Source: Candidatus Thorarchaeota archaeon
GTDB taxonomy: Archaea > Asgardarchaeota > Thorarchaeia > Thorarchaeales > Thorarchaeaceae
Direction of reading: 5' to 3'
NCBI GenBank assembly: GCA_011364905.1
Contig: RDNZ01000002.1
Location: 101,994 to 165,993, forward strand
Length of the DNA stretch: 64,000 bases
Shown: one piece after another, positions 1 through 64,000 of the stretch
Position numbering within the stretch: the first letter of the stretch is position 1
How the letters are laid out: every line of letters starts with the position of its first letter
Made by a program: the position numbers and the translations under genes
The notes under the pieces: model-generated
Told to the model about the DNA's origin: nothing
Database searches by the model: none
Seen by the model: the letters and a program-made list of their open reading frames with translations, nothing else

Positions 1-681
1 CACCATGGTGTGGAATTCGAGGTCGTCGACCTGCCAGGAGTCTACAGTCTGAGCGCAGTTTCTGAAGATGAAAAAATTGCACGTGCATATATTGTTGATC
101 ATCGTCCAGACGTGGTCGTGGATATAGTAAACGCCTCGCAATTGGAAAGAAATCTCTACCTCACTCTTCTTCTCATTGAACTACAAGTCAACTTGGTCAT
201 AGCACTCAATATGTACGATCTTGTCAAAGCGCGTGGAGACCAGATTGATATTGAGGGCCTTTCGAAACGTTTGGGTGCACAGATAGTCGCAACAACCGCT
301 ACTCGTAAGGAAGGAATTGAAGACCTAAAAGACGCAATCCTTGCCGCGATACCTCAGCACTACTGGGACCATGCGGAAGACCGCAGAATTGTTCCTATGC
401 ACACTGCAGGAGGCGTTGATGGTGGAGACCATCTTCACTATCACCCAAGATTTCATCATCATGGCGAGTTTGAGAGGTTAAATCCACCAGCAATAAAGTA
501 CAGTCCAAGAATAGAGTTGAAGCTCAAGCAACTAGTTTCGATACTCCAAACGGATAAAGATCTTCTTGACAGATATCCTCCAAGATGGCTAGCCCTCAAA
601 GTCTTGGAACGGGATCCAGAGATACTTCGCTTATTTGACAATTCAGAATTGAGAGCGCGGCTCTTGGAGGTGACATTATGA
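1..681 (+). CDS. feoB: FeoB-type GTPase domain protein (5' truncated by window edge), separate from its membrane domain, with a His-rich C-terminal segment
   Basis: Frame is open from base 1 (HHG then VEFEVVDLPGVYSLSAVSEDEKIARAYI); G3 motif DLPG, NMYD (G4-like), and DHLHYHPRFHHHGE. Stops at TGA 679-681, overlapping the next ATG. Confidence 0.85.
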   Translation, partial: HHGVEFEVVDLPGVYSLSAVSEDEKIARAYIVDHRPDVVVDIVNASQLERNLYLTLLLIELQVNLVIALNMYDLVKARGDQIDIEGLSKRLGAQIVATTATRKEGIEDLKDAILAAIPQHYWDHAEDRRIVPMHTAGGVDGGDHLHYHPRFHHHGEFERLNPPAIKYSPRIELKLKQLVSILQTDKDLLDRYPPRWLALKVLERDPEILRLFDNSELRARLLEVTL

Positions 682-2003
682 AGCCACCCAATGAGCTGGA
701 CACAGAACTGGATGTTGCTGAAGAGGAAGAAGAGTCCATAGACCCTCAGATCATCCTGGCCGATGAGAGATACGAAGTGATTGGTCAGATTCTTTGCGAA
801 ACATACCAGCCAGGCAAAGGGAAATGGATTCTTAGCGATATGCTTGACCGAGTCCTACTTCACCGCTACCTCGGATTACCAATATTCTTAGTCATCATGT
901 GGGCTATGTTCCATTTCACATTTGAGCTATCGCTAGTTTTCATGCAGATGATCACTCAGTTCTTTGTATGGGTCGGAACCTTAACCTCCCAGATTCCAAA
1001 CCCCCTAGTTGCTTCCCTGTTGACCAACGGGATACTTGGAGGGGTGGGATTCATCCTCACTTTCGTTCCACCAATATTCTTTCTATACCTAGCAATATCG
1101 GTCCTCGAGGATACAGGATATCTCTCCAGAGCAGCGTTTGTCATGGACCGATTTATGATGAAAATGGGGCTTCATGGTAGGTCCTTCATTCCATTACTCC
1201 TGGGTTTTGGCTGCAGTGTGGCTGCAGTAATGGCCAGTAGGACCGTTGATGGAAAGTCAAATAGACTTGCAACGATTCTAGTTAGTCCTCTTATGTCATG
1301 TGCTGGGAGACTCCCAATCTACATTCTAATCGCCGGTGTCTTCTTTCCAGCCTATGCCGGGACTGTGGTTTTTCTCATGTACATGCTGGGGATTGTTATG
1401 GCAATCATTGTTGCCATTATCTTCAAGAAGACAATCCTGAGAGAGGAATCTTCTTCGATGCTCATGGAGCTCTCCCAGTATCAGATACCTACTGCCCATG
1501 GCTCATTTAGACACATGTGGGACAGAGGAGTCTTGTTCATACGCACAGCAGGAACCTACCTCTTAGCTGGCAGTGTAGTAATGTGGGGACTATCTGCATT
1601 TGGGCCAACTGGATTCGGAGTACCAGTTGACGATTCATTTGCAGCAATGCTCGGACGCGTCGTTGCACCAGTGTTTCTGCCACTTGGATTTAGCTGGCAA
1701 ATTGTGATGGGATTGATTTTCGGATTCTTGGCGAAAGAGGCAGTAATTCAAACGTTGGCTATTGTGTATTCAGTTGGAGGGATATCCCTTCAAACCGCGC
1801 TCATTTCAAGTGTTAGTCCATTGACTGCTGTCGCTTTGATGGTCTTTGTCTTGCTATACATCCCTTGTCTTGCAACAGTAGGCGCAATTAGGAAAGAAAC
1901 AGGCTCATGGAGATGGACTAGCTTTTCAGTAGTCTATCAACTTATTCTTGGATACACCATTGCTCTCCTGGTTGTCATTATAGGAGGTCTGTTCTTTGTT
2001 TAG
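678..2003 (+). CDS. feoB: FeoB membrane (transport/Gate) domain protein
   Basis: Multi-TM protein with FeoB-like segments (GFGCSVAAVMASRT, LLGFGCSV, FLAKEAVIQTLAIVY, YIPCLATVGAIRKETGSWRW). ATGA overlap with the upstream G-domain ORF. Confidence 0.85.
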   Translation: MKPPNELDTELDVAEEEEESIDPQIILADERYEVIGQILCETYQPGKGKWILSDMLDRVLLHRYLGLPIFLVIMWAMFHFTFELSLVFMQMITQFFVWVGTLTSQIPNPLVASLLTNGILGGVGFILTFVPPIFFLYLAISVLEDTGYLSRAAFVMDRFMMKMGLHGRSFIPLLLGFGCSVAAVMASRTVDGKSNRLATILVSPLMSCAGRLPIYILIAGVFFPAYAGTVVFLMYMLGIVMAIIVAIIFKKTILREESSSMLMELSQYQIPTAHGSFRHMWDRGVLFIRTAGTYLLAGSVVMWGLSAFGPTGFGVPVDDSFAAMLGRVVAPVFLPLGFSWQIVMGLIFGFLAKEAVIQTLAIVYSVGGISLQTALISSVSPLTAVALMVFVLLYIPCLATVGAIRKETGSWRWTSFSVVYQLILGYTIALLVVIIGGLFFV

Positions 2004-2472
2004 ACCAGAATTAGCCGTTCCCAAAGAGAGCAGGCTGCCAGCCATCCTAACCTTACTAATTGGGCTTGCTTATCTTATCGTTGGAGGCTTCGAAGTTCTC
2101 TCGAGCCTGCATTTGATACCTCCAATTGTAGGATTCACGGACCTCCTGGGAGGTATTCTACTCATGATAATTTCAAGTGTCTTCTTAACAGGAGTAAAAC
2201 CGCTACTGAAGAACGATCAAGAGGGGTATGCCTTCGTCGCTGTCGGATATATATTGGCTGCACTCTTGTTTGGACTACAAATACTGGTGATCTTGACGAA
2301 TGCTCTCGGATGGTTCCTCCATTTCGAGAACTGGGTCTCTTGGAATATATGGACTGACTTTACGCCTTCGCTCTGGATGTTTATCATCTTGATGACAGGA
2401 ACAGGGTCCGTATGGGCTATTGGAAACATGAGAGACAAGATCATGGGTGTGAAAAAGGAGGACTCTCAATGA
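1996..2472 (+). CDS. Small multi-TM membrane protein in feo operon
   Basis: Hydrophobic 158 aa ORF, overlaps feoB end and the next ATG (ATGA at 2469-2472). Confidence 0.7.
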   Translation: MFRPELAVPKESRLPAILTLLIGLAYLIVGGFEVLSSLHLIPPIVGFTDLLGGILLMIISSVFLTGVKPLLKNDQEGYAFVAVGYILAALLFGLQILVILTNALGWFLHFENWVSWNIWTDFTPSLWMFIILMTGTGSVWAIGNMRDKIMGVKKEDSQ

Positions 2473-2756
2473 TGATCAGGAAAATCCTGAAGATAATAAT
2501 ATCTAGAGGAATGCTTGACAAAAATCAAATTGCGCGCGAAGTGGGGATTCAAGTTGAAACTCTGGATGATATCATTCGACTGCTTGTGGAAAGAGGCTAT
2601 CTCCGGAGGGAAATAAATGGATGTGAAATGGCATCTTCCTGTTCTGGATGCCACAATGCTTCAGGTTGCAACATGGTGACTCAGACAGGGCAAGTACTCT
2701 ATGTAACAGAGAAAGGCAAAACATACGCTTCGAAAAATGGAGGTGAAGATGAGTGA
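2469..2756 (+). CDS. FeoC-like winged-helix protein with four-Cys (Fe-S-like) motif
   Basis: MMIRKILKIIISRGMLDKNQIAREVGIQVETLDDIIRLLVERGYLRRE followed by CEMASSCSGCHNASGC. ATG at 2469 is in frame with the 2412 ORF and makes an ATGA overlap. Confidence 0.75.
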   Translation: MMIRKILKIIISRGMLDKNQIAREVGIQVETLDDIIRLLVERGYLRREINGCEMASSCSGCHNASGCNMVTQTGQVLYVTEKGKTYASKNGGEDE

Positions 2757-3151
2757 ACTCACCAGAAACTGATGAAATTGAACTCACAAAAGCTCTTGAA
2801 ATGTATGTCAAGGTGGCCTATGAGCTGGAAGAAGAGTTTGGAACTGCAACGGTTTCAGACATGGCTGAACGTCTTGGGGTCAAAGCTCCAAGTGTTACAG
2901 CAGCTCTTCAGAAATTGGACACAATTGGCATGGTCAAATATCGACGCTATCAAAACGTTAAGCTCACGAAGCTGGGAAAAACTGTTGCGAAAAAACTTCT
3001 CAACCGAAATAAAACACTGATGGACTTTCTTCTCATGATAGGGGTGGACAAAGAGATAGCAACAACTGATGCGTGTGAGATTGAGCATGTGGTGAATCCG
3101 CAAACAGTAGAGAAGCTTACTGAGTATTTAGAAAAACTTTCAAAGAATTGA
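2753..3151 (+). CDS. DtxR/MntR-family metal-dependent transcriptional regulator
   Basis: GTG start overlapping previous stop (GTGA); wHTH ATVSDMAERLGVKAPSVTAALQKLDTIGMVKYRRYQNVKLTKLGK and EIEHVVNPQTVEKL dimerisation-like segment. Confidence 0.85.
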   Translation: MNSPETDEIELTKALEMYVKVAYELEEEFGTATVSDMAERLGVKAPSVTAALQKLDTIGMVKYRRYQNVKLTKLGKTVAKKLLNRNKTLMDFLLMIGVDKEIATTDACEIEHVVNPQTVEKLTEYLEKLSKN

Positions 3152-3253
3152 AGATTCGATGTAGTCAAATGTTAAATGGGAATAGATTGTATATCTGAAA
3201 TATAGTACGCTATTGATATCCAAGGTCCCTAGGAATCGTGGGAGGCGACGCCT

Positions 3254-3823
3254 GTGAGTTCGCGACAAGAAGTGTATAGAATTCTTATAGCTGGTGATGA
3301 GGAGCTTGGATTCAGTTTCTGTGCAAAATCACTGGATAGAGATCTCATTGACCCAAGAACTGTAGCAAGAGAGTCATTAGAATCAGAATGGCCGAAGGAT
3401 GAATGGACCAAACACATTACTGTTTCTCATTATGGGCTGATTGCTACTCTTGAACTTGACCTAGAGCTGCATGGACCCTGGGTTTGGGAACTATATGAAA
3501 CATTGGAACCTCGAGATTATTTCAGAAGATTTGCAGGACTGGTGCTGTGTGCAAATCCTATGCGCGAAACTTTACCTTCAGAGCTATCGAATCTAATGGA
3601 AATGATTAATCTTCATGTCGGACAGCCCTTGCCCACAGCTATGGTGGTTGACCGTTCTAAGAAGCTTCTGAAGGGACAAACAGAAGCTCTTCGCAATATT
3701 GCCGAAACCCTCAATGTACCAATTTTTTTCATACATCTAAAGACGGGAGAAAACATTGACAAGGCGCTCAAGAATGTGGCGACTCGCATTTTTGTAAAGG
3801 AACACTTCGTTCAGAGTGAGTGA
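3254..3823 (+). CDS. Ras/Rab-like small GTPase fold protein with degenerate nucleotide-binding motifs
   Basis: Fold-wide similarity to small GTPases (YRILIAGDEELGFSF; WELYETLEPRDYFRRFAGLVLCANP; FIHLKTGENIDKALKNVATRI) but no GKS/T P-loop, no DTAGQ and no NKxD. Confidence 0.65.
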   Translation: MSSRQEVYRILIAGDEELGFSFCAKSLDRDLIDPRTVARESLESEWPKDEWTKHITVSHYGLIATLELDLELHGPWVWELYETLEPRDYFRRFAGLVLCANPMRETLPSELSNLMEMINLHVGQPLPTAMVVDRSKKLLKGQTEALRNIAETLNVPIFFIHLKTGENIDKALKNVATRIFVKEHFVQSE

Positions 3824-3842
3824 GAAGAACTCTTCTATGAAA

Positions 3843-6800
3843 CTAACCACCCCATTCTGTTGGTAATCCATCAATGGTTCCGCGAATTCGTCTACGCAGA
3901 GCAAAGCCGATTAAACCCAGGATTGGGACACCAGCCACGACCGGAGTTGTTCCAGCATCAAGAGGTATTTTGAGGGGAACTTGTGTTGACATGAACTGAA
4001 GCTCACTCTCAGCCATCATCGTTATTGGAAGACCGAGAATCCTTACTCTGATGGTGTATTGTCCTTCCATCTCCAATACGGTGTGTAACATCAAATCAAC
4101 ATTGGCACCAATACTACTTGTCTTGTTCAGCAGTAAACTACCCTGCGGGTCATACAAGGCAATAGTCAAAGTCCCAGTCCAATCGGTATTCACACCTTGG
4201 ATTGTACTAAACAACTTCAGTGTACAGTTAGAATTCACATATGGCTCTGTTTGCAGATCAAGAGCGAAGCTTACCAAAGGTCTTACTTTCAGGTGTAAGT
4301 CTACTGCACATGGGGCTAATGATTCAGTCCCCGCATAGTAGATTCTGACTACATACTCTCCTGCGAGTAATCCATCCAGTGTAGTGGATGCTATGCCCCT
4401 ACTGTTTGTGACTACTATGCGTTCTAATACCACATCTTGTTTCAGAATGACAATTATCGAAACATCGGTCCCGCCAAGAGTCGACAAACTACTGGTAAGT
4501 GCCGCCTCAATCTGTACTGGGACTCCATAGTCCACAGGTTCTAAGGCATCTGTTGTAAACGTTGTCGGCCGTCGAGTGAGAATGGCCAACTCCCAAACTG
4601 TAGGCAAACGCCATTCATCCCCAATGTATCTCACAACAAGGGTGTAGTTTCCCGTCCATGATGGTGTCCATGAGATTGTGGCAAGCCCATCAACCAATCC
4701 CACCGGTGTCATGTCGCCTAGGATTCCATAAATCTCGGTCCCATCAGGACGGTACAGACTAACCCAAAGAGTCATATCAGCCATGGTGTCATTCAGAGAG
4801 TCCGCAAGCCGGAATGTGACACTATGTTTCTGATTGATGATGCCAGATAGAATAGCTGTGACAGACTCAATCTTGCTTTGCGTGGTGACTTTGAGTGGGA
4901 TTATCAAGACTGATCCTGTTCGGGAAGTCGATTCTATGATTGTTATGTTCAGTGTATAGTCTCCAACCTCAAGACCATAGAGACTGAGGTTCATTTCATC
5001 TTCAACAAACCATGATACTATGTCTACAAGACCACTGGAATTCGTCAGTGTGATTTCCACATTCAACTTTGCAGTGTCGAGTGTTGTCCCAAGCTCATCT
5101 ATTACACAGACTGTAAGATTATCCTCGCTCGCTCTATCTATCGACGCCGGTCCGTCAAGCACAATGGTGCTAGTTCCTTTCACTGATATTTCCAATGCAG
5201 CATTAGATGAGTGATAGTGGTCAGATCCAGCAAAGGAAAAGATGACAGTGTAATTTCCTCCCCGCAAGAGTAGTATTACAACTACCTCTGGCTCTACACC
5301 CGGTTGAATGAAACTGCCACTCACCACTAGTCCCTGTAGGTTGTGGTGTGCTTCCCATTGGATTGTCCTTCCTTCAAGTGGAGTACCTCCTGAGTCTACA
5401 AGCAACACTGTAACATTCAGCGGCACTAGACCAGCGATTATGTCCGCATCATTCTGAAGTTCAAGGATGACCGATGTTCCGTAGGTGGAGTGCGCCACCA
5501 TAGAGTCACTGTCTGGAAGATAGGTCGCAAGCCCAAAGAAGTCAGCTCGGACTGTCCAGTAACCTTGTTCATCTATCACGATATTCCATGATATGTATCC
5601 AGACTCATTGGTCACCTGACTGACTGATCCAAGGTTGCGAGCTCCATCCACAGACAAATTAACACTCATCCCTACCAACGGATTGCCATAGACATTGTCC
5701 AGTCGAGCTGCAACAGTCAGTGTGTCGCCCACCTCAATGTTTGCATTCTCGATGCTCAGTATGAGAGTTGTTGGGCAGTAGACTGTATGGGTGTCAGGTC
5801 CAGTCTCAGTGAAACCATGTACAGATGTTGCTCCTGTGGAAGACACGCCTACCCGGTACGCGCCCCACTGGGTAGGAGTGAACTCTACATGTGCATAGCC
5901 ATCAATTGTATCGCGGTTCAACGAGAAGAGTAGATTGAGGTAGATATCATAGACATAGATTCTCACGCGCAGTCCATCAATAGCAAGACCTAGATCATCT
6001 GTGACCGACACTGTGACGCTAGTCTGCTGCCCGACACATGGCGGCTCGGGAGATAGATCAGTCACCACATGAGCATAAGTCATGACTGTGAGGTCAATTT
6101 GTCTGTCCCCACCTAGCATGAACTGGTCCTCTGCAGGGGCTGCAGTGACTATAAGCAGCCCATGCGCATCATCAGCAAGATAAACTACACTGGCTATCCC
6201 TGATCCATCAGTGAGAATGTGTTCTGTCCAAATAGGTACGAGATCCATGCCTAGCACTTGGAAAACAATGTCTACTCCGGATACCACCGAAGTGGATGAG
6301 AGGGTGTAAGTCAGAGTGACAGAACCAAACAGGTCTATCTGAGAAGTATTCAGTCCCAGTATCCCATTCACGACTTCCATGACTGACATAGAGGATTCAG
6401 TGGAGTTACCCTGATAGTAGGTGTCCGCAACATGCGTCAGTGAAATCATTGCAAGTCCACGATTTACTGGGCTCCAATAAATAGCAACGAGACCGTTCAC
6501 AGAACTGACTTGTGTCTGGAGAATAGTGTTTCCATCCATTTCGATGAGAAATGAAAGCAGCTTCCCTCCAATGTAATGCCCAAAATTGTCTTGGATCCCG
6601 ACTAGGAATTCTGCAGAATCTCCGACATTGACGGTAGGACCATGGGTGAGTATCATTGTGGGAGTGACGACGACTCGCTGTATCACTGAGTCACTGACAG
6701 ATGCGTTCAAACCAAAGCCCGTATAGAGTGCTCTCACCCAGAAATCTCCAATGAGGACGAACTGGTGAGATGTCGAACATGTGCCATCTAGACCAGTATA

Positions 6801-9800
6801 GACTATAGTGGAACTTATCTCAGTCCCATTGTACCATGAAACATCTATCTCCACTGGCGTTCCTCTTAGTGGTGCGCCTGTCCAGTCCAACACAAGCGCA
6901 TTAATGCCCAGTGTTGTTCCCTGACTCACTGGTTGTCCAGGGAGGCTGAGAAGTAGAGTGGTTCTACCTAGAGCCAACGTCTGTGACTGATTGTTGATTC
7001 CAAGTAGCCATCCCTGTGCGGGGACAGACACTATTACTATGAGGTTTCCTGGCGAGTCGATGCTCAGCACAAAGTCAACCAAACCTTCCCCTGTTGTAGT
7101 ATTCATCGAATCAAGAATTGTGATTCCATCCAGTGTAACAAGAGTGTTTATAGAAGCACCTGAGATAGCCTGGGAGTTGGAATCCTCAATTGAGACCGTT
7201 AGTGTTGTTGAGCCTGGGGCAATTGGATCTTGTCCCATCTGGATTAGGACAGTTGGTTTCTCGTATACATCCACAGTCCCATTGGAGTCACTCGCCACGA
7301 GGACTCCATTCCTCTCGAAATGAAGATTGAAGGTGTACTGACCTCTGCTGATTGGAGTCCAGCTGAAGTAACTAAGACCATCAACAGACATCATCGTATC
7401 TGTGTGAATGATGCTCATCCCCTCATCCCAGATGGTAAGGATGACCGCCTGTCCTGCGATGGCTGATCCATTGGACTTCAAAAGAAGTGAAAAGGGAATC
7501 AAGCTCTCATTCCCGACTCCTCCAACCAGTGTAGAAGTTGATGAGATTTGAGTATCAACTGGTTGTGCGATGGATACCGTCTGCCAGACTACGAGATTGT
7601 CGAAACCACTCTTGTGCATAGTGACGATGAGGTTGTAGGGGCCAGCACCCAAATCATCGGTTGGTAGTGAGAAGTCATAAGGGCTTTCAGCAGTGGAGGC
7701 CAAGTCATTGAACCAAGAGCCATTAGACAAACGGATGTTAATATCAGTGGCTCCTACTAATCCTCCTCCAGACAAAGTCCATGACACAGTTCCAGAGATG
7801 AGGTCGCCCCTGACAACATTCGGAGTTTGCAGTATGAGATCACCTTCTATAGAACCGTGCACATCAATCGAACCCCCATCAAAAGCCCGTATGGCACCCA
7901 GATCCCAGACCATAACGGAAACATCCTGAATCCCTATTGCATTCACATCTGACAGAATAACAATGGACAACATATCTGAATTTGCAATGTCTTCGAACAG
8001 GATCCATGAGTCAAAGGCTCGAACATAAACAGAGTGTGTTGTTCGTTCCGAGTTGATTGAAACAGCGATATCTAGTGAGTCCCCGAGCTGCGCAGTGGAG
8101 GGTATCGAGATGGTGAGAGAGCAACCTTCTACCGGGACCATTTGAGGCCGAAGACCAAGAACGGACACCATGTCCAGTACTCCTGCTGTGTAGACGGGTT
8201 GCCAAATGGTTGACGAGTTGAACCAACCTTCTGTAAAATGAGTTCCAAGTGCTCCAAGGACCGAGCTCCGATTAACTGCATGCAAGCCTACAGGAAATGT
8301 GGTATTCAAGAGAGCAAGTGTCTTGATATCCCAGCTAAGGGCCCAAAGATCAGTATACTGCAAACGTGAGTTGATTGCGTTGGCAATCTCATTTGCCATA
8401 ACAGGCGTAACGAGATCAAGTCTCAAAGCTGCACGGGTGCACAAGAAATCTATGGCGGATTGTACTCCTGCAAAAGGTGCAAGGTCCCAACCTGCCGCGT
8501 TCCATCTTCCTGAGGAGTAGAGAGAGAGTACCGAAGACTCCAACGCAGACCGATACCACATCGTATCAAGCTCATCTAACTGGTATAATGCTTCCACCGC
8601 TGCCACTGTGTATTGCATGTGTTGTGTGCCCATGACAGAGGGACGATACTGACCTCCAGTGTCCTGTCTGAGTGAAAGATATAGGGTGATATATGAAACC
8701 TGACTCGGGGAGAGAACTATCTCATTATCGCCTGCAAGACAGGATCCAAAGTACTGTGCCCACACACCAGTGAGATAATACTGTTGATTATCATACTCGG
8801 GAGCACCCAGAACTGTGAGGTTTGATTGACCGGGATATTGAGTCAATGCGGTTCCTGTGAATCTACTAAGATAGTCGTCCAGTAAATAGTAATCCGGTTT
8901 ACCAGAATGAGCCAAACGATTTACCTCGGCTAACCAATAGGACCACATGAGTGAAGGTATTTCTTCCATAGCCTCAAAACCAGCATGACTCTGGATTCCG
9001 TTAATGTAAGCGAGGACTCCACTTGCCAATGGACTTGTTGTTTCTCCTAGCTCTTTCAGACTCGTAGCTACTTCGGTTGCAGCCCAGGTTTTACCGACAA
9101 TGTCTTGTGAGGATTCACCCATGCCGAAACCTCCAGAGGGTAGTTGATTTGCAGTGAGCCAGTTCAGCCCTCCAGTTTTGTTTGATGCTGTTAGAGTCCC
9201 TAGGATTGACATGGTCGTAAGGGCAGAGGAAGTCCCTCTAGTGACATACATGTCAGCACTGACTGTATCTCTAAAAGAACCATCGCCGTTAGATGTGTCC
9301 TGAATCCACTCGGTTAGCTTAAGTGGATCAGTGTGGGCTTTCCCCAACATCCAGAGAGATTGAACATATTGAGAAGAATAGATGTTTCGTGCCTCTCCAG
9401 TTGTAGGATTTTTGGCTACTCCCCCCCAGTTATCAGGCGTTCCTGTACTTCCATCCACGACGCAAGACCTGAGCCAAGACTCCAGGGAGACCCTATTGAT
9501 TTGATTGAGGCCTCCGCTCTCATAAAGGGATTCGGTCACGTGATAGGTCACTGTCATATGATTTGAAAATCCACCTTCAGAATCTTGCTGTGAACTTAGC
9601 CAAGCAGAGAGCTTGGTAACACTGAACTGTGATTCCAGACTCATCACTGAGGTGAGCCAGAGACCCATTGCAGTGGAGTCCTCAGAAATTACTCCGTCGT
9701 AGATTGACTCGGTAAAACCGGCCTCTGATCCTGAATCCACATAGAGGTTCTGGAGAACAGACTGAACGAGTAATTGATTGTCATACTGCCAACCGCTAAA

Positions 9801-10706
9801 AGTTCCAGTATCCAGCAAGTCGCGGACTGCGTGTACTGCCAGATATGTGCTTGATATGCTCGGAGTATGAGAATAGTGCAGCCCTCCAGCCAGCGTCAGT
9901 CCCTGCTTAGACTGTTTTGCCTGCAAGAGACTTGCAAGAGAGGTTTCTCGCAATGCGGTACAGTATGCAAGTGTGTTCACAAGGAGACCCTTCCCATCCC
10001 CTGTCCACTGAGCAGGGTCTTCTGGGCCAAATAGGAACACATCGAGAGGCCAAGAATCATAACGCAATGGAGAGAGAGCTGCGGGTGTGGTGGTTCCCGT
10101 GAGATCTATCAACCGAGACCGTTCAGCCTGCACTTCATCCACGGGCAGATTCAAGCCGCTCTCCATGGTGAGGAGCGAACCAGGGGTGAGGCTTATCGGT
10201 TGAGAGAGGAAGACTGCTTCTTCGTACTCGGGTGTAGTCTGCAGATGAGTACTAAGGCTTGCAGTCGATTCGGGTGGACTGGTCTGTCTTAGTCTATAAA
10301 TGAGCCATGCGGCTCGACCGACCAATATAGTGGGAAGGTCCAGTCGGACCAGAAGAGTGATGAACTCATCGCTCACTGCGGCTCCATCGTTGGACCCGCA
10401 ACTGGCATCTACTATGAGAGCTTGTGCCTCATCGAGAAGAGAGGAGTTAGCCAGGATCTCGCTTACATTGTACTTTGCATGTGGAACATTATTATCACTG
10501 AGCAACGATGAGAGAGAAGAACCTCGTGGAACAATAGATGCTCCAGTGAGTTCAATGATGATATACAAACCCAGAGAAGTCGGAGTTCCCGCACTTGAAG
10601 AAGGCATCATTGGTTTATTCAAAGTGACATCGTCATTCGTCACATCTGACACCCCAGAGATTGCCGGACTGCACATGACCCAGATCATGATAATGATAAC
10701 AAACAA
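3843..10706 (-). CDS. Giant (2287 aa) secreted/membrane-anchored surface protein: N-terminal alpha/alpha-toroid (prenyltransferase/squalene-cyclase-like) repeats, then many Ig/MG-like beta domains and a C-terminal TM anchor
   Basis: Signal-like MFVIIIMIWVMCSPAISG; QDSEGGFSNH, GGLNWLTANQLPSGGFGM toroid-type repeats; repeated 'VGDSAEFLVGIQDNFGHYIGGKLLSFLI / G.a...W.P...G.Y.' Ig-like pattern; C-terminal VVAGVPILGLIGFALRRRIRG. Called start is TTG; exact start uncertain. Confidence 0.8.
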   Translation of the reverse strand: MFVIIIMIWVMCSPAISGVSDVTNDDVTLNKPMMPSSSAGTPTSLGLYIIIELTGASIVPRGSSLSSLLSDNNVPHAKYNVSEILANSSLLDEAQALIVDASCGSNDGAAVSDEFITLLVRLDLPTILVGRAAWLIYRLRQTSPPESTASLSTHLQTTPEYEEAVFLSQPISLTPGSLLTMESGLNLPVDEVQAERSRLIDLTGTTTPAALSPLRYDSWPLDVFLFGPEDPAQWTGDGKGLLVNTLAYCTALRETSLASLLQAKQSKQGLTLAGGLHYSHTPSISSTYLAVHAVRDLLDTGTFSGWQYDNQLLVQSVLQNLYVDSGSEAGFTESIYDGVISEDSTAMGLWLTSVMSLESQFSVTKLSAWLSSQQDSEGGFSNHMTVTYHVTESLYESGGLNQINRVSLESWLRSCVVDGSTGTPDNWGGVAKNPTTGEARNIYSSQYVQSLWMLGKAHTDPLKLTEWIQDTSNGDGSFRDTVSADMYVTRGTSSALTTMSILGTLTASNKTGGLNWLTANQLPSGGFGMGESSQDIVGKTWAATEVATSLKELGETTSPLASGVLAYINGIQSHAGFEAMEEIPSLMWSYWLAEVNRLAHSGKPDYYLLDDYLSRFTGTALTQYPGQSNLTVLGAPEYDNQQYYLTGVWAQYFGSCLAGDNEIVLSPSQVSYITLYLSLRQDTGGQYRPSVMGTQHMQYTVAAVEALYQLDELDTMWYRSALESSVLSLYSSGRWNAAGWDLAPFAGVQSAIDFLCTRAALRLDLVTPVMANEIANAINSRLQYTDLWALSWDIKTLALLNTTFPVGLHAVNRSSVLGALGTHFTEGWFNSSTIWQPVYTAGVLDMVSVLGLRPQMVPVEGCSLTISIPSTAQLGDSLDIAVSINSERTTHSVYVRAFDSWILFEDIANSDMLSIVILSDVNAIGIQDVSVMVWDLGAIRAFDGGSIDVHGSIEGDLILQTPNVVRGDLISGTVSWTLSGGGLVGATDINIRLSNGSWFNDLASTAESPYDFSLPTDDLGAGPYNLIVTMHKSGFDNLVVWQTVSIAQPVDTQISSTSTLVGGVGNESLIPFSLLLKSNGSAIAGQAVILTIWDEGMSIIHTDTMMSVDGLSYFSWTPISRGQYTFNLHFERNGVLVASDSNGTVDVYEKPTVLIQMGQDPIAPGSTTLTVSIEDSNSQAISGASINTLVTLDGITILDSMNTTTGEGLVDFVLSIDSPGNLIVIVSVPAQGWLLGINNQSQTLALGRTTLLLSLPGQPVSQGTTLGINALVLDWTGAPLRGTPVEIDVSWYNGTEISSTIVYTGLDGTCSTSHQFVLIGDFWVRALYTGFGLNASVSDSVIQRVVVTPTMILTHGPTVNVGDSAEFLVGIQDNFGHYIGGKLLSFLIEMDGNTILQTQVSSVNGLVAIYWSPVNRGLAMISLTHVADTYYQGNSTESSMSVMEVVNGILGLNTSQIDLFGSVTLTYTLSSTSVVSGVDIVFQVLGMDLVPIWTEHILTDGSGIASVVYLADDAHGLLIVTAAPAEDQFMLGGDRQIDLTVMTYAHVVTDLSPEPPCVGQQTSVTVSVTDDLGLAIDGLRVRIYVYDIYLNLLFSLNRDTIDGYAHVEFTPTQWGAYRVGVSSTGATSVHGFTETGPDTHTVYCPTTLILSIENANIEVGDTLTVAARLDNVYGNPLVGMSVNLSVDGARNLGSVSQVTNESGYISWNIVIDEQGYWTVRADFFGLATYLPDSDSMVAHSTYGTSVILELQNDADIIAGLVPLNVTVLLVDSGGTPLEGRTIQWEAHHNLQGLVVSGSFIQPGVEPEVVVILLLRGGNYTVIFSFAGSDHYHSSNAALEISVKGTSTIVLDGPASIDRASEDNLTVCVIDELGTTLDTAKLNVEITLTNSSGLVDIVSWFVEDEMNLSLYGLEVGDYTLNITIIESTSRTGSVLIIPLKVTTQSKIESVTAILSGIINQKHSVTFRLADSLNDTMADMTLWVSLYRPDGTEIYGILGDMTPVGLVDGLATISWTPSWTGNYTLVVRYIGDEWRLPTVWELAILTRRPTTFTTDALEPVDYGVPVQIEAALTSSLSTLGGTDVSIIVILKQDVVLERIVVTNSRGIASTTLDGLLAGEYVVRIYYAGTESLAPCAVDLHLKVRPLVSFALDLQTEPYVNSNCTLKLFSTIQGVNTDWTGTLTIALYDPQGSLLLNKTSSIGANVDLMLHTVLEMEGQYTIRVRILGLPITMMAESELQFMSTQVPLKIPLDAGTTPVVAGVPILGLIGFALRRRIRGTIDGLPTEWGG

Positions 10707-10717
10707 TCCTTTGGTCC

Positions 10718-10957
10718 TCAGCTCAAATCCCTCCAGTGGTTTTTACGGGATGTAAGGAGCATCTTCGATGTCACGTTCGAGTCCAATGGTTCATAGACCA
10801 ATTCCTCAGCAGGGTGCTCAGGCTCGGACTTAATATGAGTAGAGAGGGATAGATGACTCTGAGAAGAGAGATTGGATTTGAGGGTGGGAGAAAGAAGAGC
10901 CACGCAATCTATCCGAGCCTGAACCTGATTCTCCTTTTCACTATTATACAAATTCAT
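10718..10957 (-). CDS. Small hypothetical protein (79 aa), possibly translationally coupled
   Basis: ATGA overlap with the stop of the 10954-11553 ORF; ends just upstream of the giant protein ORF. No recognised domain. Confidence 0.4.
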   Translation of the reverse strand: MNLYNSEKENQVQARIDCVALLSPTLKSNLSSQSHLSLSTHIKSEPEHPAEELVYEPLDSNVTSKMLLTSRKNHWRDLS

Positions 10958-11553
10958 GCACCTCCACCCGCATACATAGTATAGTAAATGAAACCAAGAA
11001 TCATAATGAATCCAATGAACTCAATAGCGCCGCTTCGAGGCTTATTCTTCAAGGCAGCCACTACAAGAGAGAGGTCTCCGGACCGCAAGGAGCAGTTGAA
11101 AAGAATCCCGAGAGCCACCCACCAGAATACGAAAATCCAGAGTGGTTCCACATAGATCATTACGGGTAAGACTATCAAAGCAAATGCTGCAAAGACTGCA
11201 GCCACAACGTTCAGAAACAGGACAATGAGTACAATGCCTACTCTAGGTGGTCTGTCGACCTTGAGGAATACATTGATCTCGCCATAGGTTGATGAACTTC
11301 CAACATCTTCGACATCAACCCTGAATCCCTTGGCAATAAGAAATCGTATCCCCATATAAGCGAGGGTTCCCGGAAGGAAGACAATAGTAAGAAACGTCAT
11401 GAGCTTGTTTCTTGTCCAGTCCTCGAACTCGCGTTTCTGCCCAGACAACAACAGTAGGCCTCTCAGGATTGTGGCTCCAATGATTACATAGGGAGTCACA
11501 CTGAATGAGAAGAACAGATTGGCAAGCATCAACGTTCCAATGTCAGATTGCAC
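10954..11553 (-). CDS. Multi-TM membrane protein
   Basis: 199 aa, several hydrophobic segments (VGIVLIVLFLNVVAAVFAAFALIVLPVMIYV, IEFIGFIMILGFIYYTMYAG). Confidence 0.65.
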   Translation of the reverse strand: MQSDIGTLMLANLFFSFSVTPYVIIGATILRGLLLLSGQKREFEDWTRNKLMTFLTIVFLPGTLAYMGIRFLIAKGFRVDVEDVGSSSTYGEINVFLKVDRPPRVGIVLIVLFLNVVAAVFAAFALIVLPVMIYVEPLWIFVFWWVALGILFNCSLRSGDLSLVVAALKNKPRSGAIEFIGFIMILGFIYYTMYAGGGA

Positions 11554-11903
11554 TCTTCGAGATCCTTCCTCCCATTATGACTGTTGCCTATTCCATCGTG
11601 GCAGTTTGAGTCTTTCATGGTAGGTATGTAAATGCACAGAGTATTCCTAAGCTTTCAGGACAGGCTATTTGAAGAACGATAAATAAGAAAGTAGGAAAAT
11701 CTAAACAATAATATTCTCCCGTCTTTTTTAGAAGTTTTTGATTTCTATTTTTCGCGAATAAAGCACCCATATCGCTTATCTACTATAGGCTTGGGTCCAA
11801 AAGTGCAACAAAGACGTGCTCCTTTGGCTCAATTCTTCTTTGGATATGAATACAGGTTCGCAAACCTTCGATGTGTCTATAGGTAACCAAACGTCACTCT
11901 TCA

Positions 11904-12899
11904 TTACACAAAGCTTTCCAGTGTTGTCTGTGTGTTACCAAACATTTTCCATATATGCACCAGCTCACGGGTTTTGGCTTCTGCCCTATCCTTCCCCATT
12001 GCAGGTTGGAGAAGTCTGACAAGTCTCGGAGTTATGAGCGGCTTTAAGGTTAGGTCCACGCCCTTTGCACTCATAAATGAGGCTTCGTCAAAAACCTCTC
12101 TGGCCTCGATGTAGTCCTCTCTTTCAGACAGTTTCAGACCTCTTGCTTTCAGCAAATATCTCAGACCGCCATATCGTTTCAATTCAATTGCACCTTTCCG
12201 TGGTCCGAGACCCTTGATGCCTTTCTTATGAAAGTCACATCCGCAAACTATTGCTAGGTCTCGAAGCAGTTCAAGATCAAGGTCCAAAACTCGCTCCAGC
12301 TCACTAAGGGTTGTGTACTCCATGGTCCCCTTGGACAACTGAAGACTCTTGATGACGTGAGGACTGCCGAATAACAGGGCATCAGCGTCATTGGAAACCA
12401 CAGAACCTACTAGACCCTCTCGACACAGGACTGCACCAAACATCTCTGCCTCGGATGGCGATGTAATTGCGGGTATCCCTGCTGCACGACAAAGGTCTTT
12501 GACGTGATTGACTGCGAAGTACATCCTAACAGCAGGACTCTCTCTTAGTGACTCTACAATCTTAATGTCGTGTGTGTCCTGCTTGATGAGAAACCGTTCA
12601 TATAGCATGTGAGCTGTAGTTATGAGTTCAGGATTCGGTTTACGTTTCAGGGATTCAGGCGGTCCATCGAAAAATAGCGCTGGAAGAATATGGCGTTTAA
12701 GCGCTTGACGAATCAGTCCAAAGGTTATGTGAATATGTGCCATGGGTATCTTGTTCGATGAGATCGGTCGAATGGTGGACAACCTGCGCATCAAATAGTT
12801 GGGAGCATCGACTGCAATTTTGGGAGTGAACAGCTCTGAAACATTGGCCCACTTCCATGGCACCAGGTTCTGCCAGTTTTTCACTCCCATTCCAATCAA
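11904..12899 (-). CDS. FEN1/XPG-family 5' flap endonuclease-like protein
   Basis: IAVDAPNYLMRRL, ALFFDGPPESLKRKP, GIPAITSPSEAEMFGAVL, VSNDADALLFG, CGCDFHKKGIKGLGPRKG; C-terminal PIP-like TQTTLESFV. Confidence 0.85.
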   Translation of the reverse strand: MIGMGVKNWQNLVPWKWANVSELFTPKIAVDAPNYLMRRLSTIRPISSNKIPMAHIHITFGLIRQALKRHILPALFFDGPPESLKRKPNPELITTAHMLYERFLIKQDTHDIKIVESLRESPAVRMYFAVNHVKDLCRAAGIPAITSPSEAEMFGAVLCREGLVGSVVSNDADALLFGSPHVIKSLQLSKGTMEYTTLSELERVLDLDLELLRDLAIVCGCDFHKKGIKGLGPRKGAIELKRYGGLRYLLKARGLKLSEREDYIEAREVFDEASFMSAKGVDLTLKPLITPRLVRLLQPAMGKDRAEAKTRELVHIWKMFGNTQTTLESFV

Positions 12900-13615
12900 C
12901 CCGTTCCTTTGAGAGTCCTCGCTCCCTTGAGTCCCAGCCGCACCACCACTGGATCTGGTAGTGGATGAACAGGACTTCGTTCCACTTGTACTCTGAGACC
13001 ATCAGCTGCCATATTCATGCTTGCTATATGGACTGTTGTGTCCACGCCATGAGCAATCACATTCCCGCCAACTGGCTTCAGAGCGCCAGTGTCCCAGTCC
13101 CTGCTTGAGTGATCAGTCAAGGCAACATGAAGATCATTGTCATTCACTAGTATACGAAGAATCTCCAATGTGTGCTGAAGCGCACGCTGCCTACCCTTAG
13201 ATCCGATTCTACCACTCAGGTTAAGGATGCCTGTGAGACTATCCACTGCGACTACTCGAACGTCCCTCATGCAGCCTATCCCCTGTGCTAGTTCCTGCAG
13301 GTCCGAAAGCTCAAGCACCTGTCCCACTATCACATTTCTCAGCAGCTCAGCTTCCTTTCCAAGCAAGGCACGGGTGAGAGGTGAGCTAAAGTTATTCCCA
13401 GAATCGATGAATACACTCCGTCCTCCATTGAGAACACCACCAACAACAATTGCATGAGCTACAGTGGTCAGAGGTTTTCTCTCTGAGCTATGTATCAGAC
13501 TGATTTGGTTTGGTAGTATCACTTGTCCCAGAGTCTCATCCAATGGTCGTGGTCGTAACCGAACCAGTGATTCCTCATGAACTGGTATGTTATCAAGCGG
13601 TAGACTCTCCGGCAA
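12896..13615 (-). CDS. RecA/RadB-like ATPase paralog with degenerate Walker A
   Basis: ISLIHSSERKPLTTVAHAI at the Walker A position; DVRVVAVDSLTGIL Walker B-like; ATGA-type overlap with the FEN1-like gene. Confidence 0.65.
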   Translation of the reverse strand: MPESLPLDNIPVHEESLVRLRPRPLDETLGQVILPNQISLIHSSERKPLTTVAHAIVVGGVLNGGRSVFIDSGNNFSSPLTRALLGKEAELLRNVIVGQVLELSDLQELAQGIGCMRDVRVVAVDSLTGILNLSGRIGSKGRQRALQHTLEILRILVNDNDLHVALTDHSSRDWDTGALKPVGGNVIAHGVDTTVHIASMNMAADGLRVQVERSPVHPLPDPVVVRLGLKGARTLKGTG

Positions 13616-14582
13616 CCTCTACACCTCCCATCGATAATTGCGCAATATCACGACCAAGTAGAACGTGAGCCTCTCGACCATGTGGTAGCTGTTCGAGGTC
13701 GAATCCCGGTGCGGTATCACTTTTGATGACTACTCGTAACCCCGTTCTGTTTGGAAACACGGTGATACGATTAGGCCACATCTCAATAAGTTTCTTCACG
13801 GTGCTTTCCTCAACAGCCACCTTATACTCATTCAATGTCATGCCTATATCATCCTCCATTAGTGGAAGACTGAGTATCGCATTGGTCATGAAAAGTGAGA
13901 GAACCTGCAAGCTTTCAGCTCCCTTCTCAGCTAGTGCTTGCTGGACTTGTTTCAAGACCTTCTCTTCTCCTTCAGTTCGTACAATCAAGATGTCGCATTC
14001 TTCGTATCTTGTGATTGACACCGGAAGGAGTGGTCGTTCACGAAGAAGATCTAGGACTACTGCCCTCATACTATTCGGAAGGATTATTGCCTTCATGTTG
14101 AGCTTGTCAATGGACGTCCAAAATCTGCTATGTGAAACTGAACTCCGTCCTAGTATTGGAATCGAATGTCCAAAGGACGCCATTGGCTCCAGAAGGGCAG
14201 AAAATCGCTCCGTGATGCTACCAGGCTCTTTTATTCTGCTACAACCGATAATAGTTCCACCCATTGCGAGAAAAGCAGCAATCAATCCAAATGGTAATAC
14301 AACAAAGAGCATCACGACTCCTGTATAGACGATGCAAGCCCATGAAACCACATTGAGTAAAAGGGACAGTGGTTCCTTGGTTTCCCTGCGGGCGATAAAG
14401 AGCATAATGATGGTTCCTCCCCAAACAATGACAAGAGGCTGAATATTTCCTAGCCGCCATGCTAGGACCACAGAAGCAACAGAACTCAGTAGCTGCCCAC
14501 CCAGAAAAAGAGCAACCGCTCCCGCCAGAGCATATACCATTAAGCGGAAAATTGACTTTCCGAACATTCGCTTCTCCTCCAT
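13593..14582 (-). CDS. Membrane protein of unknown function (329 aa) with N-terminal TM segments
   Basis: Hydrophobic N-terminus (LMVYALAGAVALFLGGQLLSSVASVVLAWRLG, ACIVYTGVVMLFVVLPFGLIAAFLAM) and soluble C-terminus; overlaps both neighbours. Confidence 0.65.
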   Translation of the reverse strand: MEEKRMFGKSIFRLMVYALAGAVALFLGGQLLSSVASVVLAWRLGNIQPLVIVWGGTIIMLFIARRETKEPLSLLLNVVSWACIVYTGVVMLFVVLPFGLIAAFLAMGGTIIGCSRIKEPGSITERFSALLEPMASFGHSIPILGRSSVSHSRFWTSIDKLNMKAIILPNSMRAVVLDLLRERPLLPVSITRYEECDILIVRTEGEEKVLKQVQQALAEKGAESLQVLSLFMTNAILSLPLMEDDIGMTLNEYKVAVEESTVKKLIEMWPNRITVFPNRTGLRVVIKSDTAPGFDLEQLPHGREAHVLLGRDIAQLSMGGVEVAGESTA

Positions 14583-15196
14583 TCTTGAGTTGGTACTGAT
14601 AGTCGGACAACTCCTTTGATATCGATCATCATTCTTGCCAATGGGTTCCCATCAATCAACAATCTGGAGTCCCTCTCCAGGCTTCTCACTACCCGAATGT
14701 CCACTGGTTTCCAAATCAGAATTGATTCGTGCATCACTGGTGTAACTCGTTCTTCCAGACTGCGAACTTCACTCACAAGGACAACCTTTACTCCTCGCTC
14801 CGTTAGAGCAACCAATGATGGTAGAGCATTCTCGATCAAATCCCGACCCCACATTATCTCTTCGCGTCGAGTCATGTCAAGCACCCGTGTTATGGGGTCT
14901 ACTACAATTAACGATGTGTCATCTGGAAGCATCTCACAGACTGAGAGTATGCCCTCTTGTACCTCTTTATGTCCATTGAAAATGTTCACAGTGATTTTGC
15001 TGCTGTTTTTTGTATTGGATTTCAAAGCTCTCACAAAGGAGCGTTTTCCATCAGCACAGATCCATCTCACAATACCGTCTCTTGCAGCTTCTGCAGCAAG
15101 GGAGCAGGCTAGTAGGGTCTTCCCAGATCCAGCCTCACCCCAGATATGGAAAAGGTCGCCCATCCTCAACAAAACTTTAGCCCCCAGTACTACCAC
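14540..15196 (-). CDS. RecA-superfamily (RadB/KaiC-like) ATPase with intact Walker A
   Basis: LFHIWGEAGSGKTLLACSLAAEAAR; TSLIVVDPITRVLDM Walker B; VKVVLVSEVRS. Confidence 0.75.
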   Translation of the reverse strand: MVVLGAKVLLRMGDLFHIWGEAGSGKTLLACSLAAEAARDGIVRWICADGKRSFVRALKSNTKNSSKITVNIFNGHKEVQEGILSVCEMLPDDTSLIVVDPITRVLDMTRREEIMWGRDLIENALPSLVALTERGVKVVLVSEVRSLEERVTPVMHESILIWKPVDIRVVRSLERDSRLLIDGNPLARMMIDIKGVVRLSVPTQEWRRSECSESQFSA

Positions 15197-16859
15197 GCTC
15201 CTTCTTTCGGGTGGGAAAGTGAGTCCGTGATGATGAGCTTGTCACACTGTGACGCTGGAGTTTGCTTCGTTTAACAACCTGCTCACTGGTCTCATCCTCT
15301 GCAGCAAGGAGAACTTGGACCGACTCCGCTGGTTCTTCATCGACTGTCTTGGCAACGACCATAGGTGGGTCTGCAAACTCCTTTCTCGTCCGATCTGGTT
15401 CTTTTATGACCCTATCATTTGCTCCAGGGACTTCCTCTGTGTTTCCCATCACCTGCAAAAAACTGTCGAGTTCATCTTCACTCTCTGCACTAGCCGGAGC
15501 CATTTCCTCTCTTACAGGAGGTTCCTCCGGTTCAGCAAGATCCTTGTCAATCTCCATGACAATCTTTTTACTGGCATGAAGGTTGAGGATATCATCAATC
15601 CTGTTTTTCACTTCGGGACTCAGAGCACCAACATCAAAGAGAGCGTTGTTAAGAACTCCAAGGTGTCCGATAATCTCATGTTCCTTCAAAGGTGTGCTGC
15701 TATGTCCGGTAAGGCCAACATACGCTAGACCGAGAGCTTCTTCCTCACCCTCCCCGAATTCTAACCCGATGTTCTTGAATAAGCTCAAGAATTTTTCAAG
15801 ACCAGGATCACCAGAGAGATTAGGCATTTCGACAGTGCTAGTAGGAGTAAGCCTTACGCATTCATCTAATATTGTAAACAGGGAGCCCACTGATTTGTTG
15901 AAATCGCCAGTTTCTATAGATTCGGCAGCACTATCCATCAGCGGGGTCACTATGAAGTTTAGTGTGCCAACGAGTTCAAGTCGGTTAGCATTCTCCATTA
16001 TTGAAGATGTGACCCGGTTAGAATCTCCAACCTCAGACAAAGCAGAAACCTCTTCATTTAGAGCACTACGAAAGCTGCCTATTGCAGTGTTTGCTCCCTG
16101 GAGCATCCATGAACCAAGCAGAAATGATATGCAGAAAACGACAAGCGGGAAGATTAGTGTTCCATTATTCAATAACGCGCCTGCAATGCCGAACCCAGCC
16201 ATCACCCCCATGACAATACAGAGTATACCGAGCCAAGACCTCCTCAGACCTGTTTCTAAATCATCCCACTTAGTGGAGCTCACATTCTTCTGAACATCAT
16301 GCAAGTGAGATCGAGAGTCACTACTTAGCAGGAGTCCAAGTTCATTATCAGGTAAGATACGGGATGAATCAGTAAGCCACGATAAGTCTCTACGAGAGCT
16401 GCCCTCCTTGTATACAGCGTAGATAGTACGAGTTTCATGAATTAGGGATGATGATTTCGAATCAATGGACCTCATAACAGAGAACTCCACTCGCCCAAAT
16501 GACGATAGGAGAGACCTCGCCTCGAACGCGTCCAGTAGTCCTACATCTTTGAGGATGCTCTTCAAGGACCCATTGACACTTTCGAGTATTGCGGCTTGCA
16601 TAGCCAGAGTGGAGCGACCAAACCTGGCCTTCTTCAGGTCAAGTACATAAGCAACATCTACATAGACGCCCCTGGTTCCTGGAATGCCAACCAGTCGCAC
16701 TCCCAAGACCAACCCATTGGGATATTCTGCTGTTCTATGACCCGCTCCTTCTAGCACTCGAACAACGTCCGTGGTGGCCCGCTCCAAACTTGTGCCAATG
16801 GACGACTCACTCTCTTCTTCCTCAGTGATTTTTTCATCATCAACTGCTGTCATTAACAT
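15177..16859 (-). CDS. Membrane protein of unknown function (560 aa) with central TM pair and low-complexity acidic/basic C-terminus
   Basis: WLGILCIVMGVMAGFGIAGALLNNGTLIFPLVVFCISFLLGSW TM hairpin; overlaps both neighbouring genes. Confidence 0.65.
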   Translation of the reverse strand: MLMTAVDDEKITEEEESESSIGTSLERATTDVVRVLEGAGHRTAEYPNGLVLGVRLVGIPGTRGVYVDVAYVLDLKKARFGRSTLAMQAAILESVNGSLKSILKDVGLLDAFEARSLLSSFGRVEFSVMRSIDSKSSSLIHETRTIYAVYKEGSSRRDLSWLTDSSRILPDNELGLLLSSDSRSHLHDVQKNVSSTKWDDLETGLRRSWLGILCIVMGVMAGFGIAGALLNNGTLIFPLVVFCISFLLGSWMLQGANTAIGSFRSALNEEVSALSEVGDSNRVTSSIMENANRLELVGTLNFIVTPLMDSAAESIETGDFNKSVGSLFTILDECVRLTPTSTVEMPNLSGDPGLEKFLSLFKNIGLEFGEGEEEALGLAYVGLTGHSSTPLKEHEIIGHLGVLNNALFDVGALSPEVKNRIDDILNLHASKKIVMEIDKDLAEPEEPPVREEMAPASAESEDELDSFLQVMGNTEEVPGANDRVIKEPDRTRKEFADPPMVVAKTVDEEPAESVQVLLAAEDETSEQVVKRSKLQRHSVTSSSSRTHFPTRKKERGSTGG

Positions 16860-19020
16860 TCCTCCCTAATCGCTCTTCTATTCCCCCAAGGAGCCCACTG
16901 CTCAGTTCCACGAGTCTTGAGAGACCCCCTAATCCTGCAAGCACAACAATGCTGGCTAGCAACCATCGTGACCTCTCCAGTAGACTATATGCATCCCCCA
17001 CTGGAATACCAACGTTCTCTGAAATGTCTCTTATGGACATAGAAGTGGTAGCGGCGGCACCAATCAGGTTTTCAAACGACTCATCAAGCTCGGAAACAGA
17101 CTCCATCGACACAAGATGCCTTACGAGAGAGAGAAGCGAAACAGCATCCTCTGTGAATGGCATCATGGCCATTAGCTCTCGTATCGTCCTCATGCGGAGA
17201 TACAGCCTATTCACTGTCCTTCCGAGTCTTGTGATCTTGAAAGCGCCTTCCTTGCTTCCCTCAATGAGCCCCAATCGTGATAATGCACCTGTGGGACTAG
17301 ACTCTTCCATGGCGATGGGCACGATGTAGTTCGCTAGAGGTCGTATCTTTTCATTGCGTGATGCCTTGAGTCCGAGAGAAACCAGATGCATACAAAGGAT
17401 ACCAGTTTCATCCAATGGATTACCACATGAACAACTTGCACCTTCTACAGTGCCACTGGTCTGGAGTCGGGTGGAGAACCGACAGGTGAAGCTCCCACCT
17501 TGAAAACCTGAAACTATTCCTCCGAGGACATCCTCGCTGGTTTCCCTGATGCTGACGGAGCCTAGTGCGTCTTTTCTTGCAGCCTGAACTGTGTCAGGCA
17601 GGGCATGTTTCTCAATAACCGATTCCGCTGAGATCTCTCCGAGATGTAGGGGCCTCATGGGACTTCTAACATCTCTCACCGCGCAGAACACGAGATAAGA
17701 CTCGCTCATTATGTCCTCCATCTGTTTCACTGTGCTCTCATTCATGGTGTCAAGAAGGACAAGAATTTGCTCGGTAAGCGATGCCGCTGAACCGAGCCTA
17801 CTCCTCACTCTTTCATATCGAGGAATCAGGGTTTCACCAACCTCATCAAAGTATCTGCGCTTCACAAGCTCGCACTCACCTCTACTACTAGTGAGGATGA
17901 CACCAAAGCCCATAACATCATGTCCAGGTCTCCCCGCACGTCCAAGCATTTGATGGACTGTGTTAGCAGAGAGCATCTCTCTATGATCCTCCGGCGAACG
18001 ACAACTGGTGAGCACAACGGTACGAGCTGGGAGATCCATTCCTGCAGCTAGGGTAGATGTTGCACAGATTACACGTAACATGCCTTTTCTGAACAAGCGC
18101 TCCACCAAAGCTCTGACACTCGAGCTGAGTCCAGCATGGTGGAATCCTACGCCATTATGCAAGACTTTCCGTAGGGGCGCCGGAACTGTCATGAAGGATG
18201 TTTCTACAGAGTTAATTTCATCGTCCAGGGCTTTTCGCTCAATGGAACCAAGTTGCCTAATCACATTTTCAGACAATCGTTCAGCCTCAAGTTCAGCAAA
18301 CCTTCGGGTTCTGTGAAAGGTGATGACTTGACCGTTTGCCTGCACTACCGTCATCACTGTTTTTTGGACTGCTCGGGCCTTATCGGGTGTGTGGACTACC
18401 TTACAGACAAGCGGAACAGGACGCTCATCAGATGCAACAAGTCCGCAACCAAGCCATTCCGCTAGTTCATCTGGGTCCTTAACTGTGGCTGAGAGTGCTA
18501 CTATCTGCAGGTCGTCAATGCTTCGTTTCAAACGAAGGATAGTGCTTTCTAGTCTTGCTCCTCGTGTCGAGTCCGAAAGGTTTTGGACCTCATCTATGAC
18601 CACTGTTCCGACCTCTGGAAGCCACTCCACCTGGTGTCTCAACAGAGAGTCTGCTCGTTCATAGGTGGTCACAATGATGTCGTATTCTGCCATATCCTCT
18701 CCTGAAAGATGCAGGTCACCGGTAGTCACTCCAATTCTGATGGCATTTTCTTGGTACCGCTCTCTCAGAACTCGTGTTATCTGATATGCCAGAGCTCTTA
18801 GGGGTACCAAAAACAAGCCTCTTCGACCATTGAAAATCGATCTAAGCAGGCCCATCTCCCCCACCAATGTTTTTCCCGATCCTGTTGGAGCACTCACCAA
18901 TATACTGGCCCCATCAAGAAGACCCTTGTCAATTGCCTCAGTCTGAACACCCCTTGGTGTGACACCAACTTGCTCTAGCATCCGAGTGACACTTGCAGGG
19001 ATATCAGTGACAGACATCAT
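16840..19020 (-). CDS. Hel308-like superfamily 2 DNA helicase with SWIM-type zinc motif
   Basis: SAPTGSGKTLVGEMGLL, VVIDEVQNLSD, VALSATVKDPDELAEWLGC, ATSTLAAGMDLPARTVVL, QMLGRAGRPGHD; CSCGNPLDETGILCMHL (CxCx10CxH). Confidence 0.85.
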   Translation of the reverse strand: MMSVTDIPASVTRMLEQVGVTPRGVQTEAIDKGLLDGASILVSAPTGSGKTLVGEMGLLRSIFNGRRGLFLVPLRALAYQITRVLRERYQENAIRIGVTTGDLHLSGEDMAEYDIIVTTYERADSLLRHQVEWLPEVGTVVIDEVQNLSDSTRGARLESTILRLKRSIDDLQIVALSATVKDPDELAEWLGCGLVASDERPVPLVCKVVHTPDKARAVQKTVMTVVQANGQVITFHRTRRFAELEAERLSENVIRQLGSIERKALDDEINSVETSFMTVPAPLRKVLHNGVGFHHAGLSSSVRALVERLFRKGMLRVICATSTLAAGMDLPARTVVLTSCRSPEDHREMLSANTVHQMLGRAGRPGHDVMGFGVILTSSRGECELVKRRYFDEVGETLIPRYERVRSRLGSAASLTEQILVLLDTMNESTVKQMEDIMSESYLVFCAVRDVRSPMRPLHLGEISAESVIEKHALPDTVQAARKDALGSVSIRETSEDVLGGIVSGFQGGSFTCRFSTRLQTSGTVEGASCSCGNPLDETGILCMHLVSLGLKASRNEKIRPLANYIVPIAMEESSPTGALSRLGLIEGSKEGAFKITRLGRTVNRLYLRMRTIRELMAMMPFTEDAVSLLSLVRHLVSMESVSELDESFENLIGAAATTSMSIRDISENVGIPVGDAYSLLERSRWLLASIVVLAGLGGLSRLVELSSGLLGGIEERLGRNVNDSS

Positions 19021-21368
19021 ACCTCGGACCCAACCTCCTCTGATTGACGCAGAGCCATGCTACCCTTCATGGTTATCCGATAATTCTTGTAGGAAACTCC
19101 TGCATGGGACTCGCTACCACGAAGAATCAGACTCGCATTCTCCAACCGTGCAAGAATAGCCTCGATGTCAACCTCCGTATGGCCCTTTGCGTTGAGAAAA
19201 CGTCTGACAGACTCCTCAGTGAGAGGCTCGTAGCGGGTAAGGAGCTTAAGAATCTCTTTCACAGATGCTCTGTCTCGTCCTCCAACCACAGCAAGTAGTG
19301 TTTTTGGTTTCCCTGCTTCGGGCCCGTCATCCGTTTTAGTTAGACTAGGCCTCGGAAGCATGTCAACTCCCTCATTGGATAGTGTTCTAAGCCCTGGTTC
19401 AGGTGCAATCTTGAATGGCATACAAGTCTTTGCCTGTTCGTGCGACATGAGAGCATAGCCTCGCTCCATTACTCTCAGGAACGAACCTTCTCGCGATGAT
19501 TGACGCGCCTTGCTATGAATTCCTGTCCCAACAACATCTAATGACAAGAGGTCAGATACATAAGCAATATCAGCGGACTCCCGCAACCTTAGAGCGATAC
19601 ATGAACCAAAGGCGTCCGCCGCATCCCACATTAAGGCTGATGGGTTGTTTACACTGAGTATAAGAGGTCCTCTCTTGAGGAGCCTCCGAACGATTCTCTC
19701 AGCCATTACCCCCCGTTTGGTATACCTGAAAGTGCTTTTATTTGTGACAAGATGTTCAGGCATATCAATGACAGTGACCAAATCAGATTCTTTTGCAAGT
19801 CCTGACAATTTGAGGCTCATAAGATCCAGTGCAAACATATCGAGATCAAGAGCTCCAATCGCGAGGTTCACAACTACAAGCTCATGAGAGGCGATCCTAC
19901 TAAGAGAAATCGTCTGAGTACCATAGAATGCTTTTGCTCCTGACCCCTGATAGAGCCTCTTGATGGCATCGAGCGCAAGTGCTGAAGACTTGGATAATCT
20001 AACATTCTGTGGAGGGACTGCACCCTCCTGAAGGGATTCATGCTCAGGATCAATAACTACATCGGCGAGTGTTCCATTCCCGAGAGCAACCACTCTGCTC
20101 AATGCAACCTCAAAGTCAGCGGCTGGGCTGAGATTAGTCCCAGCAAGAGTTTCCAATAGCAGTAGCAACTCCGAAACATACTGTGTTCTGGGAATTCCCT
20201 CAGAGTCCACAGGATTCAGTACAAAGTCCTTCCCGAGACTAACGGCGAGACCGCTGGAGCTGACACCAGCCAGACTTTGGCAATCATCGTTTATTGTGAG
20301 CACTAGAACCTTCTTTCCCTTGGCTAAAATCTGGTCAATAAGAACACTGAGAACTTGCTTTCGATCCCGCCAATCTCCTCCGCATAATAAGAGACCACGT
20401 TCAAGGTCAGAATGCATCAACCCCACTGAGGGACCTGTCTTTAGGGTTTCGGGATTCACAACAACGCCCAGAGGGTAGTCATCAGACCTGCTTCTTATTG
20501 GCGCAATGAACTCCCCCGGAACGTTACTTCCCACCTCAGGACCTAGTTCGCTTGGCAGTTGTACTAGCCACTCTGCCAACTCCTTTCCTGTGGCAAAGAA
20601 AGTGGGCGAACTGCTACAGAGGTCCCACTCTTCAAGTCTTTGGCCAAGGTCTTTCTCCTTCAACCTCCTAAAGCCGCTGTCAGGAACACTCCCTTTCACT
20701 TGCCCCTCAACTAGTCGGACGTCAGATTCCGTATGAGAATGTCCAACAAAATACAGCTGTGAACGCCAGAGCCCCCCCCGTGCATGAAAGTAGGTCTTCC
20801 TCTGTGATGAGGAAATATGATTGAGATATCTCTCGATTATGGAAGTGACAACACCATCTCTTGCAACCTGTTTTGAGTCAGATGGAAACAGATCTGCAAC
20901 CATCAAGAAACCATGTGAACTGTCTAGACCTCGAAGAAGTTTGCTTAGATTTCCTTGTAGGATTGGCCGAGCTTTCTTCATGTTGAGTGCAATGAGATGG
21001 CTTTCCTTTCCAAGACCCCTACAATGTAGCGATTTTTTCTCTTCACTGTAACTCACATCTGGGTCGGGTACCCTATACCAACTAGTATCATCGAGCGACC
21101 GAGTTTCAAGGTAGTTTTGAATCAAGGGCAGAACAAGCATCAGCATTAGGATTATTCCAGTAATGAATATCGTGACATAAGGCAGCTGAATCACTGTAAT
21201 CATAATAACCAATGAGAGTCCAAGAGCATAATCCCATGGAAGCTTGACTGACCTGTCATCCCATCGTATCTCTGTGTCTGTCGTTATGGTCATGCCAGAC
21301 GCCTCAAGCTGGTCCATAGGATCCTGCGCAGGCTCTGAGCCCATGATGTTCCCTCGTTTCTTAGTCAA
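19017..21368 (-). CDS. Membrane-anchored HerA/VirB4-like protein with degenerate Walker motifs and C-terminal winged-helix-like region
   Basis: N-terminal TMs (YALGLSLVIMITVIQLPYVTIFITGIILMLMLVLPLI); HerA/VirB4-like order RGLLLCGGDWRDRKQVLSVLIDQILAKGKKVLVL, FVLNPVDSEGIP, LVTVIDMPEHLVT, GPLILSVNNPSALMWDAADAFGSCIALRL. Confidence 0.6.
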   Translation of the reverse strand: MTKKRGNIMGSEPAQDPMDQLEASGMTITTDTEIRWDDRSVKLPWDYALGLSLVIMITVIQLPYVTIFITGIILMLMLVLPLIQNYLETRSLDDTSWYRVPDPDVSYSEEKKSLHCRGLGKESHLIALNMKKARPILQGNLSKLLRGLDSSHGFLMVADLFPSDSKQVARDGVVTSIIERYLNHISSSQRKTYFHARGGLWRSQLYFVGHSHTESDVRLVEGQVKGSVPDSGFRRLKEKDLGQRLEEWDLCSSSPTFFATGKELAEWLVQLPSELGPEVGSNVPGEFIAPIRSRSDDYPLGVVVNPETLKTGPSVGLMHSDLERGLLLCGGDWRDRKQVLSVLIDQILAKGKKVLVLTINDDCQSLAGVSSSGLAVSLGKDFVLNPVDSEGIPRTQYVSELLLLLETLAGTNLSPAADFEVALSRVVALGNGTLADVVIDPEHESLQEGAVPPQNVRLSKSSALALDAIKRLYQGSGAKAFYGTQTISLSRIASHELVVVNLAIGALDLDMFALDLMSLKLSGLAKESDLVTVIDMPEHLVTNKSTFRYTKRGVMAERIVRRLLKRGPLILSVNNPSALMWDAADAFGSCIALRLRESADIAYVSDLLSLDVVGTGIHSKARQSSREGSFLRVMERGYALMSHEQAKTCMPFKIAPEPGLRTLSNEGVDMLPRPSLTKTDDGPEAGKPKTLLAVVGGRDRASVKEILKLLTRYEPLTEESVRRFLNAKGHTEVDIEAILARLENASLILRGSESHAGVSYKNYRITMKGSMALRQSEEVGSEV

Positions 21369-21638
21369 CTAGGTCCTTCCCCCTTGTCTTGCCAAGACTT
21401 TCAACATCATCTTAATGCGAATCAGCATTTTCTGATCTGAAGAGTTCACCACTAGTGAATCGTTCATAATGACCAGCTCAGGATGCTCATGCTTCGAAGG
21501 ATGCCCGAGTACCATTAGAACTGGCTCCTTGGATACAGTTGTCCAAGTGTATCCATGGCCCCGTTTCAGGAAGTCCATCACCGCGTCAGCCTCCACACCT
21601 GATGGAATGTTTAGTGATACATCCTCACCCACTGACAA
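21369..21638 (-). CDS. Small conserved-looking protein (89 aa) within the DNA-processing cluster
   Basis: Directly abuts the HerA/VirB4-like ORF and overlaps the next upstream ORF by 14 nt. Confidence 0.6.
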   Translation of the reverse strand: MSVGEDVSLNIPSGVEADAVMDFLKRGHGYTWTTVSKEPVLMVLGHPSKHEHPELVIMNDSLVVNSSDQKMLIRIKMMLKVLARQGGRT

Positions 21639-22218
21639 CGCCTCCTGTGTTCACCAGTTGCATCTCGTAGAGTCCTGCACGCTCCACAGGTGTATGAGGA
21701 TAGGATGAACGCATGGCACTCTCTAACGTTGTCACATCATCAAACACCTTCTCAGCCAACATCCTGATTATGCGTGCCCCATTCCAAAATCGGAGAGACC
21801 GTCTGACAACCTGCATACCAACCAGCGTTGAGTTGTCATCCAAAGGGCGACACACGAAGAACCGAACCTCACATTGACTCTCTTTCTTGAACTGCTCACT
21901 CATAGCTCTCAGTACCTGTTTGGCTGCGTGCGAAACATCAATCCCCAAGGGTACGCTAGCCAGTAAGCAACCTGCTTGAACCTCTACAGTCCAATTGCGA
22001 CGAATGGCCATGGTGCCGGTTGCCTCATCCCAGAATACAACGACGGGTCGTTTCCATAAAACGAAGAGAGCGATTACTAGAGACGCTAAACCAATCCCAA
22101 CCAAGGTCTCGAAAGCAAATCTTCCTTTGGGGTCCATGATGATTCTAGTTGACCATGCCGCCAGAACAGCAGCTGGAACAGTCCATTTCACCCACTCATA
22201 ATCCTGGTAATTCCTCAT
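21625..22218 (-). CDS. Membrane protein of unknown function (197 aa)
   Basis: N-terminal TM hairpin (WTVPAAVLAAWSTRIIMD..., LVGIGLASLVIALFVLW); cluster position. Confidence 0.6.
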   Translation of the reverse strand: MRNYQDYEWVKWTVPAAVLAAWSTRIIMDPKGRFAFETLVGIGLASLVIALFVLWKRPVVVFWDEATGTMAIRRNWTVEVQAGCLLASVPLGIDVSHAAKQVLRAMSEQFKKESQCEVRFFVCRPLDDNSTLVGMQVVRRSLRFWNGARIIRMLAEKVFDDVTTLESAMRSSYPHTPVERAGLYEMQLVNTGGVVSG

Positions 22219-22221
22219 TCA

Positions 22222-24159
22222 TCACACCCTCCTCACAAACATCCCGATGGCGTCTCGCAGCTCATCCTCTCCTCTGTATGGCCAGAGATCTGCGGCTGTG
22301 TCCTCTCCGAATACGTCAATGTGTTTCAAGAACCGCTTGTCTAATAGCACAACTATGCCTTGATCCTCCGGTGACCTCCTGAGTCTTCCTGCCATTTGTG
22401 CAACTTTTCGTATTGATGGTACAACCACAGCATAATAGTACCCTGAGCCAGCTCCGTATCTTCGATCATAGAAGTCCTGCAACGCTTTTTGATGACTTGT
22501 CGGAGGACTGAATGGTATCCCCACACCAATAATGAGGTCCACCATGCTAGACCCCGCCTCCACCAAGTCTACTCCTTCGCTCACCTTTCCACCATAAACA
22601 CAGAACAAGGCATGGGGCTGCGAGGCGAGAGCTTCCTTCACATCATCAATTCTACTGCGTCTATCCTCAATAAGACGCTCTCGAAATCCTGCGTTTACTC
22701 CAAAACTCAAGACATCTCGCATGATTGCATAGCTCGGGAAAGCAATCATGGCGCTCTTGTTGGCGGGAACTGCCTCGAGTACGGTTTCGATCCTCTCACT
22801 CAAAGTACGCCAAAGGTCAGGTCCTCTGGACTTGTAGCTTGTTGATACTTCTCTGTCCACTAGAATGAGCCTTGTTCCTCGTGGATAGGGACTGGAAAGT
22901 TCCTCACCTTTTGCACTACCAATTCCAAGTATTCGTTTGTAGTGAGAGAGTGGTCTCAGAGTTCCAGACATAAGGAGCGAGGAGCGTGCCATCCTGAGTA
23001 TCGGAGCAATTAGTCCAGCAGCATTCAGTGGACGAATCTTCAGGATAACGCGCATGATGTCTTGGTGCTCCTCCCAGCCGGTTGACTTCTCAATGGTGAC
23101 CAACCAGTCATCACTCTCGGTAGCTTTTCTTCCAGCATAGAGGAAAGACACTAGTCGATCCACTGGTGTGTCAACAGGGACAGTCTCATCCGCACCTTCA
23201 AGCAGAGTACTATACTCGATGAGCTGTTCCAAATCGCCTTGTGCAGCAAAACGCGGATAAGCGTCCCACTTGTCAAGACATCGTTCGTCCTTCAATGTGT
23301 CGAGATTCACCGAAACGGTCTCCCAAAGAAAATCGACTGTTTCCTCCAACCAACGCACACCAGTTTCTTTGACGATGTCGCGCTTGTGCTCTCTGAGCCA
23401 TAGCAAGTCAGCCCCACGCAGCTCCGCAGCCTCAGCCTCTAGAACATGAGATGAGAGGTTATGAGCCTCATCCACAAGGATGTCAATCTCGTACAAGCCA
23501 ATTCCTAGCGATGAAAGAAGGGCCATTTGGACACGGCTTCTAAACAGGTAGTCATAGGGACCAACAATGACTCTACTTTTCTTAGCGCACCATCTAAGCA
23601 CCTCGTAGGGACACATACCATTGTCACGGCCAACATCCTCAGCTACCGACTGACTCACGACATTGTCTTTGAGGAGCTCATCTATAGTTTCTAGGAATGC
23701 CTGACGAGGTTGATGTCGTCCATCAGCATTTCTTCTGTAGCAATTCCAATAATAGGTGCAGTTGCCCGTTTTGACAAGGGCTGCGCACTCACGCATGAAA
23801 CCCAACGAAGAAATATGCCTCATCTGACCCTTCATGGGACACACGTGTTTCCTAGAAACCATGCTGGTAGCTGTAAGCAGTGTATCCTGGGTGTAGATGC
23901 GTAATTGTGTGAGTTCTTCCTCGAACACCTTTGATTGCGAGTGAGTTCGGGTAAGCACGAGTAATCGTGACTCAGGATCATTCACACGTGCAGCCAAGTA
24001 ACCGGACAGAGCCGCAATGGTCTTTCCGATTCCGCAGTCGGCAGAGAGTAGACCCACCGTTCCCTCAGAGAATACTTCCTCTGCATATCGTAATGCGCGT
24101 TCTTGGTGCGGTCGTGGCTCATAGGGGAACCAGTCCATTGGGTCAGGTAGAGTTGCCAT
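22222..24159 (-). CDS. XPD/DinG/Rad3-type Fe-S superfamily 2 helicase
   Basis: LLSADCGIGKTIAALSGYLAAR, ILVDEAHNLSSH, RKVAQMAGRLRRSPEDQG; Cys set KHVCPMKGQ...MRECAALVKTGNCTYYWNC between motifs Ia and II. Confidence 0.85.
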   Translation of the reverse strand: MATLPDPMDWFPYEPRPHQERALRYAEEVFSEGTVGLLSADCGIGKTIAALSGYLAARVNDPESRLLVLTRTHSQSKVFEEELTQLRIYTQDTLLTATSMVSRKHVCPMKGQMRHISSLGFMRECAALVKTGNCTYYWNCYRRNADGRHQPRQAFLETIDELLKDNVVSQSVAEDVGRDNGMCPYEVLRWCAKKSRVIVGPYDYLFRSRVQMALLSSLGIGLYEIDILVDEAHNLSSHVLEAEAAELRGADLLWLREHKRDIVKETGVRWLEETVDFLWETVSVNLDTLKDERCLDKWDAYPRFAAQGDLEQLIEYSTLLEGADETVPVDTPVDRLVSFLYAGRKATESDDWLVTIEKSTGWEEHQDIMRVILKIRPLNAAGLIAPILRMARSSLLMSGTLRPLSHYKRILGIGSAKGEELSSPYPRGTRLILVDREVSTSYKSRGPDLWRTLSERIETVLEAVPANKSAMIAFPSYAIMRDVLSFGVNAGFRERLIEDRRSRIDDVKEALASQPHALFCVYGGKVSEGVDLVEAGSSMVDLIIGVGIPFSPPTSHQKALQDFYDRRYGAGSGYYYAVVVPSIRKVAQMAGRLRRSPEDQGIVVLLDKRFLKHIDVFGEDTAADLWPYRGEDELRDAIGMFVRRV

Positions 24160-24161
24160 CC

Positions 24162-24749
24162 TTATTCCCCCAGGTACAGACAGTTCTCGGCATTATGTAT
24201 TCTGAACTTTAGAGAAAAGTAGGAGCGAAGCAACAGATGGAATGTCTTTGCCGCTGCTGGCGAGTTGAAACCGTTCTTTTTGCCCACCATGCTTTCCAGT
24301 ATCTGAGGGCTGAAACCTCTTCTGCGAGCTTGTCTCCAGAAGGTTCTCTCCACCTCCTCTACTGTGGCTTTATAGAAGTCAAGTGTCTGCTTCACTACTC
24401 GTTGGAGATACTGCACAGCCTCCTTGGCCCTATGAGGGATCTCTGATACCTTCGTTTCAGTGGGGAGATAGACCGCCATACCTTCCCTGCTTTCAAGGTA
24501 CACCTCCGAAGGTACACCTCTGGTACCACGTAGAACCTCAAGATGAGACAGAAGTCGCGGCAGCTGCGAGAGGGTAGGTCTTGCTCTATCTCGCCAATCC
24601 ACCGTCGTGACCACATATAATTCTGGGTCAGGTTCGTGGTAAGCAACTGGAACGGTGGTCAGTCTGTGGGATGTATCACGCATTAAGAGGTTGGTCATGT
24701 TTATGACAGATGCATGGGATTGATACGCAGGAGGCAGAACCACTGCCAT
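24162..24749 (-). CDS. Uncharacterised protein (195 aa) in the DNA-processing cluster
   Basis: Overlaps the upstream ORF by 1 nt, 2 nt from the XPD-like gene; no recognised motif. Confidence 0.6.
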   Translation of the reverse strand: MAVVLPPAYQSHASVINMTNLLMRDTSHRLTTVPVAYHEPDPELYVVTTVDWRDRARPTLSQLPRLLSHLEVLRGTRGVPSEVYLESREGMAVYLPTETKVSEIPHRAKEAVQYLQRVVKQTLDFYKATVEEVERTFWRQARRRGFSPQILESMVGKKNGFNSPAAAKTFHLLLRSYFSLKFRIHNAENCLYLGE

Positions 24750-25189
24750 CAGTATTCGTCCCCCACTGCTTTCAGAATCCCATCCATGTTCACAATTAAG
24801 TCCTCGTCCTCCAGCTGGTCTAAGAACCTAACAGCCTTGTCGATTTCGATGCCTGCTTCCTCGCACTCTTGAAGGACCCTATCACGACTCACTCCTGTTC
24901 CACGATTCAAGTCACTGAGGTCAGACACTATATTCAGCACGCGCTTCTTGACACCAAGACCATGTCTCGACTTGGACCTATGCGTAGTTGGTTTCCTCCA
25001 GACAATCCTCTGTATCTCTAGAAGAGCTCCCTCAACTGAATCGACATACTTCCAATCAGGACTAGGCTCGATTCTTCTGGAACAGAGATTGCACTTTGAT
25101 TCCTCATCCTCACTGTACACAGTAGCGTATCCGGTATAGCCGCAATGAGGACACATGAAGATTCTGTACATCTGTTCCTTTGAGGTCAC
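24749..25189 (-). CDS. Zinc-ribbon plus winged-helix-like protein (146 aa)
   Basis: FMCPHCGYTGYATVYSEDEESKCNLCSRRIEPSPDWKYVDSVEGALLEIQRIV; C-terminal RDRVLQECEEAGIEIDKAVRFLDQLEDEDLI. Confidence 0.65.
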   Translation of the reverse strand: MTSKEQMYRIFMCPHCGYTGYATVYSEDEESKCNLCSRRIEPSPDWKYVDSVEGALLEIQRIVWRKPTTHRSKSRHGLGVKKRVLNIVSDLSDLNRGTGVSRDRVLQECEEAGIEIDKAVRFLDQLEDEDLIVNMDGILKAVGDEY

Positions 25190-26256
25190 TCCTCTTGCTC
25201 CTCCTCCTCAGTCTTCTTTCCCTTCTTCTGTTTCTTCTCGTCCTCGTCATCATCCGGCGAACCTAGAGACCCAAGTTTCTCAGAGATCATCTTTTCGGCG
25301 TTTTTCTTCTCTGTTGCATCGTTGTATAGACCGCCCCAGCCAATATGTACCTCAACATCAAACTCCGGAACTCCCGAGTTGTCCTTGAGTGAAATCTTCC
25401 GCTTCTTCTGCGCTCCGACCCTTGTGAAGAACCGATAGTCAGATGCGTGACTCAGAACATGACCACCAACAGGTGCAGATGGGTTTCCAGACCCATAGGT
25501 AGAGATTTGAGTCGTCACCTGATTTGTATACACAAAGATGGCATCGGTTGCAAGACCAAGACGACGCATCCAGTTCATCAGGGAGTTGATACTATACTGA
25601 CGAGATGCCAAAGTACCGATGCCAGTGTACTCCTGCCGAAACAGACCGGTAAAGGAGTCTATCACCAGCATGCTGTACTCGCCTTCAGCCAGCATGAGTT
25701 GAATCTGCTCGGCATACTCCTCCATCTGACTGCTGAGCGCAATAGTTGCCACACTAATGTTACCAAGCACAACCTCTGGATCCAAGCCCCACCGTATCGC
25801 ATTTGCACGGATATGCTTGGTTTTGAAAGATGACTCCGTGTCCAACCACAAGATCCTTCCTTCTAAGCCGCCTTGTTCAAGGGGCAACTGGCACCTCACT
25901 GCAAGATGGTGACAGAGGAAAGTCTTCCCTCCTCGCGCATTACCGTATATCTCAACTATTGATCCTGCTTCCAAACCGCCGAAAAGCTTGCTATCCAAGC
26001 TTTCAATACCGAACTTCAGACGCGGGACCTCTGCTTGTTGCTTCTCCAGTTCAATTCCTGACTTGAACCCAAATTTCCCAGTGACATCTCGTGCGTTTCG
26101 TATGATCTTCGCAACGGTTGCTTCACCCAACTTGGTGCGAGTCTGAAGGTCAATAGGATTCTGAACACTGAGTATTTCAGCGGTCGTGACGAAAGCTTCT
26201 TTGAGCCGCTTCGCCGCTGCGGGGCCGACACCTGGAACTGCCTCCACATCGGTCAA
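25186..26256 (-). CDS. radA: RadA recombinase (divergent) with HhH N-terminus and charged C-terminal tail
   Basis: VPGVGPAAAKRLKEA (HhH), GNARGGKTFLCHHLAVRCQLP (Walker A), SMLVIDSFTGLFR (Walker B), VYTNQVTTQIS, PVGGHVLSHASDYRFF. Confidence 0.85.
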   Translation of the reverse strand: MTDVEAVPGVGPAAAKRLKEAFVTTAEILSVQNPIDLQTRTKLGEATVAKIIRNARDVTGKFGFKSGIELEKQQAEVPRLKFGIESLDSKLFGGLEAGSIVEIYGNARGGKTFLCHHLAVRCQLPLEQGGLEGRILWLDTESSFKTKHIRANAIRWGLDPEVVLGNISVATIALSSQMEEYAEQIQLMLAEGEYSMLVIDSFTGLFRQEYTGIGTLASRQYSINSLMNWMRRLGLATDAIFVYTNQVTTQISTYGSGNPSAPVGGHVLSHASDYRFFTRVGAQKKRKISLKDNSGVPEFDVEVHIGWGGLYNDATEKKNAEKMISEKLGSLGSPDDDEDEKKQKKGKKTEEEEQEE

Positions 26257-26693
26257 CTGCCAATCATCTCCTCGATTGGCCCCCTCAAAGGCACGAGTTT
26301 CTTGAAGGAGTCAAGCTCCCTACGAGGAATCAAGACTTCCTTTCCATTTCGATAGAGGTCCATTCCTGGAAACAGCGAAACCACAGCTTGCTGTCGTATT
26401 GGCGGTAATGAGAAGCTAAGTCCTTGAGAAGTCATTTCTCCCACGACACTTACATAACCCCCTAAGGTCTCATACAATGACCCGTCTTTGGGAGTCGTCC
26501 CAGGTTCAGCTGGTGGGACCTCCAGCATGAATTTGAAGAGGTCCTCTAGTGACTCGAAGAAATCCCTCCAGTCGGGTCTTGCTTCTCGATGAAATACCTC
26601 GTTGATTCCCGCCTTAGCTCCAGCGATCCAAGCTGGATCAGGTAGTTCATCTATACTATTTGTACTACTTTGCAGATATTCCTGAATGTACAT
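26253..26693 (-). CDS. Uncharacterised protein (146 aa), paralog of the 38169-38636 product
   Basis: Shares WIAGAKAG/WLAGAAAG, AEPGTTPK/AEPGTSPK, YETLGGYVSVVGEMT/YDTLGGYVSVTGEVT and VPLRGPIEE/VPLEGPVSE with the 38169 ORF; ATGA overlap with radA. Confidence 0.7.
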   Translation of the reverse strand: MYIQEYLQSSTNSIDELPDPAWIAGAKAGINEVFHREARPDWRDFFESLEDLFKFMLEVPPAEPGTTPKDGSLYETLGGYVSVVGEMTSQGLSFSLPPIRQQAVVSLFPGMDLYRNGKEVLIPRRELDSFKKLVPLRGPIEEMIGS

Positions 26694-27490
26694 CGCATCA
26701 CCTCTTTTGATTGAACTTCCTCCGTAGAGGCATTGGCATGTTTCGTGCTATTCCTAGATGCCCACTATCTCGATTGATGTCGGACTCGAATGCCTCTGTA
26801 AGTTTCAATGACATTCATACTCACCTGTCAAAAGATGAGACATCAAATAATATTCAAACTTCCGAGAGTTGACAATAAATGACATAAGAGCCACCTGTCG
26901 GAAAAAAAGCTCTAATAATATGTCCGATGCAAAAATATGAGTTATTATCATTTATATTTTGATTTTAGATGTTATAATTGCTCTATTGAGTATGCCTTAG
27001 GTCCAAAAATGCAATATATTCTATCTTGTAGCTGCGAATCTGAAGAGTCAGTCCCCATTGCCCCTGCACGTTTCGGCGCCTGATGGAGTAGTTCTCACAT
27101 ATTATTGCGATGCAGAACTCACCCCTAAGCATGCTTTTGGCATATCCACTCAGGAGATTGTATCTTGTAGCATGAAACTGACCAGTCTTTTCAGTTGTCT
27201 ATGTAGGCACGTTTGAAACGAGTGTGATCAAAATCACAATGCAGTGTTCATTGGATTGCATTTTTCGACCAAAAGCCATGCTGAAAAATGTGTCAAAATT
27301 CGATTTTTGGTGTTTAGAGCGTTTAAAGCAGATATTTCTCTATCGGAAGCATCGATACAGCTCATATCAAATGTAACACGGCCCATAGATGAGAGGCAAG
27401 TTCTACCGACCACTTATGATATTCCGTTTCTACCAACTCCTGTAGTATCGGGAAGTTCTCTTCCCTAAAACCTACGGAGGCAAAGAACAG

Positions 27491-29038
27491 ATGTCAATCA
27501 TAAGCAGGCTTGTTCCTTTGCTGGCTAAGAGGAAAGCAAGACTGATTCAAGAAATAATGGATAATCCCATCGAGCTGACTGAAGCTAAGCTGCATTCGAT
27601 TCTCGAGCGCCACGCACAGACAGCTTATGGGAAGGCCAACAACTTTGGAGGAATTCGAACACCAGAGCATTTTGCCGAGGGAGTTCCACTCTCTGATTAT
27701 GTATCCATGAAACCTTATTGGAATCGAATATACGAGAACCCGCAACTTCCAATCATTACAGCTGATCCAGTGATATGGTATGTGCAGAGCAGTGGCTCTA
27801 CCGGGAAACCAAAGGCCCTACCCATAAGCAAGGCAGGATTGAAAGACTATACAGCTGGAAGCATGTTGTTCCTGATGTCATTCATCAATGCCAAGGAGGG
27901 TAACAACAAAGTCTTCGATGGAACCATGCTCACCTTCGCGGCACCAGCACGGATAGGTGAGATCAACGGAGTACCCCTTGGATACATGACAGGCATCTCT
28001 CGTGAGATGATTGCGAACGCTCTGCTCAAGAGAATCGTGAAGCCTGGAGTTGAGATCTTTAACATGACAGAGATGTGTGAGAAGCTCTGGAGCTATGCCA
28101 AGTATGCGGTCACAGAGAACATAACCTCTCTCGGGGGAATTACCACACTTGTGTTTGCATTCATCAGGAGAATGCAGCATGAGTACGGACCTAGTCTCCT
28201 AGATGAGTTCCGAGGGACCAAGTATGAGGCTCGTATCAGGGAAGCCTTAGGCGATGATGGCACTTTGGACCTGAATGTCCTTTGGCCCAATCTCATCATG
28301 GTGGGAGCCACCGGCGTTGATGCCGACCCGTACAAGCCATGGCTGAAAAGGACGCTTCCAAACGCGACGCTCTGGGACAATTTCGCAGGATCTGAGGGAC
28401 TATATGGCACAACCCTGTTGAAACACACTGACAATGGCATTCAGTTATTGCCAAACATCAACTACTTCGAATTCATTCCTGAGTCGCAGATAGATAAGGA
28501 AAACCCAACTATCATTCCGCTATCGGAGGTGAAGAAGAACCATAGGTATGAGCTCATCCTCACCAATATGATGGGGTATACTAGATATAGGATTGGAGAC
28601 ATGGTGACCTTCATCGACACCGATCCCTACTCAGTCCATCGCATAGGACGTAAAGGCAAGTCTGTCAACCTTACGGGCGAGAAGCTGTCCGATGCGCATG
28701 TCACGGAAGGTGTTGCTTATGCAACAAAACAAACCGGTGCTGAAATTCTGGACTACACCGTCTATGGCAGTATTGAGTCAGGGCAGGCAAACTACGTGAT
28801 AGCTGCCATGTTCAATAATGAGGTAGATTCGATTGAGTTTGCTCGAGCATTTGACGAATGTGTTGGTAGAAACAATGGAGAATTCAAGTATGTCCAGGAG
28901 TTTGGTTCACTAGGACCCACTATTGTTAGGAGAATGGAGAAATCATATACAGAGAGTCTGATTGAACACAGTCATATCCAAGCGAAGTCGAGACCCTTAG
29001 CAACAGAGGAGGAAGGAGTTGCTAGCGGAAGTTTCTAG
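27491..29038 (+). CDS. GH3-family (auxin-responsive GH3-like) adenylate-forming acyl-amido synthetase-like protein
   Basis: VIWYVQSSGSTGKPKALPISKAG (ATP/AMP motif), ATLWDNFAGSEGLYG, YELILTNMMGYTRYRIGDMV, typical GH3 layout. Confidence 0.75.
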   Translation: MSIISRLVPLLAKRKARLIQEIMDNPIELTEAKLHSILERHAQTAYGKANNFGGIRTPEHFAEGVPLSDYVSMKPYWNRIYENPQLPIITADPVIWYVQSSGSTGKPKALPISKAGLKDYTAGSMLFLMSFINAKEGNNKVFDGTMLTFAAPARIGEINGVPLGYMTGISREMIANALLKRIVKPGVEIFNMTEMCEKLWSYAKYAVTENITSLGGITTLVFAFIRRMQHEYGPSLLDEFRGTKYEARIREALGDDGTLDLNVLWPNLIMVGATGVDADPYKPWLKRTLPNATLWDNFAGSEGLYGTTLLKHTDNGIQLLPNINYFEFIPESQIDKENPTIIPLSEVKKNHRYELILTNMMGYTRYRIGDMVTFIDTDPYSVHRIGRKGKSVNLTGEKLSDAHVTEGVAYATKQTGAEILDYTVYGSIESGQANYVIAAMFNNEVDSIEFARAFDECVGRNNGEFKYVQEFGSLGPTIVRRMEKSYTESLIEHSHIQAKSRPLATEEEGVASGSF

Positions 29039-29049
29039 GAGGTAGCAAA

Positions 29050-29454
29050 ATGGAAACGAGCTCAAAGGACAGACTACGACAAATGGCTGGAGTCCTACTC
29101 ATCATTTCCGCGATCACTCACACCCTTCAGGTCTTTGTTTATGGAGGTGTAAGTGGAAATGTAGCTGCAGCTCTTTATGGCGTGATGTATCTGGTTCTTG
29201 GAGCTAGCGTCATCAAATATCCGGAGAGGAATCTGTTACTTCTCATGTGTATCATCATACCAGGAATAGGAGGGACCGGAGGAGTCATCAGGTTCCTGTT
29301 CATGCATACACATGAGGCGAACTACTTCATTGTTCTGCATGTGATAATAGACATGGTGGTTGTCCCAACATGTGTATACCTCTACAAAGACCGAGATGCA
29401 AGTCAACCAAATTCCATGAAGGTGGAAGAAGAATTGGTTGCTACGGTTCAATAA
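29050..29454 (+). CDS. Four-TM small membrane protein
   Basis: 134 aa hydrophobic ORF 11 nt downstream of the GH3-like gene. Confidence 0.6.
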   Translation: METSSKDRLRQMAGVLLIISAITHTLQVFVYGGVSGNVAAALYGVMYLVLGASVIKYPERNLLLLMCIIIPGIGGTGGVIRFLFMHTHEANYFIVLHVIIDMVVVPTCVYLYKDRDASQPNSMKVEEELVATVQ

Positions 29455-29470
29455 TTGTGCAAACGCAAAA

Positions 29471-29507
29471 CTAGCGGGAGTCTTTATTGCCGTGGACTCC
29501 TTGCTAG
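29471..29507 (+). terminator. Predicted stem-loop downstream of the 29050-29454 gene
   Basis: CTAGC-G-GGAGTC ... GACTCC-TT-GCTAG inverted repeat. Confidence 0.4.
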
Positions 29508-29990
29508 GTCTGCGCCTTATATAGAATCCAAAGCGGTTACAATCTTTTTCTGATCCCCCCCAATGGCAACAGCTCGGACAATTCCCCATCACCAAGCTCA
29601 AACTACCTACTTGATTAAGGCACGAATTCTAGGTCGCTCTTTCGTTAGGCTAATTGATTCACTTTCGCACATGAACCACTGGCGAGTCCACAGCAAAAGC
29701 GGTGTGTCCAAAAATCGAGTGAACCTTCCAAAAATCCGCCGCTTTGTTGCTGCCCGACCCTTTCGCAATGCTTATATCAAAAAGTTGGTATGGCATAACC
29801 ACGCGTCACAAAGATTCCCTTAGTTGAAACTAGGAATCTGACGAAGCGAAAGACTTTTAAGGCACATTTGAGTATATAAGGTTAGCGGAATCAAATCGGG
29901 GATTGAACGTATTCTGAAAGCACTTCTGCGCCACGAAGCATGAATGACTGTTAGAGTATTGTAGACCCGAGAAGGATTGCGTCCTACGAA

Positions 29991-30959
29991 ATGGAGAGAG
30001 GTTGGACAATGTCAAGGACAGACCGGAAAAATCCCGAACGATCAAAGCCAACGCAGTTCACATGTCCTGAGTGTGGAGGCACTGAAGTTGTCCAAGACTT
30101 GGAAAAAGGTGAACGCATCTGCGCCACCTGCGGACTTGTTGTCAGCGATCATCGTATTGACACAGGTCCTGAATGGAGAGCTTTCACTAGCGATGAAAAG
30201 GATGCACGGTCCCGAGCTGGAGCACCAACCAACTATTCAATCCATGACAAAGGACTCTCAACGATGATTGACTGGAGAGACCACGACTCTCAAGGAAAAC
30301 GGTTTACAGCCAAGAAGCGTTCCGAAATCTACCGTCTTAGGAAGTGGCAGATCCGCACACGAGTCCATAGCTCTGTTGACAGAAATCTTGCTCAGGCAAT
30401 GTCCGAGCTTGACAGGTTGTCATCACAGTTGGGGCTCACAAAAAGCATCAAGGAACTGGCAGCTCTCTTGTATAGAAAACTAATCGTGAGAAGGCTTGCC
30501 CGAAGCAGGTCCATCGACGCGATGGTAGGAGCGGCGATATATGCTGCTTGTAGACTGAGAAAAGCGCCACGTTCCCTAGAAGAGATAGCTCGGCACTCCA
30601 GAGTGAGTCGCAAGAAGATTGGGCAGCACTACAGACTCCTGGTGGAGAAACTGAAGTTGAGAATGCCAATCTCAGACCCGGCAAACTATGTACCGCGATT
30701 CATAACACAGCTCAACCTGCCGGGAAAAGTCCAACAGAAAGTGCTCGAGATACTCGAGATGGCTAAACAAAATCGAACACTGGTCACCGGGCGAGATCCG
30801 CGAGGGCTCGCAGCCGCCGCCATATACATAGCATCGATCCTGATGGATCATCGAGTGACACAACGCGACATTGCCATGGCTGCTGGTGTTACAGAAGTGA
30901 CAGTGAGGAACCGATACAAAGAGCTGGTACAGAAGCTCAACATTACAATGGCACCATGA
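29991..30959 (+). CDS. tfb: Transcription initiation factor B (TFB), copy 1
   Basis: Zn ribbon CPECGGTEVVQDLEKGERICATCG, TGPEWRAF B-finger, two cyclin repeats (RSIDAMVGAAIYAACR; DPRGLAAAAIYIAS). Start may be 30009. Confidence 0.95.
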   Translation: MERGWTMSRTDRKNPERSKPTQFTCPECGGTEVVQDLEKGERICATCGLVVSDHRIDTGPEWRAFTSDEKDARSRAGAPTNYSIHDKGLSTMIDWRDHDSQGKRFTAKKRSEIYRLRKWQIRTRVHSSVDRNLAQAMSELDRLSSQLGLTKSIKELAALLYRKLIVRRLARSRSIDAMVGAAIYAACRLRKAPRSLEEIARHSRVSRKKIGQHYRLLVEKLKLRMPISDPANYVPRFITQLNLPGKVQQKVLEILEMAKQNRTLVTGRDPRGLAAAAIYIASILMDHRVTQRDIAMAAGVTEVTVRNRYKELVQKLNITMAP

Positions 30960-30980
30960 ATGAAATTTGAGGAAGAAAAT

Positions 30981-31020
30981 GTATCTAAAACGCACGCGAG
31001 GGATCTGGGCCCTCAGATAC
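30981..31020 (+). promoter_or_regulatory. Bulged stem-loop between tandem tfb genes
   Basis: GTATCT (30981-30986), 11-nt bulge, GAGGG (30998-31002), loop, CCCTC (31010-31014), AGATAC (31015-31020). Confidence 0.45.
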
Positions 31021-31030
31021 CCAGTTACTA

Positions 31031-32020
31031 TTGGAGGGAACAAGTACACAAATGGCAACATCTAAAGTAGATGAAACAAGCAGAGAAGAAACAATTGTAG
31101 AAACTCCTGTATTCACGTGCCCCGAGTGTGGAGGCACTGAAGTTGTCAGGGATAACGAGAAGGGGGAAGTAATTTGCACTACCTGCGGTCTGGTATTGAG
31201 TGACCACCGTATCGATACAGGACCAGAGTGGAGAGCATTCACATCAGATGAGCGCGACGGTCGGGCACGAACTGGAGCTCCGGCTAGCTACGCACTGCAT
31301 GACAAAGGTCTCTCGACTATGATTGACTGGCGAGATCGCGATTCGAAAGGCGCTGCCTTCAGTGCTAAACAGCGAGCACAAATATATCGCCTTAGAAAAT
31401 GGCAGATCAGGACAAGAGTTCACTCCTCTCTTGACCGAAATCTGGCACAAGCAATGACAGAGATCGACAGGCTATCATCTCAATTAGGACTCTCTCAAGG
31501 ACTGCGAGAGCACGCTGCACGCATGTATAGAAAACTAATAGCTGGTAGGCTTTGGCGAAGTCGGTCTATCGACGCAACAGCTGCCGCAGCTGTATACGCT
31601 GCATGTAGACATAGAGGTTCGCCGAGGTCCATTGAAGAGATAGCTGAACACAGTAGAGAGTCAAAGAAGAAAATCTCCGCGCATTACCGGATGTTGGTGA
31701 CCAAACTCAAGATACGGATGCCCATCTCATCACCAGAGAATTATGTACCACGATTCATCTCAGATCTGGGTCTCCCAAGCGAGGTCCAGAAGACAACCAT
31801 GGAGATTCTCAAAGCAGCAAGAAAAATCAGGGGTCTTGTTACAGGCCGCGACCCACGAGGCTTGGCAGCGGCAGCGATTTACATCGCTTCAATTATCTCT
31901 GATTGCAGGGTCACGCAACGTGATATCTCACGCGTAAGCGGCGTCACCGAAGTGACCATCAGGAACCGTTACAAGGAGTTGGTGAGCAAGATTGGGCTCA
32001 CAATGGCTCCTTACGCATAA
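31031..32020 (+). CDS. tfb: Transcription initiation factor B (TFB), copy 2
   Basis: CPECGGTEVVRDNEKGEVICTTCG, TGPEWRAFTSDERD, cyclin repeats; strongly similar to the preceding TFB. Start may be an internal ATG such as 31052. Confidence 0.95.
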   Translation: MEGTSTQMATSKVDETSREETIVETPVFTCPECGGTEVVRDNEKGEVICTTCGLVLSDHRIDTGPEWRAFTSDERDGRARTGAPASYALHDKGLSTMIDWRDRDSKGAAFSAKQRAQIYRLRKWQIRTRVHSSLDRNLAQAMTEIDRLSSQLGLSQGLREHAARMYRKLIAGRLWRSRSIDATAAAAVYAACRHRGSPRSIEEIAEHSRESKKKISAHYRMLVTKLKIRMPISSPENYVPRFISDLGLPSEVQKTTMEILKAARKIRGLVTGRDPRGLAAAAIYIASIISDCRVTQRDISRVSGVTEVTIRNRYKELVSKIGLTMAPYA

Positions 32021-32029
32021 GTTTAACCC

Positions 32030-32049
32030 GGCTGCAGGTAACTGCAGCC
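32030..32049 (+). terminator. Perfect 8-bp hairpin (GGCTGCAG-GTAA-CTGCAGCC) followed by a pyrimidine/T-rich stretch
   Basis: Read directly 10 nt downstream of the second tfb stop; followed by ACATCCTCTTTTTC. Confidence 0.5.
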
Positions 32050-32179
32050 ACATCCTCTTTTTCAAAGAGTAGCACTTGTCATAGTGCGAAACAAGAAAAC
32101 GACAACAGTGGTTGAACCTGAGTAAGTTCAACCTAGATTTAGTGGCGGAAGATTAACATAGCTCGGACATGATTAGAAA

Positions 32180-33706
32180 TTGATTTACAGAAAAAGGGGC
32201 ATGGTCATGAAGGAAGATCATGAAGGAGCTATTGAGTGGCTCAACCGAGGATTAGAACTTTTACAAAAAGGGAATGAAACAGCAGCTGAAGCCGCGCTTC
32301 GAACGGCCTTGGACATTAATCCGAAGTTACACGATGCATGGTACAATTTGGGATGCATCCTTCGCGAAGATGGTCGTTTAGTAGAGGCTGAAGAAGCATT
32401 TCGAGAGGCTATCTCTTTAGAACCAGATAGAGCTGATGCCTGGACAAGATTAGGTCGAGTCCTCCTTGACAAAGGCAATGAGGATGCAGCAATCGATATG
32501 ACTCGAAGAGCAGTCACCATAGACCCGGACTATGTTGCGGGCTGGATGCAGCTATCCAAGATCTACAAAAGCAACAACAAGACAACTCAATCAAAGAAAT
32601 CGATTCAGCAGGCAATTAAGGCACAACCAGACAGGGCAGAAAAATGGGTTGAGATAGGTAGAAGTCTGCTTGAGATGGAACACACGGAAGAGGCCGAGGA
32701 ATCTTTTAAGAAAGCTCTTGAAAGAGATCAGAAATCTGCTAAAGCGTGGTCAGACTATGCTGTGTTAATGGCGAAGACCGATAGAGTTGATCAAGCTCTA
32801 AAAGCCCTGCAGCAATCAATTGACATAGAACCAGAGAGTTCTGAAACACAATATCGACTCGGTTGTGTCCTCGTTCGGCTTGGAAGACTCAAAGAGGCCA
32901 GCGATGTCTTCAGGGAGTCTATAAAGTATAATCCACAGAGTGCCAAAGCATGGTGCAATCTTGGTGCAGTATTAATCAAGCTTGATGACTTTGAACAAGG
33001 CGAACATGCAATTCGGAGAGCAATCGAGCTTCAACCGACCTATGAGCTTGCTTGGAGTAATCTTGGGAAACTGTTAATGACGCGGGGCCCGCTTGAGGAG
33101 GCGGAGGTCGCTCTGAGAAAGAAGACAGAGGTTCTACCCAAGTCATCTCAAACCTGGGATGCTTTAGCTAGTGTGCTAGAGAAGCTGGGAAAAAAGGATG
33201 AAGCCATAGAAATCATGCAAGAGTCAATCAAGAGGAATCCCGATGACTCGGAGGCCTTGATTCATCTCGGTTCACTTCTTATAGAATCAGGAAAGCATAA
33301 GGAGGCTCGTGAAATCTTCGCTCGAGCTACAAGTATTGATGAGAATTCCTCCAGAGCATGGATAAACCTGGCCAATACTGCTCAGGAACTTGGAGATATT
33401 GGTGATGCATATAATGCTGCAAGAAAAGCTGTGATGCTGAGTCCGAAAAATCCCAACGCGTGGAGCCAACTTGGAGATGTATTGATGGCAATGGAGTCAT
33501 TGAAGGAGGCAGAAGAGGCATTCATGACAGCTGTGGCTCAGAAAGAAGATTTCTCGAAAGCCTGGAGTGGACTAGCGGACGTCTATATCCTGATGAAAAA
33601 AGATGATCAAGCAGAAGACGCACTTTTGATGGCAATAAAGCATGACCGAGAGAATGCCAAGGCTAGGGAATCTCTGAAAACAGTTCTTGAACGTCGAGGC
33701 AGATAG
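32180..33706 (+). CDS. TPR-repeat protein (508 aa)
   Basis: Multiple 34-residue TPR motifs (AWYNLGCILREDGRLVEAEEAFREAISLEPDRADAW...). ATG at 32207 is an alternative start. Confidence 0.9.
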   Translation: MIYRKRGMVMKEDHEGAIEWLNRGLELLQKGNETAAEAALRTALDINPKLHDAWYNLGCILREDGRLVEAEEAFREAISLEPDRADAWTRLGRVLLDKGNEDAAIDMTRRAVTIDPDYVAGWMQLSKIYKSNNKTTQSKKSIQQAIKAQPDRAEKWVEIGRSLLEMEHTEEAEESFKKALERDQKSAKAWSDYAVLMAKTDRVDQALKALQQSIDIEPESSETQYRLGCVLVRLGRLKEASDVFRESIKYNPQSAKAWCNLGAVLIKLDDFEQGEHAIRRAIELQPTYELAWSNLGKLLMTRGPLEEAEVALRKKTEVLPKSSQTWDALASVLEKLGKKDEAIEIMQESIKRNPDDSEALIHLGSLLIESGKHKEAREIFARATSIDENSSRAWINLANTAQELGDIGDAYNAARKAVMLSPKNPNAWSQLGDVLMAMESLKEAEEAFMTAVAQKEDFSKAWSGLADVYILMKKDDQAEDALLMAIKHDRENAKARESLKTVLERRGR

Positions 33707-33778
33707 TTTCAATTAACAAAGAATCAGCGAAAGACAGTTTTCTCTGCCTGACGCCCATTCACGGTACGTCCAAAGGTC

Positions 33779-34531
33779 TTAGATCTCGCGTCGTGCCTGT
33801 CCTTGTCTGCGTCCTGCAGCCGCCTGCTTTGCAAGTGCGACAGCTCGGGGTCCATCTTCTGGTCTCAGTTCGATGAACTTGGCATATGCAGCTTCAGACT
33901 CTGTTTTCTTCCCCAAAGCATACAACAAAGAGCCCAAGTTGAACCACGCCACGGAATGATTAGGGTTAATCCGAGTAACCTCCTGCCAAGCCTTAACAGC
34001 GTCATTAGGTCTTTGCAGCACAAGATAGACACTGCTCAAGTTGACCCATGTATATTCATCTCGAGAATCAATCTCAACACTTCTTTCAAGGGCTTTTGCA
34101 GCCTCATCTATTCGTTTCAAGTATAGAAGAAGTGAGCCATACTCACCCCAGATCTTTGAAGAGTTCTTATCAAGTTCGAGCGCTCGTTTGATAACAAGCT
34201 CTGCGTCCTTGTGCCAACCCATCCGATATAGCGATGGCGCAAGAGCACTCCAGCAGCGAGCACAGCTTGGCTCGATGTTAATAGATTCCAATAGAGTTTC
34301 GAGTGCCTTTCCAAACTGATTGTTTGCTTCGAATCCCTGAGCTTGATTATAATTATCTCTGACTCCGGTCGGGATTGGTTGTGGAATGGATGTACTCTCT
34401 GTATCAGATGATGAAACTGGTACCTCCAAAAGCGCTCGAATCTTCTCGACAAATCCGTAACCAGGCATTTCATGTTCCTGAATATTTCGAATTACTTCTT
34501 CTCTGCTGTTATCCCTCATATGGTGACCCAC
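33779..34531 (-). CDS. TPR-repeat protein (250 aa)
   Basis: CWSALAPSLYRMGWHKDAELVIKRALELDKNSSKIWGEYGSLLLYLKRIDEAAKALERSVEID. Confidence 0.85.
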   Translation of the reverse strand: MGHHMRDNSREEVIRNIQEHEMPGYGFVEKIRALLEVPVSSSDTESTSIPQPIPTGVRDNYNQAQGFEANNQFGKALETLLESINIEPSCARCWSALAPSLYRMGWHKDAELVIKRALELDKNSSKIWGEYGSLLLYLKRIDEAAKALERSVEIDSRDEYTWVNLSSVYLVLQRPNDAVKAWQEVTRINPNHSVAWFNLGSLLYALGKKTESEAAYAKFIELRPEDGPRAVALAKQAAAGRRQGQARREI

Positions 34532-34669
34532 CTTTCTCCTATGGGAGTAACTCCAAATTTCTTAGAAAACTAGCATCCTAATATGTGTGACGAAACTCAA
34601 CAAGAGAACTTATGTAGGGATAGAGTGGCTTGATTACTATCCAGCTAGTATGGGCAGGAGAAGTGGGAT

Positions 34670-34855
34670 ATGGATGTACTTCAGATTATTATTGTGGCCA
34701 TCATAGTCGTCACAATGGGCGGATGGGCCTGTGATTGGGTTTTTTCGGGGATGGTGAATCCAATCTTAGATGAGGAACCTATTGATCCGGAACAGAAGAA
34801 GATAGAGGAAGACCTTGCTCGATTCCGGGAAAGAAAGAAACAGGAGAGGAATTGA
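34670..34855 (+). CDS. Small single-TM protein (61 aa)
   Basis: MDVLQIIIVAIIVVTMGGWACDWVFSG then charged helix. Confidence 0.45.
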   Translation: MDVLQIIIVAIIVVTMGGWACDWVFSGMVNPILDEEPIDPEQKKIEEDLARFRERKKQERN

Positions 34856-34922
34856 TTTCTCTGGCCTTAAATTGCATCGGTCTGCACCTATGCCCATCTA
34901 TCCTAAATAGGAGACCATCTAT

Positions 34923-35852
34923 ATGGTGCAAACAACAGTTCAGGAGCATCCCTCATCTGTGAAAGATGAACACTCCTTTTGGTCCTCACTGAGTCTACTA
35001 ACCGTTAGTGGAATCATGCTGACAATCGGAATAGTATGGCGTGTGGTTGACCAGTTTGTCCTTGGTCTTGGTGATACTTGGATCAACATAATGCCTTCCA
35101 AGCTGTTTCCTTTCTTGATCATTATTGGATTCTTTTGGAGATATCGAAGGCCAGAAATAGAAACTGCCTTGGGTCTCTCGCGGAACCAAATGCGAGTTCA
35201 ACTAGCGGTTGGACTTGTTATGGGTCTACTAATCTCTGGACTGATTGATATCGGAAGTACTGTTGTTTATGGTCTTCTTCTTGATCCATCCTACCCTCTC
35301 GAGCTTCACATTCTCAACCCACAGCTTCTCGGGTATACGCTTCTCTTTTTCTTGACGAATGCATTCCTAGAAGAGACCCTCTTCAGAGGATTGTTACAGA
35401 ATGGACTCAAGACTCGATTCTCAGCTAATGTGGCAATTGTACTTTCTGCAATTGCATTTGGTTTCTGGCATGCGGGATGGCCACTACTAAATGGTGGTCC
35501 GAATGTTGCTAGAGAAGTTTCCATGATGGTCTTTTTCACGACTATCTTAGGTCTCCTTTTTGGTGTCTATTATGAGCGATTCAGTTCTGGTCGATCACTA
35601 ACAGGGGTGATTGTAGCTCACACAATCTTCAATTTCGTCAATGAAAACTTCAAGATTGGACCGGAGCCCTCAATGCAGGGACCGGACATGGCGTTCCTTA
35701 CACCAGGCTTACTCGGTGTTACTCTTGTCATGTTCTTGTTGGTGTTCTCGACACTATTTCTTGTTTTTACACGATACAAGATAGAACAGGTATCTTCCCT
35801 ATGGAATCGAATTACGAAGAGGACTAGGGACTTACAAAATTGTCCTGCTTGA
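34923..35852 (+). CDS. CPBP (CAAX-protease/Abi-like) family intramembrane metalloprotease
   Basis: NAFLEETLFRGLLQNGL, AFGFWHAGWP, VIVAHTIFNFVNENF motifs in a multi-TM protein. Confidence 0.85.
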   Translation: MVQTTVQEHPSSVKDEHSFWSSLSLLTVSGIMLTIGIVWRVVDQFVLGLGDTWINIMPSKLFPFLIIIGFFWRYRRPEIETALGLSRNQMRVQLAVGLVMGLLISGLIDIGSTVVYGLLLDPSYPLELHILNPQLLGYTLLFFLTNAFLEETLFRGLLQNGLKTRFSANVAIVLSAIAFGFWHAGWPLLNGGPNVAREVSMMVFFTTILGLLFGVYYERFSSGRSLTGVIVAHTIFNFVNENFKIGPEPSMQGPDMAFLTPGLLGVTLVMFLLVFSTLFLVFTRYKIEQVSSLWNRITKRTRDLQNCPA

Positions 35853-35887
35853 ACCGAATATGCTCAGAATAACAATTGAGTTAAGGA

Positions 35888-36595
35888 ATGATAATGATGC
35901 AAACAGGTACAGAGTTAGTAATCCTCTCTAGTCTAGCGACAATTGCATTATCAGGGACAATAGGGGTATACCTGCTACGTCTTTGGTGGGGTCAACCAAC
36001 TAGATTGATGACAGACCTTCCGTTGGTATTTGCAATAACCACTATGGCGCAAGCAGTGCAAATATCCATTGGACAGGCGCCCAACTATGGGCTGATCGAA
36101 CAGTCGATGGGACTTTTCAGATTGCGTGCAATCGTTATCTGTTTCTCCATTGTCCCCATATTCGGTGCGTTACTGCAAATATGGGCGCCAAGAATTCAGA
36201 AACATCACAACCGACTAGTTTTCTTGGTATTGGCCATTTGGGTGGCTACTGTTCTTCTTGGACCAACAGAGGAATTCATTATGATAATGGTCATCCCTTG
36301 GATTCTAGTGTTTGGAATTTTAATGCTAATCACCTTTGTAATCACGTGGAAAACTAGTAGATTGAATGAAGTACGAAGTGATCTCATGATTGTTTCGATC
36401 ATTTTCGGAATGGCGAGTCAAGCGCTTCGAGTGCCACTTTTGGGATCTGGTTTATTCTATGTTCCAGATGTGCTCTTCATGCTGTCCATGCTGTTCATAG
36501 CCATCGCCTTCAGTAATCCCTGGTATAGGAGAGAGAATAGGGGAATACAAGAACCAAGCTCGCAGACTGAGATTGCAATGGCGTTGGACTATTAG
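35888..36595 (+). CDS. Multi-TM (about seven) membrane protein
   Basis: 235 aa, repeated hydrophobic segments. Confidence 0.6.
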   Translation: MIMMQTGTELVILSSLATIALSGTIGVYLLRLWWGQPTRLMTDLPLVFAITTMAQAVQISIGQAPNYGLIEQSMGLFRLRAIVICFSIVPIFGALLQIWAPRIQKHHNRLVFLVLAIWVATVLLGPTEEFIMIMVIPWILVFGILMLITFVITWKTSRLNEVRSDLMIVSIIFGMASQALRVPLLGSGLFYVPDVLFMLSMLFIAIAFSNPWYRRENRGIQEPSSQTEIAMALDY

Positions 36596-36705
36596 AAGAA
36601 ATGAAATGGCAAAAACCTCTAACCTAATTCTTTGAAGAAAGAACGGCGTCATCCCAAAACGGTTTTCAAATCCTTGAGAGAACAAAGTAGAGCGCGGTGC
36701 AAGTT

Positions 36706-37029
36706 TCAGTATGTCCTGATTGATGTGGTAAGAACGATACTCTCGGAGTCCTGCTTTGTACTGGCAAGATCATAGGCTACTATGACAAACTCAATGATTG
36801 AAACGATAATGACCACTAATGACAGAATCAGCATAACCTGCATATGAGCAGTGAAGGCACCACCATAAAGGATTGGATCTAATGTATTGATAGCAACTGC
36901 TAGTGAAATGACGCACATGAAAAGAGCGAAGACTCTGACCCTCAGTGTGTCTTTGCCACTTTGCCAAATCAGAAGAGAGTCCACGACTCCAAGCGATAGT
37001 GGAACTAAGACTATCATTGCTCTCTTCAC
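36706..37029 (-). CDS. Small multi-TM membrane protein
   Basis: 107 aa; hydrophobic segments; no recognised family. Confidence 0.45.
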   Translation of the reverse strand: MKRAMIVLVPLSLGVVDSLLIWQSGKDTLRVRVFALFMCVISLAVAINTLDPILYGGAFTAHMQVMLILSLVVIIVSIIEFVIVAYDLASTKQDSESIVLTTSIRTY

Positions 37030-37415
37030 TGCTGCAATAGACTATCTGAACTCCAGCCACAAGAAAGTATGACAAAGCTCGGAGAGTATTAACAGCCCTT
37101 ATACCCTTGGCAGTTGCGCTTCGCTCATTCTCCCCTTCACACACGTTCGTTCATAAAAGCATGGGAGTTTCAGGATATATATCTAGAGTTTTACATGGAA
37201 CGAGTCGGTTTCATTGCAGGAATGGAACTAAGGCATTGATAAATGTATTAAAAGAGACCTTATTTCAGGAAAATAAATAATAAAAACTTGCAAAATCTCT
37301 AGGGATGGTTTTTGAATCTTTCTTCATCTCGAAAAAGAGTTATGGACCCTCATACAATCAATGCACAAGTTTCGTATAGGTTTGTGCGTACGATATTCCT
37401 ACACGGTGTAGTACT

Positions 37416-38168
37416 ATGCTTACGCAACTCGAGACTCAACTGATTGCGGCTCACAAAGAAGCAAAGGGAATGGGCATGGTAGATGTCACCCTACCGATTC
37501 AAGTGATGTTCAGTAACACCGACAGGACCATCCTCAAGGCAAGACTAAGATACCATGGGTCAGACAGGGATGCAAGTCTGATCATGATTGTTGGACTGAG
37601 AAGTGAAATTCTTTCCCCATTTCAACGGTTTGAAACTGATAGAAAAGGGAGATACCTTCCTTGTGACATTCTGGGTATTGTTCCAGGAATGGCTTTGATG
37701 GTCACATCAATCAATACAGGACTAGCACTTACAGCAATAGCCAAAGATGACGCCACAAGACTCGTTCTTGTTTTCGAGGGAGTTTCACAGAGAAAAGGTG
37801 GCAGCATGAAAGCTCTATCTGCATCGATTCAAAATTTCTTCAAACGCTGGGATGAGTGGATTGATGTTCTCCTTGGAATCATTCAAAGAGACCCCTTAGT
37901 AGCAGAATGGTCAATTGATTGGAGAGAATACCTTGCCGGTGAGTCGGGTTTTACATTGATGAATTGGTTCAAGCCCATGTCATTCTCAGAACGCGAATTG
38001 GCATTGCAGAGAGTTGTAGCAGCTTCAAAGGCGTTACTAACTTCAGTACTAAATGCACAGCAGCTGAGAGACCCCATGATACTTGGTCTAAAGGAGTGGT
38101 TGGTTGACCTTCAACCTTTACCGGAGGTCCTTAGAAGTGTTCAAATCAGCGAGGAGGTGGAAATCTAG
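37416..38168 (+). CDS. Uncharacterised protein (250 aa), apparent operon partner of the 38169 gene
   Basis: Stop at 38168 immediately followed by the GTG start at 38169. Confidence 0.65.
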   Translation: MLTQLETQLIAAHKEAKGMGMVDVTLPIQVMFSNTDRTILKARLRYHGSDRDASLIMIVGLRSEILSPFQRFETDRKGRYLPCDILGIVPGMALMVTSINTGLALTAIAKDDATRLVLVFEGVSQRKGGSMKALSASIQNFFKRWDEWIDVLLGIIQRDPLVAEWSIDWREYLAGESGFTLMNWFKPMSFSERELALQRVVAASKALLTSVLNAQQLRDPMILGLKEWLVDLQPLPEVLRSVQISEEVEI

Positions 38169-38636
38169 GTGCAGGTTGATGATTTTATTCGAAGTGCGCC
38201 CCGAGTACCATTAAGCATGCCTCAGGTTGCTTGGCTTGCAGGCGCAGCTGCAGGACTGAAGATAGCACCTAACAGAAGCCCTAGCTGGTTATGGGAAGAC
38301 TTCTTTGATGACATCTATCAGATGATTCGAGTCGCGGGCGATGTTGAAGCAGCAGAACCTGGAACATCACCCAAATATGGAGATGGTCAGATTGGTTCAG
38401 CGTATGATACTCTGGGTGGGTATGTCAGTGTGACTGGCGAAGTCACTCCAGAGGGACTCTATTTTCGGGTACCGTTGTCCCGCCAAGAAGATGTCCTCAA
38501 CCTCTTGAAAGGGCTCACACTGATGCGGTCTCATGGGGAGATTGTCATCCCAATCTTCGACCTACCAGCCTTCTTGAGGATGGTCCCCCTAGAAGGACCG
38601 GTTTCCGAATGGCTAGAAGAAGAAGAAATACCATAG
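38169..38636 (+). CDS. Uncharacterised protein (155 aa), paralog of the 26253-26693 product
   Basis: Shared blocks AEPGTSPK, YDTLGGYVSVTGEVT, MVPLEGPVSE. Confidence 0.7.
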   Translation: MQVDDFIRSAPRVPLSMPQVAWLAGAAAGLKIAPNRSPSWLWEDFFDDIYQMIRVAGDVEAAEPGTSPKYGDGQIGSAYDTLGGYVSVTGEVTPEGLYFRVPLSRQEDVLNLLKGLTLMRSHGEIVIPIFDLPAFLRMVPLEGPVSEWLEEEEIP

Positions 38637-38691
38637 CGAAAGTGAAGGCGCTATAAGATTTGACCCCCGTTAGAACAATGAGATTGTTCAT

Positions 38692-40623
38692 TTAAGAGAC
38701 CCATGGGTCAAGAAACTCATTGTCTTTGTAGATTCTCTGGAAAGCAGTCATCATATAGCTCTTATAATATCGAAGTCGTGCCGTGAATGCTTCTGATGTA
38801 ATTCTGTCTTTTTTGGAGCCTTGTGTCAGGATTGTCCTAATCTTTGCTCCAACAAGATCCGTCTTGAACTGAGGCAGCCTGATTAAAGCAACTAGGTCGG
38901 TTCCTTCATTTGTGTAGGCGCGAACATAGGGAATTCGATTTGTGGCCCAGTCCAAGAAAAAGTCCCTTAGCTGTTTGTCTCGGAATTTCGCACCTACAAT
39001 CATACCCTCTGGTATTCCGCAGAACTCTAACGCAGGTGTGTAAAGTAGTCGAAGGACCTTCATTTCAAGCAAACGTCGAAGATACCGTCGTGCAGTCTGC
39101 AGTGGAAAACCTAGCTGGCTCAACATCCACATTCTTGATCCCTTTAGTCCTTGAAATGCCAATAGTGGACCTAGAAGATCCACCTCTCTATTGGTAAGAT
39201 GGGTTTGTCGGCGTTTTTGCTGTGTTTCTCGCTTTAGCCATCCCTTGCTTCGACGCCTTGTTGCACTGTCCTCATCCCAATTGGGCTCAGTCCATTGTTG
39301 CGTATCTGCGTTGAAAAGATCCATTCTTAATGAGACGAGTTCAGAATTGGCAGTTAATTGAGTCGAACCCATGGGCAAATCTTCAGAAGGACCCAAGCTT
39401 TCTTGAGGCTCGATATGGATTGTACATCCTTCAAAGTTGGATTCAGAGAGCGCGAGTCTCTTAAGAAGCGATTCAGTGACGAGCTTTTGCCTCTGCCTCT
39501 CCGTGAAAATGAATCGATATTTCAATCCTAGCAAACTCATCGTGGGAATGTATCGCTCAGTAAGGACCAGTCCCAATCTCTGAAGAATATAGTGAGACAT
39601 ACGCCTTTTGGTACCAGTCACCTTCTCGACGTCAGCCGCTGTTGGCCGATTTGCCATTTCGACATTAGACAAGTATTGACACATTTTGACGAGGGGCTCA
39701 GACTCCAGGATGTTAATATTGCCACGGAACATCTTCAGCATCTGTTCATGTGTCGTGGCTGTCGGACCATCAGGTCTCAAAGCATGCACATTCCATTGAG
39801 TCAAGCTCACGGGTTGAAGATCTGGCTTTTTTCGAACTTCAATCTCCTTCAAGACTTTTGACGCGAGTTGGTGACGTGTTTCAGAAATAACATGCCTAGT
39901 CGATTCTCGATTATCACTTAGTTTCTTTAACCACCCTGCTATGATTTCATCTGCAAGAGGATCTTGTTGCACAATTCCCGTTCCTATCGTTTTATCCTGG
40001 ATGAGCATTTCTTTGAGTGATGTCTTAATCTCCTGTATTTCATCAATGGCATGTTCAATATCACAATCTGATATCAGCAGGTTGTGAATCTTATGAAGGC
40101 AATCAACTCTCCATTCCTCAACCTTGATGGTCCACAGAGGAACTAGCCATGCAGTTTCTTCTCCAATTAACCGAGAAACATAATGCAATGTGAAAAGAGC
40201 GGCAGATAGAGAATCAAGTCCTTCAGGAACTAAAGGCCATTCAAGATCACTTGGCACATCATCAAGAACGAATCTAGCGAAAGCGTAAGAGAAGACATCT
40301 TTCTCCATACTATTCAGGTTTGAAGGAAAAAGCGAAGAAACTTGCTTGCGTAAAGTCGAGCCAAATGGTTTCATGGGTCCAAGAGTATAGGGAACACGAT
40401 CATACCCGAGAGTTCTTATGAGCGAGGCTTGGCTGCTGGTGGAATCGGGAAGTTTTCGCAGATTGAAAACTTCTTCAAAACGATCTTCATCCAATATCGC
40501 GTTTTCCACATCCCAAGCAGATGAATCAGCAATGAGGTGTCGAAGGATACTGAGGTCTTCAACCATTCGTCCTTTCCGTAACCAATCTACTGTGACTCTA
40601 GCTCTGTTTGCCATCTTAACCAC
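38692..40623 (-). CDS. Uncharacterised 643-aa protein with predicted winged-helix region
   Basis: C-terminal TNREVDLLGPLLAFQGLKGSRMWMLSQLGFPLQTARRYLRRLLEMKVLRLLYTPA looks like wHTH; likely distant homolog of the 41432 product. Confidence 0.6.
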   Translation of the reverse strand: MVKMANRARVTVDWLRKGRMVEDLSILRHLIADSSAWDVENAILDEDRFEEVFNLRKLPDSTSSQASLIRTLGYDRVPYTLGPMKPFGSTLRKQVSSLFPSNLNSMEKDVFSYAFARFVLDDVPSDLEWPLVPEGLDSLSAALFTLHYVSRLIGEETAWLVPLWTIKVEEWRVDCLHKIHNLLISDCDIEHAIDEIQEIKTSLKEMLIQDKTIGTGIVQQDPLADEIIAGWLKKLSDNRESTRHVISETRHQLASKVLKEIEVRKKPDLQPVSLTQWNVHALRPDGPTATTHEQMLKMFRGNINILESEPLVKMCQYLSNVEMANRPTAADVEKVTGTKRRMSHYILQRLGLVLTERYIPTMSLLGLKYRFIFTERQRQKLVTESLLKRLALSESNFEGCTIHIEPQESLGPSEDLPMGSTQLTANSELVSLRMDLFNADTQQWTEPNWDEDSATRRRSKGWLKRETQQKRRQTHLTNREVDLLGPLLAFQGLKGSRMWMLSQLGFPLQTARRYLRRLLEMKVLRLLYTPALEFCGIPEGMIVGAKFRDKQLRDFFLDWATNRIPYVRAYTNEGTDLVALIRLPQFKTDLVGAKIRTILTQGSKKDRITSEAFTARLRYYKSYMMTAFQRIYKDNEFLDPWVS

Positions 40624-40699
40624 TTATGAATTTGGCTCAACTTATCAATATAGGATACAAAGCTTAGGAGCTTATTAGCATAGAGCAACACAATAGTCT

Positions 40700-41293
40700 A
40701 TGAGGCAAAATCAGTTAATCTTGGAATATTCGTCTCCAGTACCAGATTATTCTGCACCATCCCTTCAGGAAACACTAACTGAGAGCTTATGGGATACAGC
40801 AAAGGATGAGTCTCTACACATCTTATTGCGAGAGCCAGCTCTTCTTGAGTTGGCAAGGAGGCGAGAGCCAGGAATTCTTGCCTATTGCGACAGACTTCTG
40901 TTCGCTGATGATCAGGAGCAGTGGTTCTCCGCATTGAAGGTGCTGGAAACACTGAATACATACGATGCAGCTCAAAGACTACTTGTCATATGCGGCTGCT
41001 CAGGGACTGAGGATAGAAAAATCGTTATGAATGCCATTGCGCGAGTGCTGACCACCGCTCATCAAGAGGGTTTTAGAAGAGTTCTACGATCAATGATCAC
41101 GCCTGGTGTACTTGATGTGACCGGGTGGTCACCAACAGCCCTCCGCGTGCTTAAGTCGGTATGCATCGAGCAGAGAATAGAAGTGGAAACATCTATTCAC
41201 TCGCTTGCTCAATCATTCAAGCAGGACGAATCCAAGTTGGCAGACACTACGGCCACGAATTTCAAGGTGCAAAGTAGAAAAAGAAGGCACTGA
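40700..41293 (+). CDS. Uncharacterised helical (possibly HEAT-like) protein
   Basis: 197 aa, alpha-helical repeats (WFSALKVLETLNTYDAAQRLLVICGCSGTEDRKIVMNAIARVL). Confidence 0.5.
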   Translation: MRQNQLILEYSSPVPDYSAPSLQETLTESLWDTAKDESLHILLREPALLELARRREPGILAYCDRLLFADDQEQWFSALKVLETLNTYDAAQRLLVICGCSGTEDRKIVMNAIARVLTTAHQEGFRRVLRSMITPGVLDVTGWSPTALRVLKSVCIEQRIEVETSIHSLAQSFKQDESKLADTTATNFKVQSRKRRH

Positions 41294-41431
41294 TAATTCG
41301 CCCCCCCTCATTGCAAATTCAATTGTCAACGCACAAAGAGCGCTAGTACTTCTGGATATTCACTGAGTGTTCAAGCGGCGATAACGCAAAATCTGTCTGT
41401 AACGCTCATTAATACCGCAATGAATTACGAA

Positions 41432-43420
41432 CTACAACTCACTCTTCGGTGGAAGACGAACTTGACTGAGAAGACCTGAAACATCATCATCCCAGGATCC
41501 ATCATTCATTAAAAGGCGAGAATAGAGGTTGTTCCTATATCCAGCATATGCAGAGATTTGAAAAGCACGAAGAGAGATATCGGTTTCATCTGCAGCTTCT
41601 GTGATTGTCGAAGCAAAACTGAAGAAATCGTCATCCGGAATCCTTGAAACAATGACACTTGAATGTCCAGCATTTGTAATTCTAACTTGAGTGCTGGGAG
41701 CATGCTTAAGAAAGGCCCGAGAGATCGAATAGACATTCTGAGGCGGACCATCAACCATTAGGCACAAAGACCGTAAATTGGCCATAATAAGAAAGTATTG
41801 AAGTGAAAAAACACCATTTGCAGCCATAGTTTCTAACTCTTGCTTTATTATTGAATTATCAATGTCGTAGTAGTTGGCATAGAGGTTGCTTTCCAAATTA
41901 CTAAGATACATCCCCCATGAGATCAAGTCTAATACTCTGGCTTGTTGCGTGGAAAGATGATAGTAATGTTCTTTTTTGCTGCAATGAAACTCGTTTTCCA
42001 ATTGCTTCAGGCTCTTTCTCCCATGCACGGAATTTGCGAGAAGAGCTGTATTTAGCCTCCACCTCCGTTTTTCAATATTGAACAAATTTGCATTAAGTGT
42101 ACTAAACTCCCAATCCACTTTGTGAAAATTCGGAATCACTCGACATGTCTGTTCGTAAGCTGAAGGTGGCATCACTAGAACTTGAATATAGTATGGTTTT
42201 TCCATTGCATACCCCAAACGAGCTGACCACTCAAGGTGTTTGTGCGGCCACCTATGGGCAGCTCCGATATAAACAACAGGAATCAGACCCAAGACTGTCT
42301 TGTGAACGTGGCCTCTCATGAAAAGACCATGATTCACTAGAGCAAATCGATCACTCCATGCTATCCTGCTTTTTTTCGCATCCTCTTTCGAAATAGGAAG
42401 TTTCGTAGATATTTCCCCATTTGCTTGAAGATCCATTGCATATTTCACAACACGATAAGTCCAATCAGGAAACATTTCCGCAAGTTTGAATTCAACAAGG
42501 GACCACGGATCAGATTCAACGACTTCAGATTGCGGCCTCTTTGCAAGTTCCAATTGGCCTTTATCAGCCAGATGCATGACTCTCACATATTTTGGAGGCT
42601 CAATATCATCAAGCAAGCATTGCAGGTGCCTTCTTGCAAGCTGTTGAAACACTCCAACAGATCTATACTTCTTCGCGAAGTCAATAGGGTCTTCATCCGG
42701 AATCTTAGCTGATTCAAGCCAAGCCAAAAAAGCAAGTACTTGTTTTCTTATATCAGGTGAAAAGGAACGTGGGACTAATTGGTCCAGTGTATCGCCCATT
42801 GTCTCTCCTATAACCAGATTAGGTACTGTCACGCCAGTTAGTAGTTTGGAAAGCGTAGACCAGGAGGGAGATTTCTCCTTTAGGAGGTCGAAAACAGGTT
42901 CCTCAATAGAATCACTATAAAGAATATTCTCAAGCACCGTCAGGTCACGATTCATCAGCAATATAGCTGACTCATAAGATTGGACAATTCCAAGAAAGTA
43001 GAGTTCATTCGATATCGTATTGGCTATGGATAGAAGTTTCCTATCTTTGTCAATGAGATTCTGAATCGTGAAAACTGATTCATAACCACTTTCTACGACA
43101 TGCGGCAACCACCCGCCAGTGCTAGGGGGATACATTTCGAAACTACTTGACTCATCAGGATCATAATTCAGGACGACAGAAACTTCAGGCGTGACAACAA
43201 ACAACTGCTTTGAATCCATGCAGTCATAAAAGTCCAACTGCGAACTTTCAGAAAAACTGAAAGCCATATATTCTGATTCTTGAATTTCATCGCGGTTGTC
43301 CATCTTAATGTAAGGACCATCCTTACGGTAGTGCAATATAGCTCGTTTGACTTCACCAGACTTTCTATAAAGTTTGACAGATAGTTCATTTGGTTTTGTG
43401 TCAGCTGCTCTTGCCATCAA
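41432..43420 (-). CDS. Uncharacterised 662-aa protein
   Basis: Long single ORF; C-terminal layout resembles the 38692 product. Confidence 0.6.
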   Translation of the reverse strand: MMARAADTKPNELSVKLYRKSGEVKRAILHYRKDGPYIKMDNRDEIQESEYMAFSFSESSQLDFYDCMDSKQLFVVTPEVSVVLNYDPDESSSFEMYPPSTGGWLPHVVESGYESVFTIQNLIDKDRKLLSIANTISNELYFLGIVQSYESAILLMNRDLTVLENILYSDSIEEPVFDLLKEKSPSWSTLSKLLTGVTVPNLVIGETMGDTLDQLVPRSFSPDIRKQVLAFLAWLESAKIPDEDPIDFAKKYRSVGVFQQLARRHLQCLLDDIEPPKYVRVMHLADKGQLELAKRPQSEVVESDPWSLVEFKLAEMFPDWTYRVVKYAMDLQANGEISTKLPISKEDAKKSRIAWSDRFALVNHGLFMRGHVHKTVLGLIPVVYIGAAHRWPHKHLEWSARLGYAMEKPYYIQVLVMPPSAYEQTCRVIPNFHKVDWEFSTLNANLFNIEKRRWRLNTALLANSVHGRKSLKQLENEFHCSKKEHYYHLSTQQARVLDLISWGMYLSNLESNLYANYYDIDNSIIKQELETMAANGVFSLQYFLIMANLRSLCLMVDGPPQNVYSISRAFLKHAPSTQVRITNAGHSSVIVSRIPDDDFFSFASTITEAADETDISLRAFQISAYAGYRNNLYSRLLMNDGSWDDDVSGLLSQVRLPPKSEL

Positions 43421-43563
43421 TATGAAGCTGGTTAACAGTCTTATTTATCCTGCTACAAAATAGCCAATACGGATTGAATTGAAGAAAGGCACAACCAGAA
43501 TCGCAGTCTAAAGCTTCATTACGATACAAGCTTAATCTTGAGTTCTAAAATGGGGATAAGAAA

Positions 43564-43619
43564 TTCAGTGACTGACAGAGCAGTCACTGATCCCTGAATA
43601 GTTAAAGGAATTTAACTAT
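43564..43619. promoter_or_regulatory. Two adjacent perfect hairpins
   Basis: TCAGTGACTG-acagag-CAGTCACTGA (43565-43590) and ATAGTTAAA-ggaa-TTTAACTAT (43598-43619). Confidence 0.5.
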
Positions 43620-44244
43620 AGTTTACCAAGGCTCGATTGGGGGCATAGCTGGCCCACAACAGTCTGTGTAGGACTCAAATTGAGATCTGGGAGATTTATG
43701 TATTTCATCGAACTGATTGACTTTTTCATTCTTCATGGTTGTTCGGAATATAATGTCGAACAGCCGCGAGAAATCAAACGCAAAGATACAAGCTAATTGG
43801 ACAACAAAAAGAGACAGTCTTCTGCATGAGGATGGCTTGAATCCCTCATCAATTCTGATGTCTTTATTAAGGAATGGCTTGAACAGGAGATAATATATCA
43901 TATGCAATAATGTTTCACATGTATCGAGCTACCTGTTCAACAGTAAGTAATATACCAATCAGGGATTGGGATCTTTTGACCTAATTAGTGGTGCTTATCA
44001 ATCCCGTGATGGATTAGATTGTATCTTCAACTGACGGGGCGAGTCTTCATGAGTGAGTGTTTGTATAACATCATCGCAGCATTGAAGGAAAGTCCACTAT
44101 CTACGTGTCCCATCTAATCCTCCTAACATTTAGAAGTCATCTTCGGTTCTTGAGCCAAATGCTCAACAATGTCAACCTAGTTTGAATGACAATAATTCAA
44201 ATACCGCCTTTCATATAGCGCTTTCAATAGGGTGGCGAGAAAGC

Positions 44245-45309
44245 ATGGTCCGGATTGCGCATATATCAGACTCACATCTTGGCTGTTCGATGTTCCAACT
44301 TGTAGAAAGGAAAGAAGATGCACGGAGATGCTTTGAGAAAGCAGTTGACATGGCTGTTCGGAAGTCGCCGGACTTGATTATTCATACCGGAGACTTGTTT
44401 CACGATTCCCTACCTCAGAACGACGACCTGAATTTTGTGATCAGACTGTTCAAGAAACTGAAAGGTAAAGTCGACCTATTTGTACTACAGGGCAATCATG
44501 ACCATCCATACGGATACCGGTATAGCCTTAGTCCACTGATTGGTTTAGAAACCATGGGTCTAATCATATCCACTGGAGAAAAAGCCTATCGCGGAGTCAA
44601 GGTGACATACGATGGAAGACCAGTAGAGATCCATCTTCTATCTTGGGCTTCTGAGAGATTCCTAGAGAGTGTGTTGCATAAAGTTCAGCCAAAAGAGGAC
44701 ATTGCGCTCTTCTTTGCACATGACCTTCCCAATAAAGACAACCTCCCCGTATCCTTCGATTACTTTGGTTGCGGCCATAAACACACATTCAATCTTGATG
44801 AAGAGAATAATGTAGGAAGGCCCGGATCGACATGCTATGTTAGATGGGAAACTGAACATAAAGGTTCCAAGAAACTCATTGTTGTCGATGTAGACTCCTC
44901 TGGTTGCGAATATGAAACTCAGAGTCTCAATGATGTGAGAGGTTTCAAGTTCGTTCCTCCAGTAAACATCAGCCAGATGGGTCCAGAGCAAGCAGACAGG
45001 GCAATCAAAGATAGTATAGACAAACTTGCGCCTAAGGAGAAATCAATCATAATTCTCCAAGTTAATGGGATAGTTGACCCTGAAACCGAGAGGAAAATGG
45101 ATAGGACCAAAGTTCTGCAGTACGGTGAGAAGAAGCACAATCCACTATTCTTGCATATAGCTGCGAATTGGCGTTGCAGCGTCCCTAAAGAGATTAAACT
45201 CTCACAACCCTTGGATGTTGAAGCATCAGTAGAAGAGTATATGGACTTCACAAAGGATGAGATGGGAACCCGTGTAAAAGCAATGATGCACAAGATGTTG
45301 GGAGGGTGA
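44245..45309 (+). CDS. mre11: Mre11-type DNA repair nuclease
   Basis: MVRIAHISDSHLGCS, IIHTGDLFHDSLPQ, VLQGNHDHPYGY, FFAHDLP, FGCGHKHTF; start chosen at ATG 44245 rather than 44182. Confidence 0.9.
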   Translation: MVRIAHISDSHLGCSMFQLVERKEDARRCFEKAVDMAVRKSPDLIIHTGDLFHDSLPQNDDLNFVIRLFKKLKGKVDLFVLQGNHDHPYGYRYSLSPLIGLETMGLIISTGEKAYRGVKVTYDGRPVEIHLLSWASERFLESVLHKVQPKEDIALFFAHDLPNKDNLPVSFDYFGCGHKHTFNLDEENNVGRPGSTCYVRWETEHKGSKKLIVVDVDSSGCEYETQSLNDVRGFKFVPPVNISQMGPEQADRAIKDSIDKLAPKEKSIIILQVNGIVDPETERKMDRTKVLQYGEKKHNPLFLHIAANWRCSVPKEIKLSQPLDVEASVEEYMDFTKDEMGTRVKAMMHKMLGG

Positions 45310-46601
45310 AAGTAGTGATTCGAAAACTCAGAATGACTGATTTCAAGGTATTCCAAGATCAAGAATTCGATTTCAGCCCGGGTACAACCGCGATAGTAGG
45401 ACCAAACGGATCAGGTAAGACTACAATCCTTGAAGCTATCGAATTCGCTCTCTTCAGAAGCGTTACGAGAAAGGAAAAGTCTGTGAAACGTCTAGAGGAG
45501 CTTATCCGCCACTCAAGAAAGAAAGCCAAGATTCAGCTAGAGTTCATTGCTCCCCTTAATAGAAGAGAATACCGTGTTATTCGTACAATTCATCCTGGTG
45601 AAACGAACGCAGACTTGTTCTTAGCCAATAAGCATGAACCTGAAGTTAGCGGGCCCACGCGTGTGGACCAGGAGATTGTGAAACTACTCGGAATGACAAA
45701 GCATGCATTCTCAGCTCTCACGTATGTGAGACAAGGCGAGATTTTCAAGCTTTCGCGAGATACACCAGCAAAACGAAGATCCGGCTTATACAGCATGATG
45801 GGATTGGAGATTTACGACAAGAAAAAGAAAACCGTCGATAAAGAACTAAAGAGCATGAAAGGCGAAATGGAGTCCATTGATTTGACTAGGACTCGATTGG
45901 AGAGCATTCGTGAGCATCTTCCAAATCGTGAGGAACTTGATTCTGCAATCAGTGCGATAGATAAAGTAGAGAGAGAAGTAGGAAAAAGAGAGGAGTTCGA
46001 GCAGTTTAGAGGTGTAGTCGAAAAAGTAAGTAATTCCCTAAGCACAGTCAACGATGAGCTTTCCTCACCCAGACTATCACGCAGGCCAGTCGAGATTAAA
46101 GAGGAAACTGAAGTGGCTGAGCATTTGAAAGCCCTCTTGGACACTATTCCACATGTTGCGGAGAACCAATTGAGGCCATACATACGAACTGAAGCTCGTT
46201 CAATCTTCACAGAGATCTTTGGTGATCGATATAGCGACCTATTCATTGATGATGACTTCGAGGTTTGCCTTTTTGACCTTCAGGGGAACAAGGTTTCTTT
46301 GAAGGCAGCATCTGGAGGCGAAGATGTGTGCGTCAACTTCGCACTTCGTGTGGCTGTCAACACCGCACTGCAAAAGTATTCCACTGCGTCAAACCCGCCT
46401 GGGCTAATAATACTGGACGAACCAGGCTCCGGACTTGATCAGCAAAGACGTAGATGGTTACCAGAGGCTATCGCAGGACTAGAAGTTGTTGAGCAGGTAA
46501 TAGTGGTGACTCATATGGACGAGCTGAAAGAGTCTACAAAACAGGTCATTTCTCTGACACCACAGGGAAAGGGAAGACAACCGCTTGTTGAGGTTGATTA
46601 A
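45306..46601 (+). CDS. rad50: Rad50-like SMC-type ATPase, unusually short (431 aa), no zinc hook
   Basis: IVGPNGSGKTTILEAIEFALF, LTYVRQGEIFKL Q-loop, ASGGEDVCVNFALRVAV signature, LIILDEPGSGLD Walker B; overlaps mre11 end by 4 nt. Confidence 0.88.
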   Translation: MKVVIRKLRMTDFKVFQDQEFDFSPGTTAIVGPNGSGKTTILEAIEFALFRSVTRKEKSVKRLEELIRHSRKKAKIQLEFIAPLNRREYRVIRTIHPGETNADLFLANKHEPEVSGPTRVDQEIVKLLGMTKHAFSALTYVRQGEIFKLSRDTPAKRRSGLYSMMGLEIYDKKKKTVDKELKSMKGEMESIDLTRTRLESIREHLPNREELDSAISAIDKVEREVGKREEFEQFRGVVEKVSNSLSTVNDELSSPRLSRRPVEIKEETEVAEHLKALLDTIPHVAENQLRPYIRTEARSIFTEIFGDRYSDLFIDDDFEVCLFDLQGNKVSLKAASGGEDVCVNFALRVAVNTALQKYSTASNPPGLIILDEPGSGLDQQRRRWLPEAIAGLEVVEQVIVVTHMDELKESTKQVISLTPQGKGRQPLVEVD

Positions 46602-47785
46602 GCATCATCAAAGATTGATTGGCGATCTTCGACCTTTTCACCTTTGGAAATCAGACTTCGAAGCTTTAGAGCTATCTTACGATTTCCCAGCGCAATCCCG
46701 CCGACAACGACATCATCCTTAAAGACTGCTTTGAAGTATTTTCCGTTCTTGATATCAACTGATATTTTGGTCTCGTATTCAGGAGAGTCGGGATGAACAT
46801 TCCCCATACTTGTGAGGTCGATTCCAACGACCTGCAGTTGATTTGATGGAGTGATTCCATCGAATTTGTCGCTACCAAATTCCATCATATTCCGAGCAGC
46901 TATTCGTGCAGTGGCAGTCGCCCAGGGTATAATCCCATACCATTCGTTATTCCACTCCGCACAGTCCCCAGCTGCAAATACACCCTTTGCAGAGGTTTGC
47001 ATATGCTCATCGACACTGATGCCATGATGATAATCAATCCCCGAATTCTTAGCAATGATAGTATTGGAGCGAACCCCGGTTGCAATGACAACCAAGTCTC
47101 CCTCAATCTTATCACCCTGTTTGGAGATGATTCCAGTAGCATCCCTATCACCAGTAATGGCTTTACACTCAAACCCAAAGAGAACCTGAATTCCACGCTC
47201 CTCAATCTGCTTTGTCAGAACCTTACTACCTTCAGCGTCAAGTTGGATTGGGAGAAGATGCTTAGCGAAATCGACCACAATAGGATCGCCTCCAATCTCC
47301 TTCATTGCAGCAGCCAGTTCAATTCCAAGAATCCCCCCACCTATGACAATCTCTCTACCGGCCCCTTTCACAGCCTCCCGAATATCTAGAGCGTCATCAA
47401 GTGTCCGGATAACATGAACATTGTTCTTGTCGAGACCTTCAAAGGGAGGAATGAAAGGTCTGGAGCCAACAGCAATGAGTATTGAATCGTACTTACCATA
47501 GTCGTCACCTGTCGAGATGATTCTCAGTTTCTGGGTATCAATCTGAAAAACGGGCGTAGAGAGGTAAAGATTGACATCATTCTTCTCATACCAATCAAGA
47601 TCGTATCTGATTGTTTCTTTGATTGTACGACGATTTGCGACAAGGTCAATCAGATATGGTCGGGGGTAATACGGATGTCGCTCATCAGTAAAGAGATCAA
47701 TCTCAATCGACTTATCCTTGCTTCGAATCTCTCGAATGGCTGTTGTTGCTGCAACACCATTGCCGATTATAGCGAGCCTAGTCAT
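46598..47785 (-). CDS. FAD-dependent pyridine nucleotide-disulfide oxidoreductase (NADH oxidase/rubredoxin reductase-like)
   Basis: LAIIGNGVAATTAIREIRSKD, IGGGILGIELAAAMKEIGG, VIATGVRSNT, GVFAAGDCAEW. Confidence 0.9.
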   Translation of the reverse strand: MTRLAIIGNGVAATTAIREIRSKDKSIEIDLFTDERHPYYPRPYLIDLVANRRTIKETIRYDLDWYEKNDVNLYLSTPVFQIDTQKLRIISTGDDYGKYDSILIAVGSRPFIPPFEGLDKNNVHVIRTLDDALDIREAVKGAGREIVIGGGILGIELAAAMKEIGGDPIVVDFAKHLLPIQLDAEGSKVLTKQIEERGIQVLFGFECKAITGDRDATGIISKQGDKIEGDLVVIATGVRSNTIIAKNSGIDYHHGISVDEHMQTSAKGVFAAGDCAEWNNEWYGIIPWATATARIAARNMMEFGSDKFDGITPSNQLQVVGIDLTSMGNVHPDSPEYETKISVDIKNGKYFKAVFKDDVVVGGIALGNRKIALKLRSLISKGEKVEDRQSIFDDA

Positions 47786-47857
47786 GTCTTGTTTCTCCTC
47801 TGAGTCAGGAGAGGTTCACCCCCTTATTGAGTATGTCGCAATGTCTGTAAGTTTCAA

Positions 47858-48664
47858 GTGAGAACTCATACGTCACACTTTTTTAATAGCAGGTCATTCG
47901 CTCCCGTTGTGAGCGAGCGAATGTCGCAATTCAATCTTGTAAAGGCAATCCTATTTGATATGCACCAGACGATAACGGATATGACAGAAGGATTCCTGAG
48001 CTTGACCAGAAAGGTGGCTATAGAAGCAGGATTTGATCTTCTACGGCATTCCGACGATGACTTAATCCAGGCTTTTGCAGAATTTCAAGAATGGTTTGAT
48101 CAGTATCAGATAGGCCAGGATGTCAACATTCACTTTGGCAATGAAGTAGAACATTGGACTGAGCCCAATAGAGTCATTTTCCGAGCCCTTGGATTTGAGG
48201 ATATCCCCGTAGACACACTCATTTCTATTGAGAAAAGCTGGAGAGAGAATCTGAAGACTCAGGAAATTCTAAATGAAACTGCCAAATCAACAATGTTCGA
48301 GTTGTATAATAGAGGGTATCACATAGGCATCTGTACTCGGCGGTCATATGATCCGACTGAACGTCTAAGGAGATGGGGGCTTTTCAAAATCCTATCCTCT
48401 ATACAGTGGACCTCTGTACCAGGATATGCAAAGCCTCATCCTTTTACTCTAATCCTTGCCGCTAGTGAGATTGGAGTGAATCCTCTGAAATGTGCGTATG
48501 TTGGTGATTCCTTCGAAGTAGATATTCTGGCTGCTCAACGAGCAAGTATGATACCGATACTCACAACATGGGCAAGAACTGATCAAGCGGAGAAAGCATC
48601 TGAGGATATCCACATTATTAATGAAATTTCAGAACTGCTGGATTTGTTTCCTGATAGGAATTAG
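47858..48664 (+). CDS. HAD-superfamily hydrolase
   Basis: ILFDMHQTITDMTEGF motif I, GICTRRS motif II, YVGDSFEVDILAAQRASM motif IV. Likely start is ATG 47921. Confidence 0.8.
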   Translation: MRTHTSHFFNSRSFAPVVSERMSQFNLVKAILFDMHQTITDMTEGFLSLTRKVAIEAGFDLLRHSDDDLIQAFAEFQEWFDQYQIGQDVNIHFGNEVEHWTEPNRVIFRALGFEDIPVDTLISIEKSWRENLKTQEILNETAKSTMFELYNRGYHIGICTRRSYDPTERLRRWGLFKILSSIQWTSVPGYAKPHPFTLILAASEIGVNPLKCAYVGDSFEVDILAAQRASMIPILTTWARTDQAEKASEDIHIINEISELLDLFPDRN

Positions 48665-48666
48665 TC

Positions 48667-49998
48667 CTAATTCTTCTCCGTGTTTGACTCGTCTGTTTCT
48701 GAAGGCAACTGACTTTTTGAACTGGTCTTGTCTTTTCGCCGAGTGACTCTCTGTATCATTCTATCTAGCCATATAAGCACGTTCTGCTTGAAGGATGATC
48801 CAAGACGAGCCGGAAGTATCATAGTACTAAGCAAAACTCGGATAGCCTTGTCTTTCATTGTTGCTTTTTCAGGATAACCAATGTATGCAAGAGGATGCTC
48901 ACGTATTATATCCTCCAAGGCGACTACAAGAGCCTCTTTTGCTAACTGAGAAAGATCTAGCCCCTTGAAGACATCGCTACTGCTAAAGTCCTTCTTTTCA
49001 ATGACACTCTTCCATTTGAGATACTTTGCTTTCTCAGTGATGTCAGTCAATGCATAGGCGAGTTCACTAATATATGGAACAAGAATCTTCTGAACCTCAG
49101 TCGGTGTAGGCTCGTGCGCTAATTCGTTATGCACCATTTCAATTGCACGAAACTGTTCAAGCGGAGGTGAGAACCAGAGTTCATGAAGCAAACCCTCTAT
49201 CAAACGAAGAGTCTTCCTATCTCTCTCCTCAATATGGTCTGGGATTCTATCAAACACCTTTTCCATTGCTTTGTTAACAGATGTGCCACTCAAATCCCTC
49301 CAAATCCGATCCAACTTAACGACTGCTTTTGCATATCTATGGAACTTGAAATCTAGGGATTTCTCAATGTCTATTGACGTCAGGACATCGATAGACCGTA
49401 CATTAAATGTAGTTGCGCCTCCAGCGATATCCCACAAGCGCTTAGTCAAAGAGGCAATAATGCCTAATGATTTTGGACATTCGATTCGAAGCGCATGGTC
49501 TCCGGGTGAAGCCACAAGGAAACAGGTCTTTAGTGCTTCATCCAGCGATGAAAAGGACGAGAGGTCTGTTGGAAAAAGGTCCATTGCACCATGTCCAGCA
49601 GTGGACCATGCAGAAAGATGGCCGGTTTTCGTGTCATGCTCAACGATAACTCGTTCCTTATCACCAAGATGGTCGAACTGCTGCGTAAAGCCTTTTGAGT
49701 AAGCCATCACGGCATATAACACATAGCGTTCCTTTGTTGGTTCAAGACCAGGCATTTTCAAAACAAGGCCCACGGCATCAAGTGGTTTCCCTTCGGAAAG
49801 CCATGCACCAGTTGCCTGATCAAACTCCCAGTGGTCACCCAACTGATAGAAAACTTCACGCAGACTCCTAAGGTCCATCGCTTCTTGAGCTTTCTTGAGA
49901 GTCTCTTGCTCCCACTGCTCATAGGCACGCAACATCTTGGCCATACTCTTTCTCTCGAGTTCAAGCCATTGCGTTTCTATCTTGAGCTTGACCTTCAA
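48667..49998 (-). CDS. Uncharacterised 443-aa protein
   Basis: Long ORF, no recognised motif. Confidence 0.6.
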   Translation of the reverse strand: MKVKLKIETQWLELERKSMAKMLRAYEQWEQETLKKAQEAMDLRSLREVFYQLGDHWEFDQATGAWLSEGKPLDAVGLVLKMPGLEPTKERYVLYAVMAYSKGFTQQFDHLGDKERVIVEHDTKTGHLSAWSTAGHGAMDLFPTDLSSFSSLDEALKTCFLVASPGDHALRIECPKSLGIIASLTKRLWDIAGGATTFNVRSIDVLTSIDIEKSLDFKFHRYAKAVVKLDRIWRDLSGTSVNKAMEKVFDRIPDHIEERDRKTLRLIEGLLHELWFSPPLEQFRAIEMVHNELAHEPTPTEVQKILVPYISELAYALTDITEKAKYLKWKSVIEKKDFSSSDVFKGLDLSQLAKEALVVALEDIIREHPLAYIGYPEKATMKDKAIRVLLSTMILPARLGSSFKQNVLIWLDRMIQRVTRRKDKTSSKSQLPSETDESNTEKN

Positions 49999-50108
49999 CT
50001 GGGATTCCTCGCAGGAAATATTCTTAGTGCTTTCTTAGCAATTGTGGTTCAAAACTGGATTACTAGTGAGACCACTTATGGATATCGAATAAGTGAAGAT
50101 AAAGGGCG

Positions 50109-51131
50109 CTACATAAACTGAGCTGCCACCTCCGAAACAACGGCAGCAGTAGTCTTCGAGGAATCAGTGATTTGTGAAGGCTCAGTTACGTAGGATGAAC
50201 GATTACACACCGAAAAAGATGACAACTGATTGTATACTCCTAAAACTGATTGAGCTGGGGTATCTATCATTTCTAGGTTCCAACCATTAATGGAGAGAAT
50301 ATTGGAGTTGAGCAAACGCTCTCGTAGTGATGACAGGACTTCAGTTCTTGCTGACACAGAGATCCTTTCTGATTCATTCGATGGAAATCCAAGATGATAA
50401 ATTAGAGTCGTTTCCGCGTCAACATTAACCGCAACGCCAAAATCAACCAGGATAAGTTTTCCGCGTCGCTTAAGCAGTTCTGCAAAGAATTTGGGTTCAA
50501 CCGAACCAAGGACAGTATCAATCCCTTTTAATCGAGTATCAACATAGTATTCGAGATGAGACAGATCATCCTCGAAACCGAAATTGCGCTTGGTTCTATA
50601 GCCACTTAGATAACTCATGAGAGCCGCTATGAGGAAAACGAGTGCTCCAACAATGCAAAGAGGATAAGAACTAAGTTTCAGGAAGTACATTGTTGAGGAG
50701 AGAGCGGCCCATACGAAAATCCCAAACCAAGCAAGATCACTCAAGTCATCGAGCGTCCCTTTGTCATATTTGCTAATCTGAAGGTCCATTTTTTCGAAAA
50801 CAAGAGAGATATCGCCGAGATTGAGCTCCGCTTTGTGGAGAGAATGGTCGTGATTGAGTTGTGCCGGATCAATAAAGCGGAGACTCTCACGAGTAGACAC
50901 TCCTAAATCATAGTAAGCGCGGGTGGCTGGAATACCGAAGGCAATTTGAGATCCGAACAACAGAAGACCAGACAAGACTCCCGGAGTTGTAGAGCAAACC
51001 AACATCAGAAATAGACTATACACGAATCCGATAAGCAGACTGAAAGAAAGAATCAAGAGATGATTTCTTCTGACACTATAGATATCAATTAGGACCAGTT
51101 GCTTTGAAGAAATCTCTGCCAACAAACTCAA
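50109..51131 (-). CDS. Uncharacterised membrane protein (340 aa)
   Basis: Two TM hairpins (HLLILSFSLLIGFVYSLFLMLVC..., LSSYPLCIVGALVFLIAALMSYL) plus soluble regions. Confidence 0.6.
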   Translation of the reverse strand: MSLLAEISSKQLVLIDIYSVRRNHLLILSFSLLIGFVYSLFLMLVCSTTPGVLSGLLLFGSQIAFGIPATRAYYDLGVSTRESLRFIDPAQLNHDHSLHKAELNLGDISLVFEKMDLQISKYDKGTLDDLSDLAWFGIFVWAALSSTMYFLKLSSYPLCIVGALVFLIAALMSYLSGYRTKRNFGFEDDLSHLEYYVDTRLKGIDTVLGSVEPKFFAELLKRRGKLILVDFGVAVNVDAETTLIYHLGFPSNESERISVSARTEVLSSLRERLLNSNILSINGWNLEMIDTPAQSVLGVYNQLSSFSVCNRSSYVTEPSQITDSSKTTAAVVSEVAAQFM

Positions 51132-51215
51132 TTTCTCTGCTCCTCGCTATTCAGAGTGATGGAGCGGTTTAAAGCCTTGATGTTTAAAGCGGCACCCTAT
51201 GGTTCCTGTTTGGAT

Positions 51216-51614
51216 TCAATCAATGAAGAAGATGTCGCCTTGGTTTTCAGCCGCTTTGATACGAATGTGCATATCGTCTTCTAAGACATAAGTTGCATCA
51301 ACTACTTTCACCAGTGCTATTGCACTGTGTTGAGTTGCATGAGCCGCAAACTGACTTATTGATTCGCCAAATTCCGCGACAACAGCTTTTGCGTTTTCGA
51401 ACAATTCGTCTAATGCTGCAGGGTGGTCGTAGAAGTATGACTCCAAATCATGATGAAGAACAGGGATCAGGTCCGAAGTCCATTTTCTTTGAAGATCATC
51501 CGGTTTACAGATTATTACAACCCTGCCAGAGAACTCTCCAGCTTCACTTACGGATTCGCCTCTGAGAATTGGAAAAACTGGTGCATCTTTCTCTGCATTC
51601 ACAGTATAGCACAC
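51216..51614 (-). CDS. Stand-alone PEP-utilising-enzyme mobile (phosphohistidine-like) domain protein
   Basis: GESVSEAGEFSGRVVIICKPDDL ... AKAVVAEFGESISQFAAHATQHSAIALVKVVDATYVLEDDMHIRI. Confidence 0.6.
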   Translation of the reverse strand: MCYTVNAEKDAPVFPILRGESVSEAGEFSGRVVIICKPDDLQRKWTSDLIPVLHHDLESYFYDHPAALDELFENAKAVVAEFGESISQFAAHATQHSAIALVKVVDATYVLEDDMHIRIKAAENQGDIFFID

Positions 51615-51747
51615 TCTTCTAGTTGAAGACCATCGTCAAACGGTTTGGAGAAGGCGAACTTTAACATTTCGGAGAGTAGTAATTTTGGAGATTTCAGCTA
51701 CCTTCATCCTAATAACCAGTAGGAATCATGTTGAGTACGGTGCTTCT

Positions 51748-52275
51748 ATGGCCGTATACGAATTCGAAAATAGGAAACCGATAATCGGTAAAACATCATA
51801 TGTGAATCATTCTGCTTCAATAATCGGAAAGGTCACCATTGGTGAAGAGTGCTATATTGCTCCGGGAGCTTCAGTGAAAGGAGACTATGGCGAGATTCGG
51901 ATTGGAAATGGAACAAGTATACAGGATAATGTGATTGTTCATGCTCGCCCGGGTGAATTGACCGTGATTGGTGACAATGTGACATTGGGACATGGATGCA
52001 TTGTTCATAATGCTACAGTGAAGGATGAAGCTGTTATTGGAATGGGTGCCATTGTTTCCGATTATGCAGTGGTGGGCAAATGGGCAGTAGTTGGAGAAGG
52101 CGCAGTGATTAAAGCGCGGTTCGAAGTTCCTGATGAAAAGATAGCAGTTGGTGTGCCAGCCAAAATAATCGGCGACATCCAGGATCATCATCGTGAAGAG
52201 CTTTCTCGATTCAAGTCAATCTATCGCGATCTTGCGGGTAGATATCCTGTAGGACTGAAGAAGCTCAAGGACTAA
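51748..52275 (+). CDS. Left-handed beta-helix hexapeptide protein (gamma-carbonic anhydrase family)
   Basis: SIIGKVTIGEECYIAPGASVKGDYGEIRIGNGTSIQDNVIVHARPGELTVIGDNVTLGHGCIVHNATVKDEAVIGMGAIV. Confidence 0.85.
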   Translation: MAVYEFENRKPIIGKTSYVNHSASIIGKVTIGEECYIAPGASVKGDYGEIRIGNGTSIQDNVIVHARPGELTVIGDNVTLGHGCIVHNATVKDEAVIGMGAIVSDYAVVGKWAVVGEGAVIKARFEVPDEKIAVGVPAKIIGDIQDHHREELSRFKSIYRDLAGRYPVGLKKLKD

Positions 52276-52320
52276 GTCCAGAAAGAAGAGAAAGGAGAGG
52301 GCGAAACACCCTCTCACCAA

Positions 52321-53085
52321 TTAAACAAGTGATACCATCCGGTCTCTGTTAAATTTACTGAAAGCTAAAGCCCATGTGACTATGAATAAGACTGACGCAA
52401 TTAAAATAGTGATGATATCGGAGAACCAAATTGCGGCAGGATCAATTGCGCCTCCAGAATCCAAAGACACTAAAGGAAGGAGCATTGGGATCATAAAGAT
52501 CATCACTGATGCCCCAGAAACCTGATATGCTTCGTAAACCCGTGAAACCCTTCCACTGATTAGAATCATAACCGAATTCATTGCAAGAATCACTAGTGGC
52601 CCTGCTGTGAGAAGAAGAACCAGCCCAGTGATATCGGGAAACAACATCGGTGGATAGCCTGCAATCAAAAACATGGCTATAGTCGCAATCTCTGTAATCA
52701 CAATGGAACCCAAAAGCAAGACAATACTGGGTATGAATGAACTTAGAACCTTGCCAGTGAGTAACTCACGGTCGGTCAATGGCGTACATAAAAGTGGTTC
52801 AAGTGTATTTTGTTCTCGCTCTCCAACCAGTGCATTAGCCGCGATTAGTGATGCAGGGATAATAGCAACCAATCCCAACATCGGAGACATTAATGGACTT
52901 ACCATTTGCATAATGACTAATAGATCTGTAGCGTTAGCAGCTGTAAATACCAACAGTCCAACAGTCCCAATAGCCATTATGGGTCCAATCGCCGCAGTAA
53001 AGATGAGTCCATACTTCACATAGCTCACTTTCATAGCCATGCTAAGATCTGTTCTGGCGACAATCATGGATTTATTCAGAGCCAT
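52321..53085 (-). CDS. ABC transporter permease (ABC-2 type)
   Basis: Multi-TM with LVGEREQNTLEPLLCTPLTDRELLTGK; adjacent to ABC ATPase. Confidence 0.85.
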   Translation of the reverse strand: MALNKSMIVARTDLSMAMKVSYVKYGLIFTAAIGPIMAIGTVGLLVFTAANATDLLVIMQMVSPLMSPMLGLVAIIPASLIAANALVGEREQNTLEPLLCTPLTDRELLTGKVLSSFIPSIVLLLGSIVITEIATIAMFLIAGYPPMLFPDITGLVLLLTAGPLVILAMNSVMILISGRVSRVYEAYQVSGASVMIFMIPMLLPLVSLDSGGAIDPAAIWFSDIITILIASVLFIVTWALAFSKFNRDRMVSLV

Positions 53086-54026
53086 TATACATCCCCCTCT
53101 TTTACAACGTCCAGATAGAGGTCTTCAAGTGTAGCTTCTTCTTCAGCAAACTCCACGATTTTAATACCAGCGAACAAGAGAGATTGCATCAAGGCAGAGT
53201 TATTGGTAGTAGGATCTTCAATAGTGACGATTATTGAGTCCACTTCTTCTTTAACCTCCTGTACAAAGTCCATCGATTTTGCTATGGAGCTTGCCTTCTC
53301 TATATCGCCCACGATTCGGATTCTGAACTCTTGTTTTGCCAAAAGCTTTTCGCGCAGTTCCTGAGTGTTGCCTTCTAAAAGAATCTTGCCTTCGTCAATA
53401 ATCGCAATCCGATTACAGACTCTCTGAACTTCAGGAAGGTTGTGTGAGTTGATGAAAAATGTCTGACCGTATTGTCTTGAAAGATTAAGTATCAAGTCTC
53501 TCACACGCTTTGCAGCAATTGGATCAAGAGCTGAGGTAGGTTCATCGAGTAGAAGGACCCGGGGTCTATGAAGCATTGCTCTACACAAGGCAAGTCTTTG
53601 CCGATTACCTGTACTCAACTCGCCAGCTTTGTCATCCTTTCTATCCCATAATCCCATGAAGGTAAGTAGCTCCTCAATCCTCTCAGGTAACTCTTCTTCA
53701 GGAACACTATAGAGCTTTCCAAAATACACCAGGTTTTCATATGCTGTAAGTGAAGGATAGACGGTGTGATTACCCTCCTCAGGTAGAACCCCAGTTATCT
53801 CACGAACTCTCACTGGATCCTCAATGATGTCAAATTCACACACAACAGCTGTCCCATCTGTGGGACGTAATAATGTACTAAGTAGTCGAGTGGTCGTTGA
53901 TTTGCCAGCGCCATTCGGCCCCAGAAGACCAAAGATGGTTCCCCCAGGTATATTGAGCTCCATATGATCTACAGCAACCAAATCTCCAAAATTCTTTGTG
54001 AGTCCAGAGATAACTACTTCATCCAA
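53085..54026 (-). CDS. ABC transporter ATP-binding protein
   Basis: GLLGPNGAGKSTTTRLLSTLLRPTDG, LSTGNRQRLALCRAMLHRPRVLLLDEPTSALDP. Confidence 0.95.
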   Translation of the reverse strand: MDEVVISGLTKNFGDLVAVDHMELNIPGGTIFGLLGPNGAGKSTTTRLLSTLLRPTDGTAVVCEFDIIEDPVRVREITGVLPEEGNHTVYPSLTAYENLVYFGKLYSVPEEELPERIEELLTFMGLWDRKDDKAGELSTGNRQRLALCRAMLHRPRVLLLDEPTSALDPIAAKRVRDLILNLSRQYGQTFFINSHNLPEVQRVCNRIAIIDEGKILLEGNTQELREKLLAKQEFRIRIVGDIEKASSIAKSMDFVQEVKEEVDSIIVTIEDPTTNNSALMQSLLFAGIKIVEFAEEEATLEDLYLDVVKEGDV

Positions 54027-54108
54027 TTGGGCAGCACCTCGGGTTTTGGAGATACTCGCTAGGATAAAAAGGTGATTGAAAAGGAACGATTGTTTTCAAT
54101 GAATTGCG

Positions 54109-54366
54109 TCATACGCGTATCATCTTCTCGACGACCGCAGTCTGAGTTTCTTTAATCCCTGGAATCTTGTGTATCTTCTGGACAGTGATTTCATAGAGTT
54201 CCTCAAGACTGTTAGTTTCCAAAAGGACAACTACATCATAATTTCCAGTGGTCACAGCAACGTTGGTGACCTCGTCAATCTTTTTGATCGATTCTACTAT
54301 CTCATCAGTTTTTCCAAGTTCAACGTCCATTAGAATATACGCGTGTATCTTGTCAGTCATTATCAA
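54109..54366 (-). CDS. Stand-alone Lrp/AsnC ligand-binding (RAM) domain protein
   Basis: IHAYILMDVELGKTDEIVESIKKIDEVTNVAVTTGNYDVVVLLETNSLEELYEITVQKIHKIPGIKETQTAVV. Confidence 0.85.
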   Translation of the reverse strand: MIMTDKIHAYILMDVELGKTDEIVESIKKIDEVTNVAVTTGNYDVVVLLETNSLEELYEITVQKIHKIPGIKETQTAVVEKMIRV

Positions 54367-54382
54367 TTACTCCATCTTTCAA

Positions 54383-55642
54383 TTAACTATACTCTTTCAT
54401 CACCACGAGAGTTTCAACGTCCTCAATCCCTTCAATCTTCTGGATTTTCTTTAGAATCAAGGAACGTGTCTTTGTCATGTTCCTACTCCTAACCTTAAGC
54501 ATATAGTCGTGAGGCCCTGCAAGAGCAGCCGCTGATTCTACACCTTTTATTTCGAACAGCTTAGGAAGCAAATCACCGGTCAAGGGTTTCACATGAATGA
54601 GCACAAGCGATCGGACATCTGAAGCCTCCAATGCAACAACCCCTATCACAACAAGGATTATGCCAAAAATCTTCAATGACCATAAAAACACATCAGCATC
54701 AATCACACCAAATGCACCAAGAAACAGGAAGTTACCTATCAAAGTCACAGGGATTCCAAGAACAACCGAAATCGATGATAGTGAGTTTACAACAGCCATT
54801 TTCCCTCGACCTAGGGCTCGTACATACATTACTATGGAAAGGAAAGCGGTGATGGAACCTCCCACCATATATCCCAATAATGGCATGAATTGAGTCAACA
54901 TCGATTGCCAAGAAGATTCGCTCATGAAGGGAAGAGCGAGAAAACTCATGACACTGTTTAGAATCAGCAATGTCCAGATTCTCATGTTCAATGAGTCAAC
55001 ATGAAGTCCCGGTGCGATTTCATATCGTTTTGTAAGTCTCTGATAGTAAGTCACTAGCGCCGAGGATACGTTTAGAGGAACTAGCACTATCAAAAGAGTA
55101 AGGGCATCAAAGCCACTTGGAGTTGCACCTACAAGCAAGACGCCAAACAGAATTGAGATGATTGATTGGACCTCAATAATTGTGGGTGTGTCTTTTTCTG
55201 CAAGCAGGTCGCCAATCAATAGGTAGATAATAACCAACTGACCGTAGGGAAGAACAGTGGATGCATCAGACGAGCCTGCTAGAAGATAATAGCACAAGAC
55301 TGAGATACCAGCAAAGACGCCTGCTATTAGAATGTAAACCATGGGTTTCTTAGGAAGTAATCGGAGTCTATCAAAGTCTGGATCAAGACTATATCCCAAG
55401 GACCGTTTTTTCCCGTTTATCGTGCGTTTTATACTCAGGAATATGAGTACGAGGAGGGTCACAACGAAGCTTGTCCATTGAGCTAGGAATCCGTAGGAGA
55501 GATAGTCGATATTCACCGTGTTTAGGGCAACAATATCGAAGGAAACAGAGAATGTTCGTAATACCCCTGAACCCAAAGCGAGTGAATAGAAAATCGTCGA
55601 TGCAGAACGACGACTAACAGGTCTCTCACTACGACTGCTCAC
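54383..55642 (-). CDS. EamA/DMT-type transporter with C-terminal RAM (Lrp/AsnC-type) domain
   Basis: Ten-TM-like N-terminus; C-terminal LVLIHVKPLTGDLLPKLFEIKGVESAAALAGPHDYMLKVRSRNMTKTRSLILKKIQKIEGIEDVETLVVMKEYS. Confidence 0.75.
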   Translation of the reverse strand: MSSRSERPVSRRSASTIFYSLALGSGVLRTFSVSFDIVALNTVNIDYLSYGFLAQWTSFVVTLLVLIFLSIKRTINGKKRSLGYSLDPDFDRLRLLPKKPMVYILIAGVFAGISVLCYYLLAGSSDASTVLPYGQLVIIYLLIGDLLAEKDTPTIIEVQSIISILFGVLLVGATPSGFDALTLLIVLVPLNVSSALVTYYQRLTKRYEIAPGLHVDSLNMRIWTLLILNSVMSFLALPFMSESSWQSMLTQFMPLLGYMVGGSITAFLSIVMYVRALGRGKMAVVNSLSSISVVLGIPVTLIGNFLFLGAFGVIDADVFLWSLKIFGIILVVIGVVALEASDVRSLVLIHVKPLTGDLLPKLFEIKGVESAAALAGPHDYMLKVRSRNMTKTRSLILKKIQKIEGIEDVETLVVMKEYS

Positions 55643-55700
55643 TCATACTATCCCCCAACTCTAACCTAAACTGCGCTGCTATAATGGTATTCCGTGAATT

Positions 55701-56900
55701 CTATTCCTCTTCAGCTTCTTCTGCTGAATTTTCAATGATGGATTCAGGCGCTTCGGTTTTCTCTTCCTCAGCAGACTCACCGCTGGAAACTTCAGATTCT
55801 GATTCAACCTCAGTAGCGTCCTCTAGGGTTTCCTCTTCCTCTTGTTTCCGTGATCGTTTCTTTGGTCTCCTCTTCTTGTCATCGGTCACTTGTCGTTGAG
55901 CAAGAATGAATTCGTCAAAGGTGAGCCGCTTTCCTGACTGAAGTTTCTCAACTGCCTCTTCTGCGCGTTCGCGTTCTTGGGCCTTTTGATAGTCGCGCAT
56001 CTCTTGCCGTTCAATATCACGTTTTTCGACCGTGACTTTCCTTAGTTTTCCCTGAATCTCCTCTATTTGCGTACGAAATTCCTTGAGCTTGGCTTCGCCC
56101 TCTTTGACTTTCTTCAACCATTCAACGAAGTTCTTGTGTGCTGTGTCAGCTGACTTCTTGTACTCCTCAAGCTGAGGACGTATCCGCACCACCTCTTGAT
56201 GATGAATCTGTGACTGCTCAGAAAGCTCGATGACCTTCTCATGAGCTTCTGAAGCCTCTTCCTTGAGTTTTCTTGCAAGTCTTCGGAGCTCGCTAATTCG
56301 GTCCTGCTTTTCTTTCTCTTGGCCAATTTTAACAAGCTTGGTTTCAATCTTGGCGATTTCCTCGACAATAGCTAACTCTTCATCTCTTGTAAGCTGATCA
56401 GTCTGTTGTCGCCACTCCAGTTCTTCAACTCGACGCATCATTCTACGTTGGTCAGTTGAGGGACTTCCAACAAGGTTGCTACGCAATTCGCGAATTTCAT
56501 CATAAACACTCTTCAATTGAGCATGAATAGCAGTCCTTCGCTCTTTGGCTTCCGAGATATCTTTGTTTATCGCATCACGAGCTTCGCGCTCTGCCTTTAC
56601 GGATTCAATGAGCCCTCGCACTTCCTTATTGTGGTCGTCTCGAATTGTTTTGTATTCCCTCATTTTATCCCGGTCGCGTCTGAGAACCTCAAGTTCGTCC
56701 CGAGCTTGTATTTTGAGTTCCCGGAGCTTTGTCCTCAGGAATTCAACATCTTCTGGTTTGGCTTCTGCAGCTTCAGTCAAAGGTAATTCTGTCCTTAGAA
56801 TTTCGTTTTGCAGGTCCTGCATAGCAGGACGGATTTCGTTCACCCAAACGGGTGTAAGATAGACCTCAATCGAAAAGAGCCTTCTTAAAAGGTTTCGCAT
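55701..56900 (-). CDS. Long coiled-coil protein with acidic C-terminus
   Basis: Start reassigned to MRNLLRRLFSIEVYL (ATG ending at 56900) to avoid overlap with the ATP-grasp gene; heptad-rich 56700-55900. Confidence 0.75.
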   Translation of the reverse strand: MRNLLRRLFSIEVYLTPVWVNEIRPAMQDLQNEILRTELPLTEAAEAKPEDVEFLRTKLRELKIQARDELEVLRRDRDKMREYKTIRDDHNKEVRGLIESVKAEREARDAINKDISEAKERRTAIHAQLKSVYDEIRELRSNLVGSPSTDQRRMMRRVEELEWRQQTDQLTRDEELAIVEEIAKIETKLVKIGQEKEKQDRISELRRLARKLKEEASEAHEKVIELSEQSQIHHQEVVRIRPQLEEYKKSADTAHKNFVEWLKKVKEGEAKLKEFRTQIEEIQGKLRKVTVEKRDIERQEMRDYQKAQERERAEEAVEKLQSGKRLTFDEFILAQRQVTDDKKRRPKKRSRKQEEEETLEDATEVESESEVSSGESAEEEKTEAPESIIENSAEEAEEE

Positions 56901-56907
56901 GGAACGC

Positions 56908-57807
56908 CTAAATTTGACCAAACTCGTATGCAATACGCTCGGATATATCGAAATCGGTAACCTGCTGCAAGCCAGCCCAGCCTGGAGTTGCGTTGAGCTC
57001 CAAAATCCAGAGGTTTCCTTCCATATCGGGTATGATATCAACACCTACCAAGTTTCCTTTAACTGAGCTTGCAGCCTTCACTGATAGTTCACTAACATCT
57101 ATGGTATTCCTTCGTGGAATGCCTCCGCAATGTATGTTGGTGGTGATCCCCTCGCCTCCCACTCTCTGCATTGTTGCAAGAACCTCATTATTAAGCACAA
57201 GTGCGCGTATATCGAATCCCGGACTTCTTACATATTCCTGAAGAAGGTAGGCACCCTTTCCAAACATCTGACTATGGAACTTCAAATAATCATAGATGTT
57301 GTCAATATCAAATTCTCGTTCAATTAATTGCACGCCGAGGCCGCCGAATCCCGTTATAGGTTTCAGAACACAAGGGTAGTGCGTCTGAACAAACCTTGCA
57401 GCATCGTCAATTGACTCAGTGATGAGTGTCCTTGGAACGGGAAGGCCTGCGGATATTAGCCGACGCATTGTTTCTGCCTTGTTTCTCATCAGAAGAATCG
57501 AAGACACAGAGTTGATTACTCTAACACCCATTTCAGTTAGTGCTGAGAGGAGACCGACGCGATTGAAGAAGGCGCCAATATCATTTGCGCCTAGGTCTAA
57601 AACAATGAGAAGGTCCAATGATGACAAATCAACTCCGTTCATGGAGATTTCGTGTTTGCTTGTAGCGCCTTTTCTCGATACCTTCCAAGGTATGACCTGA
57701 ATGGCATCAATACCAAGCTTGCGAAAAGACTCCTCAAGACCCTGAGCCCGTCGAGAGAGAGGATCTGATGAAAACAAACCAACCTTTGACACATGTTTCG
57801 GACTCAA
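56908..57807 (-). CDS. RimK-like ATP-grasp ligase
   Basis: VLKPITGFGGLGVQLIERE, YLLQEYVRSPGFDIRALVLNNEVLATMQR, LWILELNATPGWAGLQ. Confidence 0.85.
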   Translation of the reverse strand: MSPKHVSKVGLFSSDPLSRRAQGLEESFRKLGIDAIQVIPWKVSRKGATSKHEISMNGVDLSSLDLLIVLDLGANDIGAFFNRVGLLSALTEMGVRVINSVSSILLMRNKAETMRRLISAGLPVPRTLITESIDDAARFVQTHYPCVLKPITGFGGLGVQLIEREFDIDNIYDYLKFHSQMFGKGAYLLQEYVRSPGFDIRALVLNNEVLATMQRVGGEGITTNIHCGGIPRRNTIDVSELSVKAASSVKGNLVGVDIIPDMEGNLWILELNATPGWAGLQQVTDFDISERIAYEFGQI

Positions 57808-57886
57808 ACTTATCGCTCCATGTAGGAATCAATCAATTCATACCCATAACGACTAGCTTTTATGTTCTCTTAATTCTGACGAGCTT

Positions 57887-58276
57887 ATGAAATTGTTTTC
57901 TGGGGAAGAGCTTGAGATTATCAACAAAGAACTTCTGGGAAAGACTGGCCACTATTTGATTGCTTTTCGAAACAAGCACGGTCCTACTCTTCTCAAGAAA
58001 CTCTGGATAGAGATGTTGGAATCAATGGGGACACCAGTGAAATGTCTGAGTTGGTGGTCGGGCACAGGTAACATAGGGCTTTTAGAGTGTGAAACAGAGA
58101 GCGGTCTATTTGTGTTTGGGCAATGGGTTCTTGATGAAAAGGAAGAACTACTCAATGTCATGAAGCTTGACGAGGATGAGGTAAGCAGCATCCGCGACGG
58201 TTTTGATGCTGGAACCGTGACCTCTTCTGCGATGAGGGCACTCCGAATTGGGGAGTCAGGTGGAGATAAGGAATAA
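57887..58276 (+). CDS. Uncharacterised small protein (129 aa)
   Basis: Discrete ORF between glmS and ATP-grasp gene; LECETESGLFVFGQWVL. Confidence 0.55.
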   Translation: MKLFSGEELEIINKELLGKTGHYLIAFRNKHGPTLLKKLWIEMLESMGTPVKCLSWWSGTGNIGLLECETESGLFVFGQWVLDEKEELLNVMKLDEDEVSSIRDGFDAGTVTSSAMRALRIGESGGDKE

Positions 58277-58282
58277 ATCAAT

Positions 58283-60115
58283 CTAATCAACAGTCAGGGT
58301 CTTGGACAAATTCCTTGGTAAATCAGGATTTATACCGAGGTCGACTGAGAGATAATAGCTAAGCAACTGAAGTGGTATCACATCCAGAATTGGATTGATA
58401 AGCACATCTGATTTTGGCACCACCAAGTAATCTTGCTTGTTGACAACGTATGGCTGAAGAGATTCCTCATATTCTCCAATGATGATTGTGCGGCCATGCC
58501 TTGCCTTGACTTCATTGATATGATTAATCACCATCCAACTGTCCTCAGTTGTTGTGACAAATATGACCGGATAGTTGTCAGTGACGATACTGAGCGGGCC
58601 ATGTTTGAACTCAGATGAGTACATACCTTCACAGTGGCAGTAACAGATCTCCTTGATCTTTAATGCGCCTTCGCGGGCTACGCCATCTGTAAAACCATAA
58701 CCCAGACAATATAGGTCTTTGACATCAACCAACGTTCGAGCGAGTGTTCTTGCCAGAATGCCAGTTCTATCTATTGTAGTTTGAGTCAATGAAGGCAAGT
58801 CAGTCCTAAGTCGTTTGATGAAGGACTTCGCTTCTGATGGGTCAATGTGTCCATTACGTTCTCCAAGCCTTGCCGCAAGATAGGCAAAGATTATGCTTTG
58901 TGAAAAGTAGGTCTTTGTTGCGGGAACAGAAACCTCATAGCCACAAGCCATGGGGATATATGAATCAGCTTGGAACATCAGAGTACTACCAATCACATTC
59001 AGAATGCCAAGAGATTTCCCCAGATCTTTCTTTTTTATCATGTTTAAAACATTCAGGACGTCTTTCGTTTCGCCGCTTTGCGAAACCAAGATACTAAGGC
59101 ATTCGTCATTCAGCGTATCGCCATACATGGACTGGAACTGACCGCCAATGGCATGAAGCATTGGAAGTCCGGCAAGTCGATTGAAAAAGTAAGCACCAAC
59201 AATACTTGCATTATATGATGATCCACAAGCAACAATGTAGTGCCTTGAAGCGTTTTCAAGAAGATTGAGCCACTCCTCACTCTTGGGCCTATCTAGGAGT
59301 CCGATGACATCCTGTGCGATTTTTGGCTGCTCGTTTATCTCCTTTAGCATAAAATGGGGGTAGCCGCCTTTCTCCGCTGCTCTAGCGTCCACGTTTGATA
59401 TCTGAGGACTTCTCTCGAGCTGCTTGCCATCAGCAATTCGATATACTTTCACATCATTGTGGGTGAGGACAAGCATTTCTCCGTCCGCCAGATAGACCAC
59501 ATTATTTGTTAAGGGCAAGACTGAAGGAAGATCACTCGAAACAATAGTAGCATCTGCTGCAACGCCAGCTACTAGAGACGAGCCCATTTTTACTGCATAG
59601 ATTTCCGGTTCATCAGCTCTTCCAACAGCATAGGCATATGCTCCCTTGAGGTCTTGCGCCGAAAGTCTGACAGCTTCAAACATGTCACCTGTTTCTTCAT
59701 AATACTTGTCCACTGCATGAACACAGAGCTCACCATCATTCTCGGATCTTACAACATGACCCGCTTCGATGAGTTCAGCCTTGTATTCAAAGTAGTTGTG
59801 GAGATTGCCATTATGCGCACCATAGAATACTTCTTGACAGCCAAAGTGAGGTTGTGCGTTCACCTTCGTTGGTGCGCCATAGGTTGCCCATCTCAACTGA
59901 GCGATTCCACGATCGCCTTTCATAGTAGAAAGACCAAGAAGTCTGTTTACTTCATCGATCGTACCAACATCTTTTCGAAGATCCACCTTGTTATTGCGGA
60001 CAGCAGCAACTCCTACACTATCATACCCTCTGTATGTAAGCTTTCTACTGCATTTTACTAAAAGCTCACCTATATTGTCACTTTTTTCTGTGACTATCCC
60101 AGTGATGCCGCACAT
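58283..60115 (-). CDS. glmS: Glutamine-fructose-6-phosphate aminotransferase (isomerizing)
   Basis: MCGITGIV N-terminal Cys glutaminase, RGIAQLRWATYGAPT, two SIS domains (VACGSSYNASIVG, SQSGETKDVLN), C-terminal LSKTLTVD. Confidence 0.96.
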   Translation of the reverse strand: MCGITGIVTEKSDNIGELLVKCSRKLTYRGYDSVGVAAVRNNKVDLRKDVGTIDEVNRLLGLSTMKGDRGIAQLRWATYGAPTKVNAQPHFGCQEVFYGAHNGNLHNYFEYKAELIEAGHVVRSENDGELCVHAVDKYYEETGDMFEAVRLSAQDLKGAYAYAVGRADEPEIYAVKMGSSLVAGVAADATIVSSDLPSVLPLTNNVVYLADGEMLVLTHNDVKVYRIADGKQLERSPQISNVDARAAEKGGYPHFMLKEINEQPKIAQDVIGLLDRPKSEEWLNLLENASRHYIVACGSSYNASIVGAYFFNRLAGLPMLHAIGGQFQSMYGDTLNDECLSILVSQSGETKDVLNVLNMIKKKDLGKSLGILNVIGSTLMFQADSYIPMACGYEVSVPATKTYFSQSIIFAYLAARLGERNGHIDPSEAKSFIKRLRTDLPSLTQTTIDRTGILARTLARTLVDVKDLYCLGYGFTDGVAREGALKIKEICYCHCEGMYSSEFKHGPLSIVTDNYPVIFVTTTEDSWMVINHINEVKARHGRTIIIGEYEESLQPYVVNKQDYLVVPKSDVLINPILDVIPLQLLSYYLSVDLGINPDLPRNLSKTLTVD

Positions 60116-60255
60116 CGTGGCAAAGCTGAATTGTTCTTTAATTAAGAGTTGTGTACGGGAAAAAAGTGCACGAATATTGCGATAGAAAAATCAGAGGCGA
60201 AGCAATTATATCACCGATTACAGATGATTGAGAGAGAGAGAAGAGAGGACGCGGT

Positions 60256-60963
60256 ATGGGTCGACAGAAAAGAATGGCATTGCTCTTGCATCCGTTCCGG
60301 AGGGAACTATATCAGGTGCTCTGCGAGAATCCTGGGACATACCTCCTTGAGTTAGTCGATATTCTGTCATCCCCTCTTGGAACTCTTACTTGGCACTTGC
60401 GGATTCTTGAACGCGAAGGTCTTGTGAAATCTCTCAAGTTTGCTGGAAAGAGGTTATACTATCCAAGGATGTTAAGATCCCAGGAGGCGGAGATGGCATA
60501 TCTCACCATGAGAAGCGATACTGCGCAGAAGATCTTTGCTTTCGTCGTCAATAATGAAGGATGCTATCAAGAACAGATGGCTGAGAGTCTCGGGGTTCAT
60601 CACGACACTGTACGTTGGCACATTTCAAGAATGGAAGAGGTTGGCCTAATCAAGGTGGTACGTGAAGGAAGGAAAAAACGGCACTATCTAGATGAATTAG
60701 GGAACCTACTAATGCGAGGAAGTCTAAATACAATTACAGAAGCATATGTGATGTTTTTAATGGAGAAGCTTGAGGACGGTTGCCTCAATCCGGAGATTCG
60801 AGAGTCAACACCGGATCATGTCACTATTCGTATTGATTGCCCGGAACGAGGAAAGGACTGTTTCATAACTATCAACCTGACTGACTGGGAGTTTCAGTTC
60901 ATTGATGATGAAGAGTCTGAAACGTCGATCCATCAAGAAAAAGTAGAAGCACGAGAGAGTTAG
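60256..60963 (+). CDS. Two-winged-helix transcriptional regulator (ArsR/MarR-like)
   Basis: HPFRRELYQVLCENPGTYLLELVDILSSPLGTLTWHLRILEREGLV and NNEGCYQEQMAESLGVHHDTVRWHISRMEEVGLI. Confidence 0.8.
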   Translation: MGRQKRMALLLHPFRRELYQVLCENPGTYLLELVDILSSPLGTLTWHLRILEREGLVKSLKFAGKRLYYPRMLRSQEAEMAYLTMRSDTAQKIFAFVVNNEGCYQEQMAESLGVHHDTVRWHISRMEEVGLIKVVREGRKKRHYLDELGNLLMRGSLNTITEAYVMFLMEKLEDGCLNPEIRESTPDHVTIRIDCPERGKDCFITINLTDWEFQFIDDEESETSIHQEKVEARES

Positions 60964-61724
60964 ACAGCTCCTTCAATAATCAACCGAACTTTCTCGGAAA
61001 TTTCATTCGGATTAGGACCAGGACAAACAACGGCCAATAGACGCGTTTCATCGACCTTCATAATAACGAGTCTTAGTCCTGCAGTGTCAATTGATATCGA
61101 GTCAGTTACCTCCGAATAAGTCAAGCCATTCGCGAAGAGAGACCCTATCATTGCAGCCACCTCCACTTCATCCTTGAAGCCGACTGAACCAAGAGGCAAT
61201 CCTTCTGCAGTCAATATTACACCTTGCGTCACTTCAGGAATCTCTTCAACGATTCTACCTAGAATTGTCTGTTTTCCAAATGCACTTGTAGAACCCATAA
61301 CAAGTTCCATCCTTGTCGCAAGGGATTGAAAAGATGGAATAAAGGATTCAAGATGCAATCCCGCATCATCTGCCCTTGAAATCACGATTATCAAATGATA
61401 ATGCGGCTGAACAATTGTGACAACTCTTTCGATACTTGTAGTATGGACAAGATAAGTGGGACCTGTTTTTTTCAGCAGTTGTAAGGCTGATGCGCCACCC
61501 CATACGAGCGCAGAAGAAACAGTTGCTATTACACGAGAATCAATCTCGCCACCTCTTGCTACAGCAGCAACCACAACTCCTTCCTTGGTGCATAAAATAG
61601 CACTCTTTACAGAACGATGTACCTTAAGGGTTTCTTCAAGAAGTGTAGCTACCTCTCCGAGTGTTTCTCCTGGCATAGCGTCAACCAGCAAGTTCTTTCT
61701 TGGAGTTCTGTCAGGATTCCGCAT
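60960..61724 (-). CDS. Tandem roadblock/LC7-like domain protein
   Basis: SVKSAILCTKEGVVVAAVARGGEIDSRVIATVSSALVWGGASALQ and TQGVILTAEGLPLGSVGFKDEVEVAAMIGSLFANG repeat pattern. Confidence 0.7.
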   Translation of the reverse strand: MRNPDRTPRKNLLVDAMPGETLGEVATLLEETLKVHRSVKSAILCTKEGVVVAAVARGGEIDSRVIATVSSALVWGGASALQLLKKTGPTYLVHTTSIERVVTIVQPHYHLIIVISRADDAGLHLESFIPSFQSLATRMELVMGSTSAFGKQTILGRIVEEIPEVTQGVILTAEGLPLGSVGFKDEVEVAAMIGSLFANGLTYSEVTDSISIDTAGLRLVIMKVDETRLLAVVCPGPNPNEISEKVRLIIEGAV

Positions 61725-61758
61725 TTATAACTGATGCTCTTCAGCCTTAATACCTCAG

Positions 61759-62964
61759 ATGCGTCTTTCGTCTCAGAGCAACAAGTTTAAATCGATGGTC
61801 CAAAGCATCGAGTTTATCGACCATGGAGGCATAATTTTGAGCTCAAGGTCAGGCGTAGTTGCATCCGTAATAATCGTGATCGTAGTGTTTTCCGCTGTTG
61901 GCGGTTACGTGTTCTTGACAAATCAATATGTTCCATCTAATATTGCGGTCGTTGTGGTCAATCCCGGTTTTGGTGACAGGAGTATGGCTGACCAGGCATA
62001 TGAAGGACTCCATCTAGTGGATGTTGTTGTCAGTTATGATATCAGAGTGGCAGCAGATCTTACAGACTTACAGAGCACCATGGAGAGCATCGCACAAAGA
62101 GCAAACCACGACCTCATTCTTGTCATAGGCACGGAGGTTGGCTTAAGGGATGTAGTCATCACTGTTGCCAATGAATATCCCAATCAGAAATTTGGATTCG
62201 TTGGTGGTTTTGTCAATCTACCAAATGTGGCTTCAGCAACTTTTGCGTATAATGAAGCTTCGTTTCTTGCAGGTGCACTTGCAGCTCATCTAGCCGTCGA
62301 AAATGTCAATCGAACTGGAGTGGTTGGTATAATTGGTTCAGTAGCCGCAGATTCCACAGTAGCGGAGATGATTAGTGGATTTCTCGATGGGATTGATTAT
62401 GCAAACCAAACCCTAGGAGAGGTTAAGCTTCTTCCAACTGAATATGTAAACTCATACAACGATTCAGAAACAGCAAGGACACTTGCACAGAATATGTGGA
62501 ACCCTGAGATCGGTAATGCATCCGTCATCTTTGCTCCTGTACGCGCTAGTATCATGGGAATTCGAGCAGCGATGGAATATGCCAATCTGACATGGTTCTG
62601 TAATACAACGAATCGCGAACCTTTTGTGATTGGAGCAGAGGCAGATCAGAGATACTTAGGTAATCCAGATATTGAGGTTTTAAATGGTCCATCATGGTTG
62701 GTGACTAGTATTGTACCTCGCTCAGATTTGGCAGTTTATCGTATGATTAACGCGACCCTCTGGGGTGACTTTTTGGGAGACAGGAATTATGCAAGTGTTC
62801 CTCTAGGTGAAAACGCCAATGAAGGTGGCAATTTAGCAAATGATGGAATAGGTCTTGCAGATCTACTGGAATTCCAGAATCCATTTTGGGTCACTAATAC
62901 AATGGTCAATATGACTAGGGACTACCGTCTAATGATAATAAACGGTTCAATTACTCTGCCTTAG
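61759..62964 (+). CDS. BMP/Med-family periplasmic-binding-like lipoprotein or membrane-anchored substrate-binding protein
   Basis: N-terminal TM VVASVIIVIVVFSAVGGYVFL; VVVNPGFGDRSMADQAYEGL; VIGTEVGLRDVVITVANEYPNQKFGFVGG; EASFLAGALAAHLA. Confidence 0.8.
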   Translation: MRLSSQSNKFKSMVQSIEFIDHGGIILSSRSGVVASVIIVIVVFSAVGGYVFLTNQYVPSNIAVVVVNPGFGDRSMADQAYEGLHLVDVVVSYDIRVAADLTDLQSTMESIAQRANHDLILVIGTEVGLRDVVITVANEYPNQKFGFVGGFVNLPNVASATFAYNEASFLAGALAAHLAVENVNRTGVVGIIGSVAADSTVAEMISGFLDGIDYANQTLGEVKLLPTEYVNSYNDSETARTLAQNMWNPEIGNASVIFAPVRASIMGIRAAMEYANLTWFCNTTNREPFVIGAEADQRYLGNPDIEVLNGPSWLVTSIVPRSDLAVYRMINATLWGDFLGDRNYASVPLGENANEGGNLANDGIGLADLLEFQNPFWVTNTMVNMTRDYRLMIINGSITLP

Positions 62965-62974
62965 TTAAACGGTT

Positions 62975-63682
62975 ATGTTGGGGGCGAAAAACCCCCATCT
63001 GTTCTCTTTTTTCAAATATCAAACTCACGAGGGATCGAGTGTGGAAATTTCCGAAGAAATAATTGCATTGGCAAAGATAGGCGAAACTCTGAAACGAATT
63101 GTGAGAAGTGGGTGGACGATTGCTGGTCTTCAGAATTTAAGACTAGAGTCTGTTGGAGACCACTCGTTTGGCACTATCTTAATCTCCTTGTTAATCTCCA
63201 AAACGCTCCTTGATGAAGGAGAACAGGTTGACCTTGATAGAGTTGTAGCGTTGGCTGCAGTTCATGACATTCCTGAATCGGTAACATCTGACATTCCAAG
63301 AATCGCAGGTGAATACGGAGGTAATTTGCTTCGAGAGAGCAAGCGCAAGACTGAGAAGAAAGTGATTAAGCAGATTTCGAAGGAGTGCAAGAGCTTTGAG
63401 GAGTGGTTGAGGAGCCTATGGGAATCTTTTGAGAATGAGATGAGTCTTGAGGTGCGCATCGTATTAGGGTCAGATATTATCGATATGCTTGTTCACGCAA
63501 ATGCGCTAGAAGTGTCAGGAGTCTCCCCAGCCATATTGGATCGGTTCTTTGTTAATAGTCATCTATCGGTCAGGAAACTTGAGCTGAAAATCATTGAGAA
63601 AATCTTCTGGTATCTTTATGGTGAACATACTAGAAGTGCTGAGAAACTTGGGATTGAATTAGTACCAATAGGTGAGAAATAG
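62975..63682 (+). CDS. HD-domain phosphohydrolase (YfbR-like)
   Basis: RLESVGDHSFGTILISLLI ... VALAAVHDIPESVTSDIPR; EVRIVLGSDIIDMLVHANAL. True start may be downstream (GTG near 63041). Confidence 0.8.
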   Translation: MLGAKNPHLFSFFKYQTHEGSSVEISEEIIALAKIGETLKRIVRSGWTIAGLQNLRLESVGDHSFGTILISLLISKTLLDEGEQVDLDRVVALAAVHDIPESVTSDIPRIAGEYGGNLLRESKRKTEKKVIKQISKECKSFEEWLRSLWESFENEMSLEVRIVLGSDIIDMLVHANALEVSGVSPAILDRFFVNSHLSVRKLELKIIEKIFWYLYGEHTRSAEKLGIELVPIGEK

Positions 63683-63683
63683 G

Positions 63684-64000
63684 TCAAGCGCGGTCTTTCA
63701 CTGTCTTAATGAAGTCGCGATGCAATCCTGCAGCAATGGTTCTAGCAACTCTTACTGGTTCAGGAACTCGTCCATCAACGGTCATTTTGTTGAGCAGGTT
63801 TCTTGCCTTGGGAATACTCATTCCCGCAACAGAGAGATACAGAGAGTAGCCAGTCTTTAACAGAATAGACTTTCTAGCACCGGTTCTCTCAAGAATAGCA
63901 AGTCGAGACTCCCAATCCGAGGGGAAGTACTCTTTCAAGTATTTTTCAATGCCATCTGAGGGATGATAGGAGATGCAAATGACAGGAGTGTCTGTACGTT
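63684..64000 (-). CDS. DUF99-like (endonuclease V-like) protein, 5' truncated by window edge
   Basis: Frame open to edge (RTDTPVICISYHPSDGIEKYLKEYF...); YLSVAGMSIPKARNLLNKMTVDGRVPEPVRVARTIAAGL. Confidence 0.55.
   Translation of the reverse strand, partial: RTDTPVICISYHPSDGIEKYLKEYFPSDWESRLAILERTGARKSILLKTGYSLYLSVAGMSIPKARNLLNKMTVDGRVPEPVRVARTIAAGLHRDFIKTVKDRA

What the first reader, a model, noticed from the sequence alone, without database searches (positions are those of the whole stretch)
11904..26693. About 14-gene overlapping cluster coupling RadA, two helicases, a HerA/VirB4-like membrane protein, RecA paralogs and a flap nuclease
Seen: from the ORF at 26693 down to 11904, all genes are on the minus strand with overlaps or gaps of only a few nt, so very likely one transcript. 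Known families read from motifs: RadA, XPD/DinG Fe-S helicase, HerA/VirB4-like, Hel308-like helicase, RecA/RadB-like ATPases and FEN1/XPG. They are interleaved with at least three TM proteins (21625, 15177, 13593), a zinc-ribbon/wH protein and several unknowns. Inference: a membrane-associated homologous recombination, DNA exchange or uptake, or stalled-fork processing complex. In Crenarchaea a VirB4/HerA homolog (CedB) works in DNA import, and Hel308/XPD/FEN1 have repair roles, but I know of no single operon joining all these with several TM subunits.
Basis: partly seen in the sequence, partly recalled or inferred. Interest (0 to 1): 0.88.

Follow-up and report, generated by a model that had tools for sequence, protein, structure and literature searches.

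The report
Asgard membrane-linked second recombination operon
This archaeon, from the group closest to eukaryotes, carries a tightly packed 14-gene operon holding a complete spare set of DNA-recombination enzymes together with membrane proteins, and comparison with relatives ties it to a giant cell-surface protein and shows it being swapped between lineages, which points to a dedicated DNA uptake or exchange machine that I found described nowhere.

Summary
All 14 minus-strand genes (26693 to 11904) are separated by at most 3 nt or overlap. The same order recurs in about 20 genomes of at least 12 genera of the family (Thorarchaeia), at roughly 25-80% protein identity; diverged versions occur in other Asgard families. 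RadA, Hel308, XPD and FEN1 are second copies: housekeeping versions lie elsewhere in operon-bearing genomes. Operon-linked RadAs separate from canonical Asgard RadAs by one branch (95/92). Corrections: the HerA/VirB4-like protein lacks Walker A in every lineage aligned (pseudo-ATPase); one RadB-like protein is a RadA paralogue without Walker A; the Hel308-like helicase carries an invariant SWIM finger; the flap nuclease keeps a PCNA-binding-like tail. The unit also includes a 199-aa membrane protein and a 2287-aa toroid/Ig-repeat surface protein: in this genome and two relatives the native site lost both segments but kept the genes between them, and this genome carries a diverged complete unit nearby. 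The genus is not monophyletic for the operon (AU p 2e-9). Best reading: an exchangeable membrane-anchored system that imports or exchanges DNA and recombines it (0.45). Function is inferred, not shown; no published description was found.

The parts
26253..26693 (-). gene a: 146 aa, conserved, no known family; first gene of the operon
   Evidence: conserved in 17 relatives; a paralogue a' sits at 38169-38636
25186..26256 (-). gene b: RadA2, 356 aa, HhH + RecA core, Walker A and B intact; second RadA
   Evidence: canonical RadA at G000:C78
24749..25189 (-). gene c: Zn-ribbon (4 Cys) plus winged-helix-like tail, 146 aa
   Evidence: homologues in other Asgard families
24162..24749 (-). gene d: 195 aa, unknown, highly conserved (59% mean column identity), seen only in this family and only with the operon
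22222..24159 (-). gene e: XPD2, SF2 Fe-S helicase, helicase motifs and candidate Fe-S cysteines conserved; second XPD
21625..22218 (-). gene f: 1-2 TM segments plus soluble domain (SVP.GID ... YPH), related to the membrane N-terminal module of h in other families
21369..21638 (-). gene g: 89 aa, unknown, conserved
19017..21368 (-). gene h: 783 aa, 2 TM segments, HerA/VirB4-fold pseudo-ATPase (Walker A replaced by CGG....R), C-terminal winged-helix-like domain
16840..19020 (-). gene i: Hel308-like SF2 helicase with SWIM zinc finger (CxC...CxH), 726 aa; second Hel308
15177..16859 (-). gene j: 560 aa, 2 TM segments, unknown
14540..15196 (-). gene k: RecA-core ATPase, Walker A intact, 218 aa
13593..14582 (-). 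gene l: 4-5 TM segments plus C-terminal soluble region, 329 aa, unknown
12896..13615 (-). gene m: RadA/RadB-like paralogue without Walker A, 239 aa
   Evidence: hhalign to b probability 100, E 8.6e-60
11904..12899 (-). gene n: FEN2, XPG-family flap nuclease, acidic residues kept, C-terminal PIP-box-like Q.(T/S)LE; second FEN1
10954..11553 (-). gene o: about 5-TM protein, 199 aa, conserved partner gene
3843..10706 (-). giant surface protein: 2287 aa, hydrophobic N-terminus, alpha/alpha toroid, Ig-like (Big) repeats, C-terminal hydrophobic segment
   Evidence: same architecture inside the cluster of another family
37416..38636 (+). native-site remnant: a0 (37416-38168) and a' (38169-38636), which lead into b..n in relatives
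38692..41293 (.). native-site remnant: 643-aa gene (38692-40623, -) and 197-aa gene (40700-41293, +), which lie between n and o in relatives

Best explanation
This is an accessory system of Asgard archaea that couples the cell envelope to a dedicated second homologous-recombination toolkit, most likely to bring in DNA from outside or from a partner cell and recombine it into the chromosome. Shown from sequence: a 14-gene operon conserved through the family, plus a 5-TM protein and a giant toroid/Ig surface protein, both missing together with b-n from the native site in three genomes and both present with the relocated unit in this genome (in G002 these two genes could not be checked because its contigs end first). 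Also shown: second copies of RadA, Hel308, XPD and FEN1 that retain their catalytic motifs, and a HerA/VirB4-fold membrane protein without Walker A. Inferred steps: (1) the surface protein binds a partner cell or DNA; (2) f, h, j, l and o form a membrane complex in which h is a docking ring or gate and not the motor; (3) the XPD2 and Hel308-SWIM helicases draw in or strip the strand; (4) RadA2 is loaded with the help of k and the Walker-A-less RadA paralogue m, in the manner of RAD51 paralogues and SWIM-domain mediators; (5) FEN2, through its PCNA-binding-like tail, trims flaps after strand invasion.
For: Strict conserved order and overlaps in about 20 genomes. Linkage of SWIM-Hel308 and h on one contig within about 2-18 kb in 21 genomes of other families (my count). 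Second copies beside housekeeping RadA (13 of 14 genomes), XPD (11 of 11), HerA (14 of 14), canonical Hel308 in most, and canonical FEN1 in this genome; the three same-family genomes tested in which the operon was not found keep only one XPD. Joint absence of b-n and of o plus giant from the native site, with the genes between them kept, in G000, G002 and G005. A toroid/Ig surface protein also lies inside the cluster of a second family. Fast evolution: canonical RadA 85-96% identical across the family against about 50-70% for RadA2. Horizontal exchange: AU p 2.4e-9. Precedent for coupling import to recombination genes: Ced/Ted (PMC9905601, PMC11868833).
Against: h lacks a Walker A in every lineage aligned, so the obvious translocation motor is missing from the operon. 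No pilin, VirB6/CedA or ComEC homologue was recognised among the operon proteins. No functional or expression data exist. The direction of DNA movement, and even whether DNA crosses the membrane, is not shown. The surface protein could serve recognition unrelated to DNA.
Confidence: 0.45

Rival explanations
1. Membrane-tethered repair or fork-restart complex: RadA2, SWIM-Hel308, XPD2 and FEN2 act on the cell's own broken or stalled DNA at a membrane anchor.
For: All enzymes are of repair families and keep catalytic motifs; FEN2 keeps a PCNA-binding-like tail.
Against: Housekeeping copies of the same enzymes exist; the system is patchy, fast-evolving and horizontally exchanged; a giant extracellular Ig/toroid protein is lost with it.
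Confidence: 0.25
2. Defence or inter-strain conflict system that recognises and processes foreign DNA at the envelope.
For: Patchy presence, cassette-like replacement and rapid divergence are typical of conflict systems. PADLOC helicase models match e and i, though only as general SF2 helicases.
Against: No PADLOC model matches d, f, h, j, l or n, and b and k only weakly; no toxin or sensor module seen; a full strand-exchange set suits keeping DNA better than destroying it.
Confidence: 0.13
3. Domesticated or decayed conjugative or integrative element.
For: HerA/VirB4-type protein related to intact large VirB4-like proteins elsewhere in the genomes; relocation of the unit.
Against: No relaxase, integrase or pilin recognised in the operon; presence across many Asgard families with stable order within this family; no relative of h in a scan of viral contigs.
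Confidence: 0.1
4. Cell-cell fusion or mating machine that merges genomes and then recombines them.
For: Giant surface protein plus a dedicated second recombinase set; archaeal fusexin elements carry HerA/VirB4 genes (PMC9259645).
Against: No fusogen was recognised; fusion was not tested.
Confidence: 0.07

Closest known systems
Ced system (Sulfolobales) and Ted system (Thermoproteales) for DNA exchange
   Same: Membrane-anchored HerA/VirB4-type proteins with TM plus N-terminal domain; polytopic membrane subunits; DNA import feeds homologous recombination; Ted loci sit beside herA and rad50 genes (PMC9905601, PMC11868833).
   Different: Here the HerA/VirB4-type subunit has no Walker A; no CedA/CedA1 relative was recognised; the recombination enzymes are in the same operon as the membrane genes and include RadA, Hel308, XPD and FEN1 paralogues.
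HerA-NurA-Mre11-Rad50 end-resection operon
   Same: HerA-fold protein within a recombination gene set.
   Different: h is predicted membrane-bound and lacks Walker A; no nurA, mre11 or rad50 in the operon; canonical HerA is encoded elsewhere.
Asgard RadA paralogue clade of Matsuo et al. 2025 (PMC12722695)
   Same: Two RadA clades in part of the Asgard archaea.
   Different: That study used recombinase sequences only, and its main text mentions no operon or gene neighbourhood; whether its second clade equals operon RadA2 was not tested here.
Eukaryotic RAD51-paralogue / SWS1 (SWIM) mediator modules
   Same: Recombinase, diverged recombinase paralogues and a SWIM-domain protein working together (analogy from general knowledge).
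   Different: Here the SWIM finger is in a Hel308-like helicase; no evidence of descent was sought.

Membership tests
Ced/Ted DNA-exchange systems | Active HerA/VirB4-type ATPase (CedB/TedB) | tested here: not met
   Walker A absent in h of all lineages aligned; fold relationship supported
Ced/Ted DNA-exchange systems | CedA/TedA (VirB6-like) channel and CedA1/TedC pilin | tested here: inconclusive
   j, l and f gave no convincing Pfam hit, l and f no NCBIfam hit; o was scanned in Pfam only; no profile comparison with CedA was possible
HerA-NurA resection machinery | HerA ATPase with Walker A plus NurA nuclease in an operon | tested here: not met
   h lacks Walker A; no NurA among the 14 proteins by Pfam
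HerA/FtsK/VirB4 superfamily (fold) | Co-linear profile similarity to HerA or VirB4 | tested here: met
   Pan-Asgard h profile: HerA probability 94.4, E 8.6e-8, 277 columns; VirB4-like probability 97.9, E 5.7e-13, 450 columns; the Thor-only profile alone does not reach significance
RadA/Rad51 recombinases (gene b) | HhH domain, Walker A/B, RadA core | tested here: met
   Rad51 3.9e-57, HHH_5 4.9e-7; GKT and Walker B Asp conserved
RadA, canonical Asgard clade (gene b) | Groups with housekeeping RadA | tested here: not met
   Canonical and operon sets split by one branch, 95/92
Hel308 helicases (gene i) | Ski2/Hel308 helicase core | tested here: met
   below equivalog cut-off
SWIM zinc finger (gene i) | CxCx(n)CxH | tested here: met
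   Invariant in 13 sequences; Pfam SWIM hits 3 members, best 7.7e-7, but not the window sequence
FEN1/XPG nucleases (gene n) | XPG-N and XPG-I domains with catalytic acids | tested here: met
XPD/Rad3 helicases (gene e) | Fe-S cysteines, DEAH box, helicase C-terminal domain | tested here: met
   cysteines judged by position in the alignment
Known anti-phage defence systems | Match of the gene set to PADLOC models | tested here: not met
   Only general helicase and ATPase matches in the 10 proteins scanned
Membrane-bound complex | Subunits located in the membrane and touching one another | not testable with these tools
   Hydropathy only

The most novel reading that the evidence does not exclude
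Asgard archaea possess a widespread, exchangeable machine that joins a giant cell-surface recognition protein and a HerA/VirB4-derived membrane complex to a complete, dedicated second recombination toolkit (RadA2 with a Walker-A-less RadA paralogue, SWIM-Hel308, XPD2, FEN2): a prokaryotic sex-like DNA-exchange apparatus in the lineage next to eukaryotes, with its own duplicated recombinase.
Probability: 0.35. Interest if true: 0.93.

Novelty: categorically new. Interest (0 to 1): 0.8.

Why it matters
How Asgard archaea take up or exchange DNA is, to my knowledge, not worked out, and the origin of meiotic recombination is usually traced through RadA duplications alone. This operon gives a whole machine around a second RadA, with candidate surface, membrane and recombination subunits, present in many Asgard families and testable by expression, structure and interaction work. 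A natural joint loss and replacement helps to define its parts.

Tried and rejected
A first RadA tree used wrong-strand fragments and was discarded. Apparent absence of h in G008 and G023 was rejected as absence: their contigs end inside the operon. A chance gene string and an ordinary housekeeping repair cluster were rejected because order is conserved and housekeeping copies lie elsewhere. A viral-contig scan for h found no relative. Paper searches for the operon found only RadA-tree, Ced/Ted and general papers. Bacterial-type promoter scanning was not done, as it does not cover archaeal promoters.

Full report
1. What is there. The window is part of contig C25 of a 3.08 Mb draft genome, about 81% complete. 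The nearest named record found is Candidatus Thorarchaeota SMTZ1-45. Fourteen ORFs run on the minus strand from 26693 to 11904 with junctions between -43 and +3 nt. Families: b RadA, e XPD, i Hel308-like, n FEN/XPG, k and m RecA/RadB-like, h HerA/VirB4-like; the rest are unknown. Hydropathy predicts TM segments in f, h, j and l.

2. Conservation. Relatives of h were found in 32 of 59 genomes, nearly all the strong ones in the same family. In the fetched loci every gene a-n appears in the same order and strand wherever the contig reaches, at roughly 25-80% identity, in at least 12 genera (genera counted from the handles). Junctions stay within about -41 to +50 nt, with one exception of 183 nt. 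Such constancy of gene-end overlaps over this divergence indicates one transcription unit. Co-transcription itself was not measured.

3. Second copies. Canonical RadA scores 438-507 bits in 13 of 14 Asgard genomes (the 14th, G052, showed only its operon copy), and operon copies score 224-348. Housekeeping XPD is present in 11 of 11 genomes. The five family members tested that carry the operon have two; the three tested in which the operon was not found (G005, G016, G036) have one. Canonical HerA is present in 14 of 14. Canonical Hel308 is found in most but not in this draft, and canonical FEN1 is in this genome on contig C26. In a tree of 32 sequences the operon RadAs and canonical RadAs are separated by a single branch with support 95/92. 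This fits one old duplication, but the root is not fixed and long branches are present.

4. Which subunits look active. From the alignments: b and k keep GKT; e keeps helicase motifs and the candidate Fe-S cysteines; i keeps helicase motifs; n keeps the catalytic acids. FEN2 ends in a PIP-box-like Q.(T/S)LE tail in nearly all members. m is a RadA relative (hhalign probability 100, E 8.6e-60) without Walker A. h has CGG....R where Walker A should be, in its own family and in the other Asgard families aligned. The pan-Asgard h profile aligns with canonical Asgard HerA (probability 94.4, E 8.6e-8, 277 columns) and with large Walker-A-positive VirB4-like proteins elsewhere in these genomes (probability 97.9, E 5.7e-13, 450 columns). 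The Thor-only profile does not reach significance by itself; PDB HerA chains appear weakly. The Hel308-like protein carries CxC...CxH, invariant in 13 sequences from many families; Pfam SWIM recognises three of them.

5. Beyond the family. In 138 Asgard genomes, strong matches to the SWIM-Hel308 C-terminal part and to h lie on one contig within about 2-18 kb in 21 genomes outside the family (counted by me). About seven have both on different contigs. Several families lack both. In these distant loci h is often split into a membrane protein related to f and a separate pseudo-ATPase, beside RadA2, RecA-k, Zn-ribbon c, FEN2 and polytopic proteins, in varying order. Gene d was found only in this family and only with the operon.

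6. Two more subunits, and a natural joint loss. A 5-TM protein (o, 10954-11553) and a 2287-aa protein (3843-10706) with an alpha/alpha toroid and Ig-like repeats follow the operon in relatives. A 1645-aa toroid plus Ig protein lies inside the cluster of another family (G052). In sister genome G009 the order is a0-a-b..n, then a 643-aa-type gene on the other strand, a 197-aa-type gene, o, giant. In this window at 37416-43420, in G002 (L187) and in G005 (L186) the order is a0-a'-643-197 followed directly by the next flank gene. Both b..n and o-giant are missing, while the genes between them remain. This window carries a complete diverged a-n plus o plus giant unit 11 kb away. G002 carries the matching a-n genes on two other contigs, but one stops within i and the other within n, so whether o and the giant gene travel with it there is unknown. 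No h, d, strong SWIM-Hel308 or second XPD was found in G005, a 92% draft. Joint loss of two separated segments argues that b-n, o and the giant protein work together. The three genomes may share a single ancestral loss, so this is not three independent events.

7. Exchange and speed. A tree of d+e+h splits the genus into two distant groups (window, G002, G014 against G009, G012, G013, G007, G010, G003); holding the genus together is rejected (AU p 2.4e-9; some long branches exist). Canonical RadA is 85-96% identical to this genome's copy across the family, whereas RadA2 is about 50-70%.

8. Interpretation. The parts suggest a membrane complex with a surface arm, feeding a dedicated recombinase set. 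Patchiness, exchange and speed are unlike housekeeping repair. DNA import or exchange followed by recombination is my leading reading (0.45); membrane-tethered repair (0.25), defence (0.13), element relic (0.10) and fusion or mating (0.07) remain. The missing Walker A in h means that the motor would have to be a helicase of the operon or a VirB4-like protein encoded elsewhere; this is untested.

9. Known work. Ced and Ted couple VirB4/HerA-type import to recombination (PMC9905601, PMC11868833). Two RadA clades in some Asgards were reported in December 2025; the main text of that paper contains no mention of an operon or gene neighbourhood (PMC12722695). I found no description of this operon, but the library lacks most subscription papers and bioRxiv.

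Noticed in passing
window 37416-43420; L186; L187: Scar of the native operon site: a0, a' and two flank genes kept, b-n and o-giant gone.
   Followed up: yes
L054:11912-14962, L133:13489-16092: Membrane proteins with M28 peptidase domains (one also weakly nicastrin-like) beside the diverged clusters in two other families.
   Followed up: partly
L203:1311-5003 (G018:C54), L202:129-3521 (G022:C2): Large VirB4-like proteins with intact Walker A elsewhere in the genomes; possible active partners or relatives of h.
   Followed up: partly
window 10954-11553; L057:1-185: Gene o resembles by eye a membrane segment of an L057 ORF that has a HEISH motif, so it might be a degenerate M50-type protease; not tested.
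   Followed up: no
window 29991-30959 and 31031-32020: Two TFB-type transcription factors (about 73% identical) lie near the operon, as in several relatives.
   Followed up: no
L058:86-1198: CRISPR-like repeats directly upstream of the compact cluster in G040, seen as a repeated peptide in the translated frames.
   Followed up: no
window 38692-40623: Conserved 643-aa protein of unknown function that normally sits between n and o on the opposite strand and evolves fast.
   Followed up: partly
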